NCBI GenBank assembly: GCA_004298155.1
Contig: SCRD01000024.1
Span: 62,001-126,000 of the forward strand
DNA: 64,000 nt
From: Acidobacteriota bacterium
Lineage (GTDB): Bacteria > Acidobacteriota > Terriglobia > UBA7540
Direction of reading: 5' to 3'
Shown piece by piece: positions 1 to 64,000 of the stretch (its first letter is position 1; each line of letters opens with the position of its first letter). Under the pieces are notes generated by a model that had not been told where the DNA came from, did not search any database, and was given only the letters and a program-made list of their open reading frames with translations. A program made the position numbers and the translations under genes.

Positions 1-2385
1 GCGCAGGTGGTTGAGCTGCAGGTCGATGATCGTCGTGATCTGCTCCTTGCCGAGCGGATTGAAGATAACGACTTCGTCCACCCGATTCAGGAATTCCGGC
101 CGGAAGTTCTCGAGTAGCGTGCCCCGGATGCGGTTCTTCAAATCCTCGGAGAGCTTGCCTGCCTCGCCCCCTCGGGTTGAGTTTATTGCTTCATGGATCA
201 TGTGGCTGCCGATGTTGCTCGTCATAATGATAACCGTGTTCTTGAAGTCCACGGTGCGGCCCTTGCCGTCGGTCAGGCGGCCCTCATCAAGAATCTGCAG
301 GAAAATGTTGAAAACGTCGGGGTGCGCCTTCTCAATTTCATCAAACAGCAGCACCGAATAAGGACGCCGCCGCACCTGCTCGGTGAGCTGGCCGCCCTCT
401 TCATAACCCACATAGCCCGGAGGCGCGCCGATCAGCCGCGCCACCGCGTGCTTCTCCATATACTCCGACATGTCGATGCGGAGCATGGCCTTTTCATCGT
501 CAAACAGGAATTCGGCCAGCGCCCGCGCCAGCTCCGTCTTCCCCACGCCGGTAGGGCCGAGGAAAATAAAGCTGCCGATCGGACGGTTCGGGTCAGAAAG
601 ACCGGCCCGATTGCGTCGCACAGCGTTGGCCACAAGTTTGAGGGCCTCTTCCTGGCCCACCACGCGCAGCCGCAGGCGGTCTTCCATGGTCACCAGCTTG
701 GCGACTTCGCCTTCCAGCATCTTTGAGACAGGAATTCCGGTCCATTTTGAAACCACTCGGGCGACGTCCTCTTCGTCTACCTCTTCCTTCAGCATGCGCC
801 CGCCTTTTTCCTTGCCTTCCAGCTCAGCATTAGCTGCGGCAAGCTGCTTTTCAAGCGCCACCAGTTGGCCGTAACGAATTTCCGCAGCCTTGTTCAGATC
901 GCCTTCGCGGGTCACGCGCTGCTCTTCCACCTTGGCCTGCTCGATTTCCGACTTCAAATGGCGGATGCGCGTGATGATTTCCTTCTCCGCCTTCCAGCGC
1001 AGCTTCAGGCGGTCCGATTGCTCGCGCAGATGGGCAAGTTCACCTTCCAGCTTCGTCAGCCGCTCTCGCGAAGCCGTATCTTCTTCCTTCTTCAGCGCCT
1101 GTTTTTCGATTTCAAGCTGGGTGATGCGCCGCTCAATCTGATCAATCTCCGAAGGCATCGAGTCAATCTCGATGCGCAGGCTGGAAGCCGCTTCGTCAAT
1201 CAGGTCGATGGCCTTGTCAGGCAGAAAGCGGTCCGTGATGTAGCGGTTTGAGAGCACTGCGGCGGATACGATGGCCGAGTCCTTGATGCGCACGCCGTGA
1301 TGCACTTCGTAACGTTCCTTCAGGCCGCGCAGAATGGCGATGGTATCTTCAACGGTCGGCTGGCCTACCATCACCGGCTGGAAGCGCCGCTCGAGCGCCG
1401 CGTCTTTTTCGATATACTTCTTGTATTCGTTCAGTGTGGTAGCCCCGATGCAGCGCAGTTCGCCGCGCGCAAGCGCCGGCTTCAGCATGTTGGAGGCGTC
1501 AATGGCGCCCTCGGCCGCTCCTGCGCCCACCAGCGTGTGCAACTCATCGATGAACAGGACTACCTGCCCGTTGGATTCTTCAATTTCCTTCAGCACGGCC
1601 TTGAGGCGGTCCTCGAACTCGCCGCGATACTTGGATCCGGCAATCAGCGCGCCCAGGTCAAGCGCCACAATACGCTTTGACTTCAAGGACTCTGGCACGT
1701 CGCCTGCCACAATGCGCTGCGCGATTCCTTCAACAATGGCTGTTTTGCCTACACCTGGCTCGCCAATCAGTACCGGGTTGTTCTTGGTGCGCCGCGAAAG
1801 AACCTGGATCACGCGCCGGATTTCTTCATCGCGGCCGATGACGGGGTCGAGCTTGCCGCGACGGGCCAGCTCCGTCAGGTCGCGCGCATAGCGCTCGAGG
1901 GCCTGGTATTTCGCCTCGGGATTCTGGTCCGTAACACGCTGCGAACCGCGAATGGCTACGAGTGCTTTCAGAATGGCATCATGCGTTACGCCAAGACGGT
2001 TCAGGACCGCGCCCGCGCCATCATTTTTTTTCCTGGCTAACGCCAGAAGCAGGTGCTCGGTGGAGACAAACTCGTCCTTGAACTGCTCTGTCTCTTTCGC
2101 CGCCTGCTCCAGCACTTCCTTGAGTGCGGGAGAAAGATAATGATCTGCCGTTCCGCCCACCTTGGGCAGGCGTTCAATGGCCTTCTCCACTTCCTGGCTT
2201 ACCGCCGAAGGCGCCACGCCCAGCCGCTCGAGAATGGCGGGGACAATGCCTTCCGGTTGGTCCAACAGCGCCTGCAACATATGGACGGGCTCCAGTTGCT
2301 GGTTGCCGAATCGCCCTGCAACGTCTTGCGTACCCTGCAGCGCTTCCTGGGCCTTAATGGTAAATTTGTCAAATCGAGTCGCCAT
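1..2385 (-). CDS. clpB: ATP-dependent disaggregase ClpB (3' end outside window)
   Basis: Hexameric AAA+ disaggregase that works with DnaK/DnaJ in the cytoplasm to resolubilise heat-aggregated proteins. 795 codons are visible and the frame is still open at base 1, so only the last few tens of residues are missing compared with a usual ClpB of about 860. In order: Clp_N repeat domain (about 1-145), first AAA+ domain with Walker A GEPGVGKT near residue 208, a long coiled-coil middle domain (about 400-520) that separates ClpB from ClpA/ClpC, then a second AAA+ domain with GPTGVGKT near residue 610. The ATG at 2385 follows AAGGAA at good spacing. A terminator-like hairpin lies between it and the upstream hsp20 gene. 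A TTGACG box is visible upstream but no convincing -10, so its promoter is unresolved. Confidence 0.97.
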
Positions 2386-2493
2386 GTTGTTTCCTTCTCA
2401 AAATTGGATGTTAACTCAAAACCTCGCGCCGGCCCTCGCGTCAATAGATTCTCTGTCTTATGCCCGCGCAAACATGCTTTCAAGCGGTTGGAA

Positions 2494-2534
2494 AGCAAAA
2501 TCCGGGTTGGCCGGCATCTGCCCACCAACCCGGA
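2494..2534 (-). terminator. Intrinsic terminator-like hairpin between hsp20 and clpB
   Basis: A perfect 10-bp stem (TCCGGGTTGG at 2501-2510 with CCAACCCGGA at 2525-2534) and a 14-nt loop. On the minus strand the stem is followed by TTTTGCTTT. It lies 20 bases past the stop of the hsp20 gene at 2554 and would separate hsp20 transcripts from clpB. Confidence 0.6.
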
Positions 2535-2553
2535 GAAAATCCCGCCAGCGCCG

Positions 2554-3003
2554 TTATTTTGCGGTGCTGATCTTGATCTTCTTAGCCTTCGCTTCTTCCT
2601 TCTTGGGCATGGTAAGTGTCAGAACTCCTTCCTTGAACTCCGCCTGCACCTTATCTGCATCGACGGATGCCGGCAGTTCGAAGCTCCGCGCGAAAGAGCC
2701 GTAAGCGCGCTCCACGTGATGGTAGCTCTCCTCCTTGACTTCTTTCTCGTACTTCCGCTCGCCCTTCAGATAGAGCGTACCTTCGTGCACAGTGGCTTCA
2801 ACATCCTTGGGATCCACGCCGGGCAGTTCCGCTGTCAGGACAACGTTCTGCTCGGTCTCGTAGATATCCACCGGAGGCACCCATGCGCCTGCCCGGATTC
2901 CCTCACTTCCAATGAACCGCCCCATGGTCTCATTAAAGAGCCGGTTAAGTCGGTCCTGGCTTGTTACCAGATCACGAAAAGGTTCCCATCGTACGATTGG
3001 CAT
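2554..3003 (-). CDS. Small heat-shock protein Hsp20 (copy 1)
   Basis: ATP-independent holdase chaperone of the alpha-crystallin family, 149 residues, cytoplasmic. It opens with MPIVRWEPFRDL and an amphipathic N-terminal arm. The alpha-crystallin domain (about 45-140) begins at the motif PPVDIYET, contains AELPGVDPKDVE, and ends with the GVLTLTMPK strand followed by the KKIKI tail that holds the C-terminal I-x-I-type motif. Two in-frame ATGs are close together. The one at 3003 is preferred because AGGAGG sits about 10 nt before it, whereas it nearly touches the ATG at 3012. A close paralogue lies just upstream, giving a tandem pair that is probably co-transcribed. Confidence 0.95.
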   Translation of the reverse strand: MPIVRWEPFRDLVTSQDRLNRLFNETMGRFIGSEGIRAGAWVPPVDIYETEQNVVLTAELPGVDPKDVEATVHEGTLYLKGERKYEKEVKEESYHHVERAYGSFARSFELPASVDADKVQAEFKEGVLTLTMPKKEEAKAKKIKISTAK

Positions 3004-3061
3004 CGTATTCATACCTCCTTCACTTTACCGTTAAGTCCTTCTTGGTTTTGCATGCCTTGCC

Positions 3062-3092
3062 GGGGCCCGGCAGAATCACTTTGCCGGTCCCC
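3062..3092 (-). other. Strong hairpin between the two hsp20 genes
   Basis: GGGGCCCGGCA (3062-3072) pairs with TGCCGGTCCCC (3082-3092): ten pairs, one mismatch, 9-nt loop. No T-run follows on the minus strand. It may stabilise or process the mRNA between the two cistrons rather than end transcription. Confidence 0.5.
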
Positions 3093-3103
3093 GTTTGTGG
3101 ATC

Positions 3104-3559
3104 TCACGCTTTTGAAACGTTGATCTTGATGGTCTTAGGCTTTGCTTCCTCACGCTTGGGCATGGTCAGTGTTAGAACGCCGTTCTGATACTCCGCCCTG
3201 ACCTTGTCGGAGTCGATCGTGCTGGGAAGAGAAAAGCTTCGCGTGAACGTTCCATACGACCGCTCAACACGATGGAGATTCTCCTCTTTGACTTCCTTCT
3301 TAAATTTCCGCTCGCCCTTCAGGTAAAGCGTACTGTCCTCGACACGAATTTCAACGTCATCCGGATTGATTCCCGGCAGTTCCGCTTTCAATACGAGGCT
3401 GTCTCCGGTTTCATAAATGTCCACCGGCGGAACCCACGCGCCCCGAGAAACTTCCTGCTGATCATCAAAGGCGCGGGCGAATGCGCCGTTGAAAAGGTGG
3501 TTGAAACGATCATTGGTTGAAACTAGATCCTGAAATGGCTCCCATCGGATAATCGACAT
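3104..3559 (-). CDS. Small heat-shock protein Hsp20 (copy 2, promoter-proximal)
   Basis: Alpha-crystallin-type holdase of 151 residues, very similar to the copy downstream. It starts MSIIRWEPFQDLV, contains PPVDIYET, the strand motif KAELPGINPDDVE, the ERSYGTF segment and the conserved GVLTLTMPKRE near the end, and finishes with the TIKINV tail that carries the I-x-I-type motif. The ATG at 3559 has GGAGG nine bases upstream. It is the first gene of the minus-strand stress block and is preceded by a near-consensus sigma-70 promoter that carries the same internal element as the dnaK promoter in this window. The two copies probably arose by tandem duplication and diverged mainly in the N-terminal arm. 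Confidence 0.95.
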   Translation of the reverse strand: MSIIRWEPFQDLVSTNDRFNHLFNGAFARAFDDQQEVSRGAWVPPVDIYETGDSLVLKAELPGINPDDVEIRVEDSTLYLKGERKFKKEVKEENLHRVERSYGTFTRSFSLPSTIDSDKVRAEYQNGVLTLTMPKREEAKPKTIKINVSKA

Positions 3560-3607
3560 ATTTTGTGACCTCCTTCTTACTCACGTTAATCGTATTAGAT
3601 ACTGGCA

Positions 3608-3636
3608 ATCATATAATCTTAGCCTTATATTGTCAA
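3608..3636 (-). promoter_or_regulatory. hsp20 promoter with CTAAGA element in the spacer
   Basis: On the minus strand: TTGACA (3631-3636), a 17-bp spacer, TATGAT (3608-3613). CTAAGA begins 14 bases after the start of the -35 box. The dnaK promoter at 12252-12280 has the same word at the same place. With the C before TTGAC it resembles a degenerate HspR (HAIR) inverted repeat, which is an inference. Confidence 0.75.
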
Positions 3637-3919
3637 GTATTTATTTAAGCTTTACTTTCAATTGGTTGCTGCATGCGTCATGTTAGAGACAGCCAGATTT
3701 AAGCGCCTAGATACCGCGCTCTTCCACCAATCGTTAGATGACGGCAGGTTGCAGTATTCCAGCGCAGTGCCGAGCCTGCCGGCACAGGCGATGTGCAGAT
3801 TTGGGACAGACCCGCCCTCTTTACATGCTGCGACAGTGTTAACAGGCCATACGCCCGCGATGAATTCGTGATAAACTCCCCAGCATCTTCACCAAATTTG
3901 GGGCTTGGGGAGGTAAGGA
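3637..3919. other. Intergenic region between the hsp20 promoter and the peroxiredoxin operon
   Basis: Divergent intergenic stretch. The part next to hsp20 is AT-rich and carries that promoter. No convincing sigma-70 promoter was found for the plus-strand peroxiredoxin genes. GGGAGGTAAGGA just before 3920 is a good ribosome binding site. The short open frames here have no recognisable motif. Confidence 0.6.
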
Positions 3920-4531
3920 ATGAAGCGAAATTTCAAAGCTGCTCTGGCATTTGTAGTACTGGCCTTAGTGGTTCCCATCCTGAGCCAATGCTCGTCGGCT
4001 GATTCGCATGCCGCGGCCACACCGGAAGCAAACGCAACAGCGAGCGCTCCGGAACCTGCCACCTTGAAAGTTGGCGACAAGGCGCCGGATTTTACCTTGC
4101 CGGACCAGAACGGAAAGCCCTACTCCCTGGGCCAGTTCCGAGGCAAGGAAAACGTGGTGCTGGCCTTCTACGTCCTGGCGTTTACAGGCGGTTGAACAAA
4201 GGAATTACAGGCGTATCAGTCTGATCTCGCCAAATTCAAAGAAACGAATACGCAGGTTATGGGCATCAGCGTGGACAGTTCGCCGGCCAACCGGGCCTTC
4301 GCCAAAGAGATCGGCGTAACCTTCCCGCTGCTCAGTGATTTTAACCGCACGGTTTCCAAGGAATACGGAATCCTCAACCAGCAGCACGGCTTTGCCAACC
4401 GGACTACCTTTGTGGTGGACAGGCTGGGCATCATTACGCACATTGACAAAGACCATGAAGCGCTGGATCCGACCGGCGCCCACGATGCCTGCAGTCTGAT
4501 GGCACACCGGGAAGCAGAAAAGAAAAAGTAA
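3920..4531 (+). CDS. Exported selenocysteine peroxiredoxin (AhpC/TSA family), UGA read as Sec at residue 92
   Basis: Thioredoxin-fold peroxiredoxin that should reduce peroxides through a selenocysteine. A conventional reading stops at the TGA at 4193-4195, but the same frame continues without interruption to 4531 and encodes the rest of the fold, giving 203 residues. The TGA falls within FTGG-U-TKEL, exactly where family members have the peroxidatic Cys (typically TxxC-T/S). A candidate SECIS hairpin starts 14 nt later. Residues 1-24 form a signal peptide with a weak lipobox (LSQC, Cys24), so it probably acts outside the cytoplasmic membrane. The AhpC/TSA core starts near 52 ([12 protein letters not shown]). 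Cys191 in the motif DAC is shared with the downstream paralogue and could be the resolving residue. RBS GGGAGG. Simple gene decay is unlikely because the next gene carries the same substitution. Confidence 0.85.
4210..4231 (+). promoter_or_regulatory. Candidate bacterial SECIS hairpin, first peroxiredoxin
   Basis: GGCG (4210-4213) pairs with CGCC (4228-4231). A T at 4214 is unpaired on the 5' side opposite CT. ATC (4215-4217) then pairs with GAT (4223-4225) around the loop AGTCT. It starts 14 nt after the TGA. The E. coli fdhF element also has a bulged U in the 5' strand and a GU-containing apical loop. Function is inferred from this resemblance. Confidence 0.65.
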
Positions 4532-4591
4532 ATCGCATGAAGGCGGCATATCGCGACTGATGTGCCGCATCCTGCGCCACAGAAAGCCGGG

Positions 4592-5050
4592 ATGACACTG
4601 AACATCGGAGACGCGGCGCCGGATTTTGCACTGCCGGACCACACGGGACGGCTGGTTGGGCTGCGTGATTTTCGTGAGAAGCGCAGTGTCGTCCTGGCTT
4701 TTTATGTTTACGCCAACACGCCGGGCTGAGCGCAGGAACTCAAGGCATACCAGGATGGCCTTGCCGATTTTGAACGCTCAGGCGCCCAGGTGCTTGGGAT
4801 CAGCGTGAACAAGCCTGAGGCCAATCGAAGCTTCGCTCAGAGGCTGGGCCTTACCTTCCCTCTGCTATGTGATACGGAAAAGAAAGTCTCTCGCCTTTAC
4901 GGCATGCTCAGCATTTTGCACGTCGCCAAGCGCGCTACCTTCGTAATAGACGCCGAGCGAATCATTCGCCACATCGACCTTGGCAGGGAGGCAATGGTTC
5001 CCGCTCGCGCCCTTCAGGCCTGCAATCTGCTAGCGCCCAACCCATGCTGA
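4592..5050 (+). CDS. Cytoplasmic selenocysteine peroxiredoxin (AhpC/TSA family), UGA read as Sec at residue 46
   Basis: Second peroxiredoxin, 152 residues when the TGA at 4727-4729 is decoded. The frame runs MTLNIGDAAPDFALPD, then LAFYVYANTPG-U-AQEL, then on to LGISVNKPEANRSFA and TFVIDAERIIRHID. The TGA again replaces the peroxidatic Cys of the classical TPGC motif, and a hairpin begins 12 nt downstream. There is no signal peptide, so this copy is cytoplasmic, in contrast to its upstream paralogue 60 bases away. Cys144 aligns with Cys191 of that protein; Cys93 and Cys152 are extra. The ATG at 4592 has only a weak ribosome site, and a GTG at 4562 is an alternative. The two genes probably form one operon. 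Confidence 0.85.
4742..4762 (+). promoter_or_regulatory. Candidate bacterial SECIS hairpin, second peroxiredoxin
   Basis: AAGGCAT (4742-4748) pairs with AT-GCCTT (4755-4762) with one unpaired G at 4757. The apical loop is ACCAGG. It begins 12 nt after the TGA, close to the spacing of known bacterial elements. The loop lacks the GU of the E. coli type, so support is weaker than for the first gene. Confidence 0.5.
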
Positions 5051-5112
5051 AGCGTCAAGTCGAATCTGCCCATGTGGGCTGCAAAAAAGAGAATTACCTT
5101 GAAATTAGGAAC

Positions 5113-5275
5113 CTAATTCGCAGATGGTGCCATGGCATCGAACTCGATGATGGCGCTGTTGGTGGTGGGCCGCCCGGGGCGGCCGTCGCCGCAACGATAA
5201 CAGTATCGCGGCTATAACCAGGTGTGCTTGCAGGAATATTCAGTTCAAGCGATATCTTGCGGTGCCCCGTCACTA
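5113..5275 (-). pseudogene. Decayed C-terminal remnant of an unidentified, possibly Ig-like secreted protein
   Basis: On the minus strand one frame gives a protein-like stretch (KISLELNIPASTPGY, then DTVIVAATAAPGG). A second frame continues with PTTNSAIIEFDAMAP to a TAG at 5113-5115. A single frame change in the GC-rich run near 5175-5190 would join them. There is no start, and the region upstream to 5456 has no coherent frame. This looks like the tail of a beta-rich surface protein left by decay; the family cannot be named. The rest of 5051-5456 shows no gene. Confidence 0.3.
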
Positions 5276-5456
5276 AGCGACAGACCCTCCGGCTCGTGTA
5301 GGGTGCAGGTCCAGCTTTAGGAATCGTAGCGCGGCCGGAACGCCTAAGTTAACAAGCCGCAAGAAATCAATGCCTGTTTTTGTAACGCCGACCTTTAATC
5401 TGGTAGTGGCCCATAATGCCGGCTTTGAGGTAAGGGCCGCGGTAATTTTTCGAAGA

Positions 5457-8246
5457 TTATTTCTGCGTCGTGGAAAGCTGGTTGAGCGTCTGTCCAAGTT
5501 TCTTAATTTCGTCACCGTAGCCAGCCCAATCCCCCTGTTTCAACAGTTGCAAGGCGCGCTCGTACTGTTGGTTAGCCTGCTGGCTTAGGTTCTTGAAGTG
5601 CTCGAGAGCGGCTGCCGAAGAGGAGCCAGGCGTTGTGGCCAATTTTTCTCCGGCAGTGGTGACGAGCTTTTCACCCCTAACGTTGGGACCCAGGGTGGGG
5701 GCCGCCTGGGCAAGTTGGGTGGATATATTGGCGCCGAAGATCTGGCTGAGTGCGTCGTCGAGAGAGGCAGACATTACAACCTGGTCAGAGTATGCCACGA
5801 TTACCCGCTTCAACTGCGGCAGCGCCCCACCTGATTCCGACGAAAGGTAAAGCGGTTCGATATACATGACAGCGTTGGAAATAGGAACCACAATGAGGGT
5901 CCCTCGAATGACGGATGAACCCGCCTGGCCCCATAGCGTGAGCTGCTGTGAGATGGTGGGGTCCTGGTCGATGCGCGACTCGATCTGCTGCGGGCCATAA
6001 ACCAACTTTTGCTTGGGGAAGGTGAAGACTGTGACCTTGCCGTAATTCGGAGCGTCACAACGGGCGGCCATCCAGGAAATCATGTTGTTTTTGCGCGCCG
6101 GCGTGAACGGCGCCATCAGGATAAACTCTTCCTGCTTTCCCACTTCCGGCAGCTTCATGATGGTGTAATAAGGAGTCATGGGAGCGGCTGCACCGCGGGC
6201 GGCGCTGCTGGCCACGCGCCATAGATCTTCCTTATTAAAGAAGACGCGTGGATCTGTCATGTGAAAGATAGCGAACTTGGCGGCCTGCACGGTGAAAAAA
6301 CCTTCCGGGTAGCGGATGTGAGCACGAAGGTCCTGCGGCATCTCGCTGAGCGCGTGAAACACGCCAGGGAAGATCCTGGAATAGACCTGGATGAGGGGAT
6401 CACTGGGGTCGGCGATATAATATTGCACCTCGCCCGTGTAGGCGTTGACAGTGGCCTTTATCGAGTTGCGGATGTAATTCCCCATCTGGCCGGTGGGGTC
6501 CGAGTAGGGGTAACGTTCAGAAGTCGTGTAGCCGTCGAGCATCCAGAAGAGCGAGCCATTGTCCGACACCACCATGTAGGGGTCAGAATCGAACTGGAGA
6601 AACGGCGTCAGGCGGCGGGCACGGTCGAGGATCTGCCGGTAGATCATCACGCGGCTGTTGTTCTTGATGTCACTCGAGAACAGGATGTTTTTCTGGCCGA
6701 ATTTCAGAGTGAACAGAAGCCGCCGCCAGATGTTGTTGACGGAAATTCCACCCGTGCCGCTGTAAGTGCAGTAGACGTCGTGGTCGCCCGCAGGATAGTC
6801 GAACTCCTGCTGAGCAGTATCCACAAAACAGTAATCGTTAGATACCTCACCGTAATAAATTTCGGGCCGCTTGATGGCAATCGGAATGGAGGAAACGGGC
6901 GGCAGGTCCTTGATAAAAAATACCGGCAGGCCGTCAGACGTATATTCGTTCACTGGGCCCATGCAGAGGCCGTAGCCGTGTGTGTAAATGAGGTGTTCAT
7001 TAATCCAGTTATGGCTGGGCAGGCTGGATGTTGACAACTCGCGCGGCGAGAGGGAAACCTGGCGGTAAACGCCGCCGATGTGGTAACGGTCGTTGTCTAC
7101 GTTGATAAAATCGTAGTAGGTGCGGATTTCCTGGAGCTGCCCAAAGGTGGTGAGCAGCGGCTTATGGTCCCATAGCCTGACGTTCCGCATGGTGGCTTCA
7201 TTCTGCATGATGTTAGAAGGCGTCAGGTCGCTTGCAGCGGTAAAATGGTGTTCCGTAAAGCGGTCAAGCGCATAGGCCTTGCGCGTGAACTCGATGGCGT
7301 TGGCGATGTAAGGCCGCTCTTTATCCAGCTCATTCGGTGTCACCACAAAGTGTTGGACAATGCCGGGATAAACATTGACGCCCACAATCCCTACCAGAGC
7401 CAATCCCAGAACGCCGTAAATCGCCGGCTTGATTTTCCCGCTAGCGGCGCCGTAAGCAAGCGTCAGCGCCGTCACGACACAGAGCGCCAGCATCAGTTTG
7501 AGGACGGGCAAAGTGGCATGAACGTCGGTGTATCCCGCTCCGAAAACGACGCCGCGCGAGGAATAGAGCACGTCGTACATTCCCAGACGCGCCCGGTACG
7601 CCAGCAGCAGGAACAGCAACGATCCCAGTACCAACAGATGCGAGCGAGCTGCCGGAGCCACGCTCGGGCCGCGCGGCGTTACCCACACACCGCCCTCCAG
7701 CAAATAAACCACCGCGGCGCTGATCAGACAGAAAATCAGGATCACCAGCGCCAGGTGATAGAGGAACCAGAAATAATCGAGGTGGAAGAGGTAAAAACCC
7801 AGGTCAATATGAAAGATCGGATCGACCTGATTCATGGAGACCGAATGCTTGGCCAGCAGGTAGTCCTGCCAGTGGAACGACGCCCACTGCCCCACGGCGT
7901 AGCCCACCAGCAGCACGCCCAGCCAGACAACCCAGCGGAAAGCTTCGGCAAAACGGTCGAGCCCCGGCAGTTCGATGGCACCATGGAAAACGCGGTATCC
8001 GTAACGCTCCGCCACGGCGCGCGCCACAAAAACGTTGGCGCCTACCAGCACGATGAACCCGATACCACCCAGGCCGCTCAGCCCGATCTGAGAAAAAAGA
8101 ATGTTTTTATAGATAACACGATAACCTTCAGCGCCAAACCAAAGCCAGTCCACCAGCAGGTTGACACCATCGGTAAGTAAGGGGGCAACCACAACGAGCA
8201 GCAAGATACCCGCAACGATATATCGTTGAATGCGTTCCTGTTTCAA
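5457..8246 (-). CDS. UPF0182 family multi-pass membrane protein
   Basis: Uncharacterised integral membrane protein of the UPF0182 (COG1615) family, 929 residues, the usual full length. The N-terminal third holds about seven hydrophobic segments (near residues 10-30, 50-75, 105-125, 160-185, 205-225, 245-265, 275-295). The large remainder is predicted to be extracytoplasmic, with family-typical stretches such as VTPNELDKERPYI and LGFYLFHLDYFWFLY. The C-terminal about 100 residues are Gln/Ala-rich and look coiled-coil. Translation appears to begin at TTG 8246, with GGAG seven bases upstream and no ATG nearby in frame. No function is established for the family. Confidence 0.9.
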   Translation of the reverse strand: MKQERIQRYIVAGILLLVVVAPLLTDGVNLLVDWLWFGAEGYRVIYKNILFSQIGLSGLGGIGFIVLVGANVFVARAVAERYGYRVFHGAIELPGLDRFAEAFRWVVWLGVLLVGYAVGQWASFHWQDYLLAKHSVSMNQVDPIFHIDLGFYLFHLDYFWFLYHLALVILIFCLISAAVVYLLEGGVWVTPRGPSVAPAARSHLLVLGSLLFLLLAYRARLGMYDVLYSSRGVVFGAGYTDVHATLPVLKLMLALCVVTALTLAYGAASGKIKPAIYGVLGLALVGIVGVNVYPGIVQHFVVTPNELDKERPYIANAIEFTRKAYALDRFTEHHFTAASDLTPSNIMQNEATMRNVRLWDHKPLLTTFGQLQEIRTYYDFINVDNDRYHIGGVYRQVSLSPRELSTSSLPSHNWINEHLIYTHGYGLCMGPVNEYTSDGLPVFFIKDLPPVSSIPIAIKRPEIYYGEVSNDYCFVDTAQQEFDYPAGDHDVYCTYSGTGGISVNNIWRRLLFTLKFGQKNILFSSDIKNNSRVMIYRQILDRARRLTPFLQFDSDPYMVVSDNGSLFWMLDGYTTSERYPYSDPTGQMGNYIRNSIKATVNAYTGEVQYYIADPSDPLIQVYSRIFPGVFHALSEMPQDLRAHIRYPEGFFTVQAAKFAIFHMTDPRVFFNKEDLWRVASSAARGAAAPMTPYYTIMKLPEVGKQEEFILMAPFTPARKNNMISWMAARCDAPNYGKVTVFTFPKQKLVYGPQQIESRIDQDPTISQQLTLWGQAGSSVIRGTLIVVPISNAVMYIEPLYLSSESGGALPQLKRVIVAYSDQVVMSASLDDALSQIFGANISTQLAQAAPTLGPNVRGEKLVTTAGEKLATTPGSSSAAALEHFKNLSQQANQQYERALQLLKQGDWAGYGDEIKKLGQTLNQLSTTQK

Positions 8247-8263
8247 GAGAATTCTCCGCCGCT

Positions 8264-8292
8264 ATCTTCACACACCATGCGGCTTGTGTCAA
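8264..8292 (-). promoter_or_regulatory. Probable promoter of the UPF0182 gene
   Basis: On the minus strand TTGACA (8287-8292), 17-bp spacer, GAAGAT (8264-8269). The -35 is consensus and the -10 is weak. The start codon is about 18 bases downstream of the -10. Confidence 0.45.
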
Positions 8293-8371
8293 AAGGGTTG
8301 ACGGAGGCGACCGGGAGGCCCGGTCTTAAAATCATAAATTCCAACGGGTGCCAACACGAGCCAGAAACCAC

Positions 8372-8400
8372 TTGACAATACTAATTCGTTAGTACTACCT
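8372..8400 (+). promoter_or_regulatory. blaI promoter with BlaI-type operator palindrome
   Basis: TTGACA at 8372-8377 is followed by the perfect 16-bp palindrome TACTAA-TTCG-TTAGTA (8379-8394), which fills the spacer. BlaI/MecI operators are TACTA...TAGTA dyads, so this is very probably the autoregulatory site. The -10 is poorly defined (TACTAC at 8393 or CTACCT at 8395). The blaI ATG lies only 7-9 bases past it, so the mRNA may be leaderless. Confidence 0.7.
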
Positions 8401-8407
8401 TTTCCGT

Positions 8408-8785
8408 ATGAGAACACCCAGCCGTACCCTCACCGGACAGGAACTGGAAATTATGAAGGTTGTCTGGGAGCTACGCCAGGCCACCGTTCGCGGGGTCTAT
8501 GAAAAGCTGCGCGAGCAGCGCCCCATTGCCTACACCACCGTCATGACCATGATGAATATCCTGGAGCAGAAAGGCTTTCTGAAAAAGCTTCCGGCGGAAG
8601 GCCGCGCCTATATCTACCAATCCACGCGGCCTCGCAAACAGGTGATCCGCGGCATGGTGCGCGAATTTGTGGACCGCGTCTTCAACGGCTCGGCCGAGCC
8701 GCTGGTGGTACACCTGGTCCAGGACCGTCAACTGTCGGAAAAAGAACTCCGTGAAATCGCCCGCATGATCGAGGAGGCCCAATGA
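8408..8785 (+). CDS. blaI: BlaI/MecI/CopY family transcriptional repressor
   Basis: Winged-helix repressor of 125 residues that binds DNA as a dimer and is inactivated by proteolysis when its membrane partner is triggered. The N-terminal half has the family pattern LTGQELEIMKVVWEL, then TVRGVYEKL and the recognition-helix region AYTTVMTMMNILEQKGFL. The C-terminal helices (from about 75) form the dimerisation arm. It overlaps the following blaR1-like gene by four bases (ATGA), so the pair is translationally coupled. A perfect TACTAA/TTAGTA palindrome sits directly upstream. The start at 8408 fits the family N-terminus, but there is no Shine-Dalgarno sequence. Confidence 0.93.
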   Translation: MRTPSRTLTGQELEIMKVVWELRQATVRGVYEKLREQRPIAYTTVMTMMNILEQKGFLKKLPAEGRAYIYQSTRPRKQVIRGMVREFVDRVFNGSAEPLVVHLVQDRQLSEKELREIARMIEEAQ

Positions 8786-11211
8786 GCTATCAACCATTGT
8801 GGTTGCGCGACTTGGTGGCTTACAGCATTCAGGCTGCCGCGCTTGTGGGCGCGGGCGCCATGATGGCAAGCCTGCTGCGGCTTCGCTTGCCGCGAGTGCG
8901 CCTTGCCTATTGGCAGGCGCTGCTGGCCGTGTGCGTTTTTCTGCCGCTGCTCCAGCCGTGGCGTCCGGAGGTCCTGGAAATATCTGGAAGCGCATGGAGC
9001 GACGTCACCCTTGCGCCTTCCGCAGCCGCGGCCGCCCCCTCCGGCCCGTCACTCGCAGAAATCGTTCTCTGGCTGGTTTGCGCCGGCATTGTGCTGCGTC
9101 TGGCGTGGATAGCGATGGGCCTTGGGCGGCTTTGGCTCTATCGCCGGCGCGCCAAGCGAATTGAGAAGCTGCCTCAGGCGGTCGAGGAAGCCCACCGGCT
9201 GGCGCCTGCGTCTCCCGCGTTCTTTATTTCCCGCCAGATTCAAACGCCCGCCACCTTTGGCTTCTTCCGGCCTGCGGTTTTATTCCCCGCCCGCTTTCTG
9301 GAAATGGAAGCCGCGATGCAGAAAGCAATCGCACTGCACGAATTGCTGCACGTGGAGCGCTGCGACTGGCTCTGGAATATGCTTGAAGAAATGGTGCTCA
9401 CACTCCTTTGGTTCCATCTGCCGCTCTGGTGGGTGGTGCGCAGCGCGCGCCTCAGCCGCGAACAGGTAGTGGACGCGGAGGCCGTCCGGCGCAGCAACGA
9501 GCGGGGGCCTTATCTGAAAGCTTTACTTGAAATGGCCGGACGGAGGCGCCTTGCCGCGAACCTGCCGGCGCCGCTGTTCCTGCGCGAAAGCCAGCTCGCC
9601 GAGCGCGTAGCGCTGATGATGAAGGAGGTCCACATGTCCCGCACAAGATTGATGGTTTCTATTCTGACGGCCGCTGTGACCCTGTTGATTGCAGGAGCGA
9701 CGCTTGCCTGGGCGTTCCCTCTCAAAACTTCGGAGCTGCAGGCTGAGTCCCATGCGACGTCATCCGCGCCAGCCGCGAATGGCGACGGGACCTATCGGTA
9801 TCAAGGCAAAGATTACAAATTCCCCGGCAAATTCTACGAGGTCGGTGGAAACGTCTATGCCCCCGAAGCAATCAACAACCCGGATCCGCCATACACGCCC
9901 CAGGCACGGAAGAGCCATTTGTCCGGCACGATAGTCTTCGCAGTGGTGGTCGACGCCGGAGGCAAGGTTGCCGGGATACAACAACTTTCCAGACCTCTGG
10001 GGCAAGGTTTGGATGAAAGCGCGATCAGGACTATTCGCTCATGGAAATTCAAGCCGGGAACGCGAGATGGCATACCAGTTCCAGTAAGGGTCCAGATTGA
10101 AATCAACTTCAGGCTTTATGGAAAATCAACCGAAGCGTCCCGGAAGGCCAACCTTGTTTCTGATCCACCTGCCCAGGAAAATCTGAGTGCCAGCACAAAT
10201 ACTGACAACAACCGCAACGTTCAGTTCAATCAGAACGACATTCGGCGCCAGGTCAACGAGGCGATGAAGCAGGTTCAGATGGCGCAGCACCCAGAGGTGA
10301 AAATTGACGAAGCAAAAATCCAGGAACAAATCGATCAGGCCATGAAGCAGTTAAAGATGGCGGAAGTACAAATTCCCAAAATCGACCAGGAAAAGATTAG
10401 TCAGGAAATTGAGCAAGCCATGAAGCAGGCGCAGGTCGCCCAGGATGTGGCCCCAAAGATTGATCAGAAGAAACTCCAGGAGCAAATCGACCAAGCCATG
10501 GAGCAGCTCAAGAAAATGAACACTCCGGAGATGCGCCGGCACATGGATGAGGCCATGAAGCAACTTGAGAAAATGAACACACCTGAAATGCGCCAGCACT
10601 TAAAGGAGCAAATGGATCAACTCAAGAAGATGAACATGCCGGAAATGCGACGCCAGCTCGAGCAGGCGATGGCGCAGGCGAAGATCGCGCAGGAGGGCGC
10701 CCCAAGAATTGATCGGGAGGAAATGAAACGCCAGCTCGATGAAGCCAGGAAGCAGGCCGCACAGGCCAGGCAGGAGGCCCAGGCTGCCAGAAAAGAAGCT
10801 GCAAAGGCAAGGCAGGAAGCCAAGGAAGCCCGGCGTGAAGCCGAAGAGCAACGGAATGCAACCAAGCCAACGCCTCCTGCGGCGCCCAAACCAGCTCCGC
10901 CTGCGCCCAAAGGGGCTGCGCCTTCACCACAGGCAGCTCCCGTTCCGCCGGCTCTTCCGAAGACACCTGAATCAGCCAGGATAATCGGTGGAGTACCAGG
11001 CGGAGTGGTGGGTGGCGTAGCGGGCCGTAAGGTCACAGGCGTGCAGGGAGGGCAAGTGAAAGGCATAGAAGGCGGACATGTAATCGGCGTGCCAGGGGGA
11101 ATCACCGGTGGGGTGGTCACAGCCCCGCGCCCGCCCGTTCCGCCTTCAACTTCGCCGAATGAAGCAGCACCGACTTCACCACCAGCTCCATCAGCACCAC
11201 CGCAGAATTGA
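8782..11211 (+). CDS. BlaR1-like M56 metallopeptidase sensor with TonB domain and long coiled coil
   Basis: Membrane-embedded zinc peptidase partner of BlaI, 809 residues. Transmembrane segments lie near 18-36, 42-57, 93-115 and 290-312. The gluzincin motif HELLH is at residues 186-190, with VVDAEAV further on near 229 as a probable third ligand region. After the fourth helix there is no penicillin-binding sensor domain. Instead residues about 365-447 form a TonB C-terminal domain (SGTIVFAVVVDAGGKV...SWKFKPG). Residues about 475-690 are a charged heptad-rich coiled coil with repeats such as MKQLEKMNTPEMR, then a Pro/Ala linker. The last about 80 residues contain Gly-Val repeats (GGVPGGVVGGV). 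The fusion suggests that an envelope or TonB-linked signal rather than a beta-lactam releases BlaI. Confidence 0.9.
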   Translation: MSYQPLWLRDLVAYSIQAAALVGAGAMMASLLRLRLPRVRLAYWQALLAVCVFLPLLQPWRPEVLEISGSAWSDVTLAPSAAAAAPSGPSLAEIVLWLVCAGIVLRLAWIAMGLGRLWLYRRRAKRIEKLPQAVEEAHRLAPASPAFFISRQIQTPATFGFFRPAVLFPARFLEMEAAMQKAIALHELLHVERCDWLWNMLEEMVLTLLWFHLPLWWVVRSARLSREQVVDAEAVRRSNERGPYLKALLEMAGRRRLAANLPAPLFLRESQLAERVALMMKEVHMSRTRLMVSILTAAVTLLIAGATLAWAFPLKTSELQAESHATSSAPAANGDGTYRYQGKDYKFPGKFYEVGGNVYAPEAINNPDPPYTPQARKSHLSGTIVFAVVVDAGGKVAGIQQLSRPLGQGLDESAIRTIRSWKFKPGTRDGIPVPVRVQIEINFRLYGKSTEASRKANLVSDPPAQENLSASTNTDNNRNVQFNQNDIRRQVNEAMKQVQMAQHPEVKIDEAKIQEQIDQAMKQLKMAEVQIPKIDQEKISQEIEQAMKQAQVAQDVAPKIDQKKLQEQIDQAMEQLKKMNTPEMRRHMDEAMKQLEKMNTPEMRQHLKEQMDQLKKMNMPEMRRQLEQAMAQAKIAQEGAPRIDREEMKRQLDEARKQAAQARQEAQAARKEAAKARQEAKEARREAEEQRNATKPTPPAAPKPAPPAPKGAAPSPQAAPVPPALPKTPESARIIGGVPGGVVGGVAGRKVTGVQGGQVKGIEGGHVIGVPGGITGGVVTAPRPPVPPSTSPNEAAPTSPPAPSAPPQN

Positions 11212-11650
11212 CTGATGCTGCCGCTTGAAAAGATCCGCCACTTGCAGCCGCCCGCCGGAATCCGCGGCAACTTTTTTGAACTCCGCCACAAAGTGGCCCC
11301 GGCCGCAGCCGATGCCACGTGCGCGGTCAGCCCAGGAAAAAAGCGAATGCCGCGCGCGCGGCGGGGAGCAAGTCCTTCAATCGTGGATCGCAGATCACTC
11401 TGTCGCACTTCTCAGGGCGTGAGCGCTCCCGCAGGAGGTGGCAGGCAGATGGGCCTCAGCGGCGCACCGTGGGATACAGGGTCCTACCCTCTGGCCACGC
11501 CCGCCGCAAACAGCATTGCCAGCAGACCCACCAACCGCCATCTTGACTCTAGCGCACCGGCGCATAAGGCCGTGCAAAGCCAGTTATCTTCAAAGACAGG
11601 AGTGGCCGGACGAGCGGCGCTTCGATACCTTTTCAACATCATGGGGCAGG
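11212..11650. other. Non-coding gap with a possible decayed gene fragment
   Basis: No intact gene. A plus-strand frame of 165 codons (11215-11712) overlaps queF and has shadow-like composition. On the minus strand a short stretch around 11214-11350 reads ARGIGCGRGHFVAEFKK and RLQVADLFKRQ. It resembles part of a methyltransferase-like protein (GxGxG) but is enclosed by stops. It could be a remnant; this is weak. Confidence 0.3.
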
Positions 11651-12058
11651 TCAGCCCGATTTGCGCGGGTACCGGGCCTCAACCGTGGTGTGCATGCCAC
11701 CGCGCGTGGTGAACTCCCCGCGGACAACCGCCCACTTGGGCCGACAGGCTCGTGCAACGTCATCAAGGATTCGATTCACGGCATTCTCGTAAAAAATTCC
11801 CAGGCTGCGATAAGCAAGTATGTAGTATTTGAGGGACTTGAGCTCCACACAGAGCTTGTCAGGAAGGTAATGGATCGTGATTGTCCCAAAGTCCGGCAGG
11901 CGAGTGCGCGGGCAAATGGAAGTGTATTCCGGGATCACGATAGTGATTTCATAACCCCGGTAGTTGTTTTCCCATGTTTCGATTTCAGGCAGATCTACAG
12001 ACACGCCGGAAGCGGCATGTTGCGGCGTATACTCCCGTGCGTCCTTCTTTTTGGGCAT
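11651..12058 (-). CDS. queF: NADPH-dependent 7-cyano-7-deazaguanine reductase QueF
   Basis: Reduces preQ0 to preQ1 in queuosine biosynthesis, cytoplasmic. 135 residues, the short unimodular QueF type. The catalytic Cys49 is in SICPRTRLPDFG and the acid/base Asp56 follows in the same motif. The substrate-binding signature ELKSLKYYILAYR comes next, with the expected ENAVNRILDDV helix and an RGGMHTTVE segment near the end. The ATG at 12058 is preferred because CAGGAGA lies nine bases upstream. An ATG at 12097 has no ribosome binding site. It is transcribed away from dnaK. No other queuosine genes are nearby and no preQ1 riboswitch was recognised. Confidence 0.93.
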   Translation of the reverse strand: MPKKKDAREYTPQHAASGVSVDLPEIETWENNYRGYEITIVIPEYTSICPRTRLPDFGTITIHYLPDKLCVELKSLKYYILAYRSLGIFYENAVNRILDDVARACRPKWAVVRGEFTTRGGMHTTVEARYPRKSG

Positions 12059-12097
12059 TCCTAAAAATCTCCTGTCGCCAGATTGTGCGTAAGCCAT

Positions 12098-12251
12098 TAG
12101 TTTACTACACGATGGAGTATTGAAGCAGTTATAGTTGCGATGGAGAGATTTGTGGAGCCTATTCGAGGATTCATTTGAACCCTTCTGCGAGCAGAAATCG
12201 AGATCAGAAAAAGCAGTAAACCGTTATGCGTTATAGTGTTATAAATTCATA
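12098..12251. other. AT-rich intergenic region upstream of the dnaK promoter
   Basis: Divergent spacer between queF and dnaK. Markedly AT-rich compared with its surroundings. Apart from the dnaK promoter to its right, no clear regulatory site and no canonical CIRCE (TTAGCACTC-N9-GAGTGCTAA) was found. Confidence 0.5.
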
Positions 12252-12280
12252 TTGACAACGATACACTAAGACTTTATTAT
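12252..12280 (+). promoter_or_regulatory. dnaK operon promoter with CTAAGA element in the spacer
   Basis: TTGACA (12252-12257), 17-bp spacer, TATTAT (12275-12280). CTAAGA at 12266-12271 sits 14 bases from the start of the -35, exactly as in the hsp20 promoter. The leader to the dnaK ATG is about 105-110 nt. Confidence 0.8.
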
Positions 12281-12394
12281 ATCGATGAACTAAAAGCTCT
12301 AAATTGCATCTAAGATTTAATGGGAGATAGAGATATTGTGGGGCTTTAAAGGAGTTAACCAGTCTTTTCAAGCTCCTTAACGGAGGCGTTAGCA

Positions 12395-14344
<1,950 letters not shown>

Positions 14345-14409
14345 TCGGGGTGTCAAACAGCGCATCTAAGTGACTGAAGAGCGATGTTGGGGAGAAAGGG
14401 GGCTATCCA

Positions 14410-14634
14410 ATGGAACAACAAACACAGCAACAGCAGCAACAGATTCTGGAGCACCGGACGCAGGTTGGGATTGAGTGCCCGACTTGCCACGCCAGGCAAT
14501 TCGTGGAAATCCAGATTGACAACCCGTTGATCAACTCCCGAGCTGCCGAAGAAATCCGCCAGCAACTGGAAGCATGGATCGCCTCACGATGCCCCGATCA
14601 TATTGGGCCCATTCTGAGGGCAAGTAAGAACTGA
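14410..14634 (+). CDS. Small hypothetical CxxC protein between dnaK and dnaJ
   Basis: 74-residue cytoplasmic protein, not recognised. A glutamine-rich start (QQTQQQQQQILEH) is followed by IECPTCHARQFVEIQ, which holds one CxxC pair, and a helical C-terminal half (AAEEIRQQLEAWIASRCPDH) with a third Cys. The arrangement could bind zinc or act as a redox switch. The ribosome site is GGGGAGAAAGGGGG before ATG 14410. Its place inside the dnaK-dnaJ-hspR operon, 65 bases after dnaK, suggests a chaperone-linked role. It could be a family-restricted accessory protein; no domain name is justified. Confidence 0.65.
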   Translation: MEQQTQQQQQQILEHRTQVGIECPTCHARQFVEIQIDNPLINSRAAEEIRQQLEAWIASRCPDHIGPILRASKN

Positions 14635-14812
14635 TGCGCGTCTTTTGGGTTCAGGCAAGGGTGGAGCGGGGTTTTAGACTTCAATCATCCCGCTCTACCT
14701 CCTGAACCTGTTTCATTTGACCTCTAATCATTCGTCTCCATCCTTCCGCATAAAGAGCCGCAGCAACAACAAGCTCAGTGTGGCGGCGTAATCTTACCAA
14801 AGGGAAATAACC

Positions 14813-16009
14813 ATGCCGGTAGGAACCAAACAGAAGGATTATTATGGCGCTTTGGGAGTAGATCGCAAAGCCAAAGCTGACCAGATTCGGAAGGCTTACC
14901 GCCGGCTTGCCAGGAAGCACCATCCTGACGTCAACCCGGGCAACAAGCAGGCAGAGGAAAAATTCAAGGAAATCCAGGAAGCCTACGGCGTCCTCAGTGA
15001 CGACAAGAAGCGAAAGATTTATGACCAGTATGGGTTCTACTCCGACAGTATTCCACCTGGCGCATACGAGGCTTATGCGAAGGGACCAGCAGAGGCCGGC
15101 GGTGGCGATCCGAGTGTTGACTTCTCCGGCTTCGATTTTTCTGATTACGTGCCCCAGGAAGACCGTTCGGGAGGATCCGGTTCGGCTTTCCGCGACATCT
15201 TTTCACAGATATTCGCTCGCGGCGGCGTGGGCCATGAGGCCGCCGCAGGACCGGTGCGCGGGCGAGACATCGAGCACCACATGCACCTGGGATTCTGGGA
15301 CGCCATACGCGGTACCCAGGTCCGAATTACCATTGGCAGAGAAGAGATTTGCAGCTCCTGCAAGGGCAAAGGGACCCAGGGAGGGCCTGAGGTGAAATGC
15401 TCGACCTGCGGTGGCAGCGGAAAGGCCCAGCGGACCGCCGGTGCAATGCGCTTTTCGGTGACCTGCCCGCAGTGCGGGGGCACAGGGCGGCAGCAGAGCC
15501 GTTGCCCTTCGTGCAACGGGACCGGGCACATCAGCAAGCCAGAGACGTTTGACGTGAGAATCCCGGCCGGTGTTGATACCGGATCGCGGGTGCGCGTGCC
15601 CGGAAAAGGCAATGCCGGCACTCACGGCGGACCGCCGGGCGATCTGTATATCCTGACCGACGTTGAGGCCCACCCATATTTCGAGCGCAAGGGAGACAAC
15701 TTTTATGTGAAGGTCCCAGTCAGCGTCACGGAAGCCTCCCTGGGCGCAAAAGTCGAAGTGCCAACAATCGACGGGCCCACGACGATCCGCATTCCTCCTG
15801 GCACGCAGGGGGGGCAAAGATTGCGCATCCGGGGTAAAGGCGCGCCTTCGCTGCGGACGAACCAGCGTGGCGATCAGTTCGTGGAAGTTGAAATCAAAGT
15901 TCCGCGAGTGTCCGACGAGCGCAGCAGAGAAATTTTGAAGGAACTTGACCGGCTGAATCCCGCAGACCTTCGCAGCGACTTGCGAAAGTATTTCAAGGTC
16001 CGGTTGTAA
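14813..16009 (+). CDS. dnaJ: Molecular chaperone DnaJ (Hsp40, type I)
   Basis: Co-chaperone that delivers substrate to DnaK and stimulates its ATPase, 398 residues. The J domain spans about 10-75 with the essential HPD in [11 protein letters not shown]. The region after it is Gly/Phe/Asp-rich ([12 protein letters not shown]). The cysteine-rich zinc domain (about 180-250) holds four CxxCxGxG repeats: [24 protein letters not shown] and CPSCNGTG. Two beta-sandwich C-terminal domains follow ([21 protein letters not shown]). Third gene of the dnaK operon, ending 37 bases before hspR. RBS AAAGGGA. Confidence 0.96.
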
Positions 16010-16046
16010 AGGCGGGCTTCCCGGACGCGGGTGGTCCGAAGAACAC

Positions 16047-16460
16047 ATGGCAAAACGAGGTCGAAAAACCCAGGGCAAGGCCGGCTACATGATCAGCGCC
16101 GTGGCGGAGATGTATAACATCCATCCGCAGACGCTGCGCCTTTATGAGCGCGAAGGGTTGCTGGTCCCCTCGCGGAGTGAAGGCAACACGCGTTTTTACA
16201 CCGGTGAAGACCTTGAAGCTCTGGAAACCATTCTGAGCTTGACCCGTGATCTGGGAGTCAACCTGGCCGGTGTAGAAATCATTCTGAACATGCGAAAACG
16301 CATGGAGGAAATGCAAAAAGAGATGCGGGCATTCGTCAAGTACGTGGAGAAGGAAGTTAAGACGCGTACCGGCGAGCCACCCGAAGAAATGCAGAACGCG
16401 CTAGTGCGAGTTGTCCCGCCTTACCTGATCCGGACGCAACGCTCAAAGGGAAATCCCTGA
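16047..16460 (+). CDS. hspR: MerR-family heat-shock repressor HspR
   Basis: Autoregulatory repressor of the dnaK operon in actinobacteria and other phyla, where it binds HAIR inverted repeats with DnaK as co-repressor. 137 residues. The MerR winged helix covers about 12-80 with YMISAVAEMYNIHPQTLRLYEREGLL and the wing SRSEGNTRFYTGEDLE, then a coiled-coil helix (LNMRKRMEEMQKEMRAFVKYVEKE). No metal-binding cysteines. It is the last gene of the dnaK-dnaJ operon, the canonical place. No perfect HAIR sequence was seen in the window. The shared CTAAGA-containing promoter core is the best candidate target. Confidence 0.93.
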   Translation: MAKRGRKTQGKAGYMISAVAEMYNIHPQTLRLYEREGLLVPSRSEGNTRFYTGEDLEALETILSLTRDLGVNLAGVEIILNMRKRMEEMQKEMRAFVKYVEKEVKTRTGEPPEEMQNALVRVVPPYLIRTQRSKGNP

Positions 16461-16551
16461 TTTACAATCCGCGGGATGAAGATAGAAGGGCCTCAAGGGC
16501 TGACAACCCGCGCTCCCAAACGGTCCGCCTCGCCTCAAGTTTTATTTCTTT

Positions 16552-16579
16552 TTGGTTTTAATCCTGTGTGATTTAGAAT
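16552..16579 (+). promoter_or_regulatory. Possible promoter of the DnaC-like gene
   Basis: TTGGTT (16552-16557), 16-bp spacer, TAGAAT (16574-16579), 17 bases before the start codon. Moderate match only. Confidence 0.4.
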
Positions 16580-16596
16580 CAGCTAAAGGTTGCACA

Positions 16597-17379
16597 ATGG
16601 CCAGAAAAGACTGCCCTCACTGCGAAGGAACCGGCTGGAGGCCCGTGGAAACAGACGGCATACGCCGTGTGGCGCGGTGCGAATGCGAGAAGGTTCAACA
16701 CGCAGAATCGTTATTAAAGGAAGCACAAATCCCGCGCCGATACGAGCACTGCGCTTTTGAAAACTTTGACATCCGCAAGGACTCGGGCACAGGCCAGCCC
16801 AACAGTAGCCTGGTGGCAGCCAAGCTTTATTCGCAAAAACTGGTGGAGGAATATCCCACGGACTTCGGTCTGTTATTTGCGGGACCCACGGGCGTGGGCA
16901 AAACCCATCTTGGCGTCGCGGTGCTGCGAGAACTGATGGTGCGAAAAAGCGTTCCGTGCCTTTATTACGACTTTCTGAAACTCCTGAAGGACATACGGGA
17001 CAGCTACAATCCGGTTTCGCATACTTCCGAGATGAGAGTGCTGGGACCGGTCCTGGACGTGGAAGTCCTGATGCTCGACGATCTGGCGGCCTCTGACCCG
17101 ACCGACTGGGTCCGGGAAACCCTCGCCCACATCATTAGTTCGCGCTACAACGAAAAGAGAGTTACACTGATCACCACGACGCTTGCACCCGGAAATTCAA
17201 AGCGGCGCGAAGTCCGCGGACCATCAGGCGATTCAATCCCGGAAATTGACCGGTCGCTGGCGCAGTTAGGCTCGACACTTTCGTCGCGCCTGTATGAAAT
17301 GTGCAAGGTTGTTGAAATGAAATCGGATGATTACCGCAAAGCCATCAAGCAGGCAGGTTTCCGGTTCCATATCGAGTAG
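16597..17379 (+). CDS. DnaC/IstB-like AAA+ ATPase with N-terminal zinc motif
   Basis: Probable replicative helicase-loader-type ATPase, 260 residues. An N-terminal cysteine cluster (CPHCEGTGWRPV...CECEK) looks like a rubredoxin-type zinc knuckle. The ATPase core has Walker [16 protein letters not shown] (about 105-119) and Walker B VLMLDDLAA. It continues with ITTTLAP (sensor-1 region) and a Tyr/Arg-rich C-terminus (SSRLYEMCKVVEMKSDDYR) as in DnaC/DnaI proteins. Start ATG 16597 has AAAGG seven bases upstream. The frame extends further up but without a ribosome site. Chromosomal DnaC-like genes next to housekeeping genes are usually loaders; no transposase is nearby, which argues against IstB. 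Confidence 0.85.
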   Translation: MARKDCPHCEGTGWRPVETDGIRRVARCECEKVQHAESLLKEAQIPRRYEHCAFENFDIRKDSGTGQPNSSLVAAKLYSQKLVEEYPTDFGLLFAGPTGVGKTHLGVAVLRELMVRKSVPCLYYDFLKLLKDIRDSYNPVSHTSEMRVLGPVLDVEVLMLDDLAASDPTDWVRETLAHIISSRYNEKRVTLITTTLAPGNSKRREVRGPSGDSIPEIDRSLAQLGSTLSSRLYEMCKVVEMKSDDYRKAIKQAGFRFHIE

Positions 17380-17410
17380 AAAACAAATGCTGGCAAGTCT
17401 CTTGATTGGT

Positions 17411-17446
17411 TTGACTTCGGTTTTCGGAGGACTGTAAAATACAGTC
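17411..17446 (+). promoter_or_regulatory. rpsA promoter overlapped by an inverted repeat
   Basis: TTGACT (17411-17416), 18-bp spacer, TAAAAT (17435-17440). The perfect dyad GACTGTA-AAA-TACAGTC (17430-17446) covers the -10, so it may be a repressor site, or a hairpin at the very 5' end of the transcript. Confidence 0.55.
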
Positions 17447-17488
17447 TCAGTTAGAGTTTGCGTTGGGTTAGGGCAGGGAGGTAAGTTA

Positions 17489-19561
17489 ATGTCGTCGCAA
17501 GAGGAACACCCCAACTCGGGTGAGGTCGTTTCCCCGCCAGAAGCACAGCCGGGTTTGGAAGCCGCTATGCCCAGGGATCCGGTTGAACTCGCTGACACAT
17601 CGCTCCAGGCCCAACCCAATGAAGAATTTATGCCATCACGGGCAGCAAGTAATGGAAACTCGCCTGCGGCTCTTTCGGCCAAGGAAGCCAGTGAACCTGC
17701 GGCTAGAGCCGAAAGGGCGTCTGTAGCTCCAGCTGCTGAGGGCGCCAATGAATCCGCCGCCGTATCTGGAGCTCCGGCAGTTGCTGCCAGCACGCAAGCA
17801 GCTTCCGCCACTGAACCGCCCATAGACAACTCCGAATCCGATGACGAATCGCTTGGAATGGCCGAAGTGGAGAGCCTGATGGAAAGCATGGAAGCGGCTC
17901 CCACCCTGACCGTGGGCGAAATTGTCCAGGGCCACGTTCTAAGCGTGACAGGCGACGAAGTAGTGATTGATCTGGGCCTGAAATGCGAGGCTGTCATACC
18001 CCGCATCGAGTTTTCCTCCGGAGACGGTGAAATCAACATTCAGCCCGGCCAGACTGTCAGAGTCATGGTTGAAAAGTTTGACGAACTGGGCGGAACGGCA
18101 GTTGTTTCGCGCCACAGGGCGATGCAGGAAGAATTGTGGGAAGAGATCGAGCGCGCTTTCTACGAGGAAAAACCCATCCGGGGACGCGTCGTGCAGCGAG
18201 TTAAAGGCGGGCTCGAGGTCAACATCGGTGTCCATGCTTTTATGCCAGCCTCGCAGGCTGACCTGAAACCACATCCTTCGCTGGATGAGTGGATAGGTCA
18301 GGAAATCGAGTGCAAGGTCATCAAGCTGAACCGCAAGCGGGACAATGTTGTGGTCAGCCGCCGCAAAGCCCTGGAGGAAGAAAGCAACCAGAGGAAAACT
18401 GCCCTTCTGGAACACATTGCTGAAGGAGTTGTTCTTCGGGGCCGTGTTAAGAACTTAACCGATTACGGAGCGTTTGTGGACCTCGGTGGAATCGATGGCC
18501 TGTTGCATATGACCGACCTCTCGTGGGCGCGCGTGGCACATCCTTCTGAAGTTGTACAGGCAGGGCAGGAAGTGGAAGTGAAAGTCCTCAAGTTTGACAG
18601 GGAAAAGGAGCGCGTTTCCCTGGGGATCAAACAACTGGCCCCTGATCCGTGGGAGACTGTGGCCTCGCATTTCCATGCCGGCGATCACGTTACAGGAAAA
18701 GTTGTGAGCGTAACGGATTACGGCGCATTCGTGGAATTGGAACCAGGCGTCGAGGGATTGATTCACACTTCCGAGATGAGTTGGACAAGGCGGCTTCGAC
18801 ACCCTTCGAAAATTCTGAAGCCGGGTGAGATGGCGGAAGTCGCCATCCTGAATGTTAATCCCGAACAGAGGCGAATATCCCTCAGCCTGCGGCAGGCGTT
18901 GCCGGACCCGTGGAAAGGCCTCAGCGACCGAATGGGCGCCGGGACCGTAGTGAAGGGCCGGGTGCGCCACTTTACAGACTTCGGTGCTTTTATCGAGGTA
19001 GAAGAAGGCGTCGATGGACTGATTCATGTTTCGAACCTTTCCTGGACGCGGAATGTGAAACATCCCTCGGAAATGCTGCGAAAGGGCCAGGAGGTTGAAG
19101 CTGTTGTATTGAACGTGGATATGGAAAACCGGCGACTGTCCCTGGGTCTGAAACAACTCCAGCCTGACGCATGGGAAAGCTTCTTTTCAAAAACGAACGT
19201 GGGCGATATGGTGCATGCCAAAGTCACGCGCCGGACTTCTTTCGGGGTCTTTGCAGAAATCGAAGAAGGTATCGAGGGGCTTTGCCACATTTCGGAAATC
19301 GGAAGCTGCGATCCCGGCAGCGATGTGGGCATGCCGAAGGTTGGTGATGAACTCGAGTTTCGTGTCATCCGGCTGAATCCGGAAGAAAAGAAGATCAGCC
19401 TGAGCACGAGAAGCGAGAGCCGGAAAGCCACGCGCGAGCGGGAAAAAGCTCCTGAACCCGTTGGCCTTTCCAGGATGGCCGAAGCTTTCTCTTCTGCGGG
19501 TATTACGACCCCTGCTATGGCGCGCGCCAGCGGCGCGGGTGATCGTAATAATTCGCACTAA
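17489..19561 (+). CDS. rpsA: 30S ribosomal protein S1 with extended N-terminus
   Basis: RNA-binding ribosomal protein that helps recruit mRNA. 690 residues, longer than the usual about 560. The first about 140 residues are a low-complexity Ala/Glu/Ser/Pro region. Six S1 OB-fold domains follow at about 142-207, 229-292, 313-385, 398-472, 485-559 and 572-640. Domains 3-5 have the strong motif (T)DYGAFV and GLIH(V/T)S; the first two are divergent, as in E. coli S1. RBS GGGAGGTAAG. HU and HIT genes follow on the same strand. A general S1-domain protein is the alternative, but six domains in this order favour true S1. Confidence 0.93.
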   Translation: MSSQEEHPNSGEVVSPPEAQPGLEAAMPRDPVELADTSLQAQPNEEFMPSRAASNGNSPAALSAKEASEPAARAERASVAPAAEGANESAAVSGAPAVAASTQAASATEPPIDNSESDDESLGMAEVESLMESMEAAPTLTVGEIVQGHVLSVTGDEVVIDLGLKCEAVIPRIEFSSGDGEINIQPGQTVRVMVEKFDELGGTAVVSRHRAMQEELWEEIERAFYEEKPIRGRVVQRVKGGLEVNIGVHAFMPASQADLKPHPSLDEWIGQEIECKVIKLNRKRDNVVVSRRKALEEESNQRKTALLEHIAEGVVLRGRVKNLTDYGAFVDLGGIDGLLHMTDLSWARVAHPSEVVQAGQEVEVKVLKFDREKERVSLGIKQLAPDPWETVASHFHAGDHVTGKVVSVTDYGAFVELEPGVEGLIHTSEMSWTRRLRHPSKILKPGEMAEVAILNVNPEQRRISLSLRQALPDPWKGLSDRMGAGTVVKGRVRHFTDFGAFIEVEEGVDGLIHVSNLSWTRNVKHPSEMLRKGQEVEAVVLNVDMENRRLSLGLKQLQPDAWESFFSKTNVGDMVHAKVTRRTSFGVFAEIEEGIEGLCHISEIGSCDPGSDVGMPKVGDELEFRVIRLNPEEKKISLSTRSESRKATREREKAPEPVGLSRMAEAFSSAGITTPAMARASGAGDRNNSH

Positions 19562-19651
19562 GGACAACCGGCGGTGCAGGGCCCTCTCAGATGGGCCAGA
19601 AATCTGCCGGTTAAAATACCCGAGTCAAAATCCCAGCCTGAGGAGTCGAGC

Positions 19652-20017
19652 ATGACAAAAGCTGACCTGATTGAGGATGTTGCTCGAAAGACGGAGTTGA
19701 GCCGGAAGGATTCTGAAGTGATCGTCGATACGATTTTTGAAGGTATCGTCAAGTCCCTCCGGGGTGGAGATAAGATCGAAATTCGGGGTTTTGGAAGCTT
19801 CAGGACACGCCACCGGAATTCCCGTGTGGGAAGGAATCCGAAGACTGGCGAGCGCGTGGAAGTGCCCGCCAAAGACATCCCTTACTTTAAGCCCAGCAAA
19901 GAGCTGAAGGACCTTGTCAACAGCGGCCACGAGGCGACGCCGCCAGTTCCAGCAGATTCACCAGGGCAGCAGCCAGCGAGCGACGCGCCTCCCAAGCCCG
20001 CTATTCCTGAAGGGTAA
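19652..20017 (+). CDS. HU/IHF family DNA-binding protein
   Basis: Nucleoid-associated DNA-bending protein, 121 residues. The HU fold covers residues 1-92: MTKADLIEDVARKTELSRKD, then the beta-arm signature GFGSFRTRHRNSRVGRNPKTG, with the Pro-containing tip that intercalates in DNA, and FKPSKELKDLVN at the end of the fold. A further about 28 residues form a Pro/Ala-rich tail not present in classical HU. ATG 19652 is chosen because the family N-terminus starts there; AGGAG lies eight bases upstream. It follows rpsA, the order seen for ihfB in many bacteria. HU and IHF-beta cannot be told apart here. Confidence 0.93.
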   Translation: MTKADLIEDVARKTELSRKDSEVIVDTIFEGIVKSLRGGDKIEIRGFGSFRTRHRNSRVGRNPKTGERVEVPAKDIPYFKPSKELKDLVNSGHEATPPVPADSPGQQPASDAPPKPAIPEG

Positions 20018-20039
20018 ACCTCCTTCCAGGTCAATACTA

Positions 20040-20528
20040 ATGGACTATTTGTGGACCCCGTGGCGATTTCAATATGTCAGCGAGGGAACGCGGAACGCGG
20101 GGTGCATCTTCTGTGAAAAGGCAGCTGCGGACCCTTCAATCGACAGGGACCACCTCATCCTTTACCGCGGCCGGTCGAGCTTCGTCCTGCTGAACCTGTA
20201 TCCCTACACCGTAGGTCACGCGATGATTGTTCCATACGCACATGTCTCAGACCTGATTGAAGCCCCCTCTGAAACGCTGGCGGAGATGATGACGCTCGCC
20301 CAAAAGTGCCAGCGGGTTCTTAGGGATGTTTACCATCCGGAAGGGTATAACCTGGGGCTGAACATGGGGCGCTGCGCAGGGGCTGGCGTTGAACACCATT
20401 TCCACATGCACATCCTGCCCCGCTGGACCGGCGATTCAAATTTCATGACCGTGGTGGGAGAAACCCGGGTTGAGCCGGAAAACCTCACAACCACTTATGA
20501 CAAGCTGGTTGGGCACTTTCGCGAATAG
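20040..20528 (+). CDS. HIT family nucleotide hydrolase/transferase
   Basis: Histidine-triad protein of 162 residues. The triad HFHMHIL (H-phi-H-phi-H) lies near residue 120 in VEHHFHMHILPRW. The N-terminus WTPWRFQYV and CIFCEK (CxxC) match the branched HIT group similar to AP4A phosphorylases and ADP-sulfurylase-like proteins. VLLNLYPYTVGHAMIVPYAHV is the conserved first half of the fold (positions about 52-72). It probably cleaves a dinucleotide polyphosphate or a nucleoside phosphoramidate. Starts 23 bases after the HU gene, so probably the same operon. The exact substrate cannot be read from sequence. Confidence 0.92.
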   Translation: MDYLWTPWRFQYVSEGTRNAGCIFCEKAAADPSIDRDHLILYRGRSSFVLLNLYPYTVGHAMIVPYAHVSDLIEAPSETLAEMMTLAQKCQRVLRDVYHPEGYNLGLNMGRCAGAGVEHHFHMHILPRWTGDSNFMTVVGETRVEPENLTTTYDKLVGHFRE

Positions 20529-20609
20529 CACCATCTTCCCAGGCCGCAAACTTTCTGATTCGACCCATTAGAATCGGGTAATCGTAATGGGATAGGCAGT
20601 GGTGTTGCA

Positions 20610-20645
20610 AAAAAATCAAGGGAGGGCAAAAAATACCCTCCCTTG
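20610..20645 (-). terminator. Intrinsic terminator of the Oar-like receptor gene
   Basis: Perfect 10-bp stem CAAGGGAGGG (20617-20626) / CCCTCCCTTG (20636-20645) with a 9-nt loop. In the minus-strand transcript it is followed by a run of seven U. It lies 21 bases past the receptor stop. Confidence 0.88.
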
Positions 20646-20666
20646 TACTTACCGAAGCTTACTGCC

Positions 20667-23600
20667 TCAAAATTCCAGGCGCACCATTCCACGCATGCTA
20701 AAGGGGGCCTGGAACGTCGGGTTGTAAACGTCCGTCGTGGGGGTCGGTCCTTCCGCGAATGGCTTCTTGAAGTCAGCGTTGGGAACACCAAAGCTCAAGT
20801 CTTCATTTTGGTTGGGGTATTGGAGCGTTCGAGTGTTGCCTATGTTGAAGAAGTCCCAACCCACGACTACGTTAAAGTGCTCCGAGAGCTTGAACGGGTA
20901 GTCGAGATGCAGGTTAACTTGCCCTGTTACCGGTGTTCGGCCCAGGACCCCGCGCCCTCCAACCGGGATTTCACCGGCATTCTGGTAAATTGGATGGGCC
21001 TTCAGGTCGTTGAAGGGCACCCCTGATTCCAGAGTTATTCCCGGCCCAATGGTAAGTCCTGAGAATGGTCCGCCCGGGATGACGTAAGCAGAGTAGAAGT
21101 TGACAATGTGGAGTCGGTCGGTGTTGAGGACACCGGGCTTGAACTGGTCGCCCAGCAGATTCATTTCACCCGTCGTAAAGTCATAGAGCGAGCTGATGCC
21201 GGGGTCAAACTGGGCGTTGTCATTGCGCAGCGCTCCCTCAAAGTTTCCGTAGAGTTTGGCAATGCGCCAGTTGGCGCGCATCATCCAGTTGTTGCTGAAC
21301 GACTTATTGAATTCGATTTCCACCGCGTCATAGTTGCGCACCGGGTTAGCGAACCCGTCGGAGACGCCGTCTGGAGAATCTAAACCAGGATCCTGCCCAT
21401 TAGCGCCTGTTGGATTGAAGCAGGCGCTCCCAATTACATTTCCGAAGGTGTCCTGCTGGTTGATATCGGCATAAGGAACGCTGCCGTCCGATGCCACGCA
21501 AGCCGCCGGATAGTTGGTGATGTTCCCGTTTTTGTCAACAATCGGCGTGAACAGGTGTTCGATGGGGTTAACAAAAAGGTCCGAGGTGGAGCCGACGTTG
21601 GCGATGACGTAATACTGCGGAATACCGGCGTTCGCCGCTTCGGGAGATATGCCTCCGGTATCTTCGATGATGCGCTTCAGCCGCCGGTCAATGTAACGTG
21701 CGCTGAATATGATGCCGTGGCCGAGGTCGCGGTCAATCCCGACCATGTACTCGTCCTCGAACTCCATCCTCGTTCCAGGAGCGAACGGCTCGATAGCGCC
21801 TTGAGTGGAAACTGTGAAATTGTGTGTAATTCCACATCCAGAGGCAGTAATGCAATTGCCGTTAGCGTCAAAAGACCCCACGTTGTTCAAAGTGTGCGCG
21901 GCATCGAGGATGGGTGTTACAGTTCCATACTGGTTGATTGTGACCGTGCGCTGGCCATTGCCATTGACGACGTAGTCCGGCGCAAGGCGAGAGCTATAGA
22001 AATCATTCTCTGTGCTCAGCGATCTTTCTGCTACATCCAGGGGAAGAACATAATCGTAGCGGCCAAAGTTCGCATAGATCTTTGTCTTGCGGTCTCCTAT
22101 TGGATCGAAGGTTACGCCGATGCGAGGCAGCCAGTTGTCAGTTAGAGAATATTGTACAACGTTCCCGATGAGCCGTTGCTGCTCGTATCTCATCCCGAGG
22201 TCGAGGGTAAGGTTCTTGTTCATTTTCCAGACGTCTTCGATGTAAGCCGCATGGTACTTGGCGTGGGTGTTGAAAGCGGTTGTTCCGAAGATGCCGCGGC
22301 GCTGCCGCAAGTACACGGGTTGCAGTGACGAGTATCCCGGTATGTTCATCAAGGGGCAAAGCGTACAAGAAGAGGGTGCCAGAAGGAGAATATACTGAGC
22401 GCTCACCTGCGTCCCAATGAGCGACGGGTCCACGCCGAATGAGGTGAGCGGGTCGCCTGCGGCATTGGTGGCGGGAATGGGACTGAGGGGCCCGCTGTAA
22501 TCACGCGTCCCGTTAAAGTGGGGAATTTCGAAGTGGTAGCCGATACTGATGGCGTGGCTGCCCGCAAAGCTGACCGTCTTGGTTGTGGACACGTCGAAAT
22601 CATAGGTGTCTGCAATGGTGTTTTCGAGATACCCAAGGCCTACAGGCGTAAATTCTCCCCGCTGGCCGGGCAGGCCGTCGGTTTGAGTGTCGTCAATAAT
22701 CTCGTTCAGGTTCGATGCGGGAGTCTCGGTAAAGGTGTTATGGTCCCACGTGAAAGACCCGCTGATTAGCCAAGTGGGGGAAAGCATACCCGAGTAACGG
22801 GCCACGAGATCCCGAGTACCGTAGGTCAGCGTAGTGAACCGCGTATTATTATCAGCCGTGAGGCTCCGCCAGGGACTGTTGCCGGTATGAGAGGGATCGC
22901 CGAAAAAGGAAAAATTGACCTGGTGCTTGTCGTTGATTTTATAGGTCATCTTGCTGGCGTAATTGTAAGTGTTGGTGCGCAGAGTATAGGGTCCGTGCTG
23001 AAAGAGCGCCGAAGCTGGGGGCGCCAGGCTGTAAATCCGATTCCAGGTTGGATCAAAAGAGCCGAAGAAGAAAAGGTGGTTACTGACTTTCGGCACGGGA
23101 CCACCGAGCTCTCCGGCTACGTCGAATCCTTCCGGGTGGAGGGCTTTGCCATACTTAGTCACGAGGCCAAAATCATCGGGTTGGAGCCGCGTAGCCTCAA
23201 AGTCCTTCGGCTGAAAGTAGCCGGTAATTGAGCCGTGGTATTTATCGGTACCCGATTTGGTTACGATTTGGACGATGCCACCTGTGGCCTTCCCGTATTG
23301 CGGTTCAAAACCTCCGGTTTTAATATCCACTTCCTTGACGAACGCCATGTTGATACCGGTCCCCAACGACCCGTACTCTCGGGCGAACGTGCCCAATCCG
23401 CCGAAGCCCGAATCGGTAATATTGACTCCATCGGCCACGTAAAGGTTTTCAAGTCCGGAACCACCGGAAATAGAAGGGTTAGCAGGGCCTGCGCCAATTC
23501 CATTCGCCACGCCGGGAGCCATGTAGAAAAGGGAAGATACGTTTCTGCCAAGAGGAAGTTTGGCGTAAACCGTATCGGAGACTGCGGTGGTGACGTTTGT

Positions 23601-23996
23601 GGAGCTGGTATCGACCCGTATCGCGGGCGTAGTTACCTCGATAGATTGAGTCGCAGCACCAACTACCAGCGTCACATGGATGGTGGTAACCTGATTCACG
23701 TTCACTTGCGCTCCGGAAATCTTATAGGCTTTAAACCCGCTCTTCTCCACACTCGTTTGGTAGCTACCAGGAGGTAAGACACGAAAAATAAAGTTTCCAT
23801 TTGAATCCGTATATGTCGCCCGGCTTCCTGTCGGGCCGACTATGGTCACCTTTGCCGAGGGGATTACTGCGCCACTAGTGTCGTAGACAGTGCCGGCTAA
23901 TGACCCGTTTACAGTAGAGACCTGGCAGAGCGCGGGAATCGAAACAGCAAGCAGAAGCAGCTCCAACGTCAACGCGAGAATCTTTTTTCTGTTCAT
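20667..23996 (-). CDS. Oar-like TonB-dependent receptor with N-terminal carboxypeptidase-regulatory domain
   Basis: Outer-membrane receptor-type protein of 1109 residues. A signal peptide (about 1-27, ending near LCQ) is followed by a carboxypeptidase-regulatory-like Ig domain (about 30-115: SLAGTVYDTSGAVIPSAKV, GNFIFRVLPPGSYQTSVEK). A plug-like region (SDTVYAKLPLGRNVSSLFY, then ISGGSGLENLYVADGVN) and a long beta-barrel with alternating aromatic strands come next. The chain ends in Phe, the usual barrel signal. This architecture is greatly expanded in Acidobacteriota. The substrate is unknown; polymers or oligosaccharides are the common guess. ATG 23996 has GGAG eight bases upstream and is preferred over GTG 24005. 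A strong terminator follows. Confidence 0.92.
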   Translation of the reverse strand: MNRKKILALTLELLLLAVSIPALCQVSTVNGSLAGTVYDTSGAVIPSAKVTIVGPTGSRATYTDSNGNFIFRVLPPGSYQTSVEKSGFKAYKISGAQVNVNQVTTIHVTLVVGAATQSIEVTTPAIRVDTSSTNVTTAVSDTVYAKLPLGRNVSSLFYMAPGVANGIGAGPANPSISGGSGLENLYVADGVNITDSGFGGLGTFAREYGSLGTGINMAFVKEVDIKTGGFEPQYGKATGGIVQIVTKSGTDKYHGSITGYFQPKDFEATRLQPDDFGLVTKYGKALHPEGFDVAGELGGPVPKVSNHLFFFGSFDPTWNRIYSLAPPASALFQHGPYTLRTNTYNYASKMTYKINDKHQVNFSFFGDPSHTGNSPWRSLTADNNTRFTTLTYGTRDLVARYSGMLSPTWLISGSFTWDHNTFTETPASNLNEIIDDTQTDGLPGQRGEFTPVGLGYLENTIADTYDFDVSTTKTVSFAGSHAISIGYHFEIPHFNGTRDYSGPLSPIPATNAAGDPLTSFGVDPSLIGTQVSAQYILLLAPSSCTLCPLMNIPGYSSLQPVYLRQRRGIFGTTAFNTHAKYHAAYIEDVWKMNKNLTLDLGMRYEQQRLIGNVVQYSLTDNWLPRIGVTFDPIGDRKTKIYANFGRYDYVLPLDVAERSLSTENDFYSSRLAPDYVVNGNGQRTVTINQYGTVTPILDAAHTLNNVGSFDANGNCITASGCGITHNFTVSTQGAIEPFAPGTRMEFEDEYMVGIDRDLGHGIIFSARYIDRRLKRIIEDTGGISPEAANAGIPQYYVIANVGSTSDLFVNPIEHLFTPIVDKNGNITNYPAACVASDGSVPYADINQQDTFGNVIGSACFNPTGANGQDPGLDSPDGVSDGFANPVRNYDAVEIEFNKSFSNNWMMRANWRIAKLYGNFEGALRNDNAQFDPGISSLYDFTTGEMNLLGDQFKPGVLNTDRLHIVNFYSAYVIPGGPFSGLTIGPGITLESGVPFNDLKAHPIYQNAGEIPVGGRGVLGRTPVTGQVNLHLDYPFKLSEHFNVVVGWDFFNIGNTRTLQYPNQNEDLSFGVPNADFKKPFAEGPTPTTDVYNPTFQAPFSMRGMVRLEF

Positions 23997-24588
23997 TTGA
24001 AGCACTCCTTTAAGTGATATTAGAGGCGCGCTCCATTTATGTTGTCCGGCCCGGAACAGTTTACGATCAAGTGGTCCGACAAGAGCGGCGCCACGACGTG
24101 CTCCCAGGCCCAGTTATGAAATTAAATTAACGTCCGCAGAGCGGCAGTTCACCCGGCCCGGAGCACAGCTAAGCTGAAGCCTTCAACACGTATTACTCGT
24201 GGGTCCCGAGGTTCCTTTGCTAACGGCCAATCCGATCGAACCTCAATCCACGAACCGGTAGTCAAGGTCACAAGACCTCAAGCTAAGATTTTCATATCGA
24301 TCAGGAAGTGACTGGTTTAGGTTGGCAGCGTTCTCAGCGACAGCAGGAGCAGCAAGAATATCAACAGGATTTAACTTCCTGATCTCGTCCACTACCCGTG
24401 AAGGGACTGTACATCCAAATTTTCTATTTGTACAATAAAATTTTTGAATCTAGTTACCAATCTCAACCGGGTACTATCTCGTCAATCCTCATATGGATCT
24501 CTAAATGCCATCGACGAAGCTCACGCCAGGTTGACCTTGCTTTCATCCTGAACCTAAAATCAGCGCAAGGATCGGTGACGAAATAACC
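23997..24588. other. Long divergent intergenic region
   Basis: Nearly 600 bases between the receptor and the UvrC-like gene with no coding frame that looks real. The right half is AT-rich. It contains a TGTACA repeat pair (around 24408-24436) and several AT-rich -10-like words, but no promoter with a good -35. No RNA gene recognised. Confidence 0.5.
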
Positions 24589-25722
24589 ATGAGATTAGAA
24601 AGCTCGCTCGAATTCAATCCTGGAAGTGAAAGCGAGCCTTTCTTCAAACAGTTCGAACATAACGCCGCTGTATTTGCGCTTTTTTCGGACTCGAGCACAG
24701 CACATGGAACAGCTCCGTACATCGGCCGTACCCGCGACCTTCAAAGACGGTTAAGGCGGGTTCTGCGAGAACCTGAAGGAAATTCCAGACTCTTGAATCT
24801 TCGAGCAATGACTCGCCGCATCGAATATCAATATGCTGGGCCGGGCTTCGAATTGCAGTGGCTGGTCTACCGCCTCAGTCGTCACTACTACCCCCAGCAG
24901 TACCGTGCACGCTTGCGGTTGAAGGCCCCGGTTCTGCTCAAGCTGAATCTTGGAAATCGTTTCCCACGTCTCTACCCCACGCAGCGCGTCACAAATGATG
25001 GTTCACTCTATTACGGTCCGTTCCCTTCCCGAGGAGCAGCCGAACGGTTTGCGGGAGAGTTTCTGGATCTGTTCAGAATTCGCCGCTGCGTCGAAGATCT
25101 CAACCCCGACCCTTCCCATCCTGGATGCATTTACTCGCAGATGCACATGTGTCTGGCTCCATGTTTCCAGGGTTGCAGCGATGGGGAGTACCAGGAGGAA
25201 GTGGAGCGCGTCATCGAGTTTCTGTCCAGTGAAGGCCGGTCTTTGACGCGGAGCCTGAAAGCCGAACGGGAACAGGCTTCAGAAAATCTTGATTTCGAGC
25301 ATGCCGCGCGACTACATCGCAAAGTTGAAAAGATCCTCGGCGCGTTGGCTCTCAAGCCGGAACCCGTTCGGAACGTAAACGACCTTCACGCAGTTCTAGT
25401 TCTGCCAGGCACCCAACCCAAGACGGTCCGCTTTTTTCTGATGTGCTCAGGCAGGCTTCGCGGGCCCGGGGAGTTGGATCTCGGAGAAAATGTTTCCTCT
25501 CCGCTTTCGCTCGATGAACGTTTTAGTTTGCTATTTGATCGATTACTCGGCCAGCCAGACGATTCCCGCGGCACATCGTCTTTGGAACATCTGAGCTTAT
25601 TCGCCAGGTGGTATTACAGCAGTTTCCGGCAGGGAGAGCTGGTGATGCTTACTTCCCCGTCCCAGATTCCGCACGCAAGGCTGATCCGAATCTGCCGCAA
25701 AATTGTGGCGACTCCATCCTGA
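24589..25722 (+). CDS. UvrC-like GIY-YIG protein lacking the C-terminal nuclease half
   Basis: 377 residues that match the N-terminal part of excinuclease UvrC. The GIY-YIG-type nuclease domain lies at about 25-105 (AVFALFSD..., then PYIGRTRDLQRRLRRVL). The middle cysteine-bearing segment HPGCIYSQMHMCLAPC and the UvrB-binding UVR motif (about 218-250, ENLDFEHAARLHRKVEKI) are present. There is no RNase H-like endonuclease domain and no helix-hairpin-helix pair, so it could make only the 3' incision, as the E. coli homologue Cho does. The first GIY residues are degenerate (ALF instead of GIY), so activity is uncertain. The start ATG 24589 has no strong ribosome site. A full uvrC may exist elsewhere. 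Confidence 0.8.
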   Translation: MRLESSLEFNPGSESEPFFKQFEHNAAVFALFSDSSTAHGTAPYIGRTRDLQRRLRRVLREPEGNSRLLNLRAMTRRIEYQYAGPGFELQWLVYRLSRHYYPQQYRARLRLKAPVLLKLNLGNRFPRLYPTQRVTNDGSLYYGPFPSRGAAERFAGEFLDLFRIRRCVEDLNPDPSHPGCIYSQMHMCLAPCFQGCSDGEYQEEVERVIEFLSSEGRSLTRSLKAEREQASENLDFEHAARLHRKVEKILGALALKPEPVRNVNDLHAVLVLPGTQPKTVRFFLMCSGRLRGPGELDLGENVSSPLSLDERFSLLFDRLLGQPDDSRGTSSLEHLSLFARWYYSSFRQGELVMLTSPSQIPHARLIRICRKIVATPS

Positions 25723-25872
25723 TACCGGCATCGCCCGCTGATGCGTTACGCGGCAGCAGCGGCCGGCTGGTAATCGAGCGAGATCGGCTTGGGTGAAGCC
25801 ACGGCTGTACTGCTTCATTGTTTGACTGGCTCAGGCGGTGGCCCTAGAATTGGTGTTGAGGCAAGCGCTCCT

Positions 25873-28311
25873 ATGGATGGTCCCCAACTGCAACCTCCAA
25901 AATCCCCTATTCGCGGGGGAGTAGCGCCGCTGCTCAGAAGCCGAAAGTTTTTTGGCCAGCTTGTTTTGGTCATTCTGGTTGTTCTCGCCGCCGGATCCGG
26001 AGTGCTGGGAGGGCTTCTTTTTGTCTATTCATCTGATCTCCCACAGGTACGACTGCTTGAGGATTACAGGCCTGACGTGATGACAGAAGTTTTTGCCGAT
26101 GACGGCACCCCCATCGCACGATTTGCGATGCAACATCGTGTGCTAGTAACCTACGGCCAGATCCCGCCTCTCGTCCGTAATGCCGTTATTTCCGTCGAGG
26201 ACCGTAATTTCGAAAGCCACTGGGGAATTGATGTTTTCAGGACTATCCGGGCAGCCATCACGGATATTTTGGAGCTGCGCTACGCTCAAGGCGCCAGCAC
26301 ACTGACGCAACAATTGGCTCGTATGCTCTTTCTGACTCCGGAAAAGAGTCCACGACGAAAAATACAGGAAGCTCTGCTGGCCATTCAGATTGAGCGCCGG
26401 TTTACCAAACCACAAATTTTTACCATGTATGCGAACCAGGTGCCGATGGGCTACGGCAACTATGGTTTTGCTGCAGCCGCTGAGTTCTATTTTGGGAAGC
26501 GCCTGGAGCAGCTCACAATTCCTGAGGCTGCGCTGCTCGCCGGCATGGCCCGCGGCCCTATTTACTGGCCGATTCTTCACCCGCGCTACGCGTTAATGCG
26601 CCGGAACGAAGTACTGAAGGCCATGCTAAGTAATGGCAAGATCAGCAAAGCTGAGTACCAGACAGCGGCCAGGACGCCGCTTGATCTTCATGTTCGCAGC
26701 TGGCACGAGAACGTTGCTCCTTATTTTGTCGAGGACGTCCGGCAGTTTCTTCAAAGGAAGTATGGGCTTGAGGCGGTCCAGCAGAAGGGTCTTCGCGTTT
26801 ACACTACTCTTAGTATCAACATGCAGCGCACAGCCCAGGAAGCGCTCCGGAATGGCTTGCGTGCTGACGACAAACGGCGCGGATGGCGGGGCCCGGAGCT
26901 TAACATTTTGAAAAATCCTGTCAGGTTACCTGATGGCCAGCAGGCCACCCTTAAAAGCTATCAAGACTCCGATTGGTCTGACCCAATGGAGGCTGGCAGC
27001 CTGGTCCACGGCATCGTCATGGATGTCAATCCGCACGATGCGGAGGTAAGGTTTGGCGAACTGACAGCCGAGGTCAAACCTACCGATTTCAAATGGACCC
27101 TGCGGAAGGACCCTCGCCAGGTGTTCAGTACAGGGGATGTGGACGTATTCAAAGTCGAGGAGATAAAAGGTACAACCGTCCACGTCACACTTGATCAGAC
27201 ACCAGACGTCCAGGGAGCGCTGGTTGCCCTTGACAATGCTACAGGCGAAATCAAAGCGATGGTAGGCGGATATAACTACGAGACTAGCCAGTTTAACCGG
27301 GCGGTACAGGCTTACAGACAGGTGGGATCATCTTTTAAAGTCTATGTATACGCGCAAGCTCTGCTGGACGGCATTGGGCCTTTCGATACCATTATGGACA
27401 GTCCTGTCACCTTCCCCAGCCCCGCCGGCCTGTGGGCGCCCCACAATTACGACGGCAAGTTTGACGGCAGTATGACGCTGCTGCACGCGCTTGCGCAGTC
27501 AAAGAACGTCCCGGCAGTTAAACTGCTCGCCAAGGTAGGCGTCGATAATGTCATCAAGCTTTGCCGCAGGTTCGGCATCGAATCGCGGCTTGTTCCCAAT
27601 CTGCCACTGGCGCTCGGCGCCTCTGATCTGACGCTGCTGGAGCACACATCGGCCTTTTCTACATTTCCCGATGACGGCGTTCACATCGATCCGCGCGAAA
27701 TCCTGCGGGTCACCGATTACAACGGCCGCGTGATCGACGACTTCCCTCCTCAGGTAACCGATGTGTTGCCGGCCGGCATTTCGCGCATTGAAATCTCGAT
27801 GCTTCGGGAAGTTTTCAACTCAGGGACGGCAGTGGCCAGCAGAGGCCTGGCAAGGAAGTATGACCTGGCCGGCAAGACCGGAACTACCAACGATTTTACG
27901 GATGCCTGGTTTCTTGGATTTTCTCCGTCGATTACTGCCGGCGTCTGGGTTGGGTTTGATGACCATCATTCATTGGGGCGCGGGGAAGAAGGTTCACACG
28001 TGGCTTTGCCCATCTGGTCGGATTTTATGACTGAGATTCTTAAGAACAAGCCAGTGGAGCGTTTCCCGGGTTCTCCGCTATTGTCAAATCCGGGCCAAGT
28101 GCAGCAAATTCTCGCCAGCGCAGGATCGAGTAACATATTGGCTGGGGATTCGAACCCCAGCGCACTTGCGGCGAGCCTATCGGACACAAGGCCAGTCTCC
28201 TCAATCCAGCAGACTTCGCCCACCGCCCGGCCGGCCACCAACCCATCACCCACAGCCCAGCCTCCGGTCATAGCGCTCCCTCAATCCTCTCCTGAACCCC
28301 AGGCAAACTAG
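25873..28311 (+). CDS. Class A penicillin-binding protein (PBP1A-type)
   Basis: Bifunctional peptidoglycan synthase, 812 residues, anchored by one N-terminal helix (about 27-53). The GT51 glycosyltransferase domain (about 75-250) has catalytic Glu110 in VEDRNFESHWGID and the motif STLTQQLAR. The transpeptidase domain has S486-S-F-K489 (SxxK), S543-K-N545 (SxN) and K668-T-G670 (KTG in LAGKTGTTNDFTDAWF). An OB-like insertion lies between the two domains. The C-terminus is a Pro/Ser/Gln-rich tail. A TTG at 25789 would add 28 residues of no family character, so ATG 25873 is used. It converges with thiL. Confidence 0.94.
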   Translation: MDGPQLQPPKSPIRGGVAPLLRSRKFFGQLVLVILVVLAAGSGVLGGLLFVYSSDLPQVRLLEDYRPDVMTEVFADDGTPIARFAMQHRVLVTYGQIPPLVRNAVISVEDRNFESHWGIDVFRTIRAAITDILELRYAQGASTLTQQLARMLFLTPEKSPRRKIQEALLAIQIERRFTKPQIFTMYANQVPMGYGNYGFAAAAEFYFGKRLEQLTIPEAALLAGMARGPIYWPILHPRYALMRRNEVLKAMLSNGKISKAEYQTAARTPLDLHVRSWHENVAPYFVEDVRQFLQRKYGLEAVQQKGLRVYTTLSINMQRTAQEALRNGLRADDKRRGWRGPELNILKNPVRLPDGQQATLKSYQDSDWSDPMEAGSLVHGIVMDVNPHDAEVRFGELTAEVKPTDFKWTLRKDPRQVFSTGDVDVFKVEEIKGTTVHVTLDQTPDVQGALVALDNATGEIKAMVGGYNYETSQFNRAVQAYRQVGSSFKVYVYAQALLDGIGPFDTIMDSPVTFPSPAGLWAPHNYDGKFDGSMTLLHALAQSKNVPAVKLLAKVGVDNVIKLCRRFGIESRLVPNLPLALGASDLTLLEHTSAFSTFPDDGVHIDPREILRVTDYNGRVIDDFPPQVTDVLPAGISRIEISMLREVFNSGTAVASRGLARKYDLAGKTGTTNDFTDAWFLGFSPSITAGVWVGFDDHHSLGRGEEGSHVALPIWSDFMTEILKNKPVERFPGSPLLSNPGQVQQILASAGSSNILAGDSNPSALAASLSDTRPVSSIQQTSPTARPATNPSPTAQPPVIALPQSSPEPQAN

Positions 28312-28331
28312 AATACCAGTCTTCAGCTTCT

Positions 28332-28349
28332 CCGAGGGAAAACCCTCGG
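28332..28349. terminator. Hairpin between convergent PBP and thiL genes
   Basis: Perfect 7-bp stem CCGAGGG / CCCTCGG with AAAA tetraloop in the 51-base gap between two converging genes. No T-run on either side; a bidirectional terminator or RNA-stabilising element is likely. Confidence 0.5.
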
Positions 28350-28362
28350 CCAAAGTTGACCG

Positions 28363-29382
28363 TTACTTTGAAAAATGATCGTAGCCTGCCGCCGCTAGAG
28401 CAGAGCATTCGCCGTCTTCGTGAACCAGCAGGACGTCTTGCGAGCGGCAGACCTGGCCGATACAACGGAGCGGAACGCCACGGTGGCTTCGCGGAAGCTT
28501 TGTCATCTTCCGCTTCGGAACAGTGAAGAGCAATTCGTAGTCCTCTCCCCCGTTGAGAGCAAGTTCCAAGGAACGTTTGGGCTGCACTCCGGCCGGCCCG
28601 GGAATGCGCCAGGCATCAACCTTTGCACCTACCCCGCTGGCCTCACAAAGCCGTATCAGGTCGCTCGAAAGCCCGTCACTGATGTCCATCATTGCGGAAG
28701 GAATACCGCCCCGCCGAAGCCAGCCCCCAAGCTCGCATCGCGGCTCAGGGTAAAGGTGAGATCTTACCGCCCTCGTGGCTTCAGAATTGTCCTGCTGATT
28801 TTTCAGAGCGCGCTTCCTTCCTCTTGCTTGCGACTTCAGGACCTCAAGGCCCCGAGCCGATTGCCCCAGGCTTCCGCTCACAAATATCACGTCACCAGCT
28901 CGCGCTCCGGAGCGCAGCAACCCTCTGCCGCGAGCGACTTCGCCTGCAAGCACGACATCAATCATTATTGTCCGCCGCACAATCGATGTGTCACCACCGA
29001 TCACGTCCACGCTAAAACGGGCGGCAAGGTCCAGGATTCCTCCATAGAATTCTTCGATCCAGGCCCGAGAAGCGGAGCGGGAAAACGCGACGGAAATCAG
29101 CGCAAAGCGCGGGACACCTCCCATGGCGGCGATGTCACTGAGAGAGCGCGCAAGTGCACGGTGGCCAATTGATCTGGCCGGATGCAGTCGGGTGGTGAAA
29201 TGGACGCCCTCGATCGAAAGGTCGGCCGTCAGAATCAAGTCACGGTCACTTCCGACTCGCACAACAGCCGCGTCATCACCAATACCCGTTCTGATTTTCG
29301 GCGACTTTGCTGAAGTCAGCGTGCGAAGCCACCGCACAAATTCACCTTCTGATTGAAAGATCATCTTCGCTGTAGTATACAT
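28363..29382 (-). CDS. thiL: Thiamine-monophosphate kinase ThiL
   Basis: Phosphorylates thiamine monophosphate to the active diphosphate cofactor. 339 residues, of the PurM/ThiL/SelD fold. The N-terminal signature TGIGDDAAVV (about 33-42) binds Mg-ATP. LTADLSIEGVHF and LARSLSDIAAMGG follow, then IGGDTSIV and MMDISDGLSSDLIRLCEASG in the C-terminal half, and NGGEDYELLFTV near 295. This combination is specific for ThiL. SelD would need a catalytic Cys/Sec and a Lys in a Gly-rich N-terminal loop, neither of which is present. An alternative ATG at 29364 would remove six residues. No other thiamine gene is nearby. Diphosphate made here also serves the TPP enzyme KorB encoded at the end of the window. 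Confidence 0.93.
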   Translation of the reverse strand: MYTTAKMIFQSEGEFVRWLRTLTSAKSPKIRTGIGDDAAVVRVGSDRDLILTADLSIEGVHFTTRLHPARSIGHRALARSLSDIAAMGGVPRFALISVAFSRSASRAWIEEFYGGILDLAARFSVDVIGGDTSIVRRTIMIDVVLAGEVARGRGLLRSGARAGDVIFVSGSLGQSARGLEVLKSQARGRKRALKNQQDNSEATRAVRSHLYPEPRCELGGWLRRGGIPSAMMDISDGLSSDLIRLCEASGVGAKVDAWRIPGPAGVQPKRSLELALNGGEDYELLFTVPKRKMTKLPRSHRGVPLRCIGQVCRSQDVLLVHEDGECSALAAAGYDHFSK

Positions 29383-29509
29383 TCAGGGTTGATTCCCAGT
29401 CCCATCGTTTGAAAAATCGCACTTTACGCGCACGGGCCGCCCCCAGCAATAGGCTGTCTGGCTCATCGCACACGCGAACCGCCGCCCGATGATTGTCCGG
29501 AGGACCCTT

Positions 29510-31762
29510 ATGATCTCTCGTCGAAAGTTCATTCAATCCAACGTGCTTGGACTGGCCTTGCCCATAGCTGGCGCGAATGGCTTCACGGCTGCCACCGGGC
29601 CCGTGAGCGAGCCCACGGATTCCCAGGCACCAGGCGAGGGCGGGCGCGACTACTGGAACGACTGGCCGGAGTACATGATTTCACACATGAACGAAGCTCG
29701 TGAGCGGCGGCTCGCGCAACTCAGGGCACTCCGGAGCGAGTCCGACATCCGTGCGCGCATTGAAAAGATCCGTTCTACCGTCTGGGATCTTGTTGGCGGT
29801 CCCTTTGAAAAGACCCCCTTGAATCCGCGCATTACCGGGACCCTTGAACGGGGCCCTTATCGGATAGAAAAGGTCATTTTTGAAAGCCATCCTGAAATCT
29901 ATGTCACCGCCAATCTCTATATTCCCAGTGGCCGCAAGGGGCCTTTCCCAGCAATTCTTGCCCCTTTGGGACACACAACGAATGGCAAGGCCTACCGCAA
30001 TTACGCTTATGTGTACCAGACCCTGGCGCGCAAGGGATATATGGTGCTGGCTTTCGATCCTTTCGGCCAGGGAGAACGCTACCAGTACCTTGACCCTCGA
30101 ACTGGCAAGGCCCTATACGGCCCTACCGGTGAGCACTCTCAAGCTGGGCGCCCCATGCTGCTGTTCGGTTCAACTTTCGCACAGTATCGCGCATGGGATG
30201 CCATCCGTGCCCTTGACTACCTCCTTTCACGCCCCGAAGTTGATCCGGACAAGGTCGGGCTGACCGGCCAATCTGGCGGCGCTACCATGACGATGTACCT
30301 CTGCGCGCTCGAGCCGAGAATCAAAGTTGCAGTGGAAGTTGACGGGAACTCTGAGAATCTAGCCGGACCGTCATATTCGCCGCCAGGCGCCGTGGCCGAC
30401 GCAGAACAGAACCTGATTTTCAGTCTGCCAGAAGGTATTGACCGGGGAGATCTCCTGTTGGCTTTTGCCCCCAAACCCCTGCTCATGATATATACCCCTA
30501 TTGACCGCGGGACCACTTATTCACCGACCTACATCGAAGGTACAAAGGAAGTCCACCAGGAGATCCGGGCTGCCTACAAACTAATGGGCGCTCCCGCAAA
30601 TGCCGGCCTTTTCGCGACTTCCCTTCCGCATGATTATGACTTCTTCAGCCGGCAGGCTGCATACACGTGGTTCAACCGCTGGCTAGGCCGCGAAGAATGG
30701 GGAACCGATGAAGCGGAGTTTGATGAATCCACGCCGGGCGAATTGGACTGCACATCCACCGGGCAGGTATTGACTTCCCTGGGTGGGCGAACGGTCGTTC
30801 AACTCAACTCAGACAAGCTTAAGAAAATCGCTCCAACCAATCCCCTGGGAAATAACCTCGGCGACGCCAGGATCTTCGAGAGGGGTGCCAGGCAAACGCT
30901 CCGGCGTCTGCTCGCCCTGCCTGCCGAGAAGCACCCACTGAATTCCGCAATACTTTCCTCGCACTTGCGAAAAGGTGCACAAATCGAAGAGTTTGTCCTG
31001 CATTCTGAACCGTCCATCCGGGTGACTGGGTGGTTTCTCAAGCCAGCCCAGGGCACCGGTCCGTTCCCCACTGTTCTCCACGTGTCAGAGAGGGGCAAGG
31101 AAGATGCCCCTGAAGAGACGGGAGACTTAGTCCATCTAACGAAAAAGGGATTTGCAGTCTGTTCAGTCGATTTACGTGGCCTCGGCTTTTCCATCCCGCG
31201 CTCGCCAGGTGCCGGTCCGGTCTTTTACCATGGAGACAACCTCCAGGAGGACTACGCTTGGGCGAGCTTCACACTCGGCAGGCCGGTCCTCGGACAGCGA
31301 GTTTGGGACTGCATCCGCTGCCTTGACTATCTTGAATCCAGACCGGACGTCGACCATGGGCGGATTCACGGGCTCGGAGAGCGCGGCGGAGCGATTGCCT
31401 TGCTGCTGGCGGCAGTAATGGAAAACCGGCTATCCTCGCTAATGCTTGATTCTATTGTAGCTACATATTTATCGCTGGTGGAGTCCAGGTCTTACGCGCT
31501 GGATCTCACATGGTTCCTTTTTGGAATCTTGAAACACTTTGATCTGCCTGACATGGTCGCTATCCTGGCTCCCCGGACTTGTTGGATTCTGAATGCCACT
31601 GACGCGGGAGGCACGCCATTACCTGAGACAAAACTTGCAGAAACCTATCGGCGTGCATTGGGCGTCTACAAACAAGGTGACGCGACGGAAGGACTAAGAT
31701 TATTAGTCTCGCCATCCTATGATAAGCCGAAATTGCTTGACAGCTGGCTAAAAACCGCATAA
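29510..31762 (+). CDS. TAT-exported tandem alpha/beta-hydrolase, second domain lacking the catalytic serine
   Basis: Secreted esterase-like protein of 750 residues. The N-terminus MISRRKFIQSNVLGLALP is a twin-arginine signal. Domain 1 (about 80-400) is an acetyl-xylan-esterase/dienelactone-hydrolase-like fold with nucleophile motif GQSGG near residue 253, preceded by ALDYLLSRPEVDPDKVGLT, and a probable catalytic His in LPHDYDF. Domain 2 (about 470-735) repeats the fold (CIRCLDYLESRPDVDHGRI), but its elbow reads GERGG near 621, with Arg in place of Ser, so it is probably inactive and may bind substrate. GGAGG six bases upstream supports ATG 29510. Likely substrates are acylated polysaccharides, which is an inference. 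Confidence 0.85.
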   Translation: MISRRKFIQSNVLGLALPIAGANGFTAATGPVSEPTDSQAPGEGGRDYWNDWPEYMISHMNEARERRLAQLRALRSESDIRARIEKIRSTVWDLVGGPFEKTPLNPRITGTLERGPYRIEKVIFESHPEIYVTANLYIPSGRKGPFPAILAPLGHTTNGKAYRNYAYVYQTLARKGYMVLAFDPFGQGERYQYLDPRTGKALYGPTGEHSQAGRPMLLFGSTFAQYRAWDAIRALDYLLSRPEVDPDKVGLTGQSGGATMTMYLCALEPRIKVAVEVDGNSENLAGPSYSPPGAVADAEQNLIFSLPEGIDRGDLLLAFAPKPLLMIYTPIDRGTTYSPTYIEGTKEVHQEIRAAYKLMGAPANAGLFATSLPHDYDFFSRQAAYTWFNRWLGREEWGTDEAEFDESTPGELDCTSTGQVLTSLGGRTVVQLNSDKLKKIAPTNPLGNNLGDARIFERGARQTLRRLLALPAEKHPLNSAILSSHLRKGAQIEEFVLHSEPSIRVTGWFLKPAQGTGPFPTVLHVSERGKEDAPEETGDLVHLTKKGFAVCSVDLRGLGFSIPRSPGAGPVFYHGDNLQEDYAWASFTLGRPVLGQRVWDCIRCLDYLESRPDVDHGRIHGLGERGGAIALLLAAVMENRLSSLMLDSIVATYLSLVESRSYALDLTWFLFGILKHFDLPDMVAILAPRTCWILNATDAGGTPLPETKLAETYRRALGVYKQGDATEGLRLLVSPSYDKPKLLDSWLKTA

Positions 31763-31780
31763 CTCGCCGAGCTTATCTGC

Positions 31781-31809
31781 TTGACAAGCCGGGCAGCCTC
31801 CTCTAGGAT
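31781..31809 (+). promoter_or_regulatory. Promoter of the M23 peptidase gene
   Basis: TTGACA (31781-31786), 17-bp spacer, TAGGAT (31804-31809). It starts 19 bases after the hydrolase stop, giving a leader of about 90 nt. Confidence 0.7.
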
Positions 31810-31906
31810 GTGTGTTTTGCGTTCCCGGGCACTGGGAGGCTTCCCTTTGAAAATGGAAGCGGGAGACGCCCGAGATTCCACGAAAGGCTGATGGTGGTTG
31901 AACCCC

Positions 31907-32791
31907 ATGAACAACAAGTTCTACACTCTCCTCATCTCCCCCGGCGCCCACGGTAGAGTTCGCAAGATTCAACTCCCCTTCTATGTAGTCCCTCTGGTCC
32001 TTAGCCTCAGCATTATCGGAGTTATGATGCTGGCCGGCCTGGCGACTAGTTACGCGCGGATGCTGATCAAAGTTTCAAACTACAACACCGTCCGCAGCGA
32101 ACGCGAGGCTTTGAAGCAACAGTTTCAGACACTTGAAACGAAAGTCAGCCGCGCCAACGTCAAGCTGAACTCCCTTCAAACGCTTGCCGCCGAGGTGGCG
32201 GTGACTTACGGATTCGGAAAAGGACGCCGTCAGCAGATTACACCTGACCTGCTGAATCTTGCCAGACAGTCCAGCGTCGGCGGCGGAGCAGATGGTGCCG
32301 ATACGCTCTATGCTCTCAATTCCTTGAGGACTGTGAGCCTCAGCAATATGGACGACAGGATCAACTCTGGCGCATTTCCGGGCATGATTGATGACCCCGG
32401 CGCGATCCCGGCAATCTGGCCCGTCCACGGAAGGATAACCGCAGGATTCGGCCAGAGGATGGATCCTTTCAGCGGCGAAGATGCGTTCCATCCGGGCGTC
32501 GACATTGCTGACGGCGTTGGCACGGACATAGTGGCCACCGGCGACGGCCTGGTAATTGAGGCTGAGCCCGATGCAGGTTACGGCCGAAGTATTATGATTG
32601 ACCACGGCGATGGCATCACAACCCGATATGCCCACCTCAGCAGAATCTTTGTGGTGGTCGGTGAGCAGGTGAAGCAGGGTGAAATCATCGGCGCAATCGG
32701 CATGAGCGGCCGGACGACAGGGCCTCACCTCCACTACGAAGTTCGAATTCACGGCACGCCAGTAAATCCGGGGCGCTTCCTTCACGGGTAG
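31907..32791 (+). CDS. Membrane-anchored M23 (LytM-type) metallopeptidase
   Basis: Peptidoglycan-directed endopeptidase or amidase activator, 294 residues. An N-terminal transmembrane helix (about 22-50: VVPLVLSLSIIGVMMLAGL) is followed by a periplasmic coiled coil (about 60-100, REALKQQFQTLETKVSR). The M23 domain lies at about 180-290. Zinc ligands are visible in HPGVDIAD (HxxxD) and HLHYEVR (HxH), with the family motif GYGRSIMIDHGDGITTRYAHL. All ligands are present, so it may be catalytically active, unlike EnvC/NlpD-type activators. ATG 31907 is used; TTG 31898 gives better spacing to AAAGG and would add three residues. It has its own near-consensus promoter. Confidence 0.92.
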   Translation: MNNKFYTLLISPGAHGRVRKIQLPFYVVPLVLSLSIIGVMMLAGLATSYARMLIKVSNYNTVRSEREALKQQFQTLETKVSRANVKLNSLQTLAAEVAVTYGFGKGRRQQITPDLLNLARQSSVGGGADGADTLYALNSLRTVSLSNMDDRINSGAFPGMIDDPGAIPAIWPVHGRITAGFGQRMDPFSGEDAFHPGVDIADGVGTDIVATGDGLVIEAEPDAGYGRSIMIDHGDGITTRYAHLSRIFVVVGEQVKQGEIIGAIGMSGRTTGPHLHYEVRIHGTPVNPGRFLHG

Positions 32792-33017
32792 ATACGACCT
32801 CCCGAACATTGCCATCGCGCCATTGGGTCTAGCGGACGCAAGTGGCTCGCCGCCTGAAAATGCGCTATAGGCTGCACCCGCTCCCCCGCAGGAGCGCATG
32901 CTCGAACGACATAAATCCACTGAAAAACAGTGGAAATCCTGCTGATTTCTCCGAACGAAAACCACATTGACAGCGAGGCCGGTTTTCCAGCATGATAGGG
33001 AGAAAGGGATTGTACGA

Positions 33018-33539
33018 ATGGGCGCTGAATTACGAGCTGAACCTTCGGCCAATTCTTGCCGCTTATTAGTAAGAAAGAAACCTGGCCCTCGTGAGATCAT
33101 ACAGTTTGTTGTGAGCGGCATTGAAATTGGCCAGCAAATCGTAGTACTGGCGGGTCCCGCGTGGCTCAAGGAGCTCGCTCGAATCCTGGGTGAGCACGGG
33201 CTGCGCCCCGAGACGCTCATCCGAAACAGCCGCCTGGTTTTTCTGACTGCTCCTGATTGCCTCTCCCGTTTTGCAAAAATGGACAACCCTTGCAAGCGCC
33301 CGATCATTCGCCGTAACGGATCGATGGTGCGGTGGGTCTCTGACTGGTCGTGGGCGTACCGTGCGGAGGCCGATCCGGCGGCGATCCTGCACTACCAGTG
33401 CCGGATCCATGACTGTATCCACTCGCTCGCCGACATGTCAATCTGCACCGTCCACTGTGAAAAAATGGAGCGCAGTTCCATGCTGGCCGTTCTGGCCCAA
33501 CACCGGCGCGCCACTCGCGCCAGTGATCGTCCCGTTTAG
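33018..33539 (+). CDS. MEDS-domain (DcmR-like sensory) protein
   Basis: 173 residues resembling the MEDS/DcmR sensory domain found beside histidine kinases and regulators in C1-metabolising and other bacteria. The recognisable part is REIIQFVVSGIEIGQQIVVLA, then WLKELARILGEHGL and LVFLTAPDCL. The remainder contains VRWVSDWSWAYRAEAD, then CRIHDCIHSLADMSICTVHC, a four-cysteine cluster that could bind metal. No DNA-binding or kinase domain is attached. Start 33018 has GAGAAAGGGA upstream. The SDR gene begins 57 bases later and may be co-transcribed. Ligand and role unknown. Confidence 0.7.
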   Translation: MGAELRAEPSANSCRLLVRKKPGPREIIQFVVSGIEIGQQIVVLAGPAWLKELARILGEHGLRPETLIRNSRLVFLTAPDCLSRFAKMDNPCKRPIIRRNGSMVRWVSDWSWAYRAEADPAAILHYQCRIHDCIHSLADMSICTVHCEKMERSSMLAVLAQHRRATRASDRPV

Positions 33540-33596
33540 TTTTTTCATCCACGGTATAAAATTCAGACGCTCCAGAAGCGGATAAGGGGGACAGGC

Positions 33597-34421
33597 ATGT
33601 CCAGATGGCTGGAGGGCCGAATTGCGGTGGTAACCGGGGCCGCCCGCGGAATTGGACGCGCCACAGCGGATCTGTTTGCCCGTGAAGGCGCCCGTGTCAT
33701 ATTGAACGACATGGACGAACGAAAACTTGCAGAGGCGGTGGAAGGCATTCGCCGCGCCGGCGGCGCCGCGCACATCTTTCCAGGCAATATAACGGCGGCG
33801 GGTTTTTCGGAAGACCTTCTTGAAGCCGCTTTCGAGCGCTTCGGCATTCCCGACATCGTTGTCAACAACGCGGGGATCACCTGGGATGGAGCGCTCCACA
33901 AGATGACCGATACGCAGTGGCAGTCGGTGATTGATATCCACCTCACAGCGACCTTCAGAATTCTTCGCGTACTGGGCGCAGCCATGCGCGAAGCCGCCAA
34001 ACAGGAGATTGAGGAGGACGGGGCAGCCCGCGCCAGAAAAGTAGTCAACATCAGCTCCACCTCCGGGACGCGGGGCAATTTTGGCCAGGCCAACTATGCC
34101 GCGGCGAAAGCTGGCATCGTCGGACTCACCAAGGCCCTGGCGCGCGAATGGGGTCCGCTGAACATACAGGTGAATGCCGCAGCCTTCGGCCTGATTGACA
34201 CTCGCCTTACGGTACCAAAAGAGGACGGTGAAAGCGTCCAATGGCAGCAGGAGGAAGTGAAGCTCGGCATCCCCGCCAGGATGCGCGAGGCCGCCATTCA
34301 TGCCATCCCCATGGGCCGTCCGGGAACTCCCGAGGAGGCAGCGGGCGTAATTTTCTTCCTGGCGTCGCCGCTCTCGAACTATGTTTCCGGACAGGTGATC
34401 GAAGTGACGGGCGGCCTGTAA
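33597..34421 (+). CDS. SDR-family NAD(P)-dependent oxidoreductase (FabG-like)
   Basis: Short-chain dehydrogenase of 274 residues. The Rossmann motif TGAARGIG is at residues 14-21, NNAGITWDG follows near 95, and the catalytic Ser-Tyr-Lys set is in ISSTSGTRGNFGQANYAAAKAG (YxxxK around residue 168). The C-terminus has the FabG-like PMGRPGTPEEAAGVIFFLAS and SGQVIEVTGG. It may be a 3-oxoacyl-ACP reductase or a dehydrogenase of another hydroxyacyl or polyol substrate; an insertion before the catalytic Ser (QEIEEDGAARARK) is slightly atypical. AAGGGGGA gives a good ribosome site. No other fatty-acid synthesis genes are adjacent. Confidence 0.92.
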   Translation: MSRWLEGRIAVVTGAARGIGRATADLFAREGARVILNDMDERKLAEAVEGIRRAGGAAHIFPGNITAAGFSEDLLEAAFERFGIPDIVVNNAGITWDGALHKMTDTQWQSVIDIHLTATFRILRVLGAAMREAAKQEIEEDGAARARKVVNISSTSGTRGNFGQANYAAAKAGIVGLTKALAREWGPLNIQVNAAAFGLIDTRLTVPKEDGESVQWQQEEVKLGIPARMREAAIHAIPMGRPGTPEEAAGVIFFLASPLSNYVSGQVIEVTGGL

Positions 34422-34515
34422 GCATCCAGGAATGGCCTGGCGCTTGTTTAAGGCTGCCTGTCGGACGCCGTCCGCACCCACTCCCATAAAACTCACAAGA
34501 GCTCCCCGCACCCGG

Positions 34516-35557
34516 CTAGTAATAGCGACCCGTGAAGCTGGTAGGATTCTGTGGAGCGCCCGCGCATCCGGAACTCGCATACCCGCACTCCCACCCGGAA
34601 AAATTATCAATGGTCAGCACGCCCGAATCCGGGCCAGCGGCCAGCGGGAGGGCCAGAACATAGTAAAGTCCGTGAGGCACTCCAATCAGTGTGTACGCCC
34701 CATCTGGCGCCGTCAGGCCATCGATGACGGCAATCCCGGTGTTGGCGTTCAAGGCAACCACGTGCACCCCAAAAATGCCCGACCCACTCAAATTAACTTG
34801 TCCGGAGATTGTTCCGGTGGCCGCCGCAAAACCGGCGGTGGGATAGAGGAAAGAAATCCCGATGGCGTCGTCGGCTGCAAGTTGCGTCTGCTGGCCAGCG
34901 GCAGTCGAATCGCCGTAAGGAAACATAACAGCGTGGCCAATTCCGCTGTGATCAAGACCCAGCATATGACCTTCCTCGTGTGTCGCAACCGACTGCAGGC
35001 TGAAAACTCCCGGCGGTGGTGAGCGACGTTGTGAAATTCACGCTGGGATTGAATTCCATGTCAGCATCCGCAATGCAGTCATCATAGTTGCAAAACTGCA
35101 CGGTTCCGCCGCACGGGTATTGGAATGGCCCTGTGGTGCCAGACTTGCGCGTAACGGTCGCCACCTGTGTAAACGCGATGGTCCCGGTTGAGAAGTCGCT
35201 GCTTTTGGTATCGGGAAATCCAATCACATTCTTGCAGTCGTTGTAGACAGGCGCGGTCAGCGTGGACGTCCCAGAACTTTGTGCGGAAGCGGTAGTCAGG
35301 CCCTGCCCGACAACCTGTGCGTTCATCCAGGTTGTAATACCTCCCGTACGGGACTGCTGGATGCAATTTGTCAGGGTATTGGTGCGACTTGAATTGCCAT
35401 TACTGACATTGTTATTGGGCGTGTCGGCATTCAGCAGCCATGCCAGGGGCATAGAATCCCAGCGGACCACAGCCGGAACAGGCGCTGCCAATGTACCCAG
35501 GTTGTCCTGGAACGGGTTATAGCCAAACACCAGGGCCGCGGAAAACATCGCCAGCAT
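34516..35557 (-). pseudogene. Matrixin-like zinc metalloprotease interrupted by a frameshift
   Basis: Secreted metalloprotease split between two frames. The first (from 35557, MLAMFSAALVFGYNPFQDN, a signal-peptide-like start) runs through the prodomain-like part to DADMEFNPSVNFTTSLTT. The second continues PPPGVFSLQSVATHEEGHMLGLDH and on to 34516. The zinc motif HEEGHMLGLDH and the following VMFP Met-turn are intact in the second frame. The switch falls within 35008-35021, in a CCACCGCCGGG run, so it could be a real mutation, a sequencing error or programmed slippage. The C-terminal part carries a carboxypeptidase-regulatory-like domain (GTISGQVNLSGSG...PDGAYTLIGVP). An ATG at 35731 in the same frame would include the upstream repeat-encoded segment. 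Confidence 0.75.
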
Positions 35558-35571
35558 GACCAGGTTCGTTT

Positions 35572-35693
35572 CCGGTTCGTTTTTTCCACACCTACGTATT
35601 TTCAATAACTTCTCCGCTTCGTTTTCCGGTTCGTTCCGGTTCGTTTTTTGGCCACGATCCTGTGTTTTCAATAACTTCTCCGGTTCGTTTTTC
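35572..35693. repeat. Direct repeat of about 65 bp (CCGGTTCGTTTT...CAATAACTTCTCCG)
   Basis: Two tandem copies start at 35572 and 35636. Each has CCGGTTCG plus a T-run, a variable middle, and TTTTCAATAACTTCTCCG (35599 and 35665). GGTTCG itself occurs at least five times between 35563 and 35687. Read on the minus strand it encodes repeated N-E-P-E-K-LLK words in frame with the protease N-terminus. No CRISPR-like regular spacer pattern. Confidence 0.7.
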
Positions 35694-35731
35694 AAAATTA
35701 CATCTTTTTTGTCCCACAATTTTAATGCCAT

Positions 35732-36170
35732 AGTTGTCGACTGATTGTTTTCAATGGCTTGAGGCTGAATTAAGAGTCTGTCCAGACTATCTAATCCCAC
35801 CCCACGCTGCCTCCACCGCTGCGGAAAAGATTTGGTTCCATGCCGCTGGATTCGCATTTGAGATGGCGGACCATGGCGGCTGCTCACGCCCGATTCGCCG
35901 GGCCGCAGAGCAGGCCAGCGCTCAAACACTGTTCCATTTTTCTGCCTTAGTACCCAGGGACCGCTCTTTGAGGTGGCGGGCTTGTCTGCTCCGGCGCAAA
36001 AGCCCCGCCTCGCAAGCCAACAACTGAAGGCTATCATCCTAGGCCAGCGCAGTCAAGTAAATTCGGCGGCAAATCGTTACTTTAGAGAATAAAGTGGGCA
36101 GCGGCCAGGGCCCTTAAATTTTAAGGAATGTCTTTTATTCGTCGATTCCTGCCGCGGGCCGGGGTCGCGG
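35732..36170. other. Intergenic region upstream of the protease remnant
   Basis: About 440 bases with no recognisable gene; the open frames here lack motifs. A short palindrome CCTTAAA/TTTAAGG lies near 36112-36126, downstream of the pilus operon on the minus strand, with no U-run. Confidence 0.45.
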
Positions 36171-37013
36171 TCAGGGGTTGGAATTGCTGCCAAACATCGA
36201 GCCAGGCTGGGAGGACTGGCTGGGACCCAGTTGAAATCCTCCACCTGGATTCTGCGGCAACCCGGCCCCGGGAAATGGAGCCTGCCCGGGCTGTCCCCCA
36301 CTGGATGGGACAGCGCCTGCCCCCGTCCTGACAGGGGCGCCGGGAGCACCTGGTATCCCGAGGAACTCCCATTCGTCGTATGCGGTCCGTTTTTCAAAAA
36401 CGCCAATTGACTGGTGATGGCTGGTGCTGGCAACCCCCACGATGAACGCCCCCAGGGTCTGGTTATTGCTAAAGAATGTGGAACCGCTTTTTGACTGTTG
36501 GTTCTGGGGAAGATTCTGCCCGGAGTCCTGGAGGGAAAAACTTCCCATGCTGAAGCCGCCCTGCTGAGAACCCCCCTGGCCCGCCTGCGGGTTTGTTTGC
36601 GCCGCAGGAGATTCAGGTTGCGGTCCTGTGTTGCCGCTGTTCGTGCCTGGCGGCTTGTTCTGCTGTTTGCCGGGCGGCGCAAGGAGTTTGGAATCGAGGA
36701 TGACACCGGTGGCTGTGGCATGGATGAATCGCCATTTGCCGCTCCGGGTCATAGGGTCTGGGTAATCTTTTCGCAAAAAGCTCAGGTTGTTGGTGTGGAG
36801 CAGTTCTTTTACCGAGGTGGGATAGCGTTTAAACTGCTCATGGAACAGAATGATCGCGCGGGCGTACTGTTCGCCGCGAAAGATCAGCTCCTTTTCCTTC
36901 TGCCGCTGGCCCTCGACGTAAATGCTGGGCAGCGCCGCGGCCAGAGAGATCAGCAACAACGTGGCCATCATCATCACGATCAGCAGAATATAGCCCGCTT
37001 CTGAGGAATCCAT
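36171..37013 (-). CDS. Pilin-like secretion protein with Pro/Gln-rich tail
   Basis: Last gene of the secretion/pilus operon, 280 residues. A short leader and a hydrophobic helix (about 5-26, EAGYILLIVMMMATLLLISL) are followed by GQRQKEKELIFRGEQYARAI, a motif typical of type II secretion pseudopilin-like proteins in this context, and a globular part up to about 125. Residues about 125-200 and 250-280 are Pro/Gly/Gln/Ser-rich and presumably disordered. No canonical G-FTLxE cleavage site; G-Y in EAGYILL could serve. ATG 37013 begins 22 bases after the upstream gene stops. The longer frame from 37100 would overlap that gene and has no pilin character. Confidence 0.75.
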   Translation of the reverse strand: MDSSEAGYILLIVMMMATLLLISLAAALPSIYVEGQRQKEKELIFRGEQYARAIILFHEQFKRYPTSVKELLHTNNLSFLRKDYPDPMTRSGKWRFIHATATGVILDSKLLAPPGKQQNKPPGTNSGNTGPQPESPAAQTNPQAGQGGSQQGGFSMGSFSLQDSGQNLPQNQQSKSGSTFFSNNQTLGAFIVGVASTSHHQSIGVFEKRTAYDEWEFLGIPGAPGAPVRTGAGAVPSSGGQPGQAPFPGAGLPQNPGGGFQLGPSQSSQPGSMFGSNSNP

Positions 37014-37035
37014 TCCTTGCCGCCCGGAGTGCGGC

Positions 37036-37611
37036 TTACTGGACCAGGGGGATGGGTAATTGGGCTTTTTCACCTGAAGCTCCGTCCTGGACTTCAACAT
37101 TCATGGAAGTAATCTTAAGGATCCTGAACCGTTTCGAGACAATGTCGCCATCGTGGACAATGTAAACCTCGTCTGTGTCCGTAAGGTAGGCTTCCGCCCC
37201 GATGCCGCGCCTTTCGGAATACCCGATGGCCCGCAGCGGAATTTGCGGGAACAGAGGCCCTGAGCTGGTACTGGCCGTCATGGCGTCGGCCCGCGCCATC
37301 ATGGCCTTCTGAGCGGGAGTCAGTTGCGGAGCTCCGAAATCGAAGGGATTGCGGCCGACGCCCGGGAGTGGTTTTGGCCGGTACTCGTCAAGGTTTTGCA
37401 CCTGCATCGAGGTAACGGAGCCGGCGGAAGCGGCCGCTTTCTTCGTGGGATCAGGCGCGGACTTTGGGGCCGGCGCGGAAACAGTTGCTTCCGGCTGCGC
37501 GCTCGCGGCAGGATTGCCCGTGAACTCTGATACGAGTCTGAAAACCAGAAACAGGCACAGCCCAGCCAGGACGACGGCGCCGGCCTTTTCGATATTTTTC
37601 CGGTTCTTCAT
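37036..37611 (-). CDS. PilP-like periplasmic assembly protein
   Basis: 191 residues, probable inner-membrane-anchored link between the PilN/PilO ring and the secretin. One N-terminal helix (about 9-28, AGAVVLAGLCLFLVFRLVSEF) is followed by a Pro/Ala/Lys linker (about 35-70). A small beta domain (about 120-185: PLRAIGYSERRGIGAEAYLTD, then VYIVHDGDIVSKRFRILKI) resembles PilP/GspC homology regions. RNPFDFG is a motif often seen before this domain. It overlaps pilO by four bases. Assigned from context and fold pattern, since sequence identity to named families is low. Confidence 0.75.
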   Translation of the reverse strand: MKNRKNIEKAGAVVLAGLCLFLVFRLVSEFTGNPAASAQPEATVSAPAPKSAPDPTKKAAASAGSVTSMQVQNLDEYRPKPLPGVGRNPFDFGAPQLTPAQKAMMARADAMTASTSSGPLFPQIPLRAIGYSERRGIGAEAYLTDTDEVYIVHDGDIVSKRFRILKITSMNVEVQDGASGEKAQLPIPLVQ

Positions 37612-38156
37612 GGCGTCAGATAGAGGACCCCGCCAAGCCGCAGGTTCACGGTGTTGCCCTGCCCGGCCGAAAATGAGAAGTTCCTCACCAGAATCAGGTC
37701 GTCGGTTGTTTCAAGCGAATGGGCAAAATTCAACAAGTTTGCAAACGGGCCTTCCACAGTTACATCCAGACCCAGCTGGTCAAACGGTTCGCCTTTCTCT
37801 GAGCTCAGTTTATAACTCAAGTTGTCCAGTTGCACTCCAGTCTTATGGGTGAGTGTGCTGACCAGGCGCGCCGCATCTGAAAAAACCCGCTGCCGTGGTG
37901 GAACATGGTCCTTGAGATAATCTTTCAGCTTGTCATCCGCGGCAGGAAGGGCCGCCTGGAATTTTTCGAGCCGCGCCACATTGGCCTTCTGAAGCTGCAG
38001 CCGCAGGGACGCCTGCTGACAGGCTTTCTCAGCCTGAAGGGCCTTTGCCCGCTGCGGCCGGACAACCAGGAAATAGAGGGCCAGGTCAATGGCCACGACC
38101 GTAAGGGCGGCGGTTTCGAAAAACCGGATGATTTTCTTTCGACGCTCTCTTCTCAT
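37608..38156 (-). CDS. pilO: PilO-like inner-membrane assembly protein
   Basis: Type IV pilus/T2SS alignment-complex protein, 182 residues. A short cytoplasmic basic start (MRRERRKKIIRFF), one transmembrane helix (about 13-33), a coiled coil (about 40-75, AEKACQQASLRLQLQKANVARL) and a ferredoxin-like periplasmic domain with the PilO-typical LDVTVEGPFANLLNFAHSLE near 130-150. Lies between pilN (8-base gap) and the PilP-like gene (4-base overlap) in the classical order M-N-O-P. It would pair with PilN to couple the cytoplasmic ATPase platform to the outer-membrane secretin. Confidence 0.85.
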   Translation of the reverse strand: MRRERRKKIIRFFETAALTVVAIDLALYFLVVRPQRAKALQAEKACQQASLRLQLQKANVARLEKFQAALPAADDKLKDYLKDHVPPRQRVFSDAARLVSTLTHKTGVQLDNLSYKLSSEKGEPFDQLGLDVTVEGPFANLLNFAHSLETTDDLILVRNFSFSAGQGNTVNLRLGGVLYLTP

Positions 38157-38164
38157 ATCTGGGA

Positions 38165-38755
38165 TCAGTTGCCTGATGCCGGTGTTAATCCAACGTATTT
38201 CGCCGTACAGACCAGCGCGATTTCCTGCGTGCCCCTCCCGCTTCCGCCTCGAAAGCCCTGGCTCTTGATGAGGACGTCACTGAAGTCATTCGACCCTTCC
38301 AGATTGTTCAGAAAAGTCTCGATGGACTCTTCGTCCTTTCCCATAACGGCAAACTGCACTTCGGGTTTTGCCGCTGACGAGGAGGCAAGAGCAAGGCCGT
38401 TGAGGCGGGCAGATGGTGGCAACAATCTGCTGACTTTGAACGTGAGGTCCGTGAGAGAAAATTGTCTCTGGCTGATCAGCTGGTTCACGAATTCCGTCTT
38501 CTGAACCAGGCTCCTGAACTCAGGGCGGTCAATCTGGCGGCGCAGGCTGGCTTCCTTTAAGCTCAATGCCGCTCCCTGTGACTGCGATTCGGCGAGTGAC
38601 TTCTGCGCCCTGTGGGCGCGCTGCATATAACGGATGGCCAAGCCCGCAAACCAGAGCAGCACAATGGCCGACAGGGCAAGCGTGGGCACTGCCCAGGCAA
38701 GCGCGTAACGCTCACGGCGGTCAGAGGTAACAGCAAGGTTGAAATAAACTTTCAT
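38165..38755 (-). CDS. pilN: PilN-like inner-membrane assembly protein
   Basis: 196 residues. The N-terminus MKVYFNLAVTSDRRERYA corresponds to the conserved PilN INL(L) motif that binds PilM. A transmembrane helix (about 23-42) and a coiled coil (about 45-85) follow. The periplasmic domain contains LTDLTFKVSRLLPPSARLNGL and ESIETFLNNLEGSNDFSDV, the ferredoxin-like fold of PilN/GspL C-termini. The start is two bases after the pilM stop, indicating translational coupling. Identity rests on order and these patterns. Confidence 0.83.
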   Translation of the reverse strand: MKVYFNLAVTSDRRERYALAWAVPTLALSAIVLLWFAGLAIRYMQRAHRAQKSLAESQSQGAALSLKEASLRRQIDRPEFRSLVQKTEFVNQLISQRQFSLTDLTFKVSRLLPPSARLNGLALASSSAAKPEVQFAVMGKDEESIETFLNNLEGSNDFSDVLIKSQGFRGGSGRGTQEIALVCTAKYVGLTPASGN

Positions 38756-38757
38756 AT

Positions 38758-39762
38758 TTAAGCGGCGTTCACCAGCAGTCCGGAGACTGTGGCGCCGAAC
38801 TCATTAAAAATCTGCCCTTCTTCAACAGTAAGCTTCATACGGACGGGCAGCGCGGGCGACACCACAGCGGCAACATCCCGTCCCATTTTCTTTTCAAGCT
38901 CCATGATCCAGCTTCGGGGCACGGCTGGCCGCGCGCAGATGCAGACCCGGCTGATTTCCAGTTTCAAGTGGTCAAGAGAAGCCGCCAGGGTCCGCACAGC
39001 CTCTTCGGTAACCGCCGCCAGCCCCTCATCAACCGACTTTCCATTCATTGTCTGGTTTCTCCACAACCTGATCTGCCGGCCTTTGGCAACAACCGCCGTG
39101 AGGTGGGTCGGCGAAATGTTCAACAGCATTTCGCCCTCCCCGGCGTTTTCGTTCAGCAGGGGCAGCAGCGCCGCCGTGGCTGGCAGCACCACATTGACGT
39201 CACCATTCAGAGCGTCGAGGACCGATTCATACTCCGCCAGCACAGACTTCCGCACAGCCATGACAACCGCTTCGAGACCCTCCGGCTCCTTGGGCGCAAC
39301 CTCAAAGCTGAGGCGGGCTTCTTCGAGCGGGAACGGAAGCAAGGGTTTCATCTTCCACCGGACCAGCGATTCCTGCTCCCTGTGGTCGGAAGGCAGCGTC
39401 TGAAAATCCAGGATGCTCACGCGCACCGCCCCGTCGGGCAGCAGCAAGCCGAAAGGCCCTCTCTCCGTCCCGAGAGCGCTGGCCACGCCGCGCGCCCTCC
39501 GGGCCACTTCGTCCAGCCTCACGATGTTGGGACGGCCCAGTGACGGCGTAATAGCGCCCGCATCCAGCTCTCCCAGCGCCACGCTGGCTACCCTTCGGAA
39601 TGACCTGAAGATGCGCGCGCCCAGAATATATTCCGGCTGGAATTCAAAGACAGTCGCGGGCAAAGAGATCTTCCGTTTCGCGGGAGCGCGGAACGGGCCC
39701 GGCTTCCCAGTGGAAGAAGCCGTTTTAAACAATACCTGGCCAAGTGATGGTTTATTCAACAA
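38758..39762 (-). CDS. pilM: PilM/GspL-like cytoplasmic actin-fold protein
   Basis: Actin-like cytoplasmic protein of 334 residues that anchors the PilN/PilO ring to the assembly ATPase. Family features: LLLPDGAVRVSILDFQTLPSD (first subdomain), then a segment equivalent to the PilM KxxIPF motif (SLVRWKMKPLLPFPLEEA), ATAALLPLLNEN, and MLLNISPTHLTAVVAKGRQI (phosphate-binding strand pair). It ends with VRMKLTVEEGQIFNEFGATVSGLL. No membrane segment, so it is PilM rather than full GspL. Its start overlaps gspE by 11 bases. Confidence 0.85.
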   Translation of the reverse strand: MLNKPSLGQVLFKTASSTGKPGPFRAPAKRKISLPATVFEFQPEYILGARIFRSFRRVASVALGELDAGAITPSLGRPNIVRLDEVARRARGVASALGTERGPFGLLLPDGAVRVSILDFQTLPSDHREQESLVRWKMKPLLPFPLEEARLSFEVAPKEPEGLEAVVMAVRKSVLAEYESVLDALNGDVNVVLPATAALLPLLNENAGEGEMLLNISPTHLTAVVAKGRQIRLWRNQTMNGKSVDEGLAAVTEEAVRTLAASLDHLKLEISRVCICARPAVPRSWIMELEKKMGRDVAAVVSPALPVRMKLTVEEGQIFNEFGATVSGLLVNAA

Positions 39763-41377
39763 ATGTGACCTTATTAATTTCCTTCAGTGTTGTAACTCCC
39801 TGGCGAACCTTGTCCAGCGCTGCTTCGCGCAGCGTCTTCATCCCTTCGTCACGGGCCGCCTGGCGGATTTCCGACGAAGGGCGCTTATCCAGAATCAACT
39901 CGCGGATCCTGTCGGAAAGCGCCAGCAGTTCGCCGATTGCGGTCCGGCCGCGAAATCCCGTCTGGCTGCAATGCTGGCAGCCTGCACCCTCATAAAAAAC
40001 AACTCCCGCCCATTTGATGGGATCAATTCCGGACTCTTCGAACAGCTCGCGAGGGGTGGTAACGGCGCGCTTGCACTGCTCGCAAACCATGCGAAGGAGG
40101 CGCTGGGCAAGAATGCAGTTGAGCGCCGAAACAAAGTTGTAGGGCTCCACGCCCATGTTCAGGAAACGGCCCAGCACGTCCACCACGTTATTGGCGTGGA
40201 CTGTGGTAAACACCAGGTGGCCCGTCAGGGCCGACTGGATGGCAATTTGAGCGGTCTCATTGTCGCGGATTTCGCCCACCATGATCTTGTCCGGATCGTG
40301 CCGCAAAATCGACCTTAATCCCCGGACAAATGTGAGCCCCTTCTTCTCGTTGACAGGAATCTGCGTGATGCCGCGGATCTGGTATTCTACGGGATCTTCA
40401 ATCGTTATGATCTTGTCTTCGTCGGTCTTGATTTCCGACAGCGCCGCATAGAGCGTGGTGGTCTTGCCGCTGCCCGTCGGTCCGGTCACCAGGACCATGC
40501 CGTAAGGTTCGCGAATGAAACGCCGCAGGCGCTTAATCTCGCGGTCGGAAAAGCCCAGGATGTCCAGGCGAAGCTGCCGAAACTTCTCATGCAGGGATTC
40601 TTTATCGAGAATACGCAGCACCGCGTCCTCGCCGTGGATGGAAGGCATGATGGACACGCGGAAGTCAATAGGACGCCCGCGGTAGCTGACCCTGAAACGG
40701 CCGTCCTGCGGGACGCGCCTTTCTGCAATGTCAAGGTCCGCCATCACCTTAATGCGGCTGATCACGTTCGATTGATGTTCGTAGGAAAGCGGGTTCATGG
40801 CCTGCTGGAGAGCTCCGTCTATCCGGTACTTGACCACCATCGAGTTATCGCGGCTCTCCAGATGAATATCACTGGCGCGCCGTTCCAGCCCCGCGAAAAC
40901 AATCGAATCCACGAGCCGGATAACCGGGCTGACATCGCGCTCGCCGACCAGTTGCTCAAGCGAAAGATTTTCGTGCCCGTTCTCTTCTTCGCGGATGACG
41001 TCGAGGCGAAACTCGACGGTAGCTTCGTCCAGCACGCGCTGGGAGGGGTCGGTCTTGCTGAGGAATTCCTTCACCTGGCTGGGGGCGGCCACCTTGACCA
41101 CAAGCTGGCGGTCCAGCCGCATCGCCAGTTCGTCCAGGCGGGCCAGATTGGAAGGGTCGCCAACGGCGATGGAAAGCTCTCCATTGTGGGCCTCGAGCGG
41201 CAGGAACTGGTAGTCCAGCATGACGTCCAGAGGAATAGACCGCAGGACGTCGGGGTCTGGACGCAAATCGCGCAGGTCAACAAACTCAAAGCAGTAACGG
41301 GCAGCAGCGCGTCTGGCCGTCGCAAGTTCTTCTTCGGGATCAACCACCATTCCGGAAAGTGGGTTATCTTCCATCAA
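39752..41377 (-). CDS. GspE/PilB-type assembly ATPase
   Basis: Hexameric secretion/pilus extension ATPase, 541 residues, cytoplasmic at the inner membrane. The N-terminal T2SSE domain covers about 20-150. The core has ASDIHLESRD (about 168-177), Walker A GPTGSGKTTTLYAA (299-312), an Asp box IITIEDPVEY, Walker B/His-box MVGEIRDNETA (about 366) and FTTVHANN. A tetracysteine zinc site is visible at C432, C435, C467 and C470. All catalytic motifs are intact. It overlaps gspF by four bases and pilM by eleven. PilB and GspE cannot be separated on sequence; the operon mixes both kinds of partner. Confidence 0.93.
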   Translation of the reverse strand: MMEDNPLSGMVVDPEEELATARRAAARYCFEFVDLRDLRPDPDVLRSIPLDVMLDYQFLPLEAHNGELSIAVGDPSNLARLDELAMRLDRQLVVKVAAPSQVKEFLSKTDPSQRVLDEATVEFRLDVIREEENGHENLSLEQLVGERDVSPVIRLVDSIVFAGLERRASDIHLESRDNSMVVKYRIDGALQQAMNPLSYEHQSNVISRIKVMADLDIAERRVPQDGRFRVSYRGRPIDFRVSIMPSIHGEDAVLRILDKESLHEKFRQLRLDILGFSDREIKRLRRFIREPYGMVLVTGPTGSGKTTTLYAALSEIKTDEDKIITIEDPVEYQIRGITQIPVNEKKGLTFVRGLRSILRHDPDKIMVGEIRDNETAQIAIQSALTGHLVFTTVHANNVVDVLGRFLNMGVEPYNFVSALNCILAQRLLRMVCEQCKRAVTTPRELFEESGIDPIKWAGVVFYEGAGCQHCSQTGFRGRTAIGELLALSDRIRELILDKRPSSEIRQAARDEGMKTLREAALDKVRQGVTTLKEINKVTFVE

Positions 41378-42588
41378 TGCACCTGGGCCGCCAGTGAAAA
41401 CAGCGGCAAATAAAACGCTATCAGTACAAAAAGTACCACAATCGCGATGGCGGCGATCATGATGGGATCCACCATGGCCACCAGTGTCGAAAGGTCGATA
41501 TTGACGTCTTCTTCAAAAAACTCGGCAACCGACTCGAGCATACTCGGGAGTGCGCCCGTAGTTTCCCCCACTTCGATCATATCGAGCGCCATGGGAGGGA
41601 AAAAGCCGGTCATGCGAAGGCTTTCGCTCAGCGGGCGCCCCCCCATCACTTCTATTCTAGCCTTCTCCAGCCCGCCCGCCAGCAGGGGGCTCGATACCGA
41701 CCCCGCCGAGCTTTGGAGCGCTGCCACGATGGGAAGCCCACCTTGCAGCAGCGTTGAAAGCGTGCGTACGAACTCGGCCACGGAAAATTTAAGGAGCAAT
41801 TTTCCTGCCACAGGTAAGCGAAACTTCAGCTTGTCCCATTGCAGGCGCGCCGCGTGAGACCGGCCTGCCGCGCGCAGGGCTAGAATCGCGATCACAATCC
41901 CGGCCAACACAAAGACGCCCATCCGTTTGATGGCAAGACCCAGGCTGATCACAAACATGGTGAGCGGAGGCATGGGAACGTTTAATTCGTTATAGAGCTG
42001 GGAAAACCTGGGAATGATGAACGTATCAATGAGAACAATGAGCCCCGTCAGAAAGATCAGCAGAAAAGCCGGATAAACCAGCGCAGACACAAACTTCTTG
42101 CGGAATGACCGTGCTGTTTTCTGGTAGGTGACGTACTGGCTCAAGACCTTGTCCAGAGTACCGCTGCGCTCACCAGCCCGAAGAGTCGCGCAATAAATCT
42201 TAGGGAACTTACCCATGGACTCGAAGGCCTCAGAGAGCAGGGCCCCGCCGCGAACCCTTTCCTTCACCTCATCCACCGCCGCCCGAAGGCTTTCGCTCCG
42301 GGTCTGGCGGGCCAGCATTTCCAGCGATTTCTGCAGCGGCAGACCTGACTTGGAGAGCGTCATAAACTGCTGGTTAAAAATCAGGAGGTCATCCTCCCTG
42401 ATCTTGCTTCGGCGGGGCGGCCCAACCCGCATGGCGAGAATGGACTTGGGCCTGACGGAAAAAATGTAGTATCCCTGCGAGGCCAGGCGCGCGCGCAGTT
42501 CTCCTTCCGACGACGCTTCGTGCGTCTCGTTGAGGACCTGCCCGGCCCCTGTCGCGATCCTGCAAACGAATTCGCCCATACCTACCAA
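41374..42588 (-). CDS. GspF/PilC-type inner-membrane platform protein
   Basis: 404 residues, the polytopic platform on which the assembly ATPase turns. Two T2SSF repeats: first at about 70-195 (IFNQQFMTLSKSGLPLQKSLE...GERSGTLDKVLSQ), second at about 270-395 (FVRTLSTLLQGGLPIVAALQ...GETTGALPSMLESVAEF). Hydrophobic segments lie near 165-190, 215-240 and 370-395. The N-terminal part has the usual VLNETHEASSEGELRARLASQGY. It overlaps the pseudopilin gene upstream by seven bases and gspE downstream by four. Confidence 0.93.
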   Translation of the reverse strand: MVGMGEFVCRIATGAGQVLNETHEASSEGELRARLASQGYYIFSVRPKSILAMRVGPPRRSKIREDDLLIFNQQFMTLSKSGLPLQKSLEMLARQTRSESLRAAVDEVKERVRGGALLSEAFESMGKFPKIYCATLRAGERSGTLDKVLSQYVTYQKTARSFRKKFVSALVYPAFLLIFLTGLIVLIDTFIIPRFSQLYNELNVPMPPLTMFVISLGLAIKRMGVFVLAGIVIAILALRAAGRSHAARLQWDKLKFRLPVAGKLLLKFSVAEFVRTLSTLLQGGLPIVAALQSSAGSVSSPLLAGGLEKARIEVMGGRPLSESLRMTGFFPPMALDMIEVGETTGALPSMLESVAEFFEEDVNIDLSTLVAMVDPIMIAAIAIVVLFVLIAFYLPLFSLAAQVH

Positions 42589-43037
42589 CTATTGTAGGGT
42601 GTTCCATCCAGCGATTCTGCGGTGGAGCCGCTGTGGACGTCCACCACGCCCGGCACCGTCTGCTCCGGGCTCAAAGGGACTTCTTCAATGTCAGCCTGCC
42701 AGGTCTGGTTGGACCCGGTGAAAGGATCAACAGGCAAACCTCCCCGCAAATAACCGGCCTGCACGAGATCGTCCAGCGATTCCGGAGGCTGGTTCTTGTC
42801 CAATGTGTACTGGTCGATCAGCTTTCGCATCGTGAACAGATCGTCATGCAGGACCGTTTCACGCGCACGGATGATAGCCACGCGATAGCTGGGAGCGGCA
42901 ATTGCTGCAAGGATCAGAATCAGCGTGAGCACCACCATCAGTTCAAGCAGCGTGAAGCCCTTCTTCGCCTCCGTATCTCTCCGGGTAACTCCAGATACCA
43001 AAGTGAAACACCTACCACTCCGCATAAGGGATCCCAT
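42582..43037 (-). CDS. Type II secretion pseudopilin (GspG-like, copy 2)
   Basis: Pseudopilin of up to 151 residues. The prepilin peptidase site is KKG-FTLLELMVV, with the conserved Glu at +5, followed by a 20-residue hydrophobic helix and a GspG-like globular domain (DDLFTMRKLIDQYTLDKNQ, PVDPFTGSNQTWQ). The frame opens at 43037 but the leader would be unusually long. TTG at 43001, ten bases after the stop of the previous gene, gives a 14-residue leader and may be the true start. It would be processed by a PilD peptidase that is not in the window. Confidence 0.88.
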   Translation of the reverse strand: MGSLMRSGRCFTLVSGVTRRDTEAKKGFTLLELMVVLTLILILAAIAAPSYRVAIIRARETVLHDDLFTMRKLIDQYTLDKNQPPESLDDLVQAGYLRGGLPVDPFTGSNQTWQADIEEVPLSPEQTVPGVVDVHSGSTAESLDGTPYNSW

Positions 43038-43497
43038 TCATGCCAATTCCCTGGCTCTTCGAGAAGACATCAAAAACGTCCTGGCCGCCCCAGCTCTGGG
43101 AGTCCGGGTCGTCCTGCATGGAGCGCATCCCCCAATCCGTAGCACCCGTCATCGGGTCAACAGGAATATTTCGGAGAAATTTATACTTGTCCTTGCTGCC
43201 TTTCAACGGGACCCCTTTAACCAGCGTCTCCAGCGTGGGTGGATAGCCGTATGTGTCCATCTGGGTAGGGATCATGCCACTGTCGGCAAAGTCCTTATAC
43301 CGGTCGATGGCACTCCGCATGGTCCTGAGCTCTTCCTTTAATTCACTCTCTTTTTGCCGCCTGACTACCATGCTAGCCACCGGGAGCGCGACCGTGGTGA
43401 GCAACAGCATGATCGTCATTGCAGCAATCAGCTCCACCAGGGTAAAACCAGCACTGGCAGGCTGCAAATTCACCCGTTTTCGAATTGAACGCATCAT
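43012..43497 (-). CDS. Type II secretion pseudopilin (GspG-like, copy 1)
   Basis: 161-residue pseudopilin. Leader of 16 residues ending at ASAG, then FTLVELIAAMTIMLLLTTVALP with Glu at +5. The globular part contains ELREELRTMRSAIDRYKDFADSG-like helices (seen as ELKEELRTMRSAIDRYKD), PPTLETLVKGVPL and RNIPVDPMTGATDWGMRS, the family block that binds calcium in GspG. It begins inside the secretin stop codon (4-base overlap). Paired with the next gene, it suggests one major and one variant pseudopilin. Confidence 0.9.
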   Translation of the reverse strand: MMRSIRKRVNLQPASAGFTLVELIAAMTIMLLLTTVALPVASMVVRRQKESELKEELRTMRSAIDRYKDFADSGMIPTQMDTYGYPPTLETLVKGVPLKGSKDKYKFLRNIPVDPMTGATDWGMRSMQDDPDSQSWGGQDVFDVFSKSQGIGMNGIPYAEW

Positions 43498-45311
43498 CGC
43501 CGTTGCGGTGGCAATCCCTGGGAAGGAGGCTCAGGGCTGGGTGTTACAGGTACGGCAGGGCGCCCAGGTGCTGAAGTGGAAGGGGTTGATGTTGTTGTGC
43601 CAGGCTGCGAAGGGGGTTGCGTCGCAGCAGTCTCCACGGATGATTCCGGCAGGCGGATAATCCGCGGAGTCAGCATGATGAGCACGTCCGTTTGCTGCTT
43701 TTCGTGTTTAGTGTCGCTGAAAAAGTACTTCAGCCCTGGGATCTGGCCAAGTCCGGGAACGCCCGAATGGGTCTCCGTATCCGTCGTCTGGAGCAAGCCG
43801 CCTAGCACACTGGTTTCTCCTTCTTCCAACCGAATGTCATGCTCAATTTGCCGTTGGCCAAACGTCGGCTCGTTCACGCCGGCAATGCTGACCGACGGCT
43901 GCACCGATGAAATATCAATCTTTGCATGGATCGCGATTTCACCGTTGGGCAGCAGGTGCGGCGTCAGGTCCACATTGACTCCGACATCCTGAAACTGGAA
44001 TTGCGTATTGGTGACCAACCCGCCAAATCCCGCGCCCGTTTGATTTGATCCCGGTACGGAGGCGGTAGGCAAACCAAAGCTGCCGGTGGCGTAGGGCACG
44101 CGGCTCCCGATTCGCAGCGTTGCGGTCTCTCCATCCGTCACGCGAACCTCGGGGCTCTGCAAAATGTGCGTTGTCGAATCATTCAGGATGGCGGTGGCAA
44201 TAGCGCTCGGAACCACCAGTCCAAAGTCATTCGTCGAGATGTGCCCGGCGAGGCTCGCCCTGCTTGCCGGGTTGTAAATCGCACCCGACTGGAATCCATT
44301 GACCACGGCGCCCGAAGCAGGGTTAACAGTCGCTGGCGTCAGCCCCAGCTCTCTCACCCGGTCGGCGTCAGCTTCCAGGACCGTAACGTCCACCATAATC
44401 TCGGCCCTGCCATGGTCCAGGTCGTGTATCAAGTTAACAGCTTCCTCTACTTTTTCTGGAGTGTCACGGATGATGATGGCGTTGGCGCCCGGGTTGTCGA
44501 TTATCCGCTGAATACCCAGAATTTGTTTCAGAGCTGTCGTAATTGCCGTCCGGTCGGCAGGCTTCAAGGAGTTATCCAGGAAGACCGTCTTCATAACTTC
44601 GTCCTGATAATCGCGCCGGTTTGCAGGGTTGTCAGGAACAACCAGAATAGTGTTCGATGTAATCACCCTCCAGAACGTGTGGGTCTGCAAAGAAAGGACG
44701 TGCAATGCATTCTCAATGGTCACATTATTCAGGTCCAGCGAAACAGGTTGGGCCTGAAAGTCAGCCGTGAATACGACATTCAGTCCGGCAAGCTTCGAGA
44801 GGGTCTCATAGACCCTTTTACTGTCGGAGCTGATCCGGAAGTGAGTTAACGGTTCAGTCGGCAGGGGCCTCAACTCAGCTGCTGCGGGTTGCTCCTGGCG
44901 TTGGCTGGCCTGGATGGCCTCTTTCAAATCTTTTTCGCGCTCCTGTTTGGCGGTGATTTCCTTGGACAACAGCCGGGCGAGTTCCTGTTTTGCGGCCTGG
45001 TTGCTGGGGTCAATGCTGGCGGCCTTCTGAAACTCTCCAGTCGCTTCCGGCACCCGCTCCTGGCGCAGGAATTCTTTCCCTTTCTCCAGATGGAACTGCG
45101 AAGCTTCCATTCGCGCGTGCGCCTCCCGGAGTTGATAATCGGTGTTCGCAGGCTGTGACTGCGAAGCCTTCTCATAGTTGATCAGCGCCGTGTCCCAGTC
45201 CTTCCTGAGTTCTGCCTTGTGCCCTCTCTGGAAGTACACATTACCAGGAGCACAAGCCATGCAAACAAGCAGACCCGCCAGCGCCGATACACCTGTCAAC
45301 CGCCGCTTCAT
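43494..45311 (-). CDS. Secretin (GspD/PilQ family) with N-terminal TPR-like region
   Basis: Outer-membrane channel of 605 residues and first gene of the operon. An N-terminal signal sequence with a possible lipid-attachment Cys (MACAPG) leads into TPR-like helices (about 25-120: YFQRGHKAELRKDWDTALIN, then VPEATGEFQKAASIDPSNQA). STN/N-domain repeats follow (about 155-300, including NVVFTADFQAQPVSLDLNNV and NAIIIRDTPEKVEEAVNLI), then the secretin beta-barrel (about 300-545) with VPGLGQIPGLKYFFSDTKH and the closing DVLIMLTPRIIRLPE. The tail is Pro/Ser/Thr-rich. The RBS GGGGAG precedes ATG 45311. PilQ-like AMIN domains are absent; the TPR prefix is common in Acidobacteriota-type secretins. Confidence 0.92.
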   Translation of the reverse strand: MKRRLTGVSALAGLLVCMACAPGNVYFQRGHKAELRKDWDTALINYEKASQSQPANTDYQLREAHARMEASQFHLEKGKEFLRQERVPEATGEFQKAASIDPSNQAAKQELARLLSKEITAKQEREKDLKEAIQASQRQEQPAAAELRPLPTEPLTHFRISSDSKRVYETLSKLAGLNVVFTADFQAQPVSLDLNNVTIENALHVLSLQTHTFWRVITSNTILVVPDNPANRRDYQDEVMKTVFLDNSLKPADRTAITTALKQILGIQRIIDNPGANAIIIRDTPEKVEEAVNLIHDLDHGRAEIMVDVTVLEADADRVRELGLTPATVNPASGAVVNGFQSGAIYNPASRASLAGHISTNDFGLVVPSAIATAILNDSTTHILQSPEVRVTDGETATLRIGSRVPYATGSFGLPTASVPGSNQTGAGFGGLVTNTQFQFQDVGVNVDLTPHLLPNGEIAIHAKIDISSVQPSVSIAGVNEPTFGQRQIEHDIRLEEGETSVLGGLLQTTDTETHSGVPGLGQIPGLKYFFSDTKHEKQQTDVLIMLTPRIIRLPESSVETAATQPPSQPGTTTSTPSTSAPGRPAVPVTPSPEPPSQGLPPQRR

Positions 45312-45454
45312 GGACAGCTCCCCACGCGATCACAATATCATAAGTAGAGTCCATTATCGGCGAAGAAGTTGTCTGAAAGCAAGGGAAGCAATACAAAATA
45401 CCCGCTTTTATGTAGCCTATCGAAGGAATTAACTAGTTAGGTAATGGAATGTGC

Positions 45455-45460
45455 TAGAAT
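45455..45460 (+). promoter_or_regulatory. Extended -10 upstream of the DUF1059 gene
   Basis: TGC-TAGAAT at 45452-45460 is an extended -10 element 38 bases before the start codon; the -35 region (about 45432-45437) is a poor match. Confidence 0.4.
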
Positions 45461-45497
45461 TGCAGCTTGAGTTCAACAACAAATTAAGGAGGCCAAC

Positions 45498-45680
45498 GTG
45501 GGTAAGGTATTGCGATGTCGCGACTTGGGCACCAATTGTCCAAAGGAAATGCGGGCAGAAAGCGAAGGAGAACTGATGAAGCTGGCGGCCGAACACGCCG
45601 AAAAAGACCATGGAATTAACACCGCCAACATTCCACCGGAGATGCTCCAAATGGTCAAAGCCTCGATCAAAGACGATTAA
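45498..45680 (+). CDS. DUF1059 family small protein
   Basis: 60-residue protein of the DUF1059 family, function unknown. It begins GKVLRCRDLGTNCPKEMRAE with two conserved Cys, continues with GELMKLAAEHAEKDHGI and closes with PPEMLQMVKASIKDD, which matches the family from end to end. The start is GTG at 45498 with a strong AAGGAGG seven bases ahead. It stands alone between the secretin operon (divergent) and the Lys-rich peptide gene (convergent). Members are often stress-inducible; that is family knowledge, not visible here. Confidence 0.85.
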   Translation: MGKVLRCRDLGTNCPKEMRAESEGELMKLAAEHAEKDHGINTANIPPEMLQMVKASIKDD

Positions 45681-45824
45681 ACAAGATTTCTCGGGCCACA
45701 ACCCGAACCAGGCTTACCGGAATCCAGCTTTCAGAAGTAATGGCTGGGCATAACGGACGGCATTATCGGCTCAATCCCGTTAAACGCGAGAATTACAGAC
45801 GAGGATTGCAGGTGCTGTTTCCAA

Positions 45825-45861
45825 AAAGGAAAAGCCCCTGTCGGCTAGACGGCAGGGGCTT
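45825..45861 (-). terminator. Intrinsic terminator of the Lys-rich peptide gene
   Basis: 12-bp stem from 45832-45843 to 45850-45861 (AAGCCCCTG arm, one G-T pair, 6-nt loop). In the minus-strand transcript it is followed by UUUUCCUUUUU. It lies 23 bases past the stop. Confidence 0.85.
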
Positions 45862-45884
45862 GATTTCCCTTGTGTACCAGGAAG

Positions 45885-46088
45885 TTACTGGGCCTGAGGC
45901 TCCGCTGCTTCCTTTTTCTTCTTCGAAGCCTTCTTTTCCTTTTTCTTGGAAGAATGCTTCTTCTTCGCTTCCTTCTTCGCAGGTGCAGATTGAGCAGTTG
46001 ATTCAGCCGGGGCTTCCTGCGAGAATGCCGGCATTGACAGAGTAAAAGCGACTGCCAGCATTGCAAACAGTGTCAAAAGTTTTTTCAT
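45885..46088 (-). CDS. Small secreted Lys/Ala-rich protein
   Basis: 67 residues, not assigned to a family. A clear signal peptide (KKLLTLFAMLAVAFTLSMPAFS, cleavage near residue 23) is followed by a short Ala/Glu part and a strongly basic low-complexity tail with many Lys (KKEAKKKHSSKKKEKKASKK). The mature peptide is only about 44 residues with no cysteines, and could bind anionic envelope polymers or DNA. AAGGAGG precedes the ATG and a strong terminator follows, so it is a monocistronic gene that is probably well expressed. Confidence 0.8.
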   Translation of the reverse strand: MKKLLTLFAMLAVAFTLSMPAFSQEAPAESTAQSAPAKKEAKKKHSSKKKEKKASKKKKEAAEPQAQ

Positions 46089-46352
46089 ACTCGGAGGTTC
46101 CTCCTTAAAAGTAGGGTCTTGCGTTCATGGGTAAGAGCAAGAGCGGGGCCAAACACGATGATACCGACTTCAATCCGCATGCCAATGATTTATAAGGTGA
46201 TCCGAAACAGCAAAATAATCGTGCCGCCAATTCAGCCGTGGGCCACGGGATCTGCCACACCGGTTGGTGCATCTCTGCACTAGCTCGTATATGGGGCTTA
46301 CCTGAAAAAAAGGATCACCACGACGAGGATCCATGGAACGCCAGGCCCTGGG

Positions 46353-48857
46353 CTAAGCAACTGCTGGCCGAGGCGTCGCTTCTTCACATTCCACTGTCAC
46401 TGTCGCCGATTCGAGTCCCGGCGATGTAACCTTAACAGTGATCCCCCCAGCCTCTTTGGTAGATTGCATGATAGCGGTGCACAGACCGTGGAAGACAAGC
46501 CGCTGGTTCGCCTTGTCAGCTTCGTGACTCGAGGGATCACCGTTGCCGACGCCGAGCAGCTTGCCATTGCCAGAGACCTCAAACGCGATCAGGTTGTGGG
46601 CCACGGGAACTACGCGCCCCTGCGGGTCCACAACGCTCACGGCAATAACCGAAACGTCTTCACCATCCGCGCTTATCCTGGCCCTGTCGGCCTGGAGAGT
46701 GATTCTGGCTGGATCGCCGGTGGTTTCCCTCTTCGCCGTCATGACCTGGCGTCCGCCCCTGTAACCACGAGCTTCGATTGTCCCCGGCACGTAGTTTACT
46801 TTCCAGGCCGCGTGCGCATTCCTTTGCACCGTGTGCGTGCCCAGGCTCTCGCCGTTCAGGAACAGTTCCACCTTCTCGAGATTGGTAAAGCACCAGACGT
46901 CAATGGGCTTGCCTTCACTGTCGGCCCAGTTCCAGTGCGGGAAAAGGTGGAGCACGGGCTTGTCTCCCCACCAGGCCTGGTAGTAATAGGCGAGATCTTT
47001 GAAGAACCCGCAGGTGTCGATGAGCCCGAAGTGCGAGCTGATGCACGGCCAGCCATAAGGGGTGGGCTCACCGCGATAGTCGAACCCTGTCCAGACAAAG
47101 CCGCCGGAAAGCCATGGGCGCTCGTCATAGATCTGCCACCATTCTTCGGCGGTGGTGGCCCAGGGCGGATAATTCACATCGTAGGCGCTGACGTAGCCTC
47201 GCATTGGGTCATTGAAATAAATGCCACGAGTGGAAACCGTACTGGCCACCTCCGTGCCAACGCAGGGCTTGTCAGGAAATTTATGACGAAAGCCGTCGAT
47301 CTCCGGGGCATGCTTGTAGTTGAATCCCATGATGTCCAGCACGGGGGTGACTCCTTCACCCCAGCCGCCATTCATTGCCTGAGTGATGGGTCGTGTCGGA
47401 TCAAGGCGTTGCACCAGCCTCTTCATGGTCCGGCACATTCGGGCCCCGCGGTCAGTGCTCTGTTCAGCTTCCTCGTTGCCGGTTGACCAAAAAACCACGC
47501 TGGGATGATTGCGGTCGCGGCGGATTAGCCGGCTCAGCTGGCTAAGGGCTTCCGGAACGGAGGAAAACATTCGCGTTTCATCGAGCACGACCATTCCTAA
47601 TCGATCGCAGGCGTCCATCAGTTCGGGCGTGGGCGGGTTATGCGAAGTGCGAAGGCCGTTCGATCCCATCTCCTTAAGTTTGGCGATGCGAAAATACTGC
47701 AGACGGTCGGGCAGCGCGATTCCCACACCGGCGTGGTCCTGATGGTTACACGTTCCCTTGATTTTCACGGCCTTGCCGTTCAGGAAGAAACCCTTGTCTT
47801 TATCAAAACGGATGGTTCTGATGCCAAACGGAGTCTCGCAGGTGTCCGCTGCCGTCCCATTGGCCTCTACAGTTGTTTCCAGGCGGTACATATTGGGCTC
47901 TTCAATGGACCAGAGCAGAGGTTTACTGACCTTGACCTTCTGGGTGATTTTTTCCCGCTGCCAGCCGGTAATTGTAACGGCAGGCGCGCGATGGGTGGCC
48001 ACAACGCTGTCTTTGCTGTCCAGAATCTTTGAGACCACAGTACAGGAGGTTTCATTCTCCTGATCGTTGCTGACCTCCGTTGCGATGGTGACCGTGGCCA
48101 AACCGTCTGCGACTTCTGAAGTTACGAAGGCGCCCCACTGCGGCACATGCACGGGACTGGTTTTCACGAGCCAGACGTGCCGGTAGATACCCGCTCCTTC
48201 ATACCACCAGCCTTCGTGTCCGGTAGCATCCACGCGGACTACCAGGACGTTCTTTCGGCCGTACCAGGCATGGTCCGTAACGTCATGAGAGAAAGGCGCG
48301 TAGCCGCTCAAATTGCGTCCGAGCAAATTTCCGTTGAGTGCCACGGTTGAATCGCGAAATACGCCGTCGAATTCCAGACTCAGCCGCCTGCCAAGGTCGC
48401 CCGCCGGAACTTCAAACACCCGCCGGTACCAGCCGATGCTGGTTTCCGGGTAATCCCTTCCAAGAGGTTTGGAACCATGCGCGGTAAGCCAGCGGTCTTC
48501 GTGGAAAGGCAGGGTCACCGCCCAGTCATGAGGAAGATCGATGGCATCCCACCCGGTGTCGTCAAAATCATGGCGCGAAGGTTTGAAGAAGAAGTCGCCC
48601 GTTTTCTGGTATCCGCGGTCGCGGCCGTAGTCAAAATCCTTCGAGGGATCAGATGCGTGGCCAAGATGAAAGCGCCATCCAAAGTCGAGTAACAATCGCT
48701 CCCTCGGCGAACCTGTTGAGGGTGGCTGCCCAGAGCTGCCGGAAAGCTCTCCGCTGGGTCCTGCCAGCAACCTTTCAGCGTCCGGCGCAAGAGAAGCTGC
48801 TCCGGCAGAAGCTGCAATCCCGCTCTTCAAGAAATCACGTCGAGTCCAGTTTGGCAT
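46353..48857 (-). CDS. TAT-exported glycoside hydrolase family 2 enzyme (beta-galactosidase-like)
   Basis: 834-residue retaining glycosidase. A twin-arginine signal (WTRRDFLKSGIAASAGAASL) shows folded export. A sugar-binding jelly roll (about 70-230, including GWYRRVFEVP and DSTVALNGNLLGRN), an Ig-like domain and a TIM barrel follow. The barrel carries GLRTSHNPPTPELMDACDRLG, then HPSVVFWSTGNEE with the acid/base Glu near residue 460, and CVGTEVAS with the nucleophile Glu near 535. C-terminal DUF4982-like and Big domains follow (GKPIDVWCFTNLEKVELFLNG, ADGEDVSVIAVSVVDPQGR). AGGAG six bases before ATG 48857 sets the start. The substrate may be a beta-galactoside, glucuronide or mannoside; the family does not decide. 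Confidence 0.93.
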   Translation of the reverse strand: MPNWTRRDFLKSGIAASAGAASLAPDAERLLAGPSGELSGSSGQPPSTGSPRERLLLDFGWRFHLGHASDPSKDFDYGRDRGYQKTGDFFFKPSRHDFDDTGWDAIDLPHDWAVTLPFHEDRWLTAHGSKPLGRDYPETSIGWYRRVFEVPAGDLGRRLSLEFDGVFRDSTVALNGNLLGRNLSGYAPFSHDVTDHAWYGRKNVLVVRVDATGHEGWWYEGAGIYRHVWLVKTSPVHVPQWGAFVTSEVADGLATVTIATEVSNDQENETSCTVVSKILDSKDSVVATHRAPAVTITGWQREKITQKVKVSKPLLWSIEEPNMYRLETTVEANGTAADTCETPFGIRTIRFDKDKGFFLNGKAVKIKGTCNHQDHAGVGIALPDRLQYFRIAKLKEMGSNGLRTSHNPPTPELMDACDRLGMVVLDETRMFSSVPEALSQLSRLIRRDRNHPSVVFWSTGNEEAEQSTDRGARMCRTMKRLVQRLDPTRPITQAMNGGWGEGVTPVLDIMGFNYKHAPEIDGFRHKFPDKPCVGTEVASTVSTRGIYFNDPMRGYVSAYDVNYPPWATTAEEWWQIYDERPWLSGGFVWTGFDYRGEPTPYGWPCISSHFGLIDTCGFFKDLAYYYQAWWGDKPVLHLFPHWNWADSEGKPIDVWCFTNLEKVELFLNGESLGTHTVQRNAHAAWKVNYVPGTIEARGYRGGRQVMTAKRETTGDPARITLQADRARISADGEDVSVIAVSVVDPQGRVVPVAHNLIAFEVSGNGKLLGVGNGDPSSHEADKANQRLVFHGLCTAIMQSTKEAGGITVKVTSPGLESATVTVECEEATPRPAVA

Positions 48858-49090
48858 CTTAGGCTCCTGTAGAAGTGACGTGTGACTCTGGTCTTGCAGG
48901 CCAATCCCGTGCTGGAACGGCGGGTTGGCTTGAATGAAATCGACCCGATTATACCTCTGGAAGGGCGCTGTATCGCGAAGAATATTGGACAACGGAAAGC
49001 CGGGCCGCGAGTGCATCCTTCTGGCGCCGCTTTCACTTTTATTGCAGCTCCTTCCCAAAAATGAAAGATGAGGAAAGGCAGCAAATGGCA
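48858..49090. other. Divergent intergenic region between the GH2 gene and the ccm operon
   Basis: Frames run into it from the GH2 gene, but they lack a ribosome site and protein character. No GH2 promoter was recognised; the ccm promoter starts at its right edge. Confidence 0.5.
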
Positions 49091-49119
49091 TTGACTAGAA
49101 TTGTGCGAAAGTGCAGAAT
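49091..49119 (+). promoter_or_regulatory. Probable promoter of the ccm operon
   Basis: TTGACT (49091-49096), 17-bp spacer, CAGAAT (49114-49119), about 75 bases before the ccmE start. Confidence 0.5.
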
Positions 49120-49193
49120 TAAGAGTTAAAAGCCCATCGAAGCATGCTCGCTGGGAAAGGGCATGCTATTGCCGGAGAGGAAGGCTAGCGCTC

Positions 49194-49637
49194 ATGGCGG
49201 GTAAAAACAAGAAGCTGAAATTCGGAATTGGGATAGCGATTATCCTCGCAGCCGTGGGATGGGAAGCCCTTTCAGGATTCCAACAATCCAAGACGTACTA
49301 CGTGACGGTCAAGGAGCTTACGAACGGGAAGTCCGCACACGAGCACGTGCGTGTGGGCGGCATTATTGTTCCCGACTCCATTCACCGGAGCGGGCAAACC
49401 CTGACCTTCCGCATCTCCCAGGAAGACCAATCGATCCCCGTCACTTATATTGGTAAAGATACTTTGCCGGATGACTTCAAGGGTGGCGCCAATGCGATTG
49501 TCGAAGGCGACTACCAGGCGGACGGCACTTTCTTCGCGCAGCAGGTGCAGGCGAAGTGCGCCTCCAAATACCAGGCTGCGCCTATCGCCCCGAAGGAGGC
49601 GAACGCCGCGTCGAAAGTCGCTTCCAATGGTGAATGA
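49194..49637 (+). CDS. ccmE: Cytochrome c maturation heme chaperone CcmE, CxxxY type
   Basis: Periplasmic heme chaperone that takes heme from CcmABCD and passes it to CcmF/H. 147 residues: a membrane anchor (about 9-28) and an OB-fold domain with VRVGGIIVPDSIHRSGQTL, then VTYIGKDTLPDDFKGGANAI and VEGDY. The heme-attaching motif, HxxxY in most bacteria, here reads AKCASKY with Cys122 and Tyr126. The CxxxY form is known from archaea and a few sulfate reducers and is thought to bind heme through Cys. ATG 49194 has GGAGAGGAAGG upstream; the longer frame to 49101 is not protein-like. First gene of the ccm cluster. Confidence 0.92.
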   Translation: MAGKNKKLKFGIGIAIILAAVGWEALSGFQQSKTYYVTVKELTNGKSAHEHVRVGGIIVPDSIHRSGQTLTFRISQEDQSIPVTYIGKDTLPDDFKGGANAIVEGDYQADGTFFAQQVQAKCASKYQAAPIAPKEANAASKVASNGE

Positions 49638-49728
49638 GCATTGGCGTCAACCACTTTCTTCCCACTGCATTCAACCAACCACGCGACGCGGCAATATTAG
49701 AATCGGAACAAGGGGGAACTAACCAGCC

Positions 49729-51753
49729 ATGAATCAAATTGGAGCTGTTGGACTTATCGCCGCGCTCGTATTCGCGATCTACGGGATGATCTCCGGCGCT
49801 ATCGCGGGAAAGCTTCGGAGCCCCCGGATGCTGAAAAGCGCGCAACGCTCCGTCCTGGGCTTCTTCGCCATGGTCACGCTGGCGGTTGTGTCCCTTGAGT
49901 ACCTGATCCTTACCAATGATTTCCATAGCGCCTACGTCGCATCTCACTCCAGCCGGGCGCTTCCCCTTCTTTACAAAATCCCTGTCTTGTGGTCAGGACA
50001 AGAGGGCTCACTGCTGTTCTGGACCTGGTTGCTTTCCATTTACGTCGGCTTGGCTGTCCTGCTGAACCGGCGCAAGAACCGGCAGTTGATGCCCTACATC
50101 ATCGCCATCTGCATGGGTGTGGGAACGTTCTTCTCATTGCTCATGTTCTGGGTGGCAAACCCTTTCAACCAACTCTCATTAGCCACGGCAACGGGCGCGG
50201 TGCCCTATGCGCCACCTGATGGAAATGGGATGAACCCGACCCTGCAATATCATTCGATGGTAATCCACCCACCGATGCTTTATCTCGGTTATGTAGGGAT
50301 GGCGATTCCCTTCGCATTTGCCATGTCGGCCCTGATGACTCGCCAGTTGGGCGACAACTGGATTCGCGTGACCCGCCGGTGGATGATGGTGCCCTGGATG
50401 TTTCTGGGCACGGGCATCGTGCTGGGCGGGCATTGGGCCTACCACGTTCTCGGATGGGGCGGTTACTGGGCCTGGGACCCGGTGGAAAACGCCTCGCTGC
50501 TGCCATGGCTTGCGGGTACGGCGTTTCTTCATTCGGTCATGATCCAGGAAAAGCGCGGCATGCTGAAAGTCTGGAACATGGCCCTGATTATCCTGACTTT
50601 CTTCCTGTCCATTTTTGGAACCTTTCTGACCCGCAGCGGGATCATCTCGTCCGTCCACGCATTCGCACAATCCAACATTGGCCCTTGGTTTTCAGTCTTT
50701 CTTGCTATTATCGCGGCATTTTCGCTTACGGTGCTTTTCCTGCGTTTGGATTTTCTGAAAACAGAGAACCGACTGGACTCCATAGCCTCTCGCGAGAGCG
50801 GGTTCCTGTTTAACAACTGGATCCTGCTTGCTGCAGTGCTCGCCGTGCTGTGGGGAACCATCTTCCCGGTCGTCTCCAAGGCCATTCAGGGCGTCACGGT
50901 AACGGTGGGGCCCCCATTCTTCAACAGGGTGATGGTCCCCATCGGATTGCTGTTGCTGTTCCTTACGGGCGCAGGTCCGCTGCTGGCCTGGAGAAAAACA
51001 TCGTTCCAGAGTATCAGGCGTAATTTCACTCTTCCGCTGGTTTTTGCAGCGATCGTGGGCGGAATACTGTTTTTCGTGGGCGTCCATCAGCTCTACACGT
51101 GGATGTCTCTATTCTTGTGCGCCTTTGTCGCCGCAAGCATCATTGGAGAATTCTACAAGGGCGCACGCACGCGGGTGAAGACGCGCAAGGAAAACTTCTT
51201 TGCCGCCGTCTATAACCTGACCATGAGGAACACGCGCCGGTACGGCGGGTACATCGTCCATTTCGGCATCGTTCTGATCTTTGTGGGATTTGCTGGGCAG
51301 GCCTTCAGATTTGAAACGCAAGGGCTGATGGGTCCAGGAGACCTTCTGCGGGCCAAAGATTATCTGTTTCGGTGCGAAAGTATCGATACCGGGCAGAAGG
51401 CAAACTACGAATACGAAACTGTCGCTCTGGATGTAACCAAAGACGGGCGCGCGTTGACCGTCATGCATCCGCAAAGGCGATTCTTTATCGCGGAGCAGCA
51501 GCCCCTCAGCCACGTTGCATTGCATTCGACTCTGGCGCAGGACCTATACGTTGTCATGGCCGGCCAGGACCCGGATACGGGCAAAGCCATCATTCACGTT
51601 ATCATCAACCCTCTGGTGCAGTGGGTGTGGATTGGCGGAATAATCGTTCTTTTAGGGACGCTGTTGGCGCTGGTTCCAAGCAGTATTGAACGGCAGATGG
51701 CTGATTTCCACAAAAATCGGGAGGAAGTGGCCGAAGCGCACCATGCCCGCTAG
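49729..51753 (+). CDS. ccmF: Heme lyase subunit CcmF
   Basis: Integral membrane heme lyase of 674 residues, with about 13-15 hydrophobic segments. The tryptophan-rich heme-handling motif WGGYWAWDPVENASLLPW is near residues 243-260. Conserved histidines are seen in YHSMVIHPPMLYLGYVG and LHSVMIQEKRG. FGTFLTRSGIISSVHAFAQS is the other diagnostic block. A C-terminal soluble region (about 545-630) precedes a last helix. It follows ccmE by about 90 bases and overlaps ccmH by 11. RBS AAGGGGGAA. Confidence 0.95.
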   Translation: MNQIGAVGLIAALVFAIYGMISGAIAGKLRSPRMLKSAQRSVLGFFAMVTLAVVSLEYLILTNDFHSAYVASHSSRALPLLYKIPVLWSGQEGSLLFWTWLLSIYVGLAVLLNRRKNRQLMPYIIAICMGVGTFFSLLMFWVANPFNQLSLATATGAVPYAPPDGNGMNPTLQYHSMVIHPPMLYLGYVGMAIPFAFAMSALMTRQLGDNWIRVTRRWMMVPWMFLGTGIVLGGHWAYHVLGWGGYWAWDPVENASLLPWLAGTAFLHSVMIQEKRGMLKVWNMALIILTFFLSIFGTFLTRSGIISSVHAFAQSNIGPWFSVFLAIIAAFSLTVLFLRLDFLKTENRLDSIASRESGFLFNNWILLAAVLAVLWGTIFPVVSKAIQGVTVTVGPPFFNRVMVPIGLLLLFLTGAGPLLAWRKTSFQSIRRNFTLPLVFAAIVGGILFFVGVHQLYTWMSLFLCAFVAASIIGEFYKGARTRVKTRKENFFAAVYNLTMRNTRRYGGYIVHFGIVLIFVGFAGQAFRFETQGLMGPGDLLRAKDYLFRCESIDTGQKANYEYETVALDVTKDGRALTVMHPQRRFFIAEQQPLSHVALHSTLAQDLYVVMAGQDPDTGKAIIHVIINPLVQWVWIGGIIVLLGTLLALVPSSIERQMADFHKNREEVAEAHHAR

Positions 51754-52219
51754 CAGGCTTGTAAAAATTCTCATCATGGTCTTCGTCATGGTCAATGTGG
51801 CCATGGCCGCTCAGTCTCCTGCTCAGGTTGAGAAGGACATCGGGGATAAGGTTTACTGCCTGTGCGGGTGCGTCACCAGCCTGAACACCTGCGCTCACCT
51901 CAACTGTGAGGTGAAAGCAGAGATGCATAAGATTATCCGTGCTGACCTGAGCGAGGGCAAGGGAGAACCTGCTATCCTTCAGGACCTTGTGGACCATTAT
52001 GGAGAAAAGGTACTGGCCGCTCCTCCCGCGCGAGGCTTTAACCTGACAGCATGGATCCTTCCTGGAGTTGGGCTGTTGATTGGTTTGCTCCTGGCCATCA
52101 CGATTGTCAGAAGGTGGCGCAGGCCGGCAGTTCAAGCTGCGGCCCCGGAAGGCGCGCCGCCGGTAGCTGAAAACGTACTCAGCGCGGTTGAAGAGGAAAT
52201 GAAGAAGTACGTTGATTAA
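51743..52219 (+). CDS. ccmH: CcmH-like apocytochrome thiol reductase with cysteine-rich motif
   Basis: 158 residues: a signal/anchor (about 5-22), a periplasmic CcmH fold and a C-terminal transmembrane helix (about 103-123). Classical CcmH has one LRCxxCQ redox pair. Here the segment reads YCLCGCVTSLNTCAHLNC, giving Cys39, Cys41, Cys43, Cys50 and Cys55 with His52. This could carry a metal, or use an altered pair to reduce apocytochromes before heme attachment. DLSEGKGEPAILQDLVDHYGEKVLAAPP matches the conserved CcmH helix region in pattern. The ATG is inside the end of ccmF. Confidence 0.87.
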   Translation: MPASRLVKILIMVFVMVNVAMAAQSPAQVEKDIGDKVYCLCGCVTSLNTCAHLNCEVKAEMHKIIRADLSEGKGEPAILQDLVDHYGEKVLAAPPARGFNLTAWILPGVGLLIGLLLAITIVRRWRRPAVQAAAPEGAPPVAENVLSAVEEEMKKYVD

Positions 52220-52260
52220 TCTACTTTTTGCTACAGATCGCCACAAGCAAAGGTAAAGAA

Positions 52261-52713
52261 ATGGAATTGGGAATTGCAATTCTGCTGGTTATCGGACTGG
52301 CTGTGTTCACGGTCACCCCTTTGCTTGCTCCAGATGGACCCTCCGAAGACGCCCTGCCGATTGACGTCACGCCACTTGCGGACCTGAAACGCCGGCGGAT
52401 GGTAGTCTATGAAAACATCCAGGACCTGGAGTTTGAATATAAGGCTGGAAAGATCTCAAAAGAAGATTACCAGTCGCTGCGCGAGAATCATCTGGCTGAA
52501 GCTGCGCAGTTGATGCTGGCTTCTCAGGAGCAGGAAGAGGTTACGGAGCACGATTTGATGATTGAGAGGCAGGTTGCGGAGCGGCGCGCACAGAAGAAGT
52601 CACAGCGGCCGGATCCCTACGTATGCCCTGAATGTAGCTTCGAAAACCCGCTGCCGGTGAAATACTGCGGAAACTGTGGCAAAGAACTCCACCAGCGGAC
52701 TCACAGGAAGTGA
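52261..52713 (+). CDS. CcmI-like membrane protein with C-terminal zinc ribbon
   Basis: 150 residues. One N-terminal transmembrane helix (about 3-22, IAILLVIGLAVFTVTPLLAP) is followed by a charged helix with VYENIQDLEFEYKAGKISKEDYQ, the segment typical of the cytoplasmic loop of CcmI/CycH in cytochrome maturation. The C-terminus is a four-cysteine zinc ribbon (CPECSFENPLPVKYCGNCGK). There are no TPR repeats, so it is a reduced CcmI-type protein. ATG 52261 has AAAGGTAAAGAA in front. The stop overlaps the next gene's GTG start. Confidence 0.75.
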   Translation: MELGIAILLVIGLAVFTVTPLLAPDGPSEDALPIDVTPLADLKRRRMVVYENIQDLEFEYKAGKISKEDYQSLRENHLAEAAQLMLASQEQEEVTEHDLMIERQVAERRAQKKSQRPDPYVCPECSFENPLPVKYCGNCGKELHQRTHRK

Positions 52714-54020
52714 GCCGGCCAGAATTCCAGCGTTTGTTTGCGGCGCCTTGCAGAGTTGAATCCTTGTACCGAGTGAAAAGAACACCGGCATTCACAGTCC
52801 TCGCGGTTCTGGCGGGACTCTGCTTCCTCTTTAGCGCTTCCACCAACTCTCTCGCGGCCCGGATTCAGGGGCAGGTCTTTAATGGCACAACCCAGGGGCC
52901 GGTAGCCAGCCAGAAAGTGCTGGTAATCAGCCCGCGGGGCGGCATGGCCGTGGTAAGTGAAGGCACTACGGGCATAAACGGCCATTTTGATATCAACAAT
53001 CAGATTGGCACCAAAGGATTTTACCTGATTCAGACAACCTATGATGGCGTGGACTACAATGCACCGATACAGTTCGATCCCACCGGCAATGCCGCCGTCA
53101 ACCTCACTGTTTACCAATCTACCGGCAAAAAACCCGATCTTCGCATCAATTCCGCTCGTGTGATCGTGCGCGCGGAAGCCTCTCAGGCGCATATTCAGGA
53201 ACTCTACGCAATCCAGAACCCGACGCAGAAAGCGTACGCGAATCCCAGCGGGACATTCTTCTTCCACATAGCATCCGGGGTGGATAACCCCACCGTTGCC
53301 GCCGTCGGGCTGATGAACATGCCTCTGCCCCAGAACCCTGAAAAAGGAAAGATGCCCGGCGACTTTTACATTACATACGCCCTGAAGCCCGGGACGAACG
53401 TGCTTATGGTCTCATACGACTCGGATTACAGTGGACAGCAGCTTGACCTGAACGATAGCGTCGCCTACCCGATCGCGCAAATGCAGCTTTTCGTCGTTCC
53501 TCCAACCCTGACCGTAAAATCGAGCCTGTTTACGGCTGCTGGCCGGGATTCGGACACCGGCGCACAAATCTATGAGGCCAGCGAATTGAAAGCCGGTGCC
53601 GGGTTCGCCGCACAGCTTGCTGGAGAACCTGGCACAAGTGGTGAGGAGGCAAACGCTGGACAGCAACAGGAAGAGACGCAGGTTAAGACGGTTCCAGATT
53701 CGATTACTTCCGTAGGCATTCCATTTCTGCTCTGCTTTCTGCTGGTCCTATTGTGGGCTCTGGGAATTCGCACGGCCAAGGAGTGGCCCCGTTGGAAAGC
53801 CAGGCAGCAGGGCAGCCCTGTACAGAAGCAATTTCGGGCCAAGCTGGATACTTTGATAAACTCGATTGCAGATATCGACGAGTTGTTTGCCTCCGGTAAA
53901 ATCTCGGAAACACAATATTGGAAGGAGCGCCTGGAATTGAAAGCAAGGGCAGTGGCTGTCTTAAAAGCAGGCCCTTCCACGAAATCCAAGCCTTATGCCT
54001 CCCGGGGATCAAGCCACTAA
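52710..54020 (+). CDS. Uncharacterised envelope protein encoded inside the ccm cluster
   Basis: 436 residues, no firm family. A signal peptide is followed by a carboxypeptidase-regulatory-like beta domain (about 50-135: RIQGQVFNGTTQGPVASQKVL, GINGHFDINNQ), a second beta-rich domain (about 140-270), a Gln/Glu linker, one transmembrane helix (about 333-353, SVGIPFLLCFLLVLLWALGI) and a cytoplasmic helical tail with DTLINSIADIDELFASGKIS, a short SHOCT/CcmI-like helix pair similar to that in the preceding gene. The GTG at 52710 overlaps the previous stop (GTGA). A GTG at 52773 would give a neater signal peptide (KRTPAFTVLAVLAGLCFLF). It overlaps ccmA by 26 bases, so it belongs to the operon. Confidence 0.75.
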   Translation: MSRPEFQRLFAAPCRVESLYRVKRTPAFTVLAVLAGLCFLFSASTNSLAARIQGQVFNGTTQGPVASQKVLVISPRGGMAVVSEGTTGINGHFDINNQIGTKGFYLIQTTYDGVDYNAPIQFDPTGNAAVNLTVYQSTGKKPDLRINSARVIVRAEASQAHIQELYAIQNPTQKAYANPSGTFFFHIASGVDNPTVAAVGLMNMPLPQNPEKGKMPGDFYITYALKPGTNVLMVSYDSDYSGQQLDLNDSVAYPIAQMQLFVVPPTLTVKSSLFTAAGRDSDTGAQIYEASELKAGAGFAAQLAGEPGTSGEEANAGQQQEETQVKTVPDSITSVGIPFLLCFLLVLLWALGIRTAKEWPRWKARQQGSPVQKQFRAKLDTLINSIADIDELFASGKISETQYWKERLELKARAVAVLKAGPSTKSKPYASRGSSH

Positions 54021-54729
54021 ACCGTTGCTGGAAGTCCGCAAGGTTACCAAGTTCTTTGGCGACCTTGCCGCACTCAAGGAAGTCACGCTGGACATCCGTT
54101 GTGGCGAGTCGACGCTATTGTACGGCCCGAACGGGGCCGGCAAGACGACTCTGCTGCGAATGCTGGCTTCGCTTGTGCGTCCCAGTTCCGGCCAGGTCCT
54201 TTTTGACGGCAAGAACATCGAGCATGACGGAGCAGGTGCAAAAGGCGCCATCGGGTTTGTATCACACGCGACCTTTCTTTATGGAGAGCTGACGGTGCGT
54301 GAAAACCTGAAGTTCTTTGGAAGCCTCTTCAGGCTCAGCAATCTTGAAAAGCGCATCGATACTGCTCTCGAGATGTTTGACATGCGCCCGCGGGAGGACG
54401 TTTTTGCCCGAGACCTTTCACGAGGGCTGCAACAGCGTGCGTCACTGGCACGGGCCTTTCTGCACGATCCGGACTTTGTTATCCTCGATGAGCCGTTCAC
54501 AGGCCTGGACCATCAGTCAGTAAAGAAACTGGAGGACCTGCTGCTTCGTCTGCCGGAGCAGGGGAAGGCGCTAATGTTTTCAACGCATGACTTCGAGCAG
54601 GGAGCTGCGCTGGCCACGCGCCTGATTGCGCTCAAAGCAGGCCGCGTTCGATATAATGGTCCTCTGGATATCGCGCCCTTCAAGCGCTTGGGGATTGTGC
54701 GGGCCTTCGGGCAGAGTCGCGATGAATAA
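53995..54729 (+). CDS. ccmA: Heme exporter ATP-binding protein CcmA
   Basis: ABC ATPase of the CcmABCD complex that releases heme-loaded CcmE. 244 residues. Walker A GPNGAGKTTLLRMLA (about 44-58), Q-loop region GFVSHATFLYGELTVREN, signature LSRGLQQRASLARAFL, Walker B FVILDEPFTGLD and switch His in STHDFEQG. The C-terminal extension (LIALKAGRVRYNGP) is short. It overlaps the gene before by 26 bases and ccmB by 8. CcmA is assigned from neighbours as much as from sequence, since ABC ATPases are alike. Confidence 0.92.
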   Translation: MPPGDQATKPLLEVRKVTKFFGDLAALKEVTLDIRCGESTLLYGPNGAGKTTLLRMLASLVRPSSGQVLFDGKNIEHDGAGAKGAIGFVSHATFLYGELTVRENLKFFGSLFRLSNLEKRIDTALEMFDMRPREDVFARDLSRGLQQRASLARAFLHDPDFVILDEPFTGLDHQSVKKLEDLLLRLPEQGKALMFSTHDFEQGAALATRLIALKAGRVRYNGPLDIAPFKRLGIVRAFGQSRDE

Positions 54730-55399
54730 TCTGAAGATCATTTGGAGCATTCTGGTCAAAGATCTTCGTGTCGAATGGAGAAACCGCGAGACGCTTGCTT
54801 CCATGTGTGTCTTCGGACTTCTCATCGTTTTCCTTTTCAATTTTGCTTTCGAAAACGCACGCGAAGAGACGCTGCGGCTGCTTCCCGCTGTGTTGTGGGT
54901 GGCCATTGCATTTGCAGGCGTGCTGGGCTTTAACCGATCATTCGCGTCTGAGCGGGAAAATTCCTGCCTGGAAGGCATGACGTTGGCGCCCGTAGACCCC
55001 AGCATGATCTTTGTCGGCAAGATGTTGGCCAATTTGCTGTTCCTGGGAATTGCAGAAGTGGTCATGGCGTTTGCTGCTGCGCTCTGGTTCAACTTTTCTT
55101 TTTTACCGGCCCTCAGCCAGTTGCTGCTGGTCGCGTTCTTCGGAACGCTGGGCTATGCAGCGCTGGGGACCATCTTTGGGGCCATTGCAGCCAACACTCG
55201 CATGCGTGAAGTGATGCTGACTATCCTGCAGTTTCCCATCGCTTTCTGGATTTTGATGCTTTCCATCGATTCCACGAGCAACGCCATGCGCGGAAACTCC
55301 GGCAGCGACTGGGTTGGCGGCATAGCCAGAGTAGCAGGGATCAGCGTCGTTTTTACAGTTGCCTCATTCCTGCTTTTCGAATACGTTCTGGAAGAGTAA
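54722..55399 (+). CDS. ccmB: Heme exporter membrane subunit CcmB
   Basis: 225 residues with six hydrophobic segments; permease partner of CcmA. Family patterns: IIWSILVKDLRVEWRNRETL at the start, LPAVLWVAIAFAGVLGFNRSF, the cytoplasmic ENSCLEGMTLAPVDPSMIF, and a C-terminal LLFEYVLEE. The open frame extends upstream to 54626 in the wrong context; ATG 54722, inside the end of ccmA, fits the CcmB N-terminus. ccmC starts 81 bases later. Confidence 0.92.
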   Translation: MNNLKIIWSILVKDLRVEWRNRETLASMCVFGLLIVFLFNFAFENAREETLRLLPAVLWVAIAFAGVLGFNRSFASERENSCLEGMTLAPVDPSMIFVGKMLANLLFLGIAEVVMAFAAALWFNFSFLPALSQLLLVAFFGTLGYAALGTIFGAIAANTRMREVMLTILQFPIAFWILMLSIDSTSNAMRGNSGSDWVGGIARVAGISVVFTVASFLLFEYVLEE

Positions 55400-55480
55400 C
55401 GCGACCGATCCACTTACTGTGTTTTTACCTGGGGACGCGGCGGCGGTTTTCTATATGATGACGGATGACAGGGGCTCTGA

Positions 55481-56179
55481 ATGACCAAGAAGTTTCCAAT
55501 GTGGCTGCATTCGGTGCTGACGCTCGCCGGCCTGATAGTGACGATCTATATGATCTTCCTCTACGCTCCTGAAGAAATGACTATGGGCGAAGTGCAGCGG
55601 ATCTTCTATGTTCATGTGCCCGCAGCCTGGGTTTCGTTAATGGGATTTCTGATTATTTTCTCAGCAAGCATCGTTTATCTGTGGAAGCGGACCCAGTTTT
55701 CCGATGAACTAGCGCAGGCCACTGCCGAAGTAGGATTCATTTTCTGCACCTGCGTGCTGGTGACGGGCCCTTTGTGGGCAAAGCCGGCCTGGGGTATTTG
55801 GTGGACCTGGGATGCGCGTCTGACGCTGACGTTCCTTCTGTGGCTGCTTTATGTAGCCTATTTAATGCTGAGAAATTATCTGGTCAACCCGGGACGCGCG
55901 GCCAGTCTTTGCGCCGTGGTCGGAATCATCGGCTTTGTAGACGTCCTAATTGATTACATGGCCATTCGGTGGTGGAGAACGCAGCATCCGCAGCCTGTCG
56001 TTCTGGGCGGGCCCGAATCCGGACTCGATCCGCGCATGCTGGCCACGCTGCTGGTCAGTTGGGGAGTTTTTACGCTTCTGTTCTTTCTGCTGCTCCGCAT
56101 GCGATTGCGGCTTGCGGGAATGCGGAGACAGTTGAGCGAGATCCGTCACGTTTTGGCGTTCAAGATTTCGGAGGATTAG
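55481..56179 (+). CDS. ccmC: Heme transfer protein CcmC
   Basis: Membrane protein of 232 residues with six helices that loads heme on CcmE. Diagnostic motifs: IFYVHVPAAWVSL with the first heme-ligand His, and the periplasmic tryptophan signature AKPAWGIWWTWDARLT (about 105-120). The second His is expected in the next loop (RTQHPQPVV). GACAGGGG provides the ribosome site. The C-terminus (RMRLRLAGMRRQLSEI) is basic. ccmD starts one base after the stop. Confidence 0.94.
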   Translation: MTKKFPMWLHSVLTLAGLIVTIYMIFLYAPEEMTMGEVQRIFYVHVPAAWVSLMGFLIIFSASIVYLWKRTQFSDELAQATAEVGFIFCTCVLVTGPLWAKPAWGIWWTWDARLTLTFLLWLLYVAYLMLRNYLVNPGRAASLCAVVGIIGFVDVLIDYMAIRWWRTQHPQPVVLGGPESGLDPRMLATLLVSWGVFTLLFFLLLRMRLRLAGMRRQLSEIRHVLAFKISED

Positions 56180-56180
56180 A

Positions 56181-56351
56181 GTGGTTAACAAATATCTTTT
56201 TGTTGCTTATTCGTTTGTCTGGGTGATTTTTATGCTGTACGCGTGGAACTTGAGCCGACGGCAGGACAATTTGAAAAGGGAGTTGGAGGAAGTAAAGAAC
56301 AAGGTTGCCGAATCCGCTCCTGCTGCTGCTTCAGGCAGATCCAGTCCTTGA
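56181..56351 (+). CDS. ccmD: CcmD-like small membrane protein
   Basis: 56 residues from GTG 56181, preceded by GGAGG. One transmembrane helix (YLFVAYSFVWVIFMLYAW, about 5-22) then a charged helix (LSRRQDNLKRELEEVKNKV), which is the CcmD architecture; the family includes short proteins with a Y-x-x-x-A-Y-x-x-x-x motif at the membrane. It forms the regulatory part of the CcmABC complex in better-studied systems. A terminator hairpin follows about 40 bases later, so it closes the ccm operon. Short open frames of this size are easy to miss. Confidence 0.85.
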   Translation: MVNKYLFVAYSFVWVIFMLYAWNLSRRQDNLKRELEEVKNKVAESAPAAASGRSSP

Positions 56352-56391
56352 CCATCGTACTATCCTAAAATCTCTGCGATTTGGAAGGGAG

Positions 56392-56419
56392 AGCCGGGTT
56401 GTGCTCCCGGCTTTTTTTG
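56392..56419 (+). terminator. Intrinsic terminator of the ccm operon
   Basis: AGCCGGG (56392-56398) pairs with CCCGGCT (56406-56412); 7-nt loop; followed by a run of T. It lies about 40 bases after ccmD. Confidence 0.9.
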
Positions 56420-56541
56420 CAGATCAATTGAAACACACATGCCGGCTGGGCAACACGTTTTGTTCAGTGGCCACCACGGCTATCGCTAATTCAGGAGGGG
56501 CGCATTACTTTGCGCCCTATCCCCGAGTCAATCCCTTAAAC

Positions 56542-57261
56542 TTAACGTACACTGAACGTGGCAGGCGCTGTTAGCCTGAAAGTCATTGCGGTTTCAGCCG
56601 GAAGAGCAATTTCTTTCTTGCCGGTAGCATACGCCACTCCGGTACCACCTGCTGCTCCCGCCAATCCGCCGATAGCCGCTCCCTTGCCGCCGCCTGCAAC
56701 TGCCCCAATGAGAGCTCCTAATCCAGCCCCGCCGCCAGCCATCATAATATCTCGCTTCTTGTGGGATTTGCCGGCGACGCCCCAGGTCTGGGTAGAGATA
56801 GAAACCTGCTGGCCCCCGGTCGGAGTGATGGACGTCAGTATCAGTGAAATTTCCGCAGGCCGCTTGAGCCGGCCCGAGCTCACCACATTGGTTACGCGGC
56901 CGCCAACGGAGCTCCCCAGCGGCGCTACGGTAACACCGTTGGCCTCCAGCGGCTCAGCCAGCGTTCCGCTGAACGCGCTGCCAGGAGCTGTTAAACCCGT
57001 ATTGAGCTCTGTGGAAAGCCGGATGTGAATTGAGGTGCCGGCGGGGACCGTAACGGTCCGGGGTGGCGCCACAGTGTCGCCCGACTGCGAAGACGAGCGC
57101 CGATGCCTAAGCGGGCCCGGTTGTGCCGCCTGGCCCGAAGCGGCTGTGCTTTCCTGGGCTGGCTCGGAATTGTCTGTCTGATTACTAGCCGATTGGCAGC
57201 CCACCATTATGGCGAGGGTAACCGCAATGGCCAGAGTTTGGATCGCTCTTTTGGTGTTCAA
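56542..57261 (-). CDS. Glycine-zipper lipoprotein
   Basis: 239 residues. The signal peptide ends at a good lipobox IMVGC (Cys about 22). A disordered Ser/Gln/Glu region is followed by a beta-rich domain (VTVPAGTSIHIRLSTELNTG, SGTLAEPLEANGVTVAPLGS) and a glycine zipper (AGGGAGLGALIGAVAGGGKG, then IGGLAGAAGGTG; about 175-215) that could insert in the membrane or oligomerise. It ends with FRLTAPATFSV. Exported outer-envelope protein, role unknown; similar proteins are common in Acidobacteriota. It converges with the ccm operon terminator. Confidence 0.85.
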   Translation of the reverse strand: MNTKRAIQTLAIAVTLAIMVGCQSASNQTDNSEPAQESTAASGQAAQPGPLRHRRSSSQSGDTVAPPRTVTVPAGTSIHIRLSTELNTGLTAPGSAFSGTLAEPLEANGVTVAPLGSSVGGRVTNVVSSGRLKRPAEISLILTSITPTGGQQVSISTQTWGVAGKSHKKRDIMMAGGGAGLGALIGAVAGGGKGAAIGGLAGAAGGTGVAYATGKKEIALPAETAMTFRLTAPATFSVR

Positions 57262-57567
57262 TCAATTCCTCCAAACACAGGCTGAGTGCCTGCTTTGTTT
57301 GTCATTCAGGCGTCCCCTCTCCATGGGGCCAACTGCCCCATAGAGCCCCGGATACTTCACGAAAGGGTAAACAATTGGCAGAAAAAAAGCAAGTGCCTGA
57401 GGGGTTGCCGCAGGATTCTACCGGATTTGCAGGCGCAGCCCCTGAAGATCGAGGCCCTCCCAATCACCTTCAGCGCCCAAACCCATCGACGAGAACCGGC
57501 TCTGCGTGTTAGGCTAAATGAGTTGCGGATTCCGCTTCGAACCCAGACAAGCGGTTTCATGACATTT
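57262..57567 (+). other. Intergenic region upstream of the SRP RNA, with one possible short ORF
   Basis: No established gene. A 45-codon frame (TTG 57375 to TAG 57510-57512, beginning AEKKQVPEGLPQD) has AAAGGG in front but no homology that can be claimed. No clear promoter for the RNA was identified. Confidence 0.4.
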
Positions 57568-57671
57568 CAGACTTCGGGCTCTGTGCAACGGATGTTCGTG
57601 AACCCCGCCAGGTCCGGAAGGAAGCAACGGTAGCGAGCCGCTCTGTGTGCCGCAGACCAACCCGAAGTCTG
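57568..57671 (+). ncRNA. ffs: Bacterial small signal recognition particle RNA
   Basis: The SRP core is visible: CCAGGTCCGGAAGGAAGCA, with the GGAA tetraloop and the asymmetric loop that bind Ffh (57608-57626). The ends form a perfect 11-bp stem, CAGACTTCGGG (57568-57578) with CCCGAAGTCTG (57661-57671), which fixes the size at about 104 nt, typical of the short 4.5S type without an Alu domain. It sits just before dnaX, a common place for ffs. Confidence 0.93.
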
Positions 57672-57761
57672 ACCAGTAATCAGGACCACGGACGCAGAGA
57701 GGTCTGGTTGTGTTAAGGTTCGCCGCCGAATCCTCACCCCCTGGCCCTAACCTCAGCCATT

Positions 57762-59522
57762 ATGTCTTACCAGGTTATAGCCCGCAAATACCGGCCTCAG
57801 TTTTTTGACGACGTTGCCGGACAGCGTCTGATTACTGATACGCTGAAGAACGCCGTCATCAAGCAGCGAGTCGCGCACGGATACATCTTTTCCGGCGCGC
57901 GGGGAGTTGGCAAAACCACCACGGCTCGAATCCTGGCCAAGTCTCTGAACTGCATCAAGGGGCCGACAGTCACTCCATGCGGCGAGTGCCCATCCTGCCA
58001 GGAGATCGCTCAGGGAAATTCAGTGGACGTTTTTGAAATTGACGCTGCGTCCAATCGTGGCATCGATGAGATCCGCGAACTGCGAGAAACCGTCCGTTAT
58101 CTTCCAGCCCGCGACCTTTACAAAGTCTTCATCATTGACGAAGCCCATATGTTGACCACAGAGGCCTTCAACGCGCTGCTGAAGACCCTGGAAGAGCCAC
58201 CGCCAAGGTCCCTGTTTGTCCTCTGCACAACCGAAGCCCACAAGCTGCCAACCACCATTCAGTCCCGTTGCCAGCACTTCTCTTTCCGCCTGCTGGATTA
58301 TTCGGAAATTCTCAGCCGCATCGAGTGGGTGATGAAACAGGAGCGGCTTGATGCCGATGAGGGCGCCTTAAGCGCAGTCGCTGAAGCCGCTGAAGGCAGC
58401 CTTCGCGACGCACTCTCGCTGCTCGATCAGGCCATTGCCTCCAGCGCCGAGCGCCTTGAAGATGCGCATGTTCGGCAGTTGCTGGGAGTGGTCTCCAGCC
58501 AGGTCCTTACCGACCTGGTGGAATCTATTGCTGCGGGGGACACGGGAAAAGTTCTCCAGATTGTCGAGCGTGTTGCAGCGGAAGGCTATGAACTGAACCA
58601 TTTCTGCGGCGAACTCACGCGTTACATCCGCAACCTGGCGGTTGCCAAAAGTTGCGGGACGGAAAGCCCTCTGCTTCAACTTCCCTCCACCGACCGTGCC
58701 GTGCTGGGCAAGCTTCGCGAACAGTTCAGCGAAGAGGACCTCGCGCGCTTTTTTCAGATCCTGGTGCGCACTGAAAACGACATGCGCTATGCGCTGAACC
58801 CTCGCTTTCAAATGGAACTTGGACTGATCAAAATGGTGCATGCCGGCAAGCTGAGGTCCCTTGAAAGTCTTCTGGCTGAGCTGGAGGGATCCTCTCAAGC
58901 ATCAATCAAGAAGGCAGCACCGGATTCCTCCGGCAACCTGCCTACTTCGGCATCTGTAAACGCAGGGAAATCCCCATACAATCCGCGTTTGGCGTCTCAG
59001 GCGCCGGTTTCCATCCGGCAGACGGAGGCTCCACGCAATCCTGAAAAGTCTCTAAAGCATCCTGCAACCGCGCCGATGAAACCCGTAAGCTCCATGCCGA
59101 CGCAAATGCCTCCGGGTATTTCCCCGGTGCAACCTGCTCCTTCGGAAGCTCCCGGCGATCCACGCCTGACCAGGATCAAGAGCCTGGCTTTCGGACAATC
59201 CAAGCTGCTGAGCAGTTGCCTTGATCCTGTCTCGGGATGGCGTTTTGAAAACGGCGAGGTCTGCTTTATCTTTTCCAAGAGCGATTCCTGGGCGGCTGAC
59301 CTCTTAAGCTCGCGCGAACAGCAGGAAAAACTTCAGACCCTGTGTGCGGAGGTGCTGGGGCAGCCCGTGAGGATTTGTGTTACACTCGATAACGAAGAAA
59401 AATCGAGGCTCAAAGACCGTCGCAGCGTTCGCGAACGCGCCGAGAGCGACGGAGGGGTCGAAGCACTGGTAAAGAAGTTCCGATGCACCCTGGTCGATGT
59501 GATTGATTTGAGCCTGGAGTGA
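57762..59522 (+). CDS. dnaX: DNA polymerase III subunit gamma/tau
   Basis: Clamp-loader ATPase of 586 residues. It begins YQVIARKYRPQFFDDVAGQ. Walker A GARGVGKTTTAR (about 45-56), a four-Cys zinc module (LNCIKGPTVTPCGECPSC), Walker B/DExx VFIIDEAHMLT and sensor-1 TTEAHKLPTTIQSRCQHF follow. Domain III runs to about 365. Residues about 380-470 are a Pro/Ser linker and the C-terminal about 110 residues a tau-like domain. There is no obvious A-rich slippery run for a programmed frameshift. First of the cluster dnaX-ybaB-recR, an arrangement widely conserved. Confidence 0.96.
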   Translation: MSYQVIARKYRPQFFDDVAGQRLITDTLKNAVIKQRVAHGYIFSGARGVGKTTTARILAKSLNCIKGPTVTPCGECPSCQEIAQGNSVDVFEIDAASNRGIDEIRELRETVRYLPARDLYKVFIIDEAHMLTTEAFNALLKTLEEPPPRSLFVLCTTEAHKLPTTIQSRCQHFSFRLLDYSEILSRIEWVMKQERLDADEGALSAVAEAAEGSLRDALSLLDQAIASSAERLEDAHVRQLLGVVSSQVLTDLVESIAAGDTGKVLQIVERVAAEGYELNHFCGELTRYIRNLAVAKSCGTESPLLQLPSTDRAVLGKLREQFSEEDLARFFQILVRTENDMRYALNPRFQMELGLIKMVHAGKLRSLESLLAELEGSSQASIKKAAPDSSGNLPTSASVNAGKSPYNPRLASQAPVSIRQTEAPRNPEKSLKHPATAPMKPVSSMPTQMPPGISPVQPAPSEAPGDPRLTRIKSLAFGQSKLLSSCLDPVSGWRFENGEVCFIFSKSDSWAADLLSSREQQEKLQTLCAEVLGQPVRICVTLDNEEKSRLKDRRSVRERAESDGGVEALVKKFRCTLVDVIDLSLE

Positions 59523-59525
59523 CCC

Positions 59526-59840
59526 ATGAAAAATCTGCAGCAGGTACAACAAATGCTAAAACAGGTCCAGCAATTCCAGGAACAGCTTCAAAAACAACTG
59601 GATGACCTGGTGGTAGAGTCTTCCACAGGCGGTGGTATGGTGACCGTCAAGATGAATGGACAAAAACATCTTGTTTCCGTCCACATTGATCCGGAGGTCT
59701 ACAAATCGGGTGATATTGAAATGCTCCAGGACCTGCTGCTGGCCGCCGTCAATGAATCGGCCAGGAAAATAGATGAGCAGGTTGCCAGCCAGATGGGCTC
59801 GCTGGCGGGCGGCCTCAATCTGCCGGGGCTCAGCCTCTAG
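59526..59840 (+). CDS. YbaB/EbfC family nucleoid-associated protein
   Basis: 104-residue DNA-binding protein that forms tweezer-shaped dimers. The N-terminal helix is glutamine-rich ([21 protein letters not shown]), then a beta core [21 protein letters not shown] and a C-terminal helix ([21 protein letters not shown]). The gene starts three bases after dnaX and ends shortly before recR, the usual place for this family; a link to recombination or replication is suspected but not proven. Confidence 0.93.
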
Positions 59841-59878
59841 CAGATTCCTTCCGTGCCACAACTCAGGATTATTACAGA

Positions 59879-60478
59879 ATGGACGAATACGCAGCGCCTC
59901 TTGCGCGCCTGATTGATGAATTGAAACGCCTCCCAGGCATTGGGCAGAAGTCCGCTCAACGCATCGCATTCCATCTTGAGCGCGCCCCGCGCGAAGACGT
60001 TCAGCGGCTGGCCGAAGCGCTTCTCGATGCCAAGGATAAGATCCGCCTCTGCAGCGTCTGCAATAATCTTACAGAATCAGACCCGTGCGAATATTGTTCT
60101 GACCCCAGGCGCGATCCGGAACTGCTTTGCGTTGTGGAGACTCCCTATAACGTTGTCTCAGTGGAAAAGGCGCACGAGTTCCGCGGGCGGTATCACGTGC
60201 TGCACGGCGCCCTTTCGCCGCTACAGGGAATCGGCCCTGAACAACTCAAGCTGAAGAACCTGATCGATCGCCTCAAAGACGGCACAGTGCGTGAAATGAT
60301 AGTGGCAACCAGCCCGACGGTCGAAGGCGAAGCCACCGCCGTTTACCTGGCCAGGCTGGTCAAACCGCTGGGAGTCAAAGTCAGCCGCATCGCCATGGGC
60401 ATTCCGGTGGGCTCGGATCTGGAGTTCGCGGACGAAGTCACAATGCTCCGCGCATTAGAAGGCCGCCGCGAGATGTAA
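59879..60478 (+). CDS. recR: Recombination mediator RecR
   Basis: 199 residues, full length. A helix-hairpin-helix start ([26 protein letters not shown]), a four-Cys zinc finger ([16 protein letters not shown], about 58-73), a Toprim domain (about 80-175, with [21 protein letters not shown] and [18 protein letters not shown]) and a C-terminal Walker-B-like helix region ([19 protein letters not shown]). Acts with RecO/RecF to load RecA on single-stranded gaps. Last gene of dnaX-ybaB-recR; a GC-rich hairpin without T-run lies at 60513-60532 between it and the converging korB. Confidence 0.96.
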
Positions 60479-60585
60479 CCTAGCGTCCCAGCAGGTTCAT
60501 TTTTGAAGAATTCCGGGCCCCGGCAGGCCCGGTATGGAAATCTCATCACGAAGACGCCCAGCCACTGCACGACACCGCACGATTC

Positions 60586-61635
60586 CTACTTTAGACTGTT
60601 CATCACTTCGTCGAGCACTTTCTTCGGCGGGCGCACGGAAGACTCAGGAAGAGTAGCCAGAGGTTCATCAACAAAATTCAGCAGCTCCATAAAGTTTGGC
60701 TTCTGGGTATCCAGATAGAATAGACCGGTCACAATTTCTCCCTTGTCGTGGGCTTCCATCAGTATCTTCAGAGCTTCCGTCTTGTTGGTGGGATCGAAAT
60801 CAGCATTCAACTTCTTCAGGAGCAGACGGGAACCGTCGTGAAGGGTGATTTCGGTAGTCGTTCCAGGATCATAGTCAACTACGATGTCTTCAAAGAAAGG
60901 GATGTAACTTACATCTCCAACTGGCGCATCGTGGTCGCGGACGTAGCTGTAGCTTTTCGTCGACCCCACGTGGTCGTTGAAAGTGACGCACGGCGAAATT
61001 ACGTCCAGCATCACGGTTCCGTGATGGCCGAGCGCCCCTTGCAGCAATGCCATCAATTGCTTCTTGTCACCGGAAAACGAACGGCCCACGTAGGTTGCTC
61101 CCAGCATAATGGCAAGCGCGCACGTATCGATGGGTGGCAGGTCGTTGATCACGCCGTTTTTCAATGTTGAACCCAGGTCAGCGGTTGCCGAAAACTGGCC
61201 TTTGGTCAGCCCATAGACTCCATTATCTTCGATAATGTAAATCATCGGAAGATTGCGGCGCATCAGATGGATGAACTGCCCAACTCCAATGGAGGCCGTG
61301 TCACCATCCCCGCTTACACCGATGGAAATCAGGTTGCGGTTTGCGAGCATCGTGCCGGTGGCAATTGATGGCATGCGGCCGTGTACCGAGTTGAATCCAT
61401 GTGAGGTCGAAAGAAAATAGGCAGGACTTTTCGAAGAGCATCCAATTCCTGATAGCTTGGCCACGCGGTGCGGTTCAACGCCGAGTTCGTAACAGGCCTC
61501 GATGATGCGCTCTGAAATGGCGTTGTGGCCGCAACCGGCGCACAGCGTGCTCTTGTTGCCCTTGTAGTCGGAAGGCCCCAGGCCGATTCGGTTCAATTTT
61601 TGCGGCGGGGATGGCGGAACGACAGTCGTAGACAT
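60586..61635 (-). CDS. korB: 2-oxoacid:ferredoxin oxidoreductase, beta subunit
   Basis: Thiamine-diphosphate-binding subunit of 349 residues, partner of the larger subunit encoded just upstream. The TPP motif GDGDTASIGVGQFIHLMRRN (about 117-136) with DNGVYGLTKGQ; N-terminal LCAGCGHNAISERI and GIGCSS provide cysteines for a [4Fe-4S] cluster. It has the PISPCVTFNDH-like block (here ISPCVTFND). Oxidises 2-oxoglutarate or a related acid and reduces ferredoxin. ATG 61635 follows the korA stop by one base; the longer frame would overlap it. Substrate is inferred from the two-subunit KorAB layout. Confidence 0.92.
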   Translation of the reverse strand: MSTTVVPPSPPQKLNRIGLGPSDYKGNKSTLCAGCGHNAISERIIEACYELGVEPHRVAKLSGIGCSSKSPAYFLSTSHGFNSVHGRMPSIATGTMLANRNLISIGVSGDGDTASIGVGQFIHLMRRNLPMIYIIEDNGVYGLTKGQFSATADLGSTLKNGVINDLPPIDTCALAIMLGATYVGRSFSGDKKQLMALLQGALGHHGTVMLDVISPCVTFNDHVGSTKSYSYVRDHDAPVGDVSYIPFFEDIVVDYDPGTTTEITLHDGSRLLLKKLNADFDPTNKTEALKILMEAHDKGEIVTGLFYLDTQKPNFMELLNFVDEPLATLPESSVRPPKKVLDEVMNSLK

Positions 61636-61636
61636 T

Positions 61637-63484
61637 TTACTTCTTGCCCTCCTGTGAAACAATCTCGTCTGTTACGCTGCGAGCGTCGATCGGAACTCCC
61701 TTATAGTGGCGGATGCTGTGGATTTTGGGGATATCCTCCGCATCAGCTTCGATTCGCAAAAGCTCATATACCTGGCCGTCGCGGTTCTGCTCGACCACGT
61801 AGACCCGCTGGTACCGGCGAATAAAGTCCATGATCCGCTCGGAAAAAGGGAATGCCCGGATGCGGCAATAACTGACCGGCAGATCGTATTCCTGCCTCAA
61901 CTGGTCGAGCGATTCCACGATGGCCCAGTGCGTCGATCCGTAAGCGATGATACCGATTTCCGCACCGTCTGATTCCTGTAGCACCGGGCCGGGCATCCGC
62001 TTGCGCGCCGTTTCGAACTTTCTCGATAGCCGGTCCATGTTATTGACGTAATCTTCAGGCCGCTCGCTATAAATGGCCCGCTCATTGTGTCCGCTACCGC
62101 GCGTAAAATAAGCGGCTTTAGGGTGTTTTGTGCCAGGGAGTGTTCGATACCCGATGCCATCGCCGTCAACATCCCGGTAACGTTCGAATCCGCCCAGGCG
62201 CTCCAAATCTTTCGCGTTGAGGACCTTGCCACGGTTCATCGGTTTCGCAGGGTAAGGAAACGGATCGGACATCCAGTTGTTCATGCCCAGGTCAAGGTCG
62301 CTCATCACAAAGACCGGCGTCTGGAATTCTTCCGCCAGGTCAAAGGCCTCAACGGCCATGCTGAAGCATTCCTCTACTGAGGCGGGCAGGAGCATCAGGT
62401 GCCTTGTATCGCCATGCGAGAGGAAAGCGTTCTTGAGAATATCGCCCTGTTGCGTACGGGTTGGAAGCCCCGTGGAAGGGCCGGTGCGTTGAATGTCAAA
62501 AATCACGGCCGGAATTTCCGCGTAATAACCCAGGCCAACGAACTCCGCCATCAGAGAAATGCCGGGGCCGGATGTTGCCGTCATGGCCCGGGCGCCAGCC
62601 CACCCTGCTCCCATTGCCATGCCAATGGCCGCCAGCTCATCCTCCGCCTGCACGATCGCGAACGTAGCCTTGCCGGTTACAGGATCCATGCGGTAACGCT
62701 TCATGTAACTCGCCAACGATTCCGCCAGCGATGAGGAAGGTGTAATGGGATACCACGTGCAGACAGTAACACCAGCGAACATCGCTCCCAGTGCGGCGGC
62801 TGCGTTGCCGTCGATAATGATTTTCCCTCGCGTCGCGTCCATGCGCTCCAGGTAAAATCGTCCGCGTTTGGGAAGGTTCTTCTCGGCATATTCGTAGCCC
62901 ACCCGCGCAGCGTTGAAGTTCAGATCCACGGCACTGGGCTTCTTCATGAAATGTTGCTTGAGCGCTTCGTGAATCTCTCCCATGGGGATGCCCAGCAGTT
63001 TGGCAAGCACCCCGTCGTAGATCATGTTCCTGACAAGCTTTCGCAGCTTTGCATTCGGGCAGACCGGGGCCACCAGCGCATCAAAGGGCACGGGATAGAA
63101 AATCACATCATCCCGAAGCCGCTGCAAATTCAACTTTTCATCAAATACAGCGCTTGCACCCGCCCTCAGCGACAACACGTCTTCTTCTGCTGTCTCCGGG
63201 TTCATGGCAACCAGGAAGTCAATCTCCTTACGCCGGGCGATATAACCATTTTTGGATGCACGGATCGTGTACCACGTAGGCAGCCCTGCGATGTTTGATG
63301 GAAATAGGTTCTTTCCAGAGACGGGGATGCCCATCCGAAAGATGGACCGCAACAGGACAGTGTTGGCGCTCTGGCTGCCAGAACCATTCACAGTGGCCAC
63401 CTGAATACTCAAATCATTGATAACTTTCTCGTGTCTGGAAGTAGTAGTTGAGGCTACCTTGACAGCAAGGTCAGTAGTTCCCAT
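61637..63484 (-). CDS. korA: 2-oxoacid:ferredoxin oxidoreductase, fused gamma-alpha subunit
   Basis: 615 residues. The gamma domain comes first (about 20-195: SIQVATVNGSGSQSANTVLL, a glycine-rich CoA-binding loop, and AMNPETAEEDV). The alpha pyrimidine-binding domain follows (about 220-460: GNAAAALGAMFAGVTVCTWYPITPSSSLAE, seen as successive motifs, then ATSGPGISLMAEFVGLGYYA and RTGPSTGLPTRTQQGD). A transketolase-C domain closes it (about 510-600). This fused layout is that of two-subunit KorAB of the aerobic or Hydrogenobacter/Mycobacterium type. GAGG seven bases upstream of ATG 63484. Probably transcribed with korB from a promoter about 200 bases away. Confidence 0.93.
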   Translation of the reverse strand: MGTTDLAVKVASTTTSRHEKVINDLSIQVATVNGSGSQSANTVLLRSIFRMGIPVSGKNLFPSNIAGLPTWYTIRASKNGYIARRKEIDFLVAMNPETAEEDVLSLRAGASAVFDEKLNLQRLRDDVIFYPVPFDALVAPVCPNAKLRKLVRNMIYDGVLAKLLGIPMGEIHEALKQHFMKKPSAVDLNFNAARVGYEYAEKNLPKRGRFYLERMDATRGKIIIDGNAAAALGAMFAGVTVCTWYPITPSSSLAESLASYMKRYRMDPVTGKATFAIVQAEDELAAIGMAMGAGWAGARAMTATSGPGISLMAEFVGLGYYAEIPAVIFDIQRTGPSTGLPTRTQQGDILKNAFLSHGDTRHLMLLPASVEECFSMAVEAFDLAEEFQTPVFVMSDLDLGMNNWMSDPFPYPAKPMNRGKVLNAKDLERLGGFERYRDVDGDGIGYRTLPGTKHPKAAYFTRGSGHNERAIYSERPEDYVNNMDRLSRKFETARKRMPGPVLQESDGAEIGIIAYGSTHWAIVESLDQLRQEYDLPVSYCRIRAFPFSERIMDFIRRYQRVYVVEQNRDGQVYELLRIEADAEDIPKIHSIRHYKGVPIDARSVTDEIVSQEGKK

Positions 63485-63942
63485 GAATATCCTCGACGAA
63501 AAATAGGGATGGTTTAATACTAACGTTCATTCCGATTTGCCTTTTAAATAATTCGGCTCATCGATGACGCCAACAATGGCTTTGAGCTTCTCGAAGAGGG
63601 CTGGGGGTGTAAGGCGTCGAATCGCGGTGGGTCCTCTACCTGATTTTCGCCCGGCTCTCGCAGCCAACATACGGCTGTGTAAGCTCTCACGAAAATCATA
63701 ACACAATTATGCAGGCTGTAAAAACCATTGCACCCTGCAAAACTGCATTGTGCAAGCACCATCCATTCAATCCTACCGGTTGATAAGAATACACCTCAAC
63801 ACCCTGGCCCACAATACCCTGAGCATCTCCGATAGGTTCACGAGAAGCAATAATGAGTTCTCTGCCCTTTGCTCATCAAAGAGCATTCAGCTTGACACGC
63901 GCCCTTGAATAGCTGCACTTTGCAGATTAGGGAGGCTTGCCC
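63485..63942. other. Divergent intergenic region and korA leader
   Basis: About 460 bases without a recognisable gene. It holds the korA promoter and a leader of about 200 nt that includes a short CAGCC/GGCTG hairpin (about 63661-63676). An AT-richer stretch follows toward the plus-strand start at 63943. Confidence 0.5.
63695..63722 (-). promoter_or_regulatory. Probable korAB promoter
   Basis: On the minus strand TTTACA (63717-63722), 16-bp spacer, TATGAT (63695-63700) preceded by TGT (extended -10). Start codon 210 bases downstream. Confidence 0.55.
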
Positions 63943-64000
63943 GTGAATCATCCGCCAAAGGCGTACATGCCTCCTTCGATTAAAAGAACCATGTCGACGC
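63943..64000 (+). CDS. Possible start of a gene running off the window
   Basis: GTG at 63943 with GGGAGG seven bases ahead opens a frame that stays open to the last base (19 codons: NHPPKAYMPPSIKRTMST). The ribosome site is good and the frame lies divergent from korA, but too little sequence is present to name a product. Confidence 0.4.
   Translation, partial: MNHPPKAYMPPSIKRTMST

What the first reader, a model, noticed from the sequence alone, without database searches (positions are those of the whole stretch)
49194..49637. CcmE with CxxxY instead of HxxxY
AKCASKY carries Cys122 where heme usually attaches to His. The CxxxY form has been described in archaea and sulfate reducers. Finding it in a likely acidobacterium with a complete ccmABCDEF-H set widens its range.
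Basis: partly seen in the sequence, partly recalled or inferred. Interest (0 to 1): 0.58.

Follow-up and report, generated by a model that had tools for sequence, protein, structure and literature searches.

The report
Cysteine-type CcmE in matched heme-attachment operon
This soil-type bacterium carries heme to its c-type cytochromes on a cysteine instead of the textbook histidine; that turns out to be the usual form in its phylum, but it always comes with a matching set of altered partner proteins, which suggests testable reasons why the two forms cannot be swapped.

Summary
The ORF at 49194-49637 is a CcmE with Cys122 in AKCASKY where E. coli has His130, in a ccmE-F-H-(CcmI-like)-(unknown)-A-B-C-D operon, and it is the genome's only CcmE.

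Cysteine-type CcmE ("System I*") is long known in archaea and Desulfovibrio. A 2011 review already lists chloroflexi and firmicutes and says about one third of the bacterial cases keep CcmH. In my sample of Acidobacteriota, 140 of 158 CcmE loci are cysteine-type; all 59 CcmE read from three other phyla are too. So this is the ordinary form for its phylum.

What may be new is how the rest of the operon tracks the switch. Cysteine-type loci never carry the classical LRCxxC CcmH (0 of 183; His-type 16 of 18). Where a CcmH was found (78 loci) it is a Cys-rich CxCG form, fused to CcmF in 26. In CcmC the residue after the axial heme ligand P-His2 is Pro in 128 of 128 cysteine-type and Gln in 12 of 12 His-type sequences. 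Apart from the CcmE residue itself, it is the only such column of 1,450 compared. Both trees fit a single ancient switch, so this is a linked set, not repeated covariation.

The parts
49194..49637 (+). ccmE, cysteine-type heme chaperone, 147 aa; Cys122/Tyr126 in AKCASKY
   Evidence: PF03100 84.2 bits; translation; residue positions
49557..49559 (+). TGC codon of Cys122, the heme-attachment position
49729..51753 (+). ccmF, heme lyase, 674 aa, WGGYWAWDPVEN at residue 243
   Evidence: PF16327 215 bits, PF01578 129 bits
51743..52219 (+). ccmH of the Cys-rich type (CcmH*), 158 aa; Cys 39, 41, 43, 50, 55
   Evidence: PF03918 59 bits; alignment A1 of 70; model with PDB 2hl7/2kw0 as best fold matches
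52261..52713 (+). CcmI-N-like protein: TM helix, helical hairpin, C-terminal CxxC..CxxC zinc-ribbon-like end (ZR); start codon chosen here
   Evidence: weak DZR/zinc-ribbon Pfam matches under cut-off; its counterpart in Metabacillus matches TIGR03142 CcmI weakly; in 93 of 123 Cys-type and 0 of 15 His-type loci with F and A
52710..54020 (+). conserved protein of unknown function (U): beta-rich periplasmic part, TM helix, C-terminal helical hairpin (read from the sequence by eye); start uncertain
   Evidence: no Pfam match over cut-off; in 89 of 123 Cys-type and 0 of 15 His-type loci with F and A
53995..54729 (+). ccmA, ATPase
   Evidence: TIGR01189 135 bits, over cut-off 131.6
54722..55399 (+). 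ccmB, membrane subunit
   Evidence: PF03379 106 bits
55481..56179 (+). ccmC, heme presenter; His45 (P-His1) and His169 (P-His2)
   Evidence: TIGR01191 149 bits, below its cut-off of 186; PF01578 116 bits, over cut-off
55985..55990 (+). CATCCG = His169-Pro170 of CcmC: axial ligand P-His2 and the Pro that marks the Cys-type system (E. coli H184-Q185)
56181..56351 (+). ccmD, 56 aa, GTG start
   Evidence: TIGR04391 CcmD_alt_fam 37.3 bits, cut-off 24

Best explanation
This is the heme chaperone of a complete cysteine-type Ccm system (System I*), the standard form in Acidobacteriota. Proposed cycle: CcmC/CcmD hold exported heme on the periplasmic side between His45 and His169; CcmE docks and its Cys122 takes the heme at a vinyl group (probably a thioether), Tyr126 acting as iron ligand; CcmAB release the loaded CcmE; CcmF receives the heme and joins it to CXXCH apocytochromes; the Cys-rich CcmH* keeps the apocytochrome thiols reduced and may help to eject the CcmE cysteine from the heme; the CcmI-like protein and U hold or guide apocytochrome. 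Shown here: the genes, the motif, its conservation, and that CcmH type and the residue after CcmC P-His2 track the CcmE type. Inferred: the chemistry, from Desulfovibrio and Methanosarcina work, and the roles of CcmH*, ZR and U.
For: All System I core parts are recognised and adjacent, and CcmE is single-copy. Cys at this position is conserved in 183 of 201 loci and the following residues change with it: Cys-type C-[PA]-[ST]-[KR]-Y, His-type H-[DNG]-[NE]-x-Y. M. acetivorans C120A abolishes heme staining of CcmE (PMC9084895, passages). The D. desulfuricans operon makes holocytochrome c in E. coli with Cys-bound heme (PMC3601427, passages). CcmH* has the CcmH fold. It is naturally fused to CcmF in 26 loci, so it works next to the lyase. 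Classical CcmH is absent from all 183 Cys-type loci.
Against: No experiment on this protein. D. vulgaris CcmE with the same motif was reported to bind ferric heme non-covalently through its Cys (PMC3884852, passages), so covalent attachment is not certain for every member. No CXXCH protein was convincingly seen in this 64-kb window (two short frames only), and I did not list cytochromes in the rest of the genome. No CcmG was found in the operon, and I did not search the genome for one or for CcdA/DsbD.
Confidence: 0.88

Rival explanations
1. A degenerate or mis-sequenced His-type CcmE: Cys122 is a chance change and heme is bound elsewhere or not at all.
For: Only one residue differs from the textbook motif at the attachment point; the assembly is a draft (29 contigs).
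Against: Cys is shared by 183 of 201 loci, with C-[PA]-[ST]-[KR]-Y around it; the whole operon is of the Cys type (Pro after CcmC P-His2, CcmH*, gene order).
Confidence: 0.01
2. Cys122 binds heme but only non-covalently, as a thiolate ligand, as reported for D. vulgaris CcmE.
For: PMC3884852 reports non-covalent ferric heme binding through C127 in D. vulgaris (passages).
Against: D. desulfuricans (reported in PMC3601427) is described as covalent, and M. acetivorans CcmE heme staining depends on the Cys (PMC9084895); isolated soluble domains lack CcmC, which makes the bond.
Confidence: 0.15
3. The CcmC Pro/Gln and CcmH differences are only marks of old common descent of two operon lineages and have nothing to do with the CcmE residue.
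For: Both the CcmC and CcmF trees need a single change of type, so the association counts once; many neutral differences could be fixed along that branch.
Against: Of 1450 columns in CcmE, C, F, B and A only two are cleanly switched: the CcmE residue and the one beside the heme ligand that faces CcmE during loading. Ten named plasmid loci outside the discovery set agree (two Cys-type Bacillota, seven annotated His-type bacteria and the unannotated L337); two haloarchaea fit neither class.
Confidence: 0.45

Closest known systems
System I* (Ccm with CxxxY CcmE), D. desulfuricans
   Same: Cys instead of His in CcmE; CcmA, B, C, D, E, F core (PMC3601427, PMC9084895, passages)
   Different: D. desulfuricans lacks CcmH and CcmG; here a CcmH with a Cys-rich motif is present, plus a CcmI-like zinc-ribbon protein and an unknown protein; ccmE-F lead the operon
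Archaeal Ccm, M. acetivorans (CcmABCEF)
   Same: CxxxY CcmE, Cys needed for heme attachment and stability (PMC9084895, passages)
   Different: archaeal set lacks CcmD and CcmH and is not in one operon; here both are present in one operon
Geoglobus/Ferroglobus CcmH-like proteins
   Same: Cys-rich LX[SN]C[EDH]C motif instead of LRCxxC, in an organism with CxxxY CcmE (PMC4600277, passages); the closest published hint of the pattern found here
   Different: two copies flanking a duplicate CcmF in archaea; no link to CcmE type drawn in the passages I read
E. coli System I
   Same: same protein families and folds (2hl7/2kw0 CcmH, 6zmq CcmF, 1sr3 CcmE)
   Different: His130, LRCxxC CcmH, Gln185 after CcmC His184; His-type loci have ccmA before ccmE (15 of 15 with F and A)

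Membership tests
CcmE heme chaperone (PF03100) | profile match over the curated cut-off | tested here: met
   84.2 bits against 24.6
CcmE heme chaperone (PF03100) | N-terminal membrane anchor and OB-fold domain | tested here: inconclusive
   sequence match to solved CcmE chains 1sr3, 8ce8, 1j6q, 2kct; the hydrophobic N-terminus is read from the sequence only; not modelled
[quoted passage not shown]
   AKCASKY, Cys122/Tyr126
System I* | CcmA, B, C, D, E, F core | tested here: met
System I* | absence of CcmH (original 2006 description, seen only as title and through other papers; the 2011 review says it is not characteristic) | tested here: not met
   PF03918 match 59 bits at 51743-52219; the motif is not LRCxxC
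System I* | heme attached covalently to the Cys | not testable with these tools
   needs heme staining
Classical System I | HxxxY CcmE | tested here: not met
   Cys122
Classical System I | LRCxxC CcmH | tested here: not met
   window CcmH has CLCGC..C....C
CcmH (PF03918) | profile and fold | tested here: met
   59 bits, cut-off 25; model mean pLDDT 90.2, best fold matches 2hl7 and 2kw0 at probability 1.00 and 0.99 (E 0.06-0.07); A1 profile hits the same two by sequence at 7e-9 and 4e-8

The most novel reading that the evidence does not exclude
Systems I and I* are two locked, non-mixing machines, told apart by three linked marks: His or Cys in CcmE, Gln or Pro right after the CcmC heme ligand P-His2, and CxxC or non-CxxC (mostly Cys-rich CxCG) CcmH. 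The CcmC residue and the CcmH* cysteines would be the compensating features that the 2011 review said bioinformatics had not found: CcmC Pro would set the heme so that a thiol rather than an imidazole attacks the vinyl, and CcmH* would help break the thioether when heme moves to apocytochrome.
Probability: 0.35. Interest if true: 0.72.

Novelty: new member of a known kind. Interest (0 to 1): 0.47.

Why it matters
The CcmE result is a phylum-level extension of a known variant. Its value is that Acidobacteriota hold both forms side by side and, unlike Desulfovibrio, many keep a CcmH, so partner proteins can be compared. The comparison yields a one-residue candidate (CcmC position 185 in E. coli numbering) and a Cys-rich CcmH for the open question why His and Cys in CcmE cannot be exchanged. 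Both can be tested in laboratory E. coli.

Tried and rejected
Sequencing error or decay: rejected by conservation. A second, His-type CcmE in the same genome: none. A third PF01578 protein in the genome sits beside hemA and looks HemX/CcsA-like by eye; not pursued. 'Absence of CcmH defines System I*': rejected, yet it is truly missing in many: of 70 Cys-type genomes chosen because no CcmH had been called near their ccmE, 32 have a PF03918 match somewhere (including all 19 of family f2) and 38 have none; weak CcmH* could be missed by that model. Idea that CcmH* is universal with Cys CcmE: rejected. Bacillota (Metabacillus, Cytobacillus) and Bdellovibrionota (L238) have another form with two Cys 7-8 residues apart, and for L238 my classical profile scored slightly higher (54.3 against 49.9), although it has no CxxC. 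Idea that His CcmE always means CcmC Gln: rejected. Two haloarchaea (L326, L327) have His at or near the CcmE position, without the usual Tyr four residues on, and HA or HE in CcmC. Cys clustering in the CcmH* model could not be measured: coordinates are not readable in the Python box. The CcmF-CcmH* fusion model matched CcmF 6zmq, but the linker has pLDDT under 50 (677-696), so the placement of CcmH* is not used. Goddard 2010 and Aramini 2012 are not held; they are known here only through other papers.

Full report
Observation. The frame at 49194-49637 (+) encodes a 147-residue CcmE (PF03100, 84.2 bits). Its single Cys is residue 122, codon TGC at 49557, in AKCASKY; Tyr126 follows four residues on. 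In alignment it takes the place of E. coli His130. The genome (97.6% complete) has one CcmE.

Surroundings. The operon runs ccmE, ccmF, ccmH, a CcmI-N-like protein with a zinc-ribbon end (ZR), an unknown protein (U), ccmA, ccmB, ccmC, ccmD. CcmD is the alternative family TIGR04391, 37.3 bits over a cut-off of 24. Some NCBIfam matches are below that library's cut-offs (for instance ccmC 149 of 186, ccmB 57 of 156), as expected of a divergent lineage; the Pfam matches of CcmE, F, H, B and C are over theirs. The same order E-F-H-x-x-A-B-C is seen on plasmids of Metabacillus and Cytobacillus. The order A-B-C before E holds in 15 of 15 His-type loci with F and A; Cys-type loci have A after E in 99 of 123.

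How common. 242 of 396 sampled genomes of the phylum match CcmE. I took 160 regions, about one per genus, from these; 158 hold a CcmE and two were weak false leads (L220, L221). By the profile column 140 are Cys and 18 His. His occurs in 7 of 63 family codes (f23, f27, f32, f42, f49, f84, f87); f84 and f32 hold both types. All 42 named loci found with the window protein are Cys, but that search is biased to close relatives, 7 of the 42 are from other phyla, and at least one locus is a duplicate (L064 and L104 give the same neighbouring protein sequences). With the window this makes 201 loci, 183 Cys and 18 His. Outside the phylum every CcmE read from whole-genome searches is Cys: 6 of 6 Bdellovibrionota, 30 of 30 Spirochaetota (of 32 matches), 23 of 23 Planctomycetota (chosen because they have CcmH); E. 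coli read the same way gives His. So the Cys form is ordinary here.

Prior knowledge. The FEBS J 2011 review (PMC3601427; passages) describes System I*, lists delta-proteobacteria, chloroflexi and firmicutes, gives CPSKY as the main motif (25 of 36), and says about one third of such bacteria have CcmH. The eLife 2022 paper (PMC9084895; passages) shows that C120 of M. acetivorans CcmE is needed for heme attachment and stability and that C120H fails. A Geoglobus genome paper (PMC4600277; passages) noted CcmH-like proteins with a Cys-rich motif lacking LRCxxC. Searches pairing CcmE or CcmH with Acidobacteri (listings only), CcmI with zinc ribbon (no paper) and CcmF, CcmH, fusion and fused (listing, and passages of two of the papers) showed no earlier account of the pattern below in this library. 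That library lacks most subscription papers.

CcmH tracks CcmE. Over the 201 loci, scored with profiles made from them, Cys-type loci have CcmH* (CxCG..C with further Cys) in 78 of 183, classical LRCxxC CcmH in 0 of 183, and no CcmH called in the rest, many of which are cut by contig ends; His-type loci have the classical form in 16 of 18, CcmH* in 0 of 18, none in 2. A plain pattern search made before any profile gave the same split, 67 and 16 with no crossing. In 26 loci CcmH* is fused to the C-terminus of CcmF. In alignment A1 (70 of the CcmH* domains, window first) Cys39, 41 and 43 are invariant and Cys50 and 55 are at 90% or more. The model (mean pLDDT 90.2) has its best fold matches in solved CcmH domains (probability 1.00 and 0.99, but Foldseek E only 0.06-0.07). 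In Planctomycetota the CcmH* profile outscored the classical one in 22 of 22 genomes that also have CcmE. In Spirochaetota two CcmH sequences were readable and both are CxC-type. In Bdellovibrionota and Bacillota CcmH lacks CxxC in another way.

CcmC tracks CcmE. I compared every well-filled column of CcmE (129), CcmC (226), CcmF (655), CcmB (219) and CcmA (221) between types, E. coli included in the His set except for CcmF. Only two of 1450 columns are at least 95% fixed on both sides with no overlap: the CcmE residue itself and one CcmC column, Gln in 12 of 12 His-type and Pro in 128 of 128 Cys-type sequences (2 more have a gap). It is the residue right after His184 of E. coli CcmC, the P-His2 axial heme ligand (PMC9616876; passages); a published model puts His130 of CcmE about 4 A from a vinyl of the heme held there (PMC8975832; passages). 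A check on named plasmid loci outside the discovery set: two Bacillota (Cys CcmE, HP CcmC) and seven bacteria with His CcmE and HQ CcmC, among them the actinomycete Pseudonocardia, all fit; of two unannotated records scanned by pattern, L337 fits (KHDEKY, HQ) and L336 gave HQ but no clear CcmE; the Shewanella record has HQ and no CcmE annotated in reach. Two haloarchaea do not fit either class (His near the CcmE site; HA and HE in CcmC).

How much this proves. On the CcmC tree (90 of 142 sequences) and the CcmF tree (79 of 168) the types need one change (support 94 and 91; both short searches, and the CcmF tree warns of long branches). The His-type operons of Acidobacteriota group with E. coli on the CcmC tree (E. 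coli CcmF was not in that set), which points to whole-operon transfer into a Cys-type phylum. The association therefore rests on one old split plus the lack of any mixed operon, not on repeated coincident change. That is why I give the functional lock only moderate odds.

Mechanism. Shown: gene content, motif, conservation, linked marks. From the literature: Cys-dependent heme attachment in System I* members, although D. vulgaris was reported non-covalent (PMC3884852; passages). Inferred: in the window's system CcmC hands heme to Cys122, CcmF moves it to apocytochrome, CcmH* supplies thiol chemistry, and ZR and U assist.

Verdict. Observation confirmed; interpretation partly supported; CcmE itself is a new member of a known kind and ordinary for its phylum; the linked CcmC and CcmH differences deserve an experiment.

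Noticed in passing
L108, L124-L132, L147-L148, L163-L164, L170-L174, L187-L188, L216-L217, L234 and others: Natural CcmF-CcmH* fusions of about 825 aa in 26 loci; a ready single-chain holocytochrome c synthase for structure work.
   Followed up: partly
52261-52713 and 52710-54020: Two uncharacterised proteins (CcmI-N-like with zinc ribbon; beta-rich with TM and hairpin) found in 93 and 89 of 123 Cys-type loci with F and A and in none of 15 His-type loci.
   Followed up: partly
L326 and L327 (Natronorubrum, Halorussus plasmids): Haloarchaeal CcmE have VRAHEG where others have KC[PA]SKY or KHDENY, against the statement that archaeal CcmE universally carry CxxxY; CcmC has HA or HE after the aligned His.
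   Followed up: no
L238 and L324/L325: A further CcmH form with two Cys 7-8 residues apart and no CxxC, with Cys-type CcmE, in Bdellovibrionota and Bacillota.
   Followed up: no
L078-L090 and other f2 loci: Family f2 (same class as the window): ccmE-A-B-C without ccmF nearby; PF03918 is present elsewhere in all 19 f2 genomes searched.
   Followed up: partly
G069: L150 and L151: One draft genome with a Cys-type and a His-type CcmE on short contigs; could be contamination.
   Followed up: no
57572-57670: Bacterial small SRP RNA gene between the ccm operon and dnaX (57762-59522) and recR (59879-60478).
   Followed up: no
36171-45311 (-): Type IV pilus / type II secretion-like cluster: T2SSE and T2SSF matches and a secretin-like lipoprotein read by eye at 43494-45311.
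   Followed up: no
60586-63484 (-): 2-oxoacid:ferredoxin oxidoreductase alpha and beta genes (POR, POR_N, TPP_enzyme_C, PFO_beta_C).
   Followed up: no
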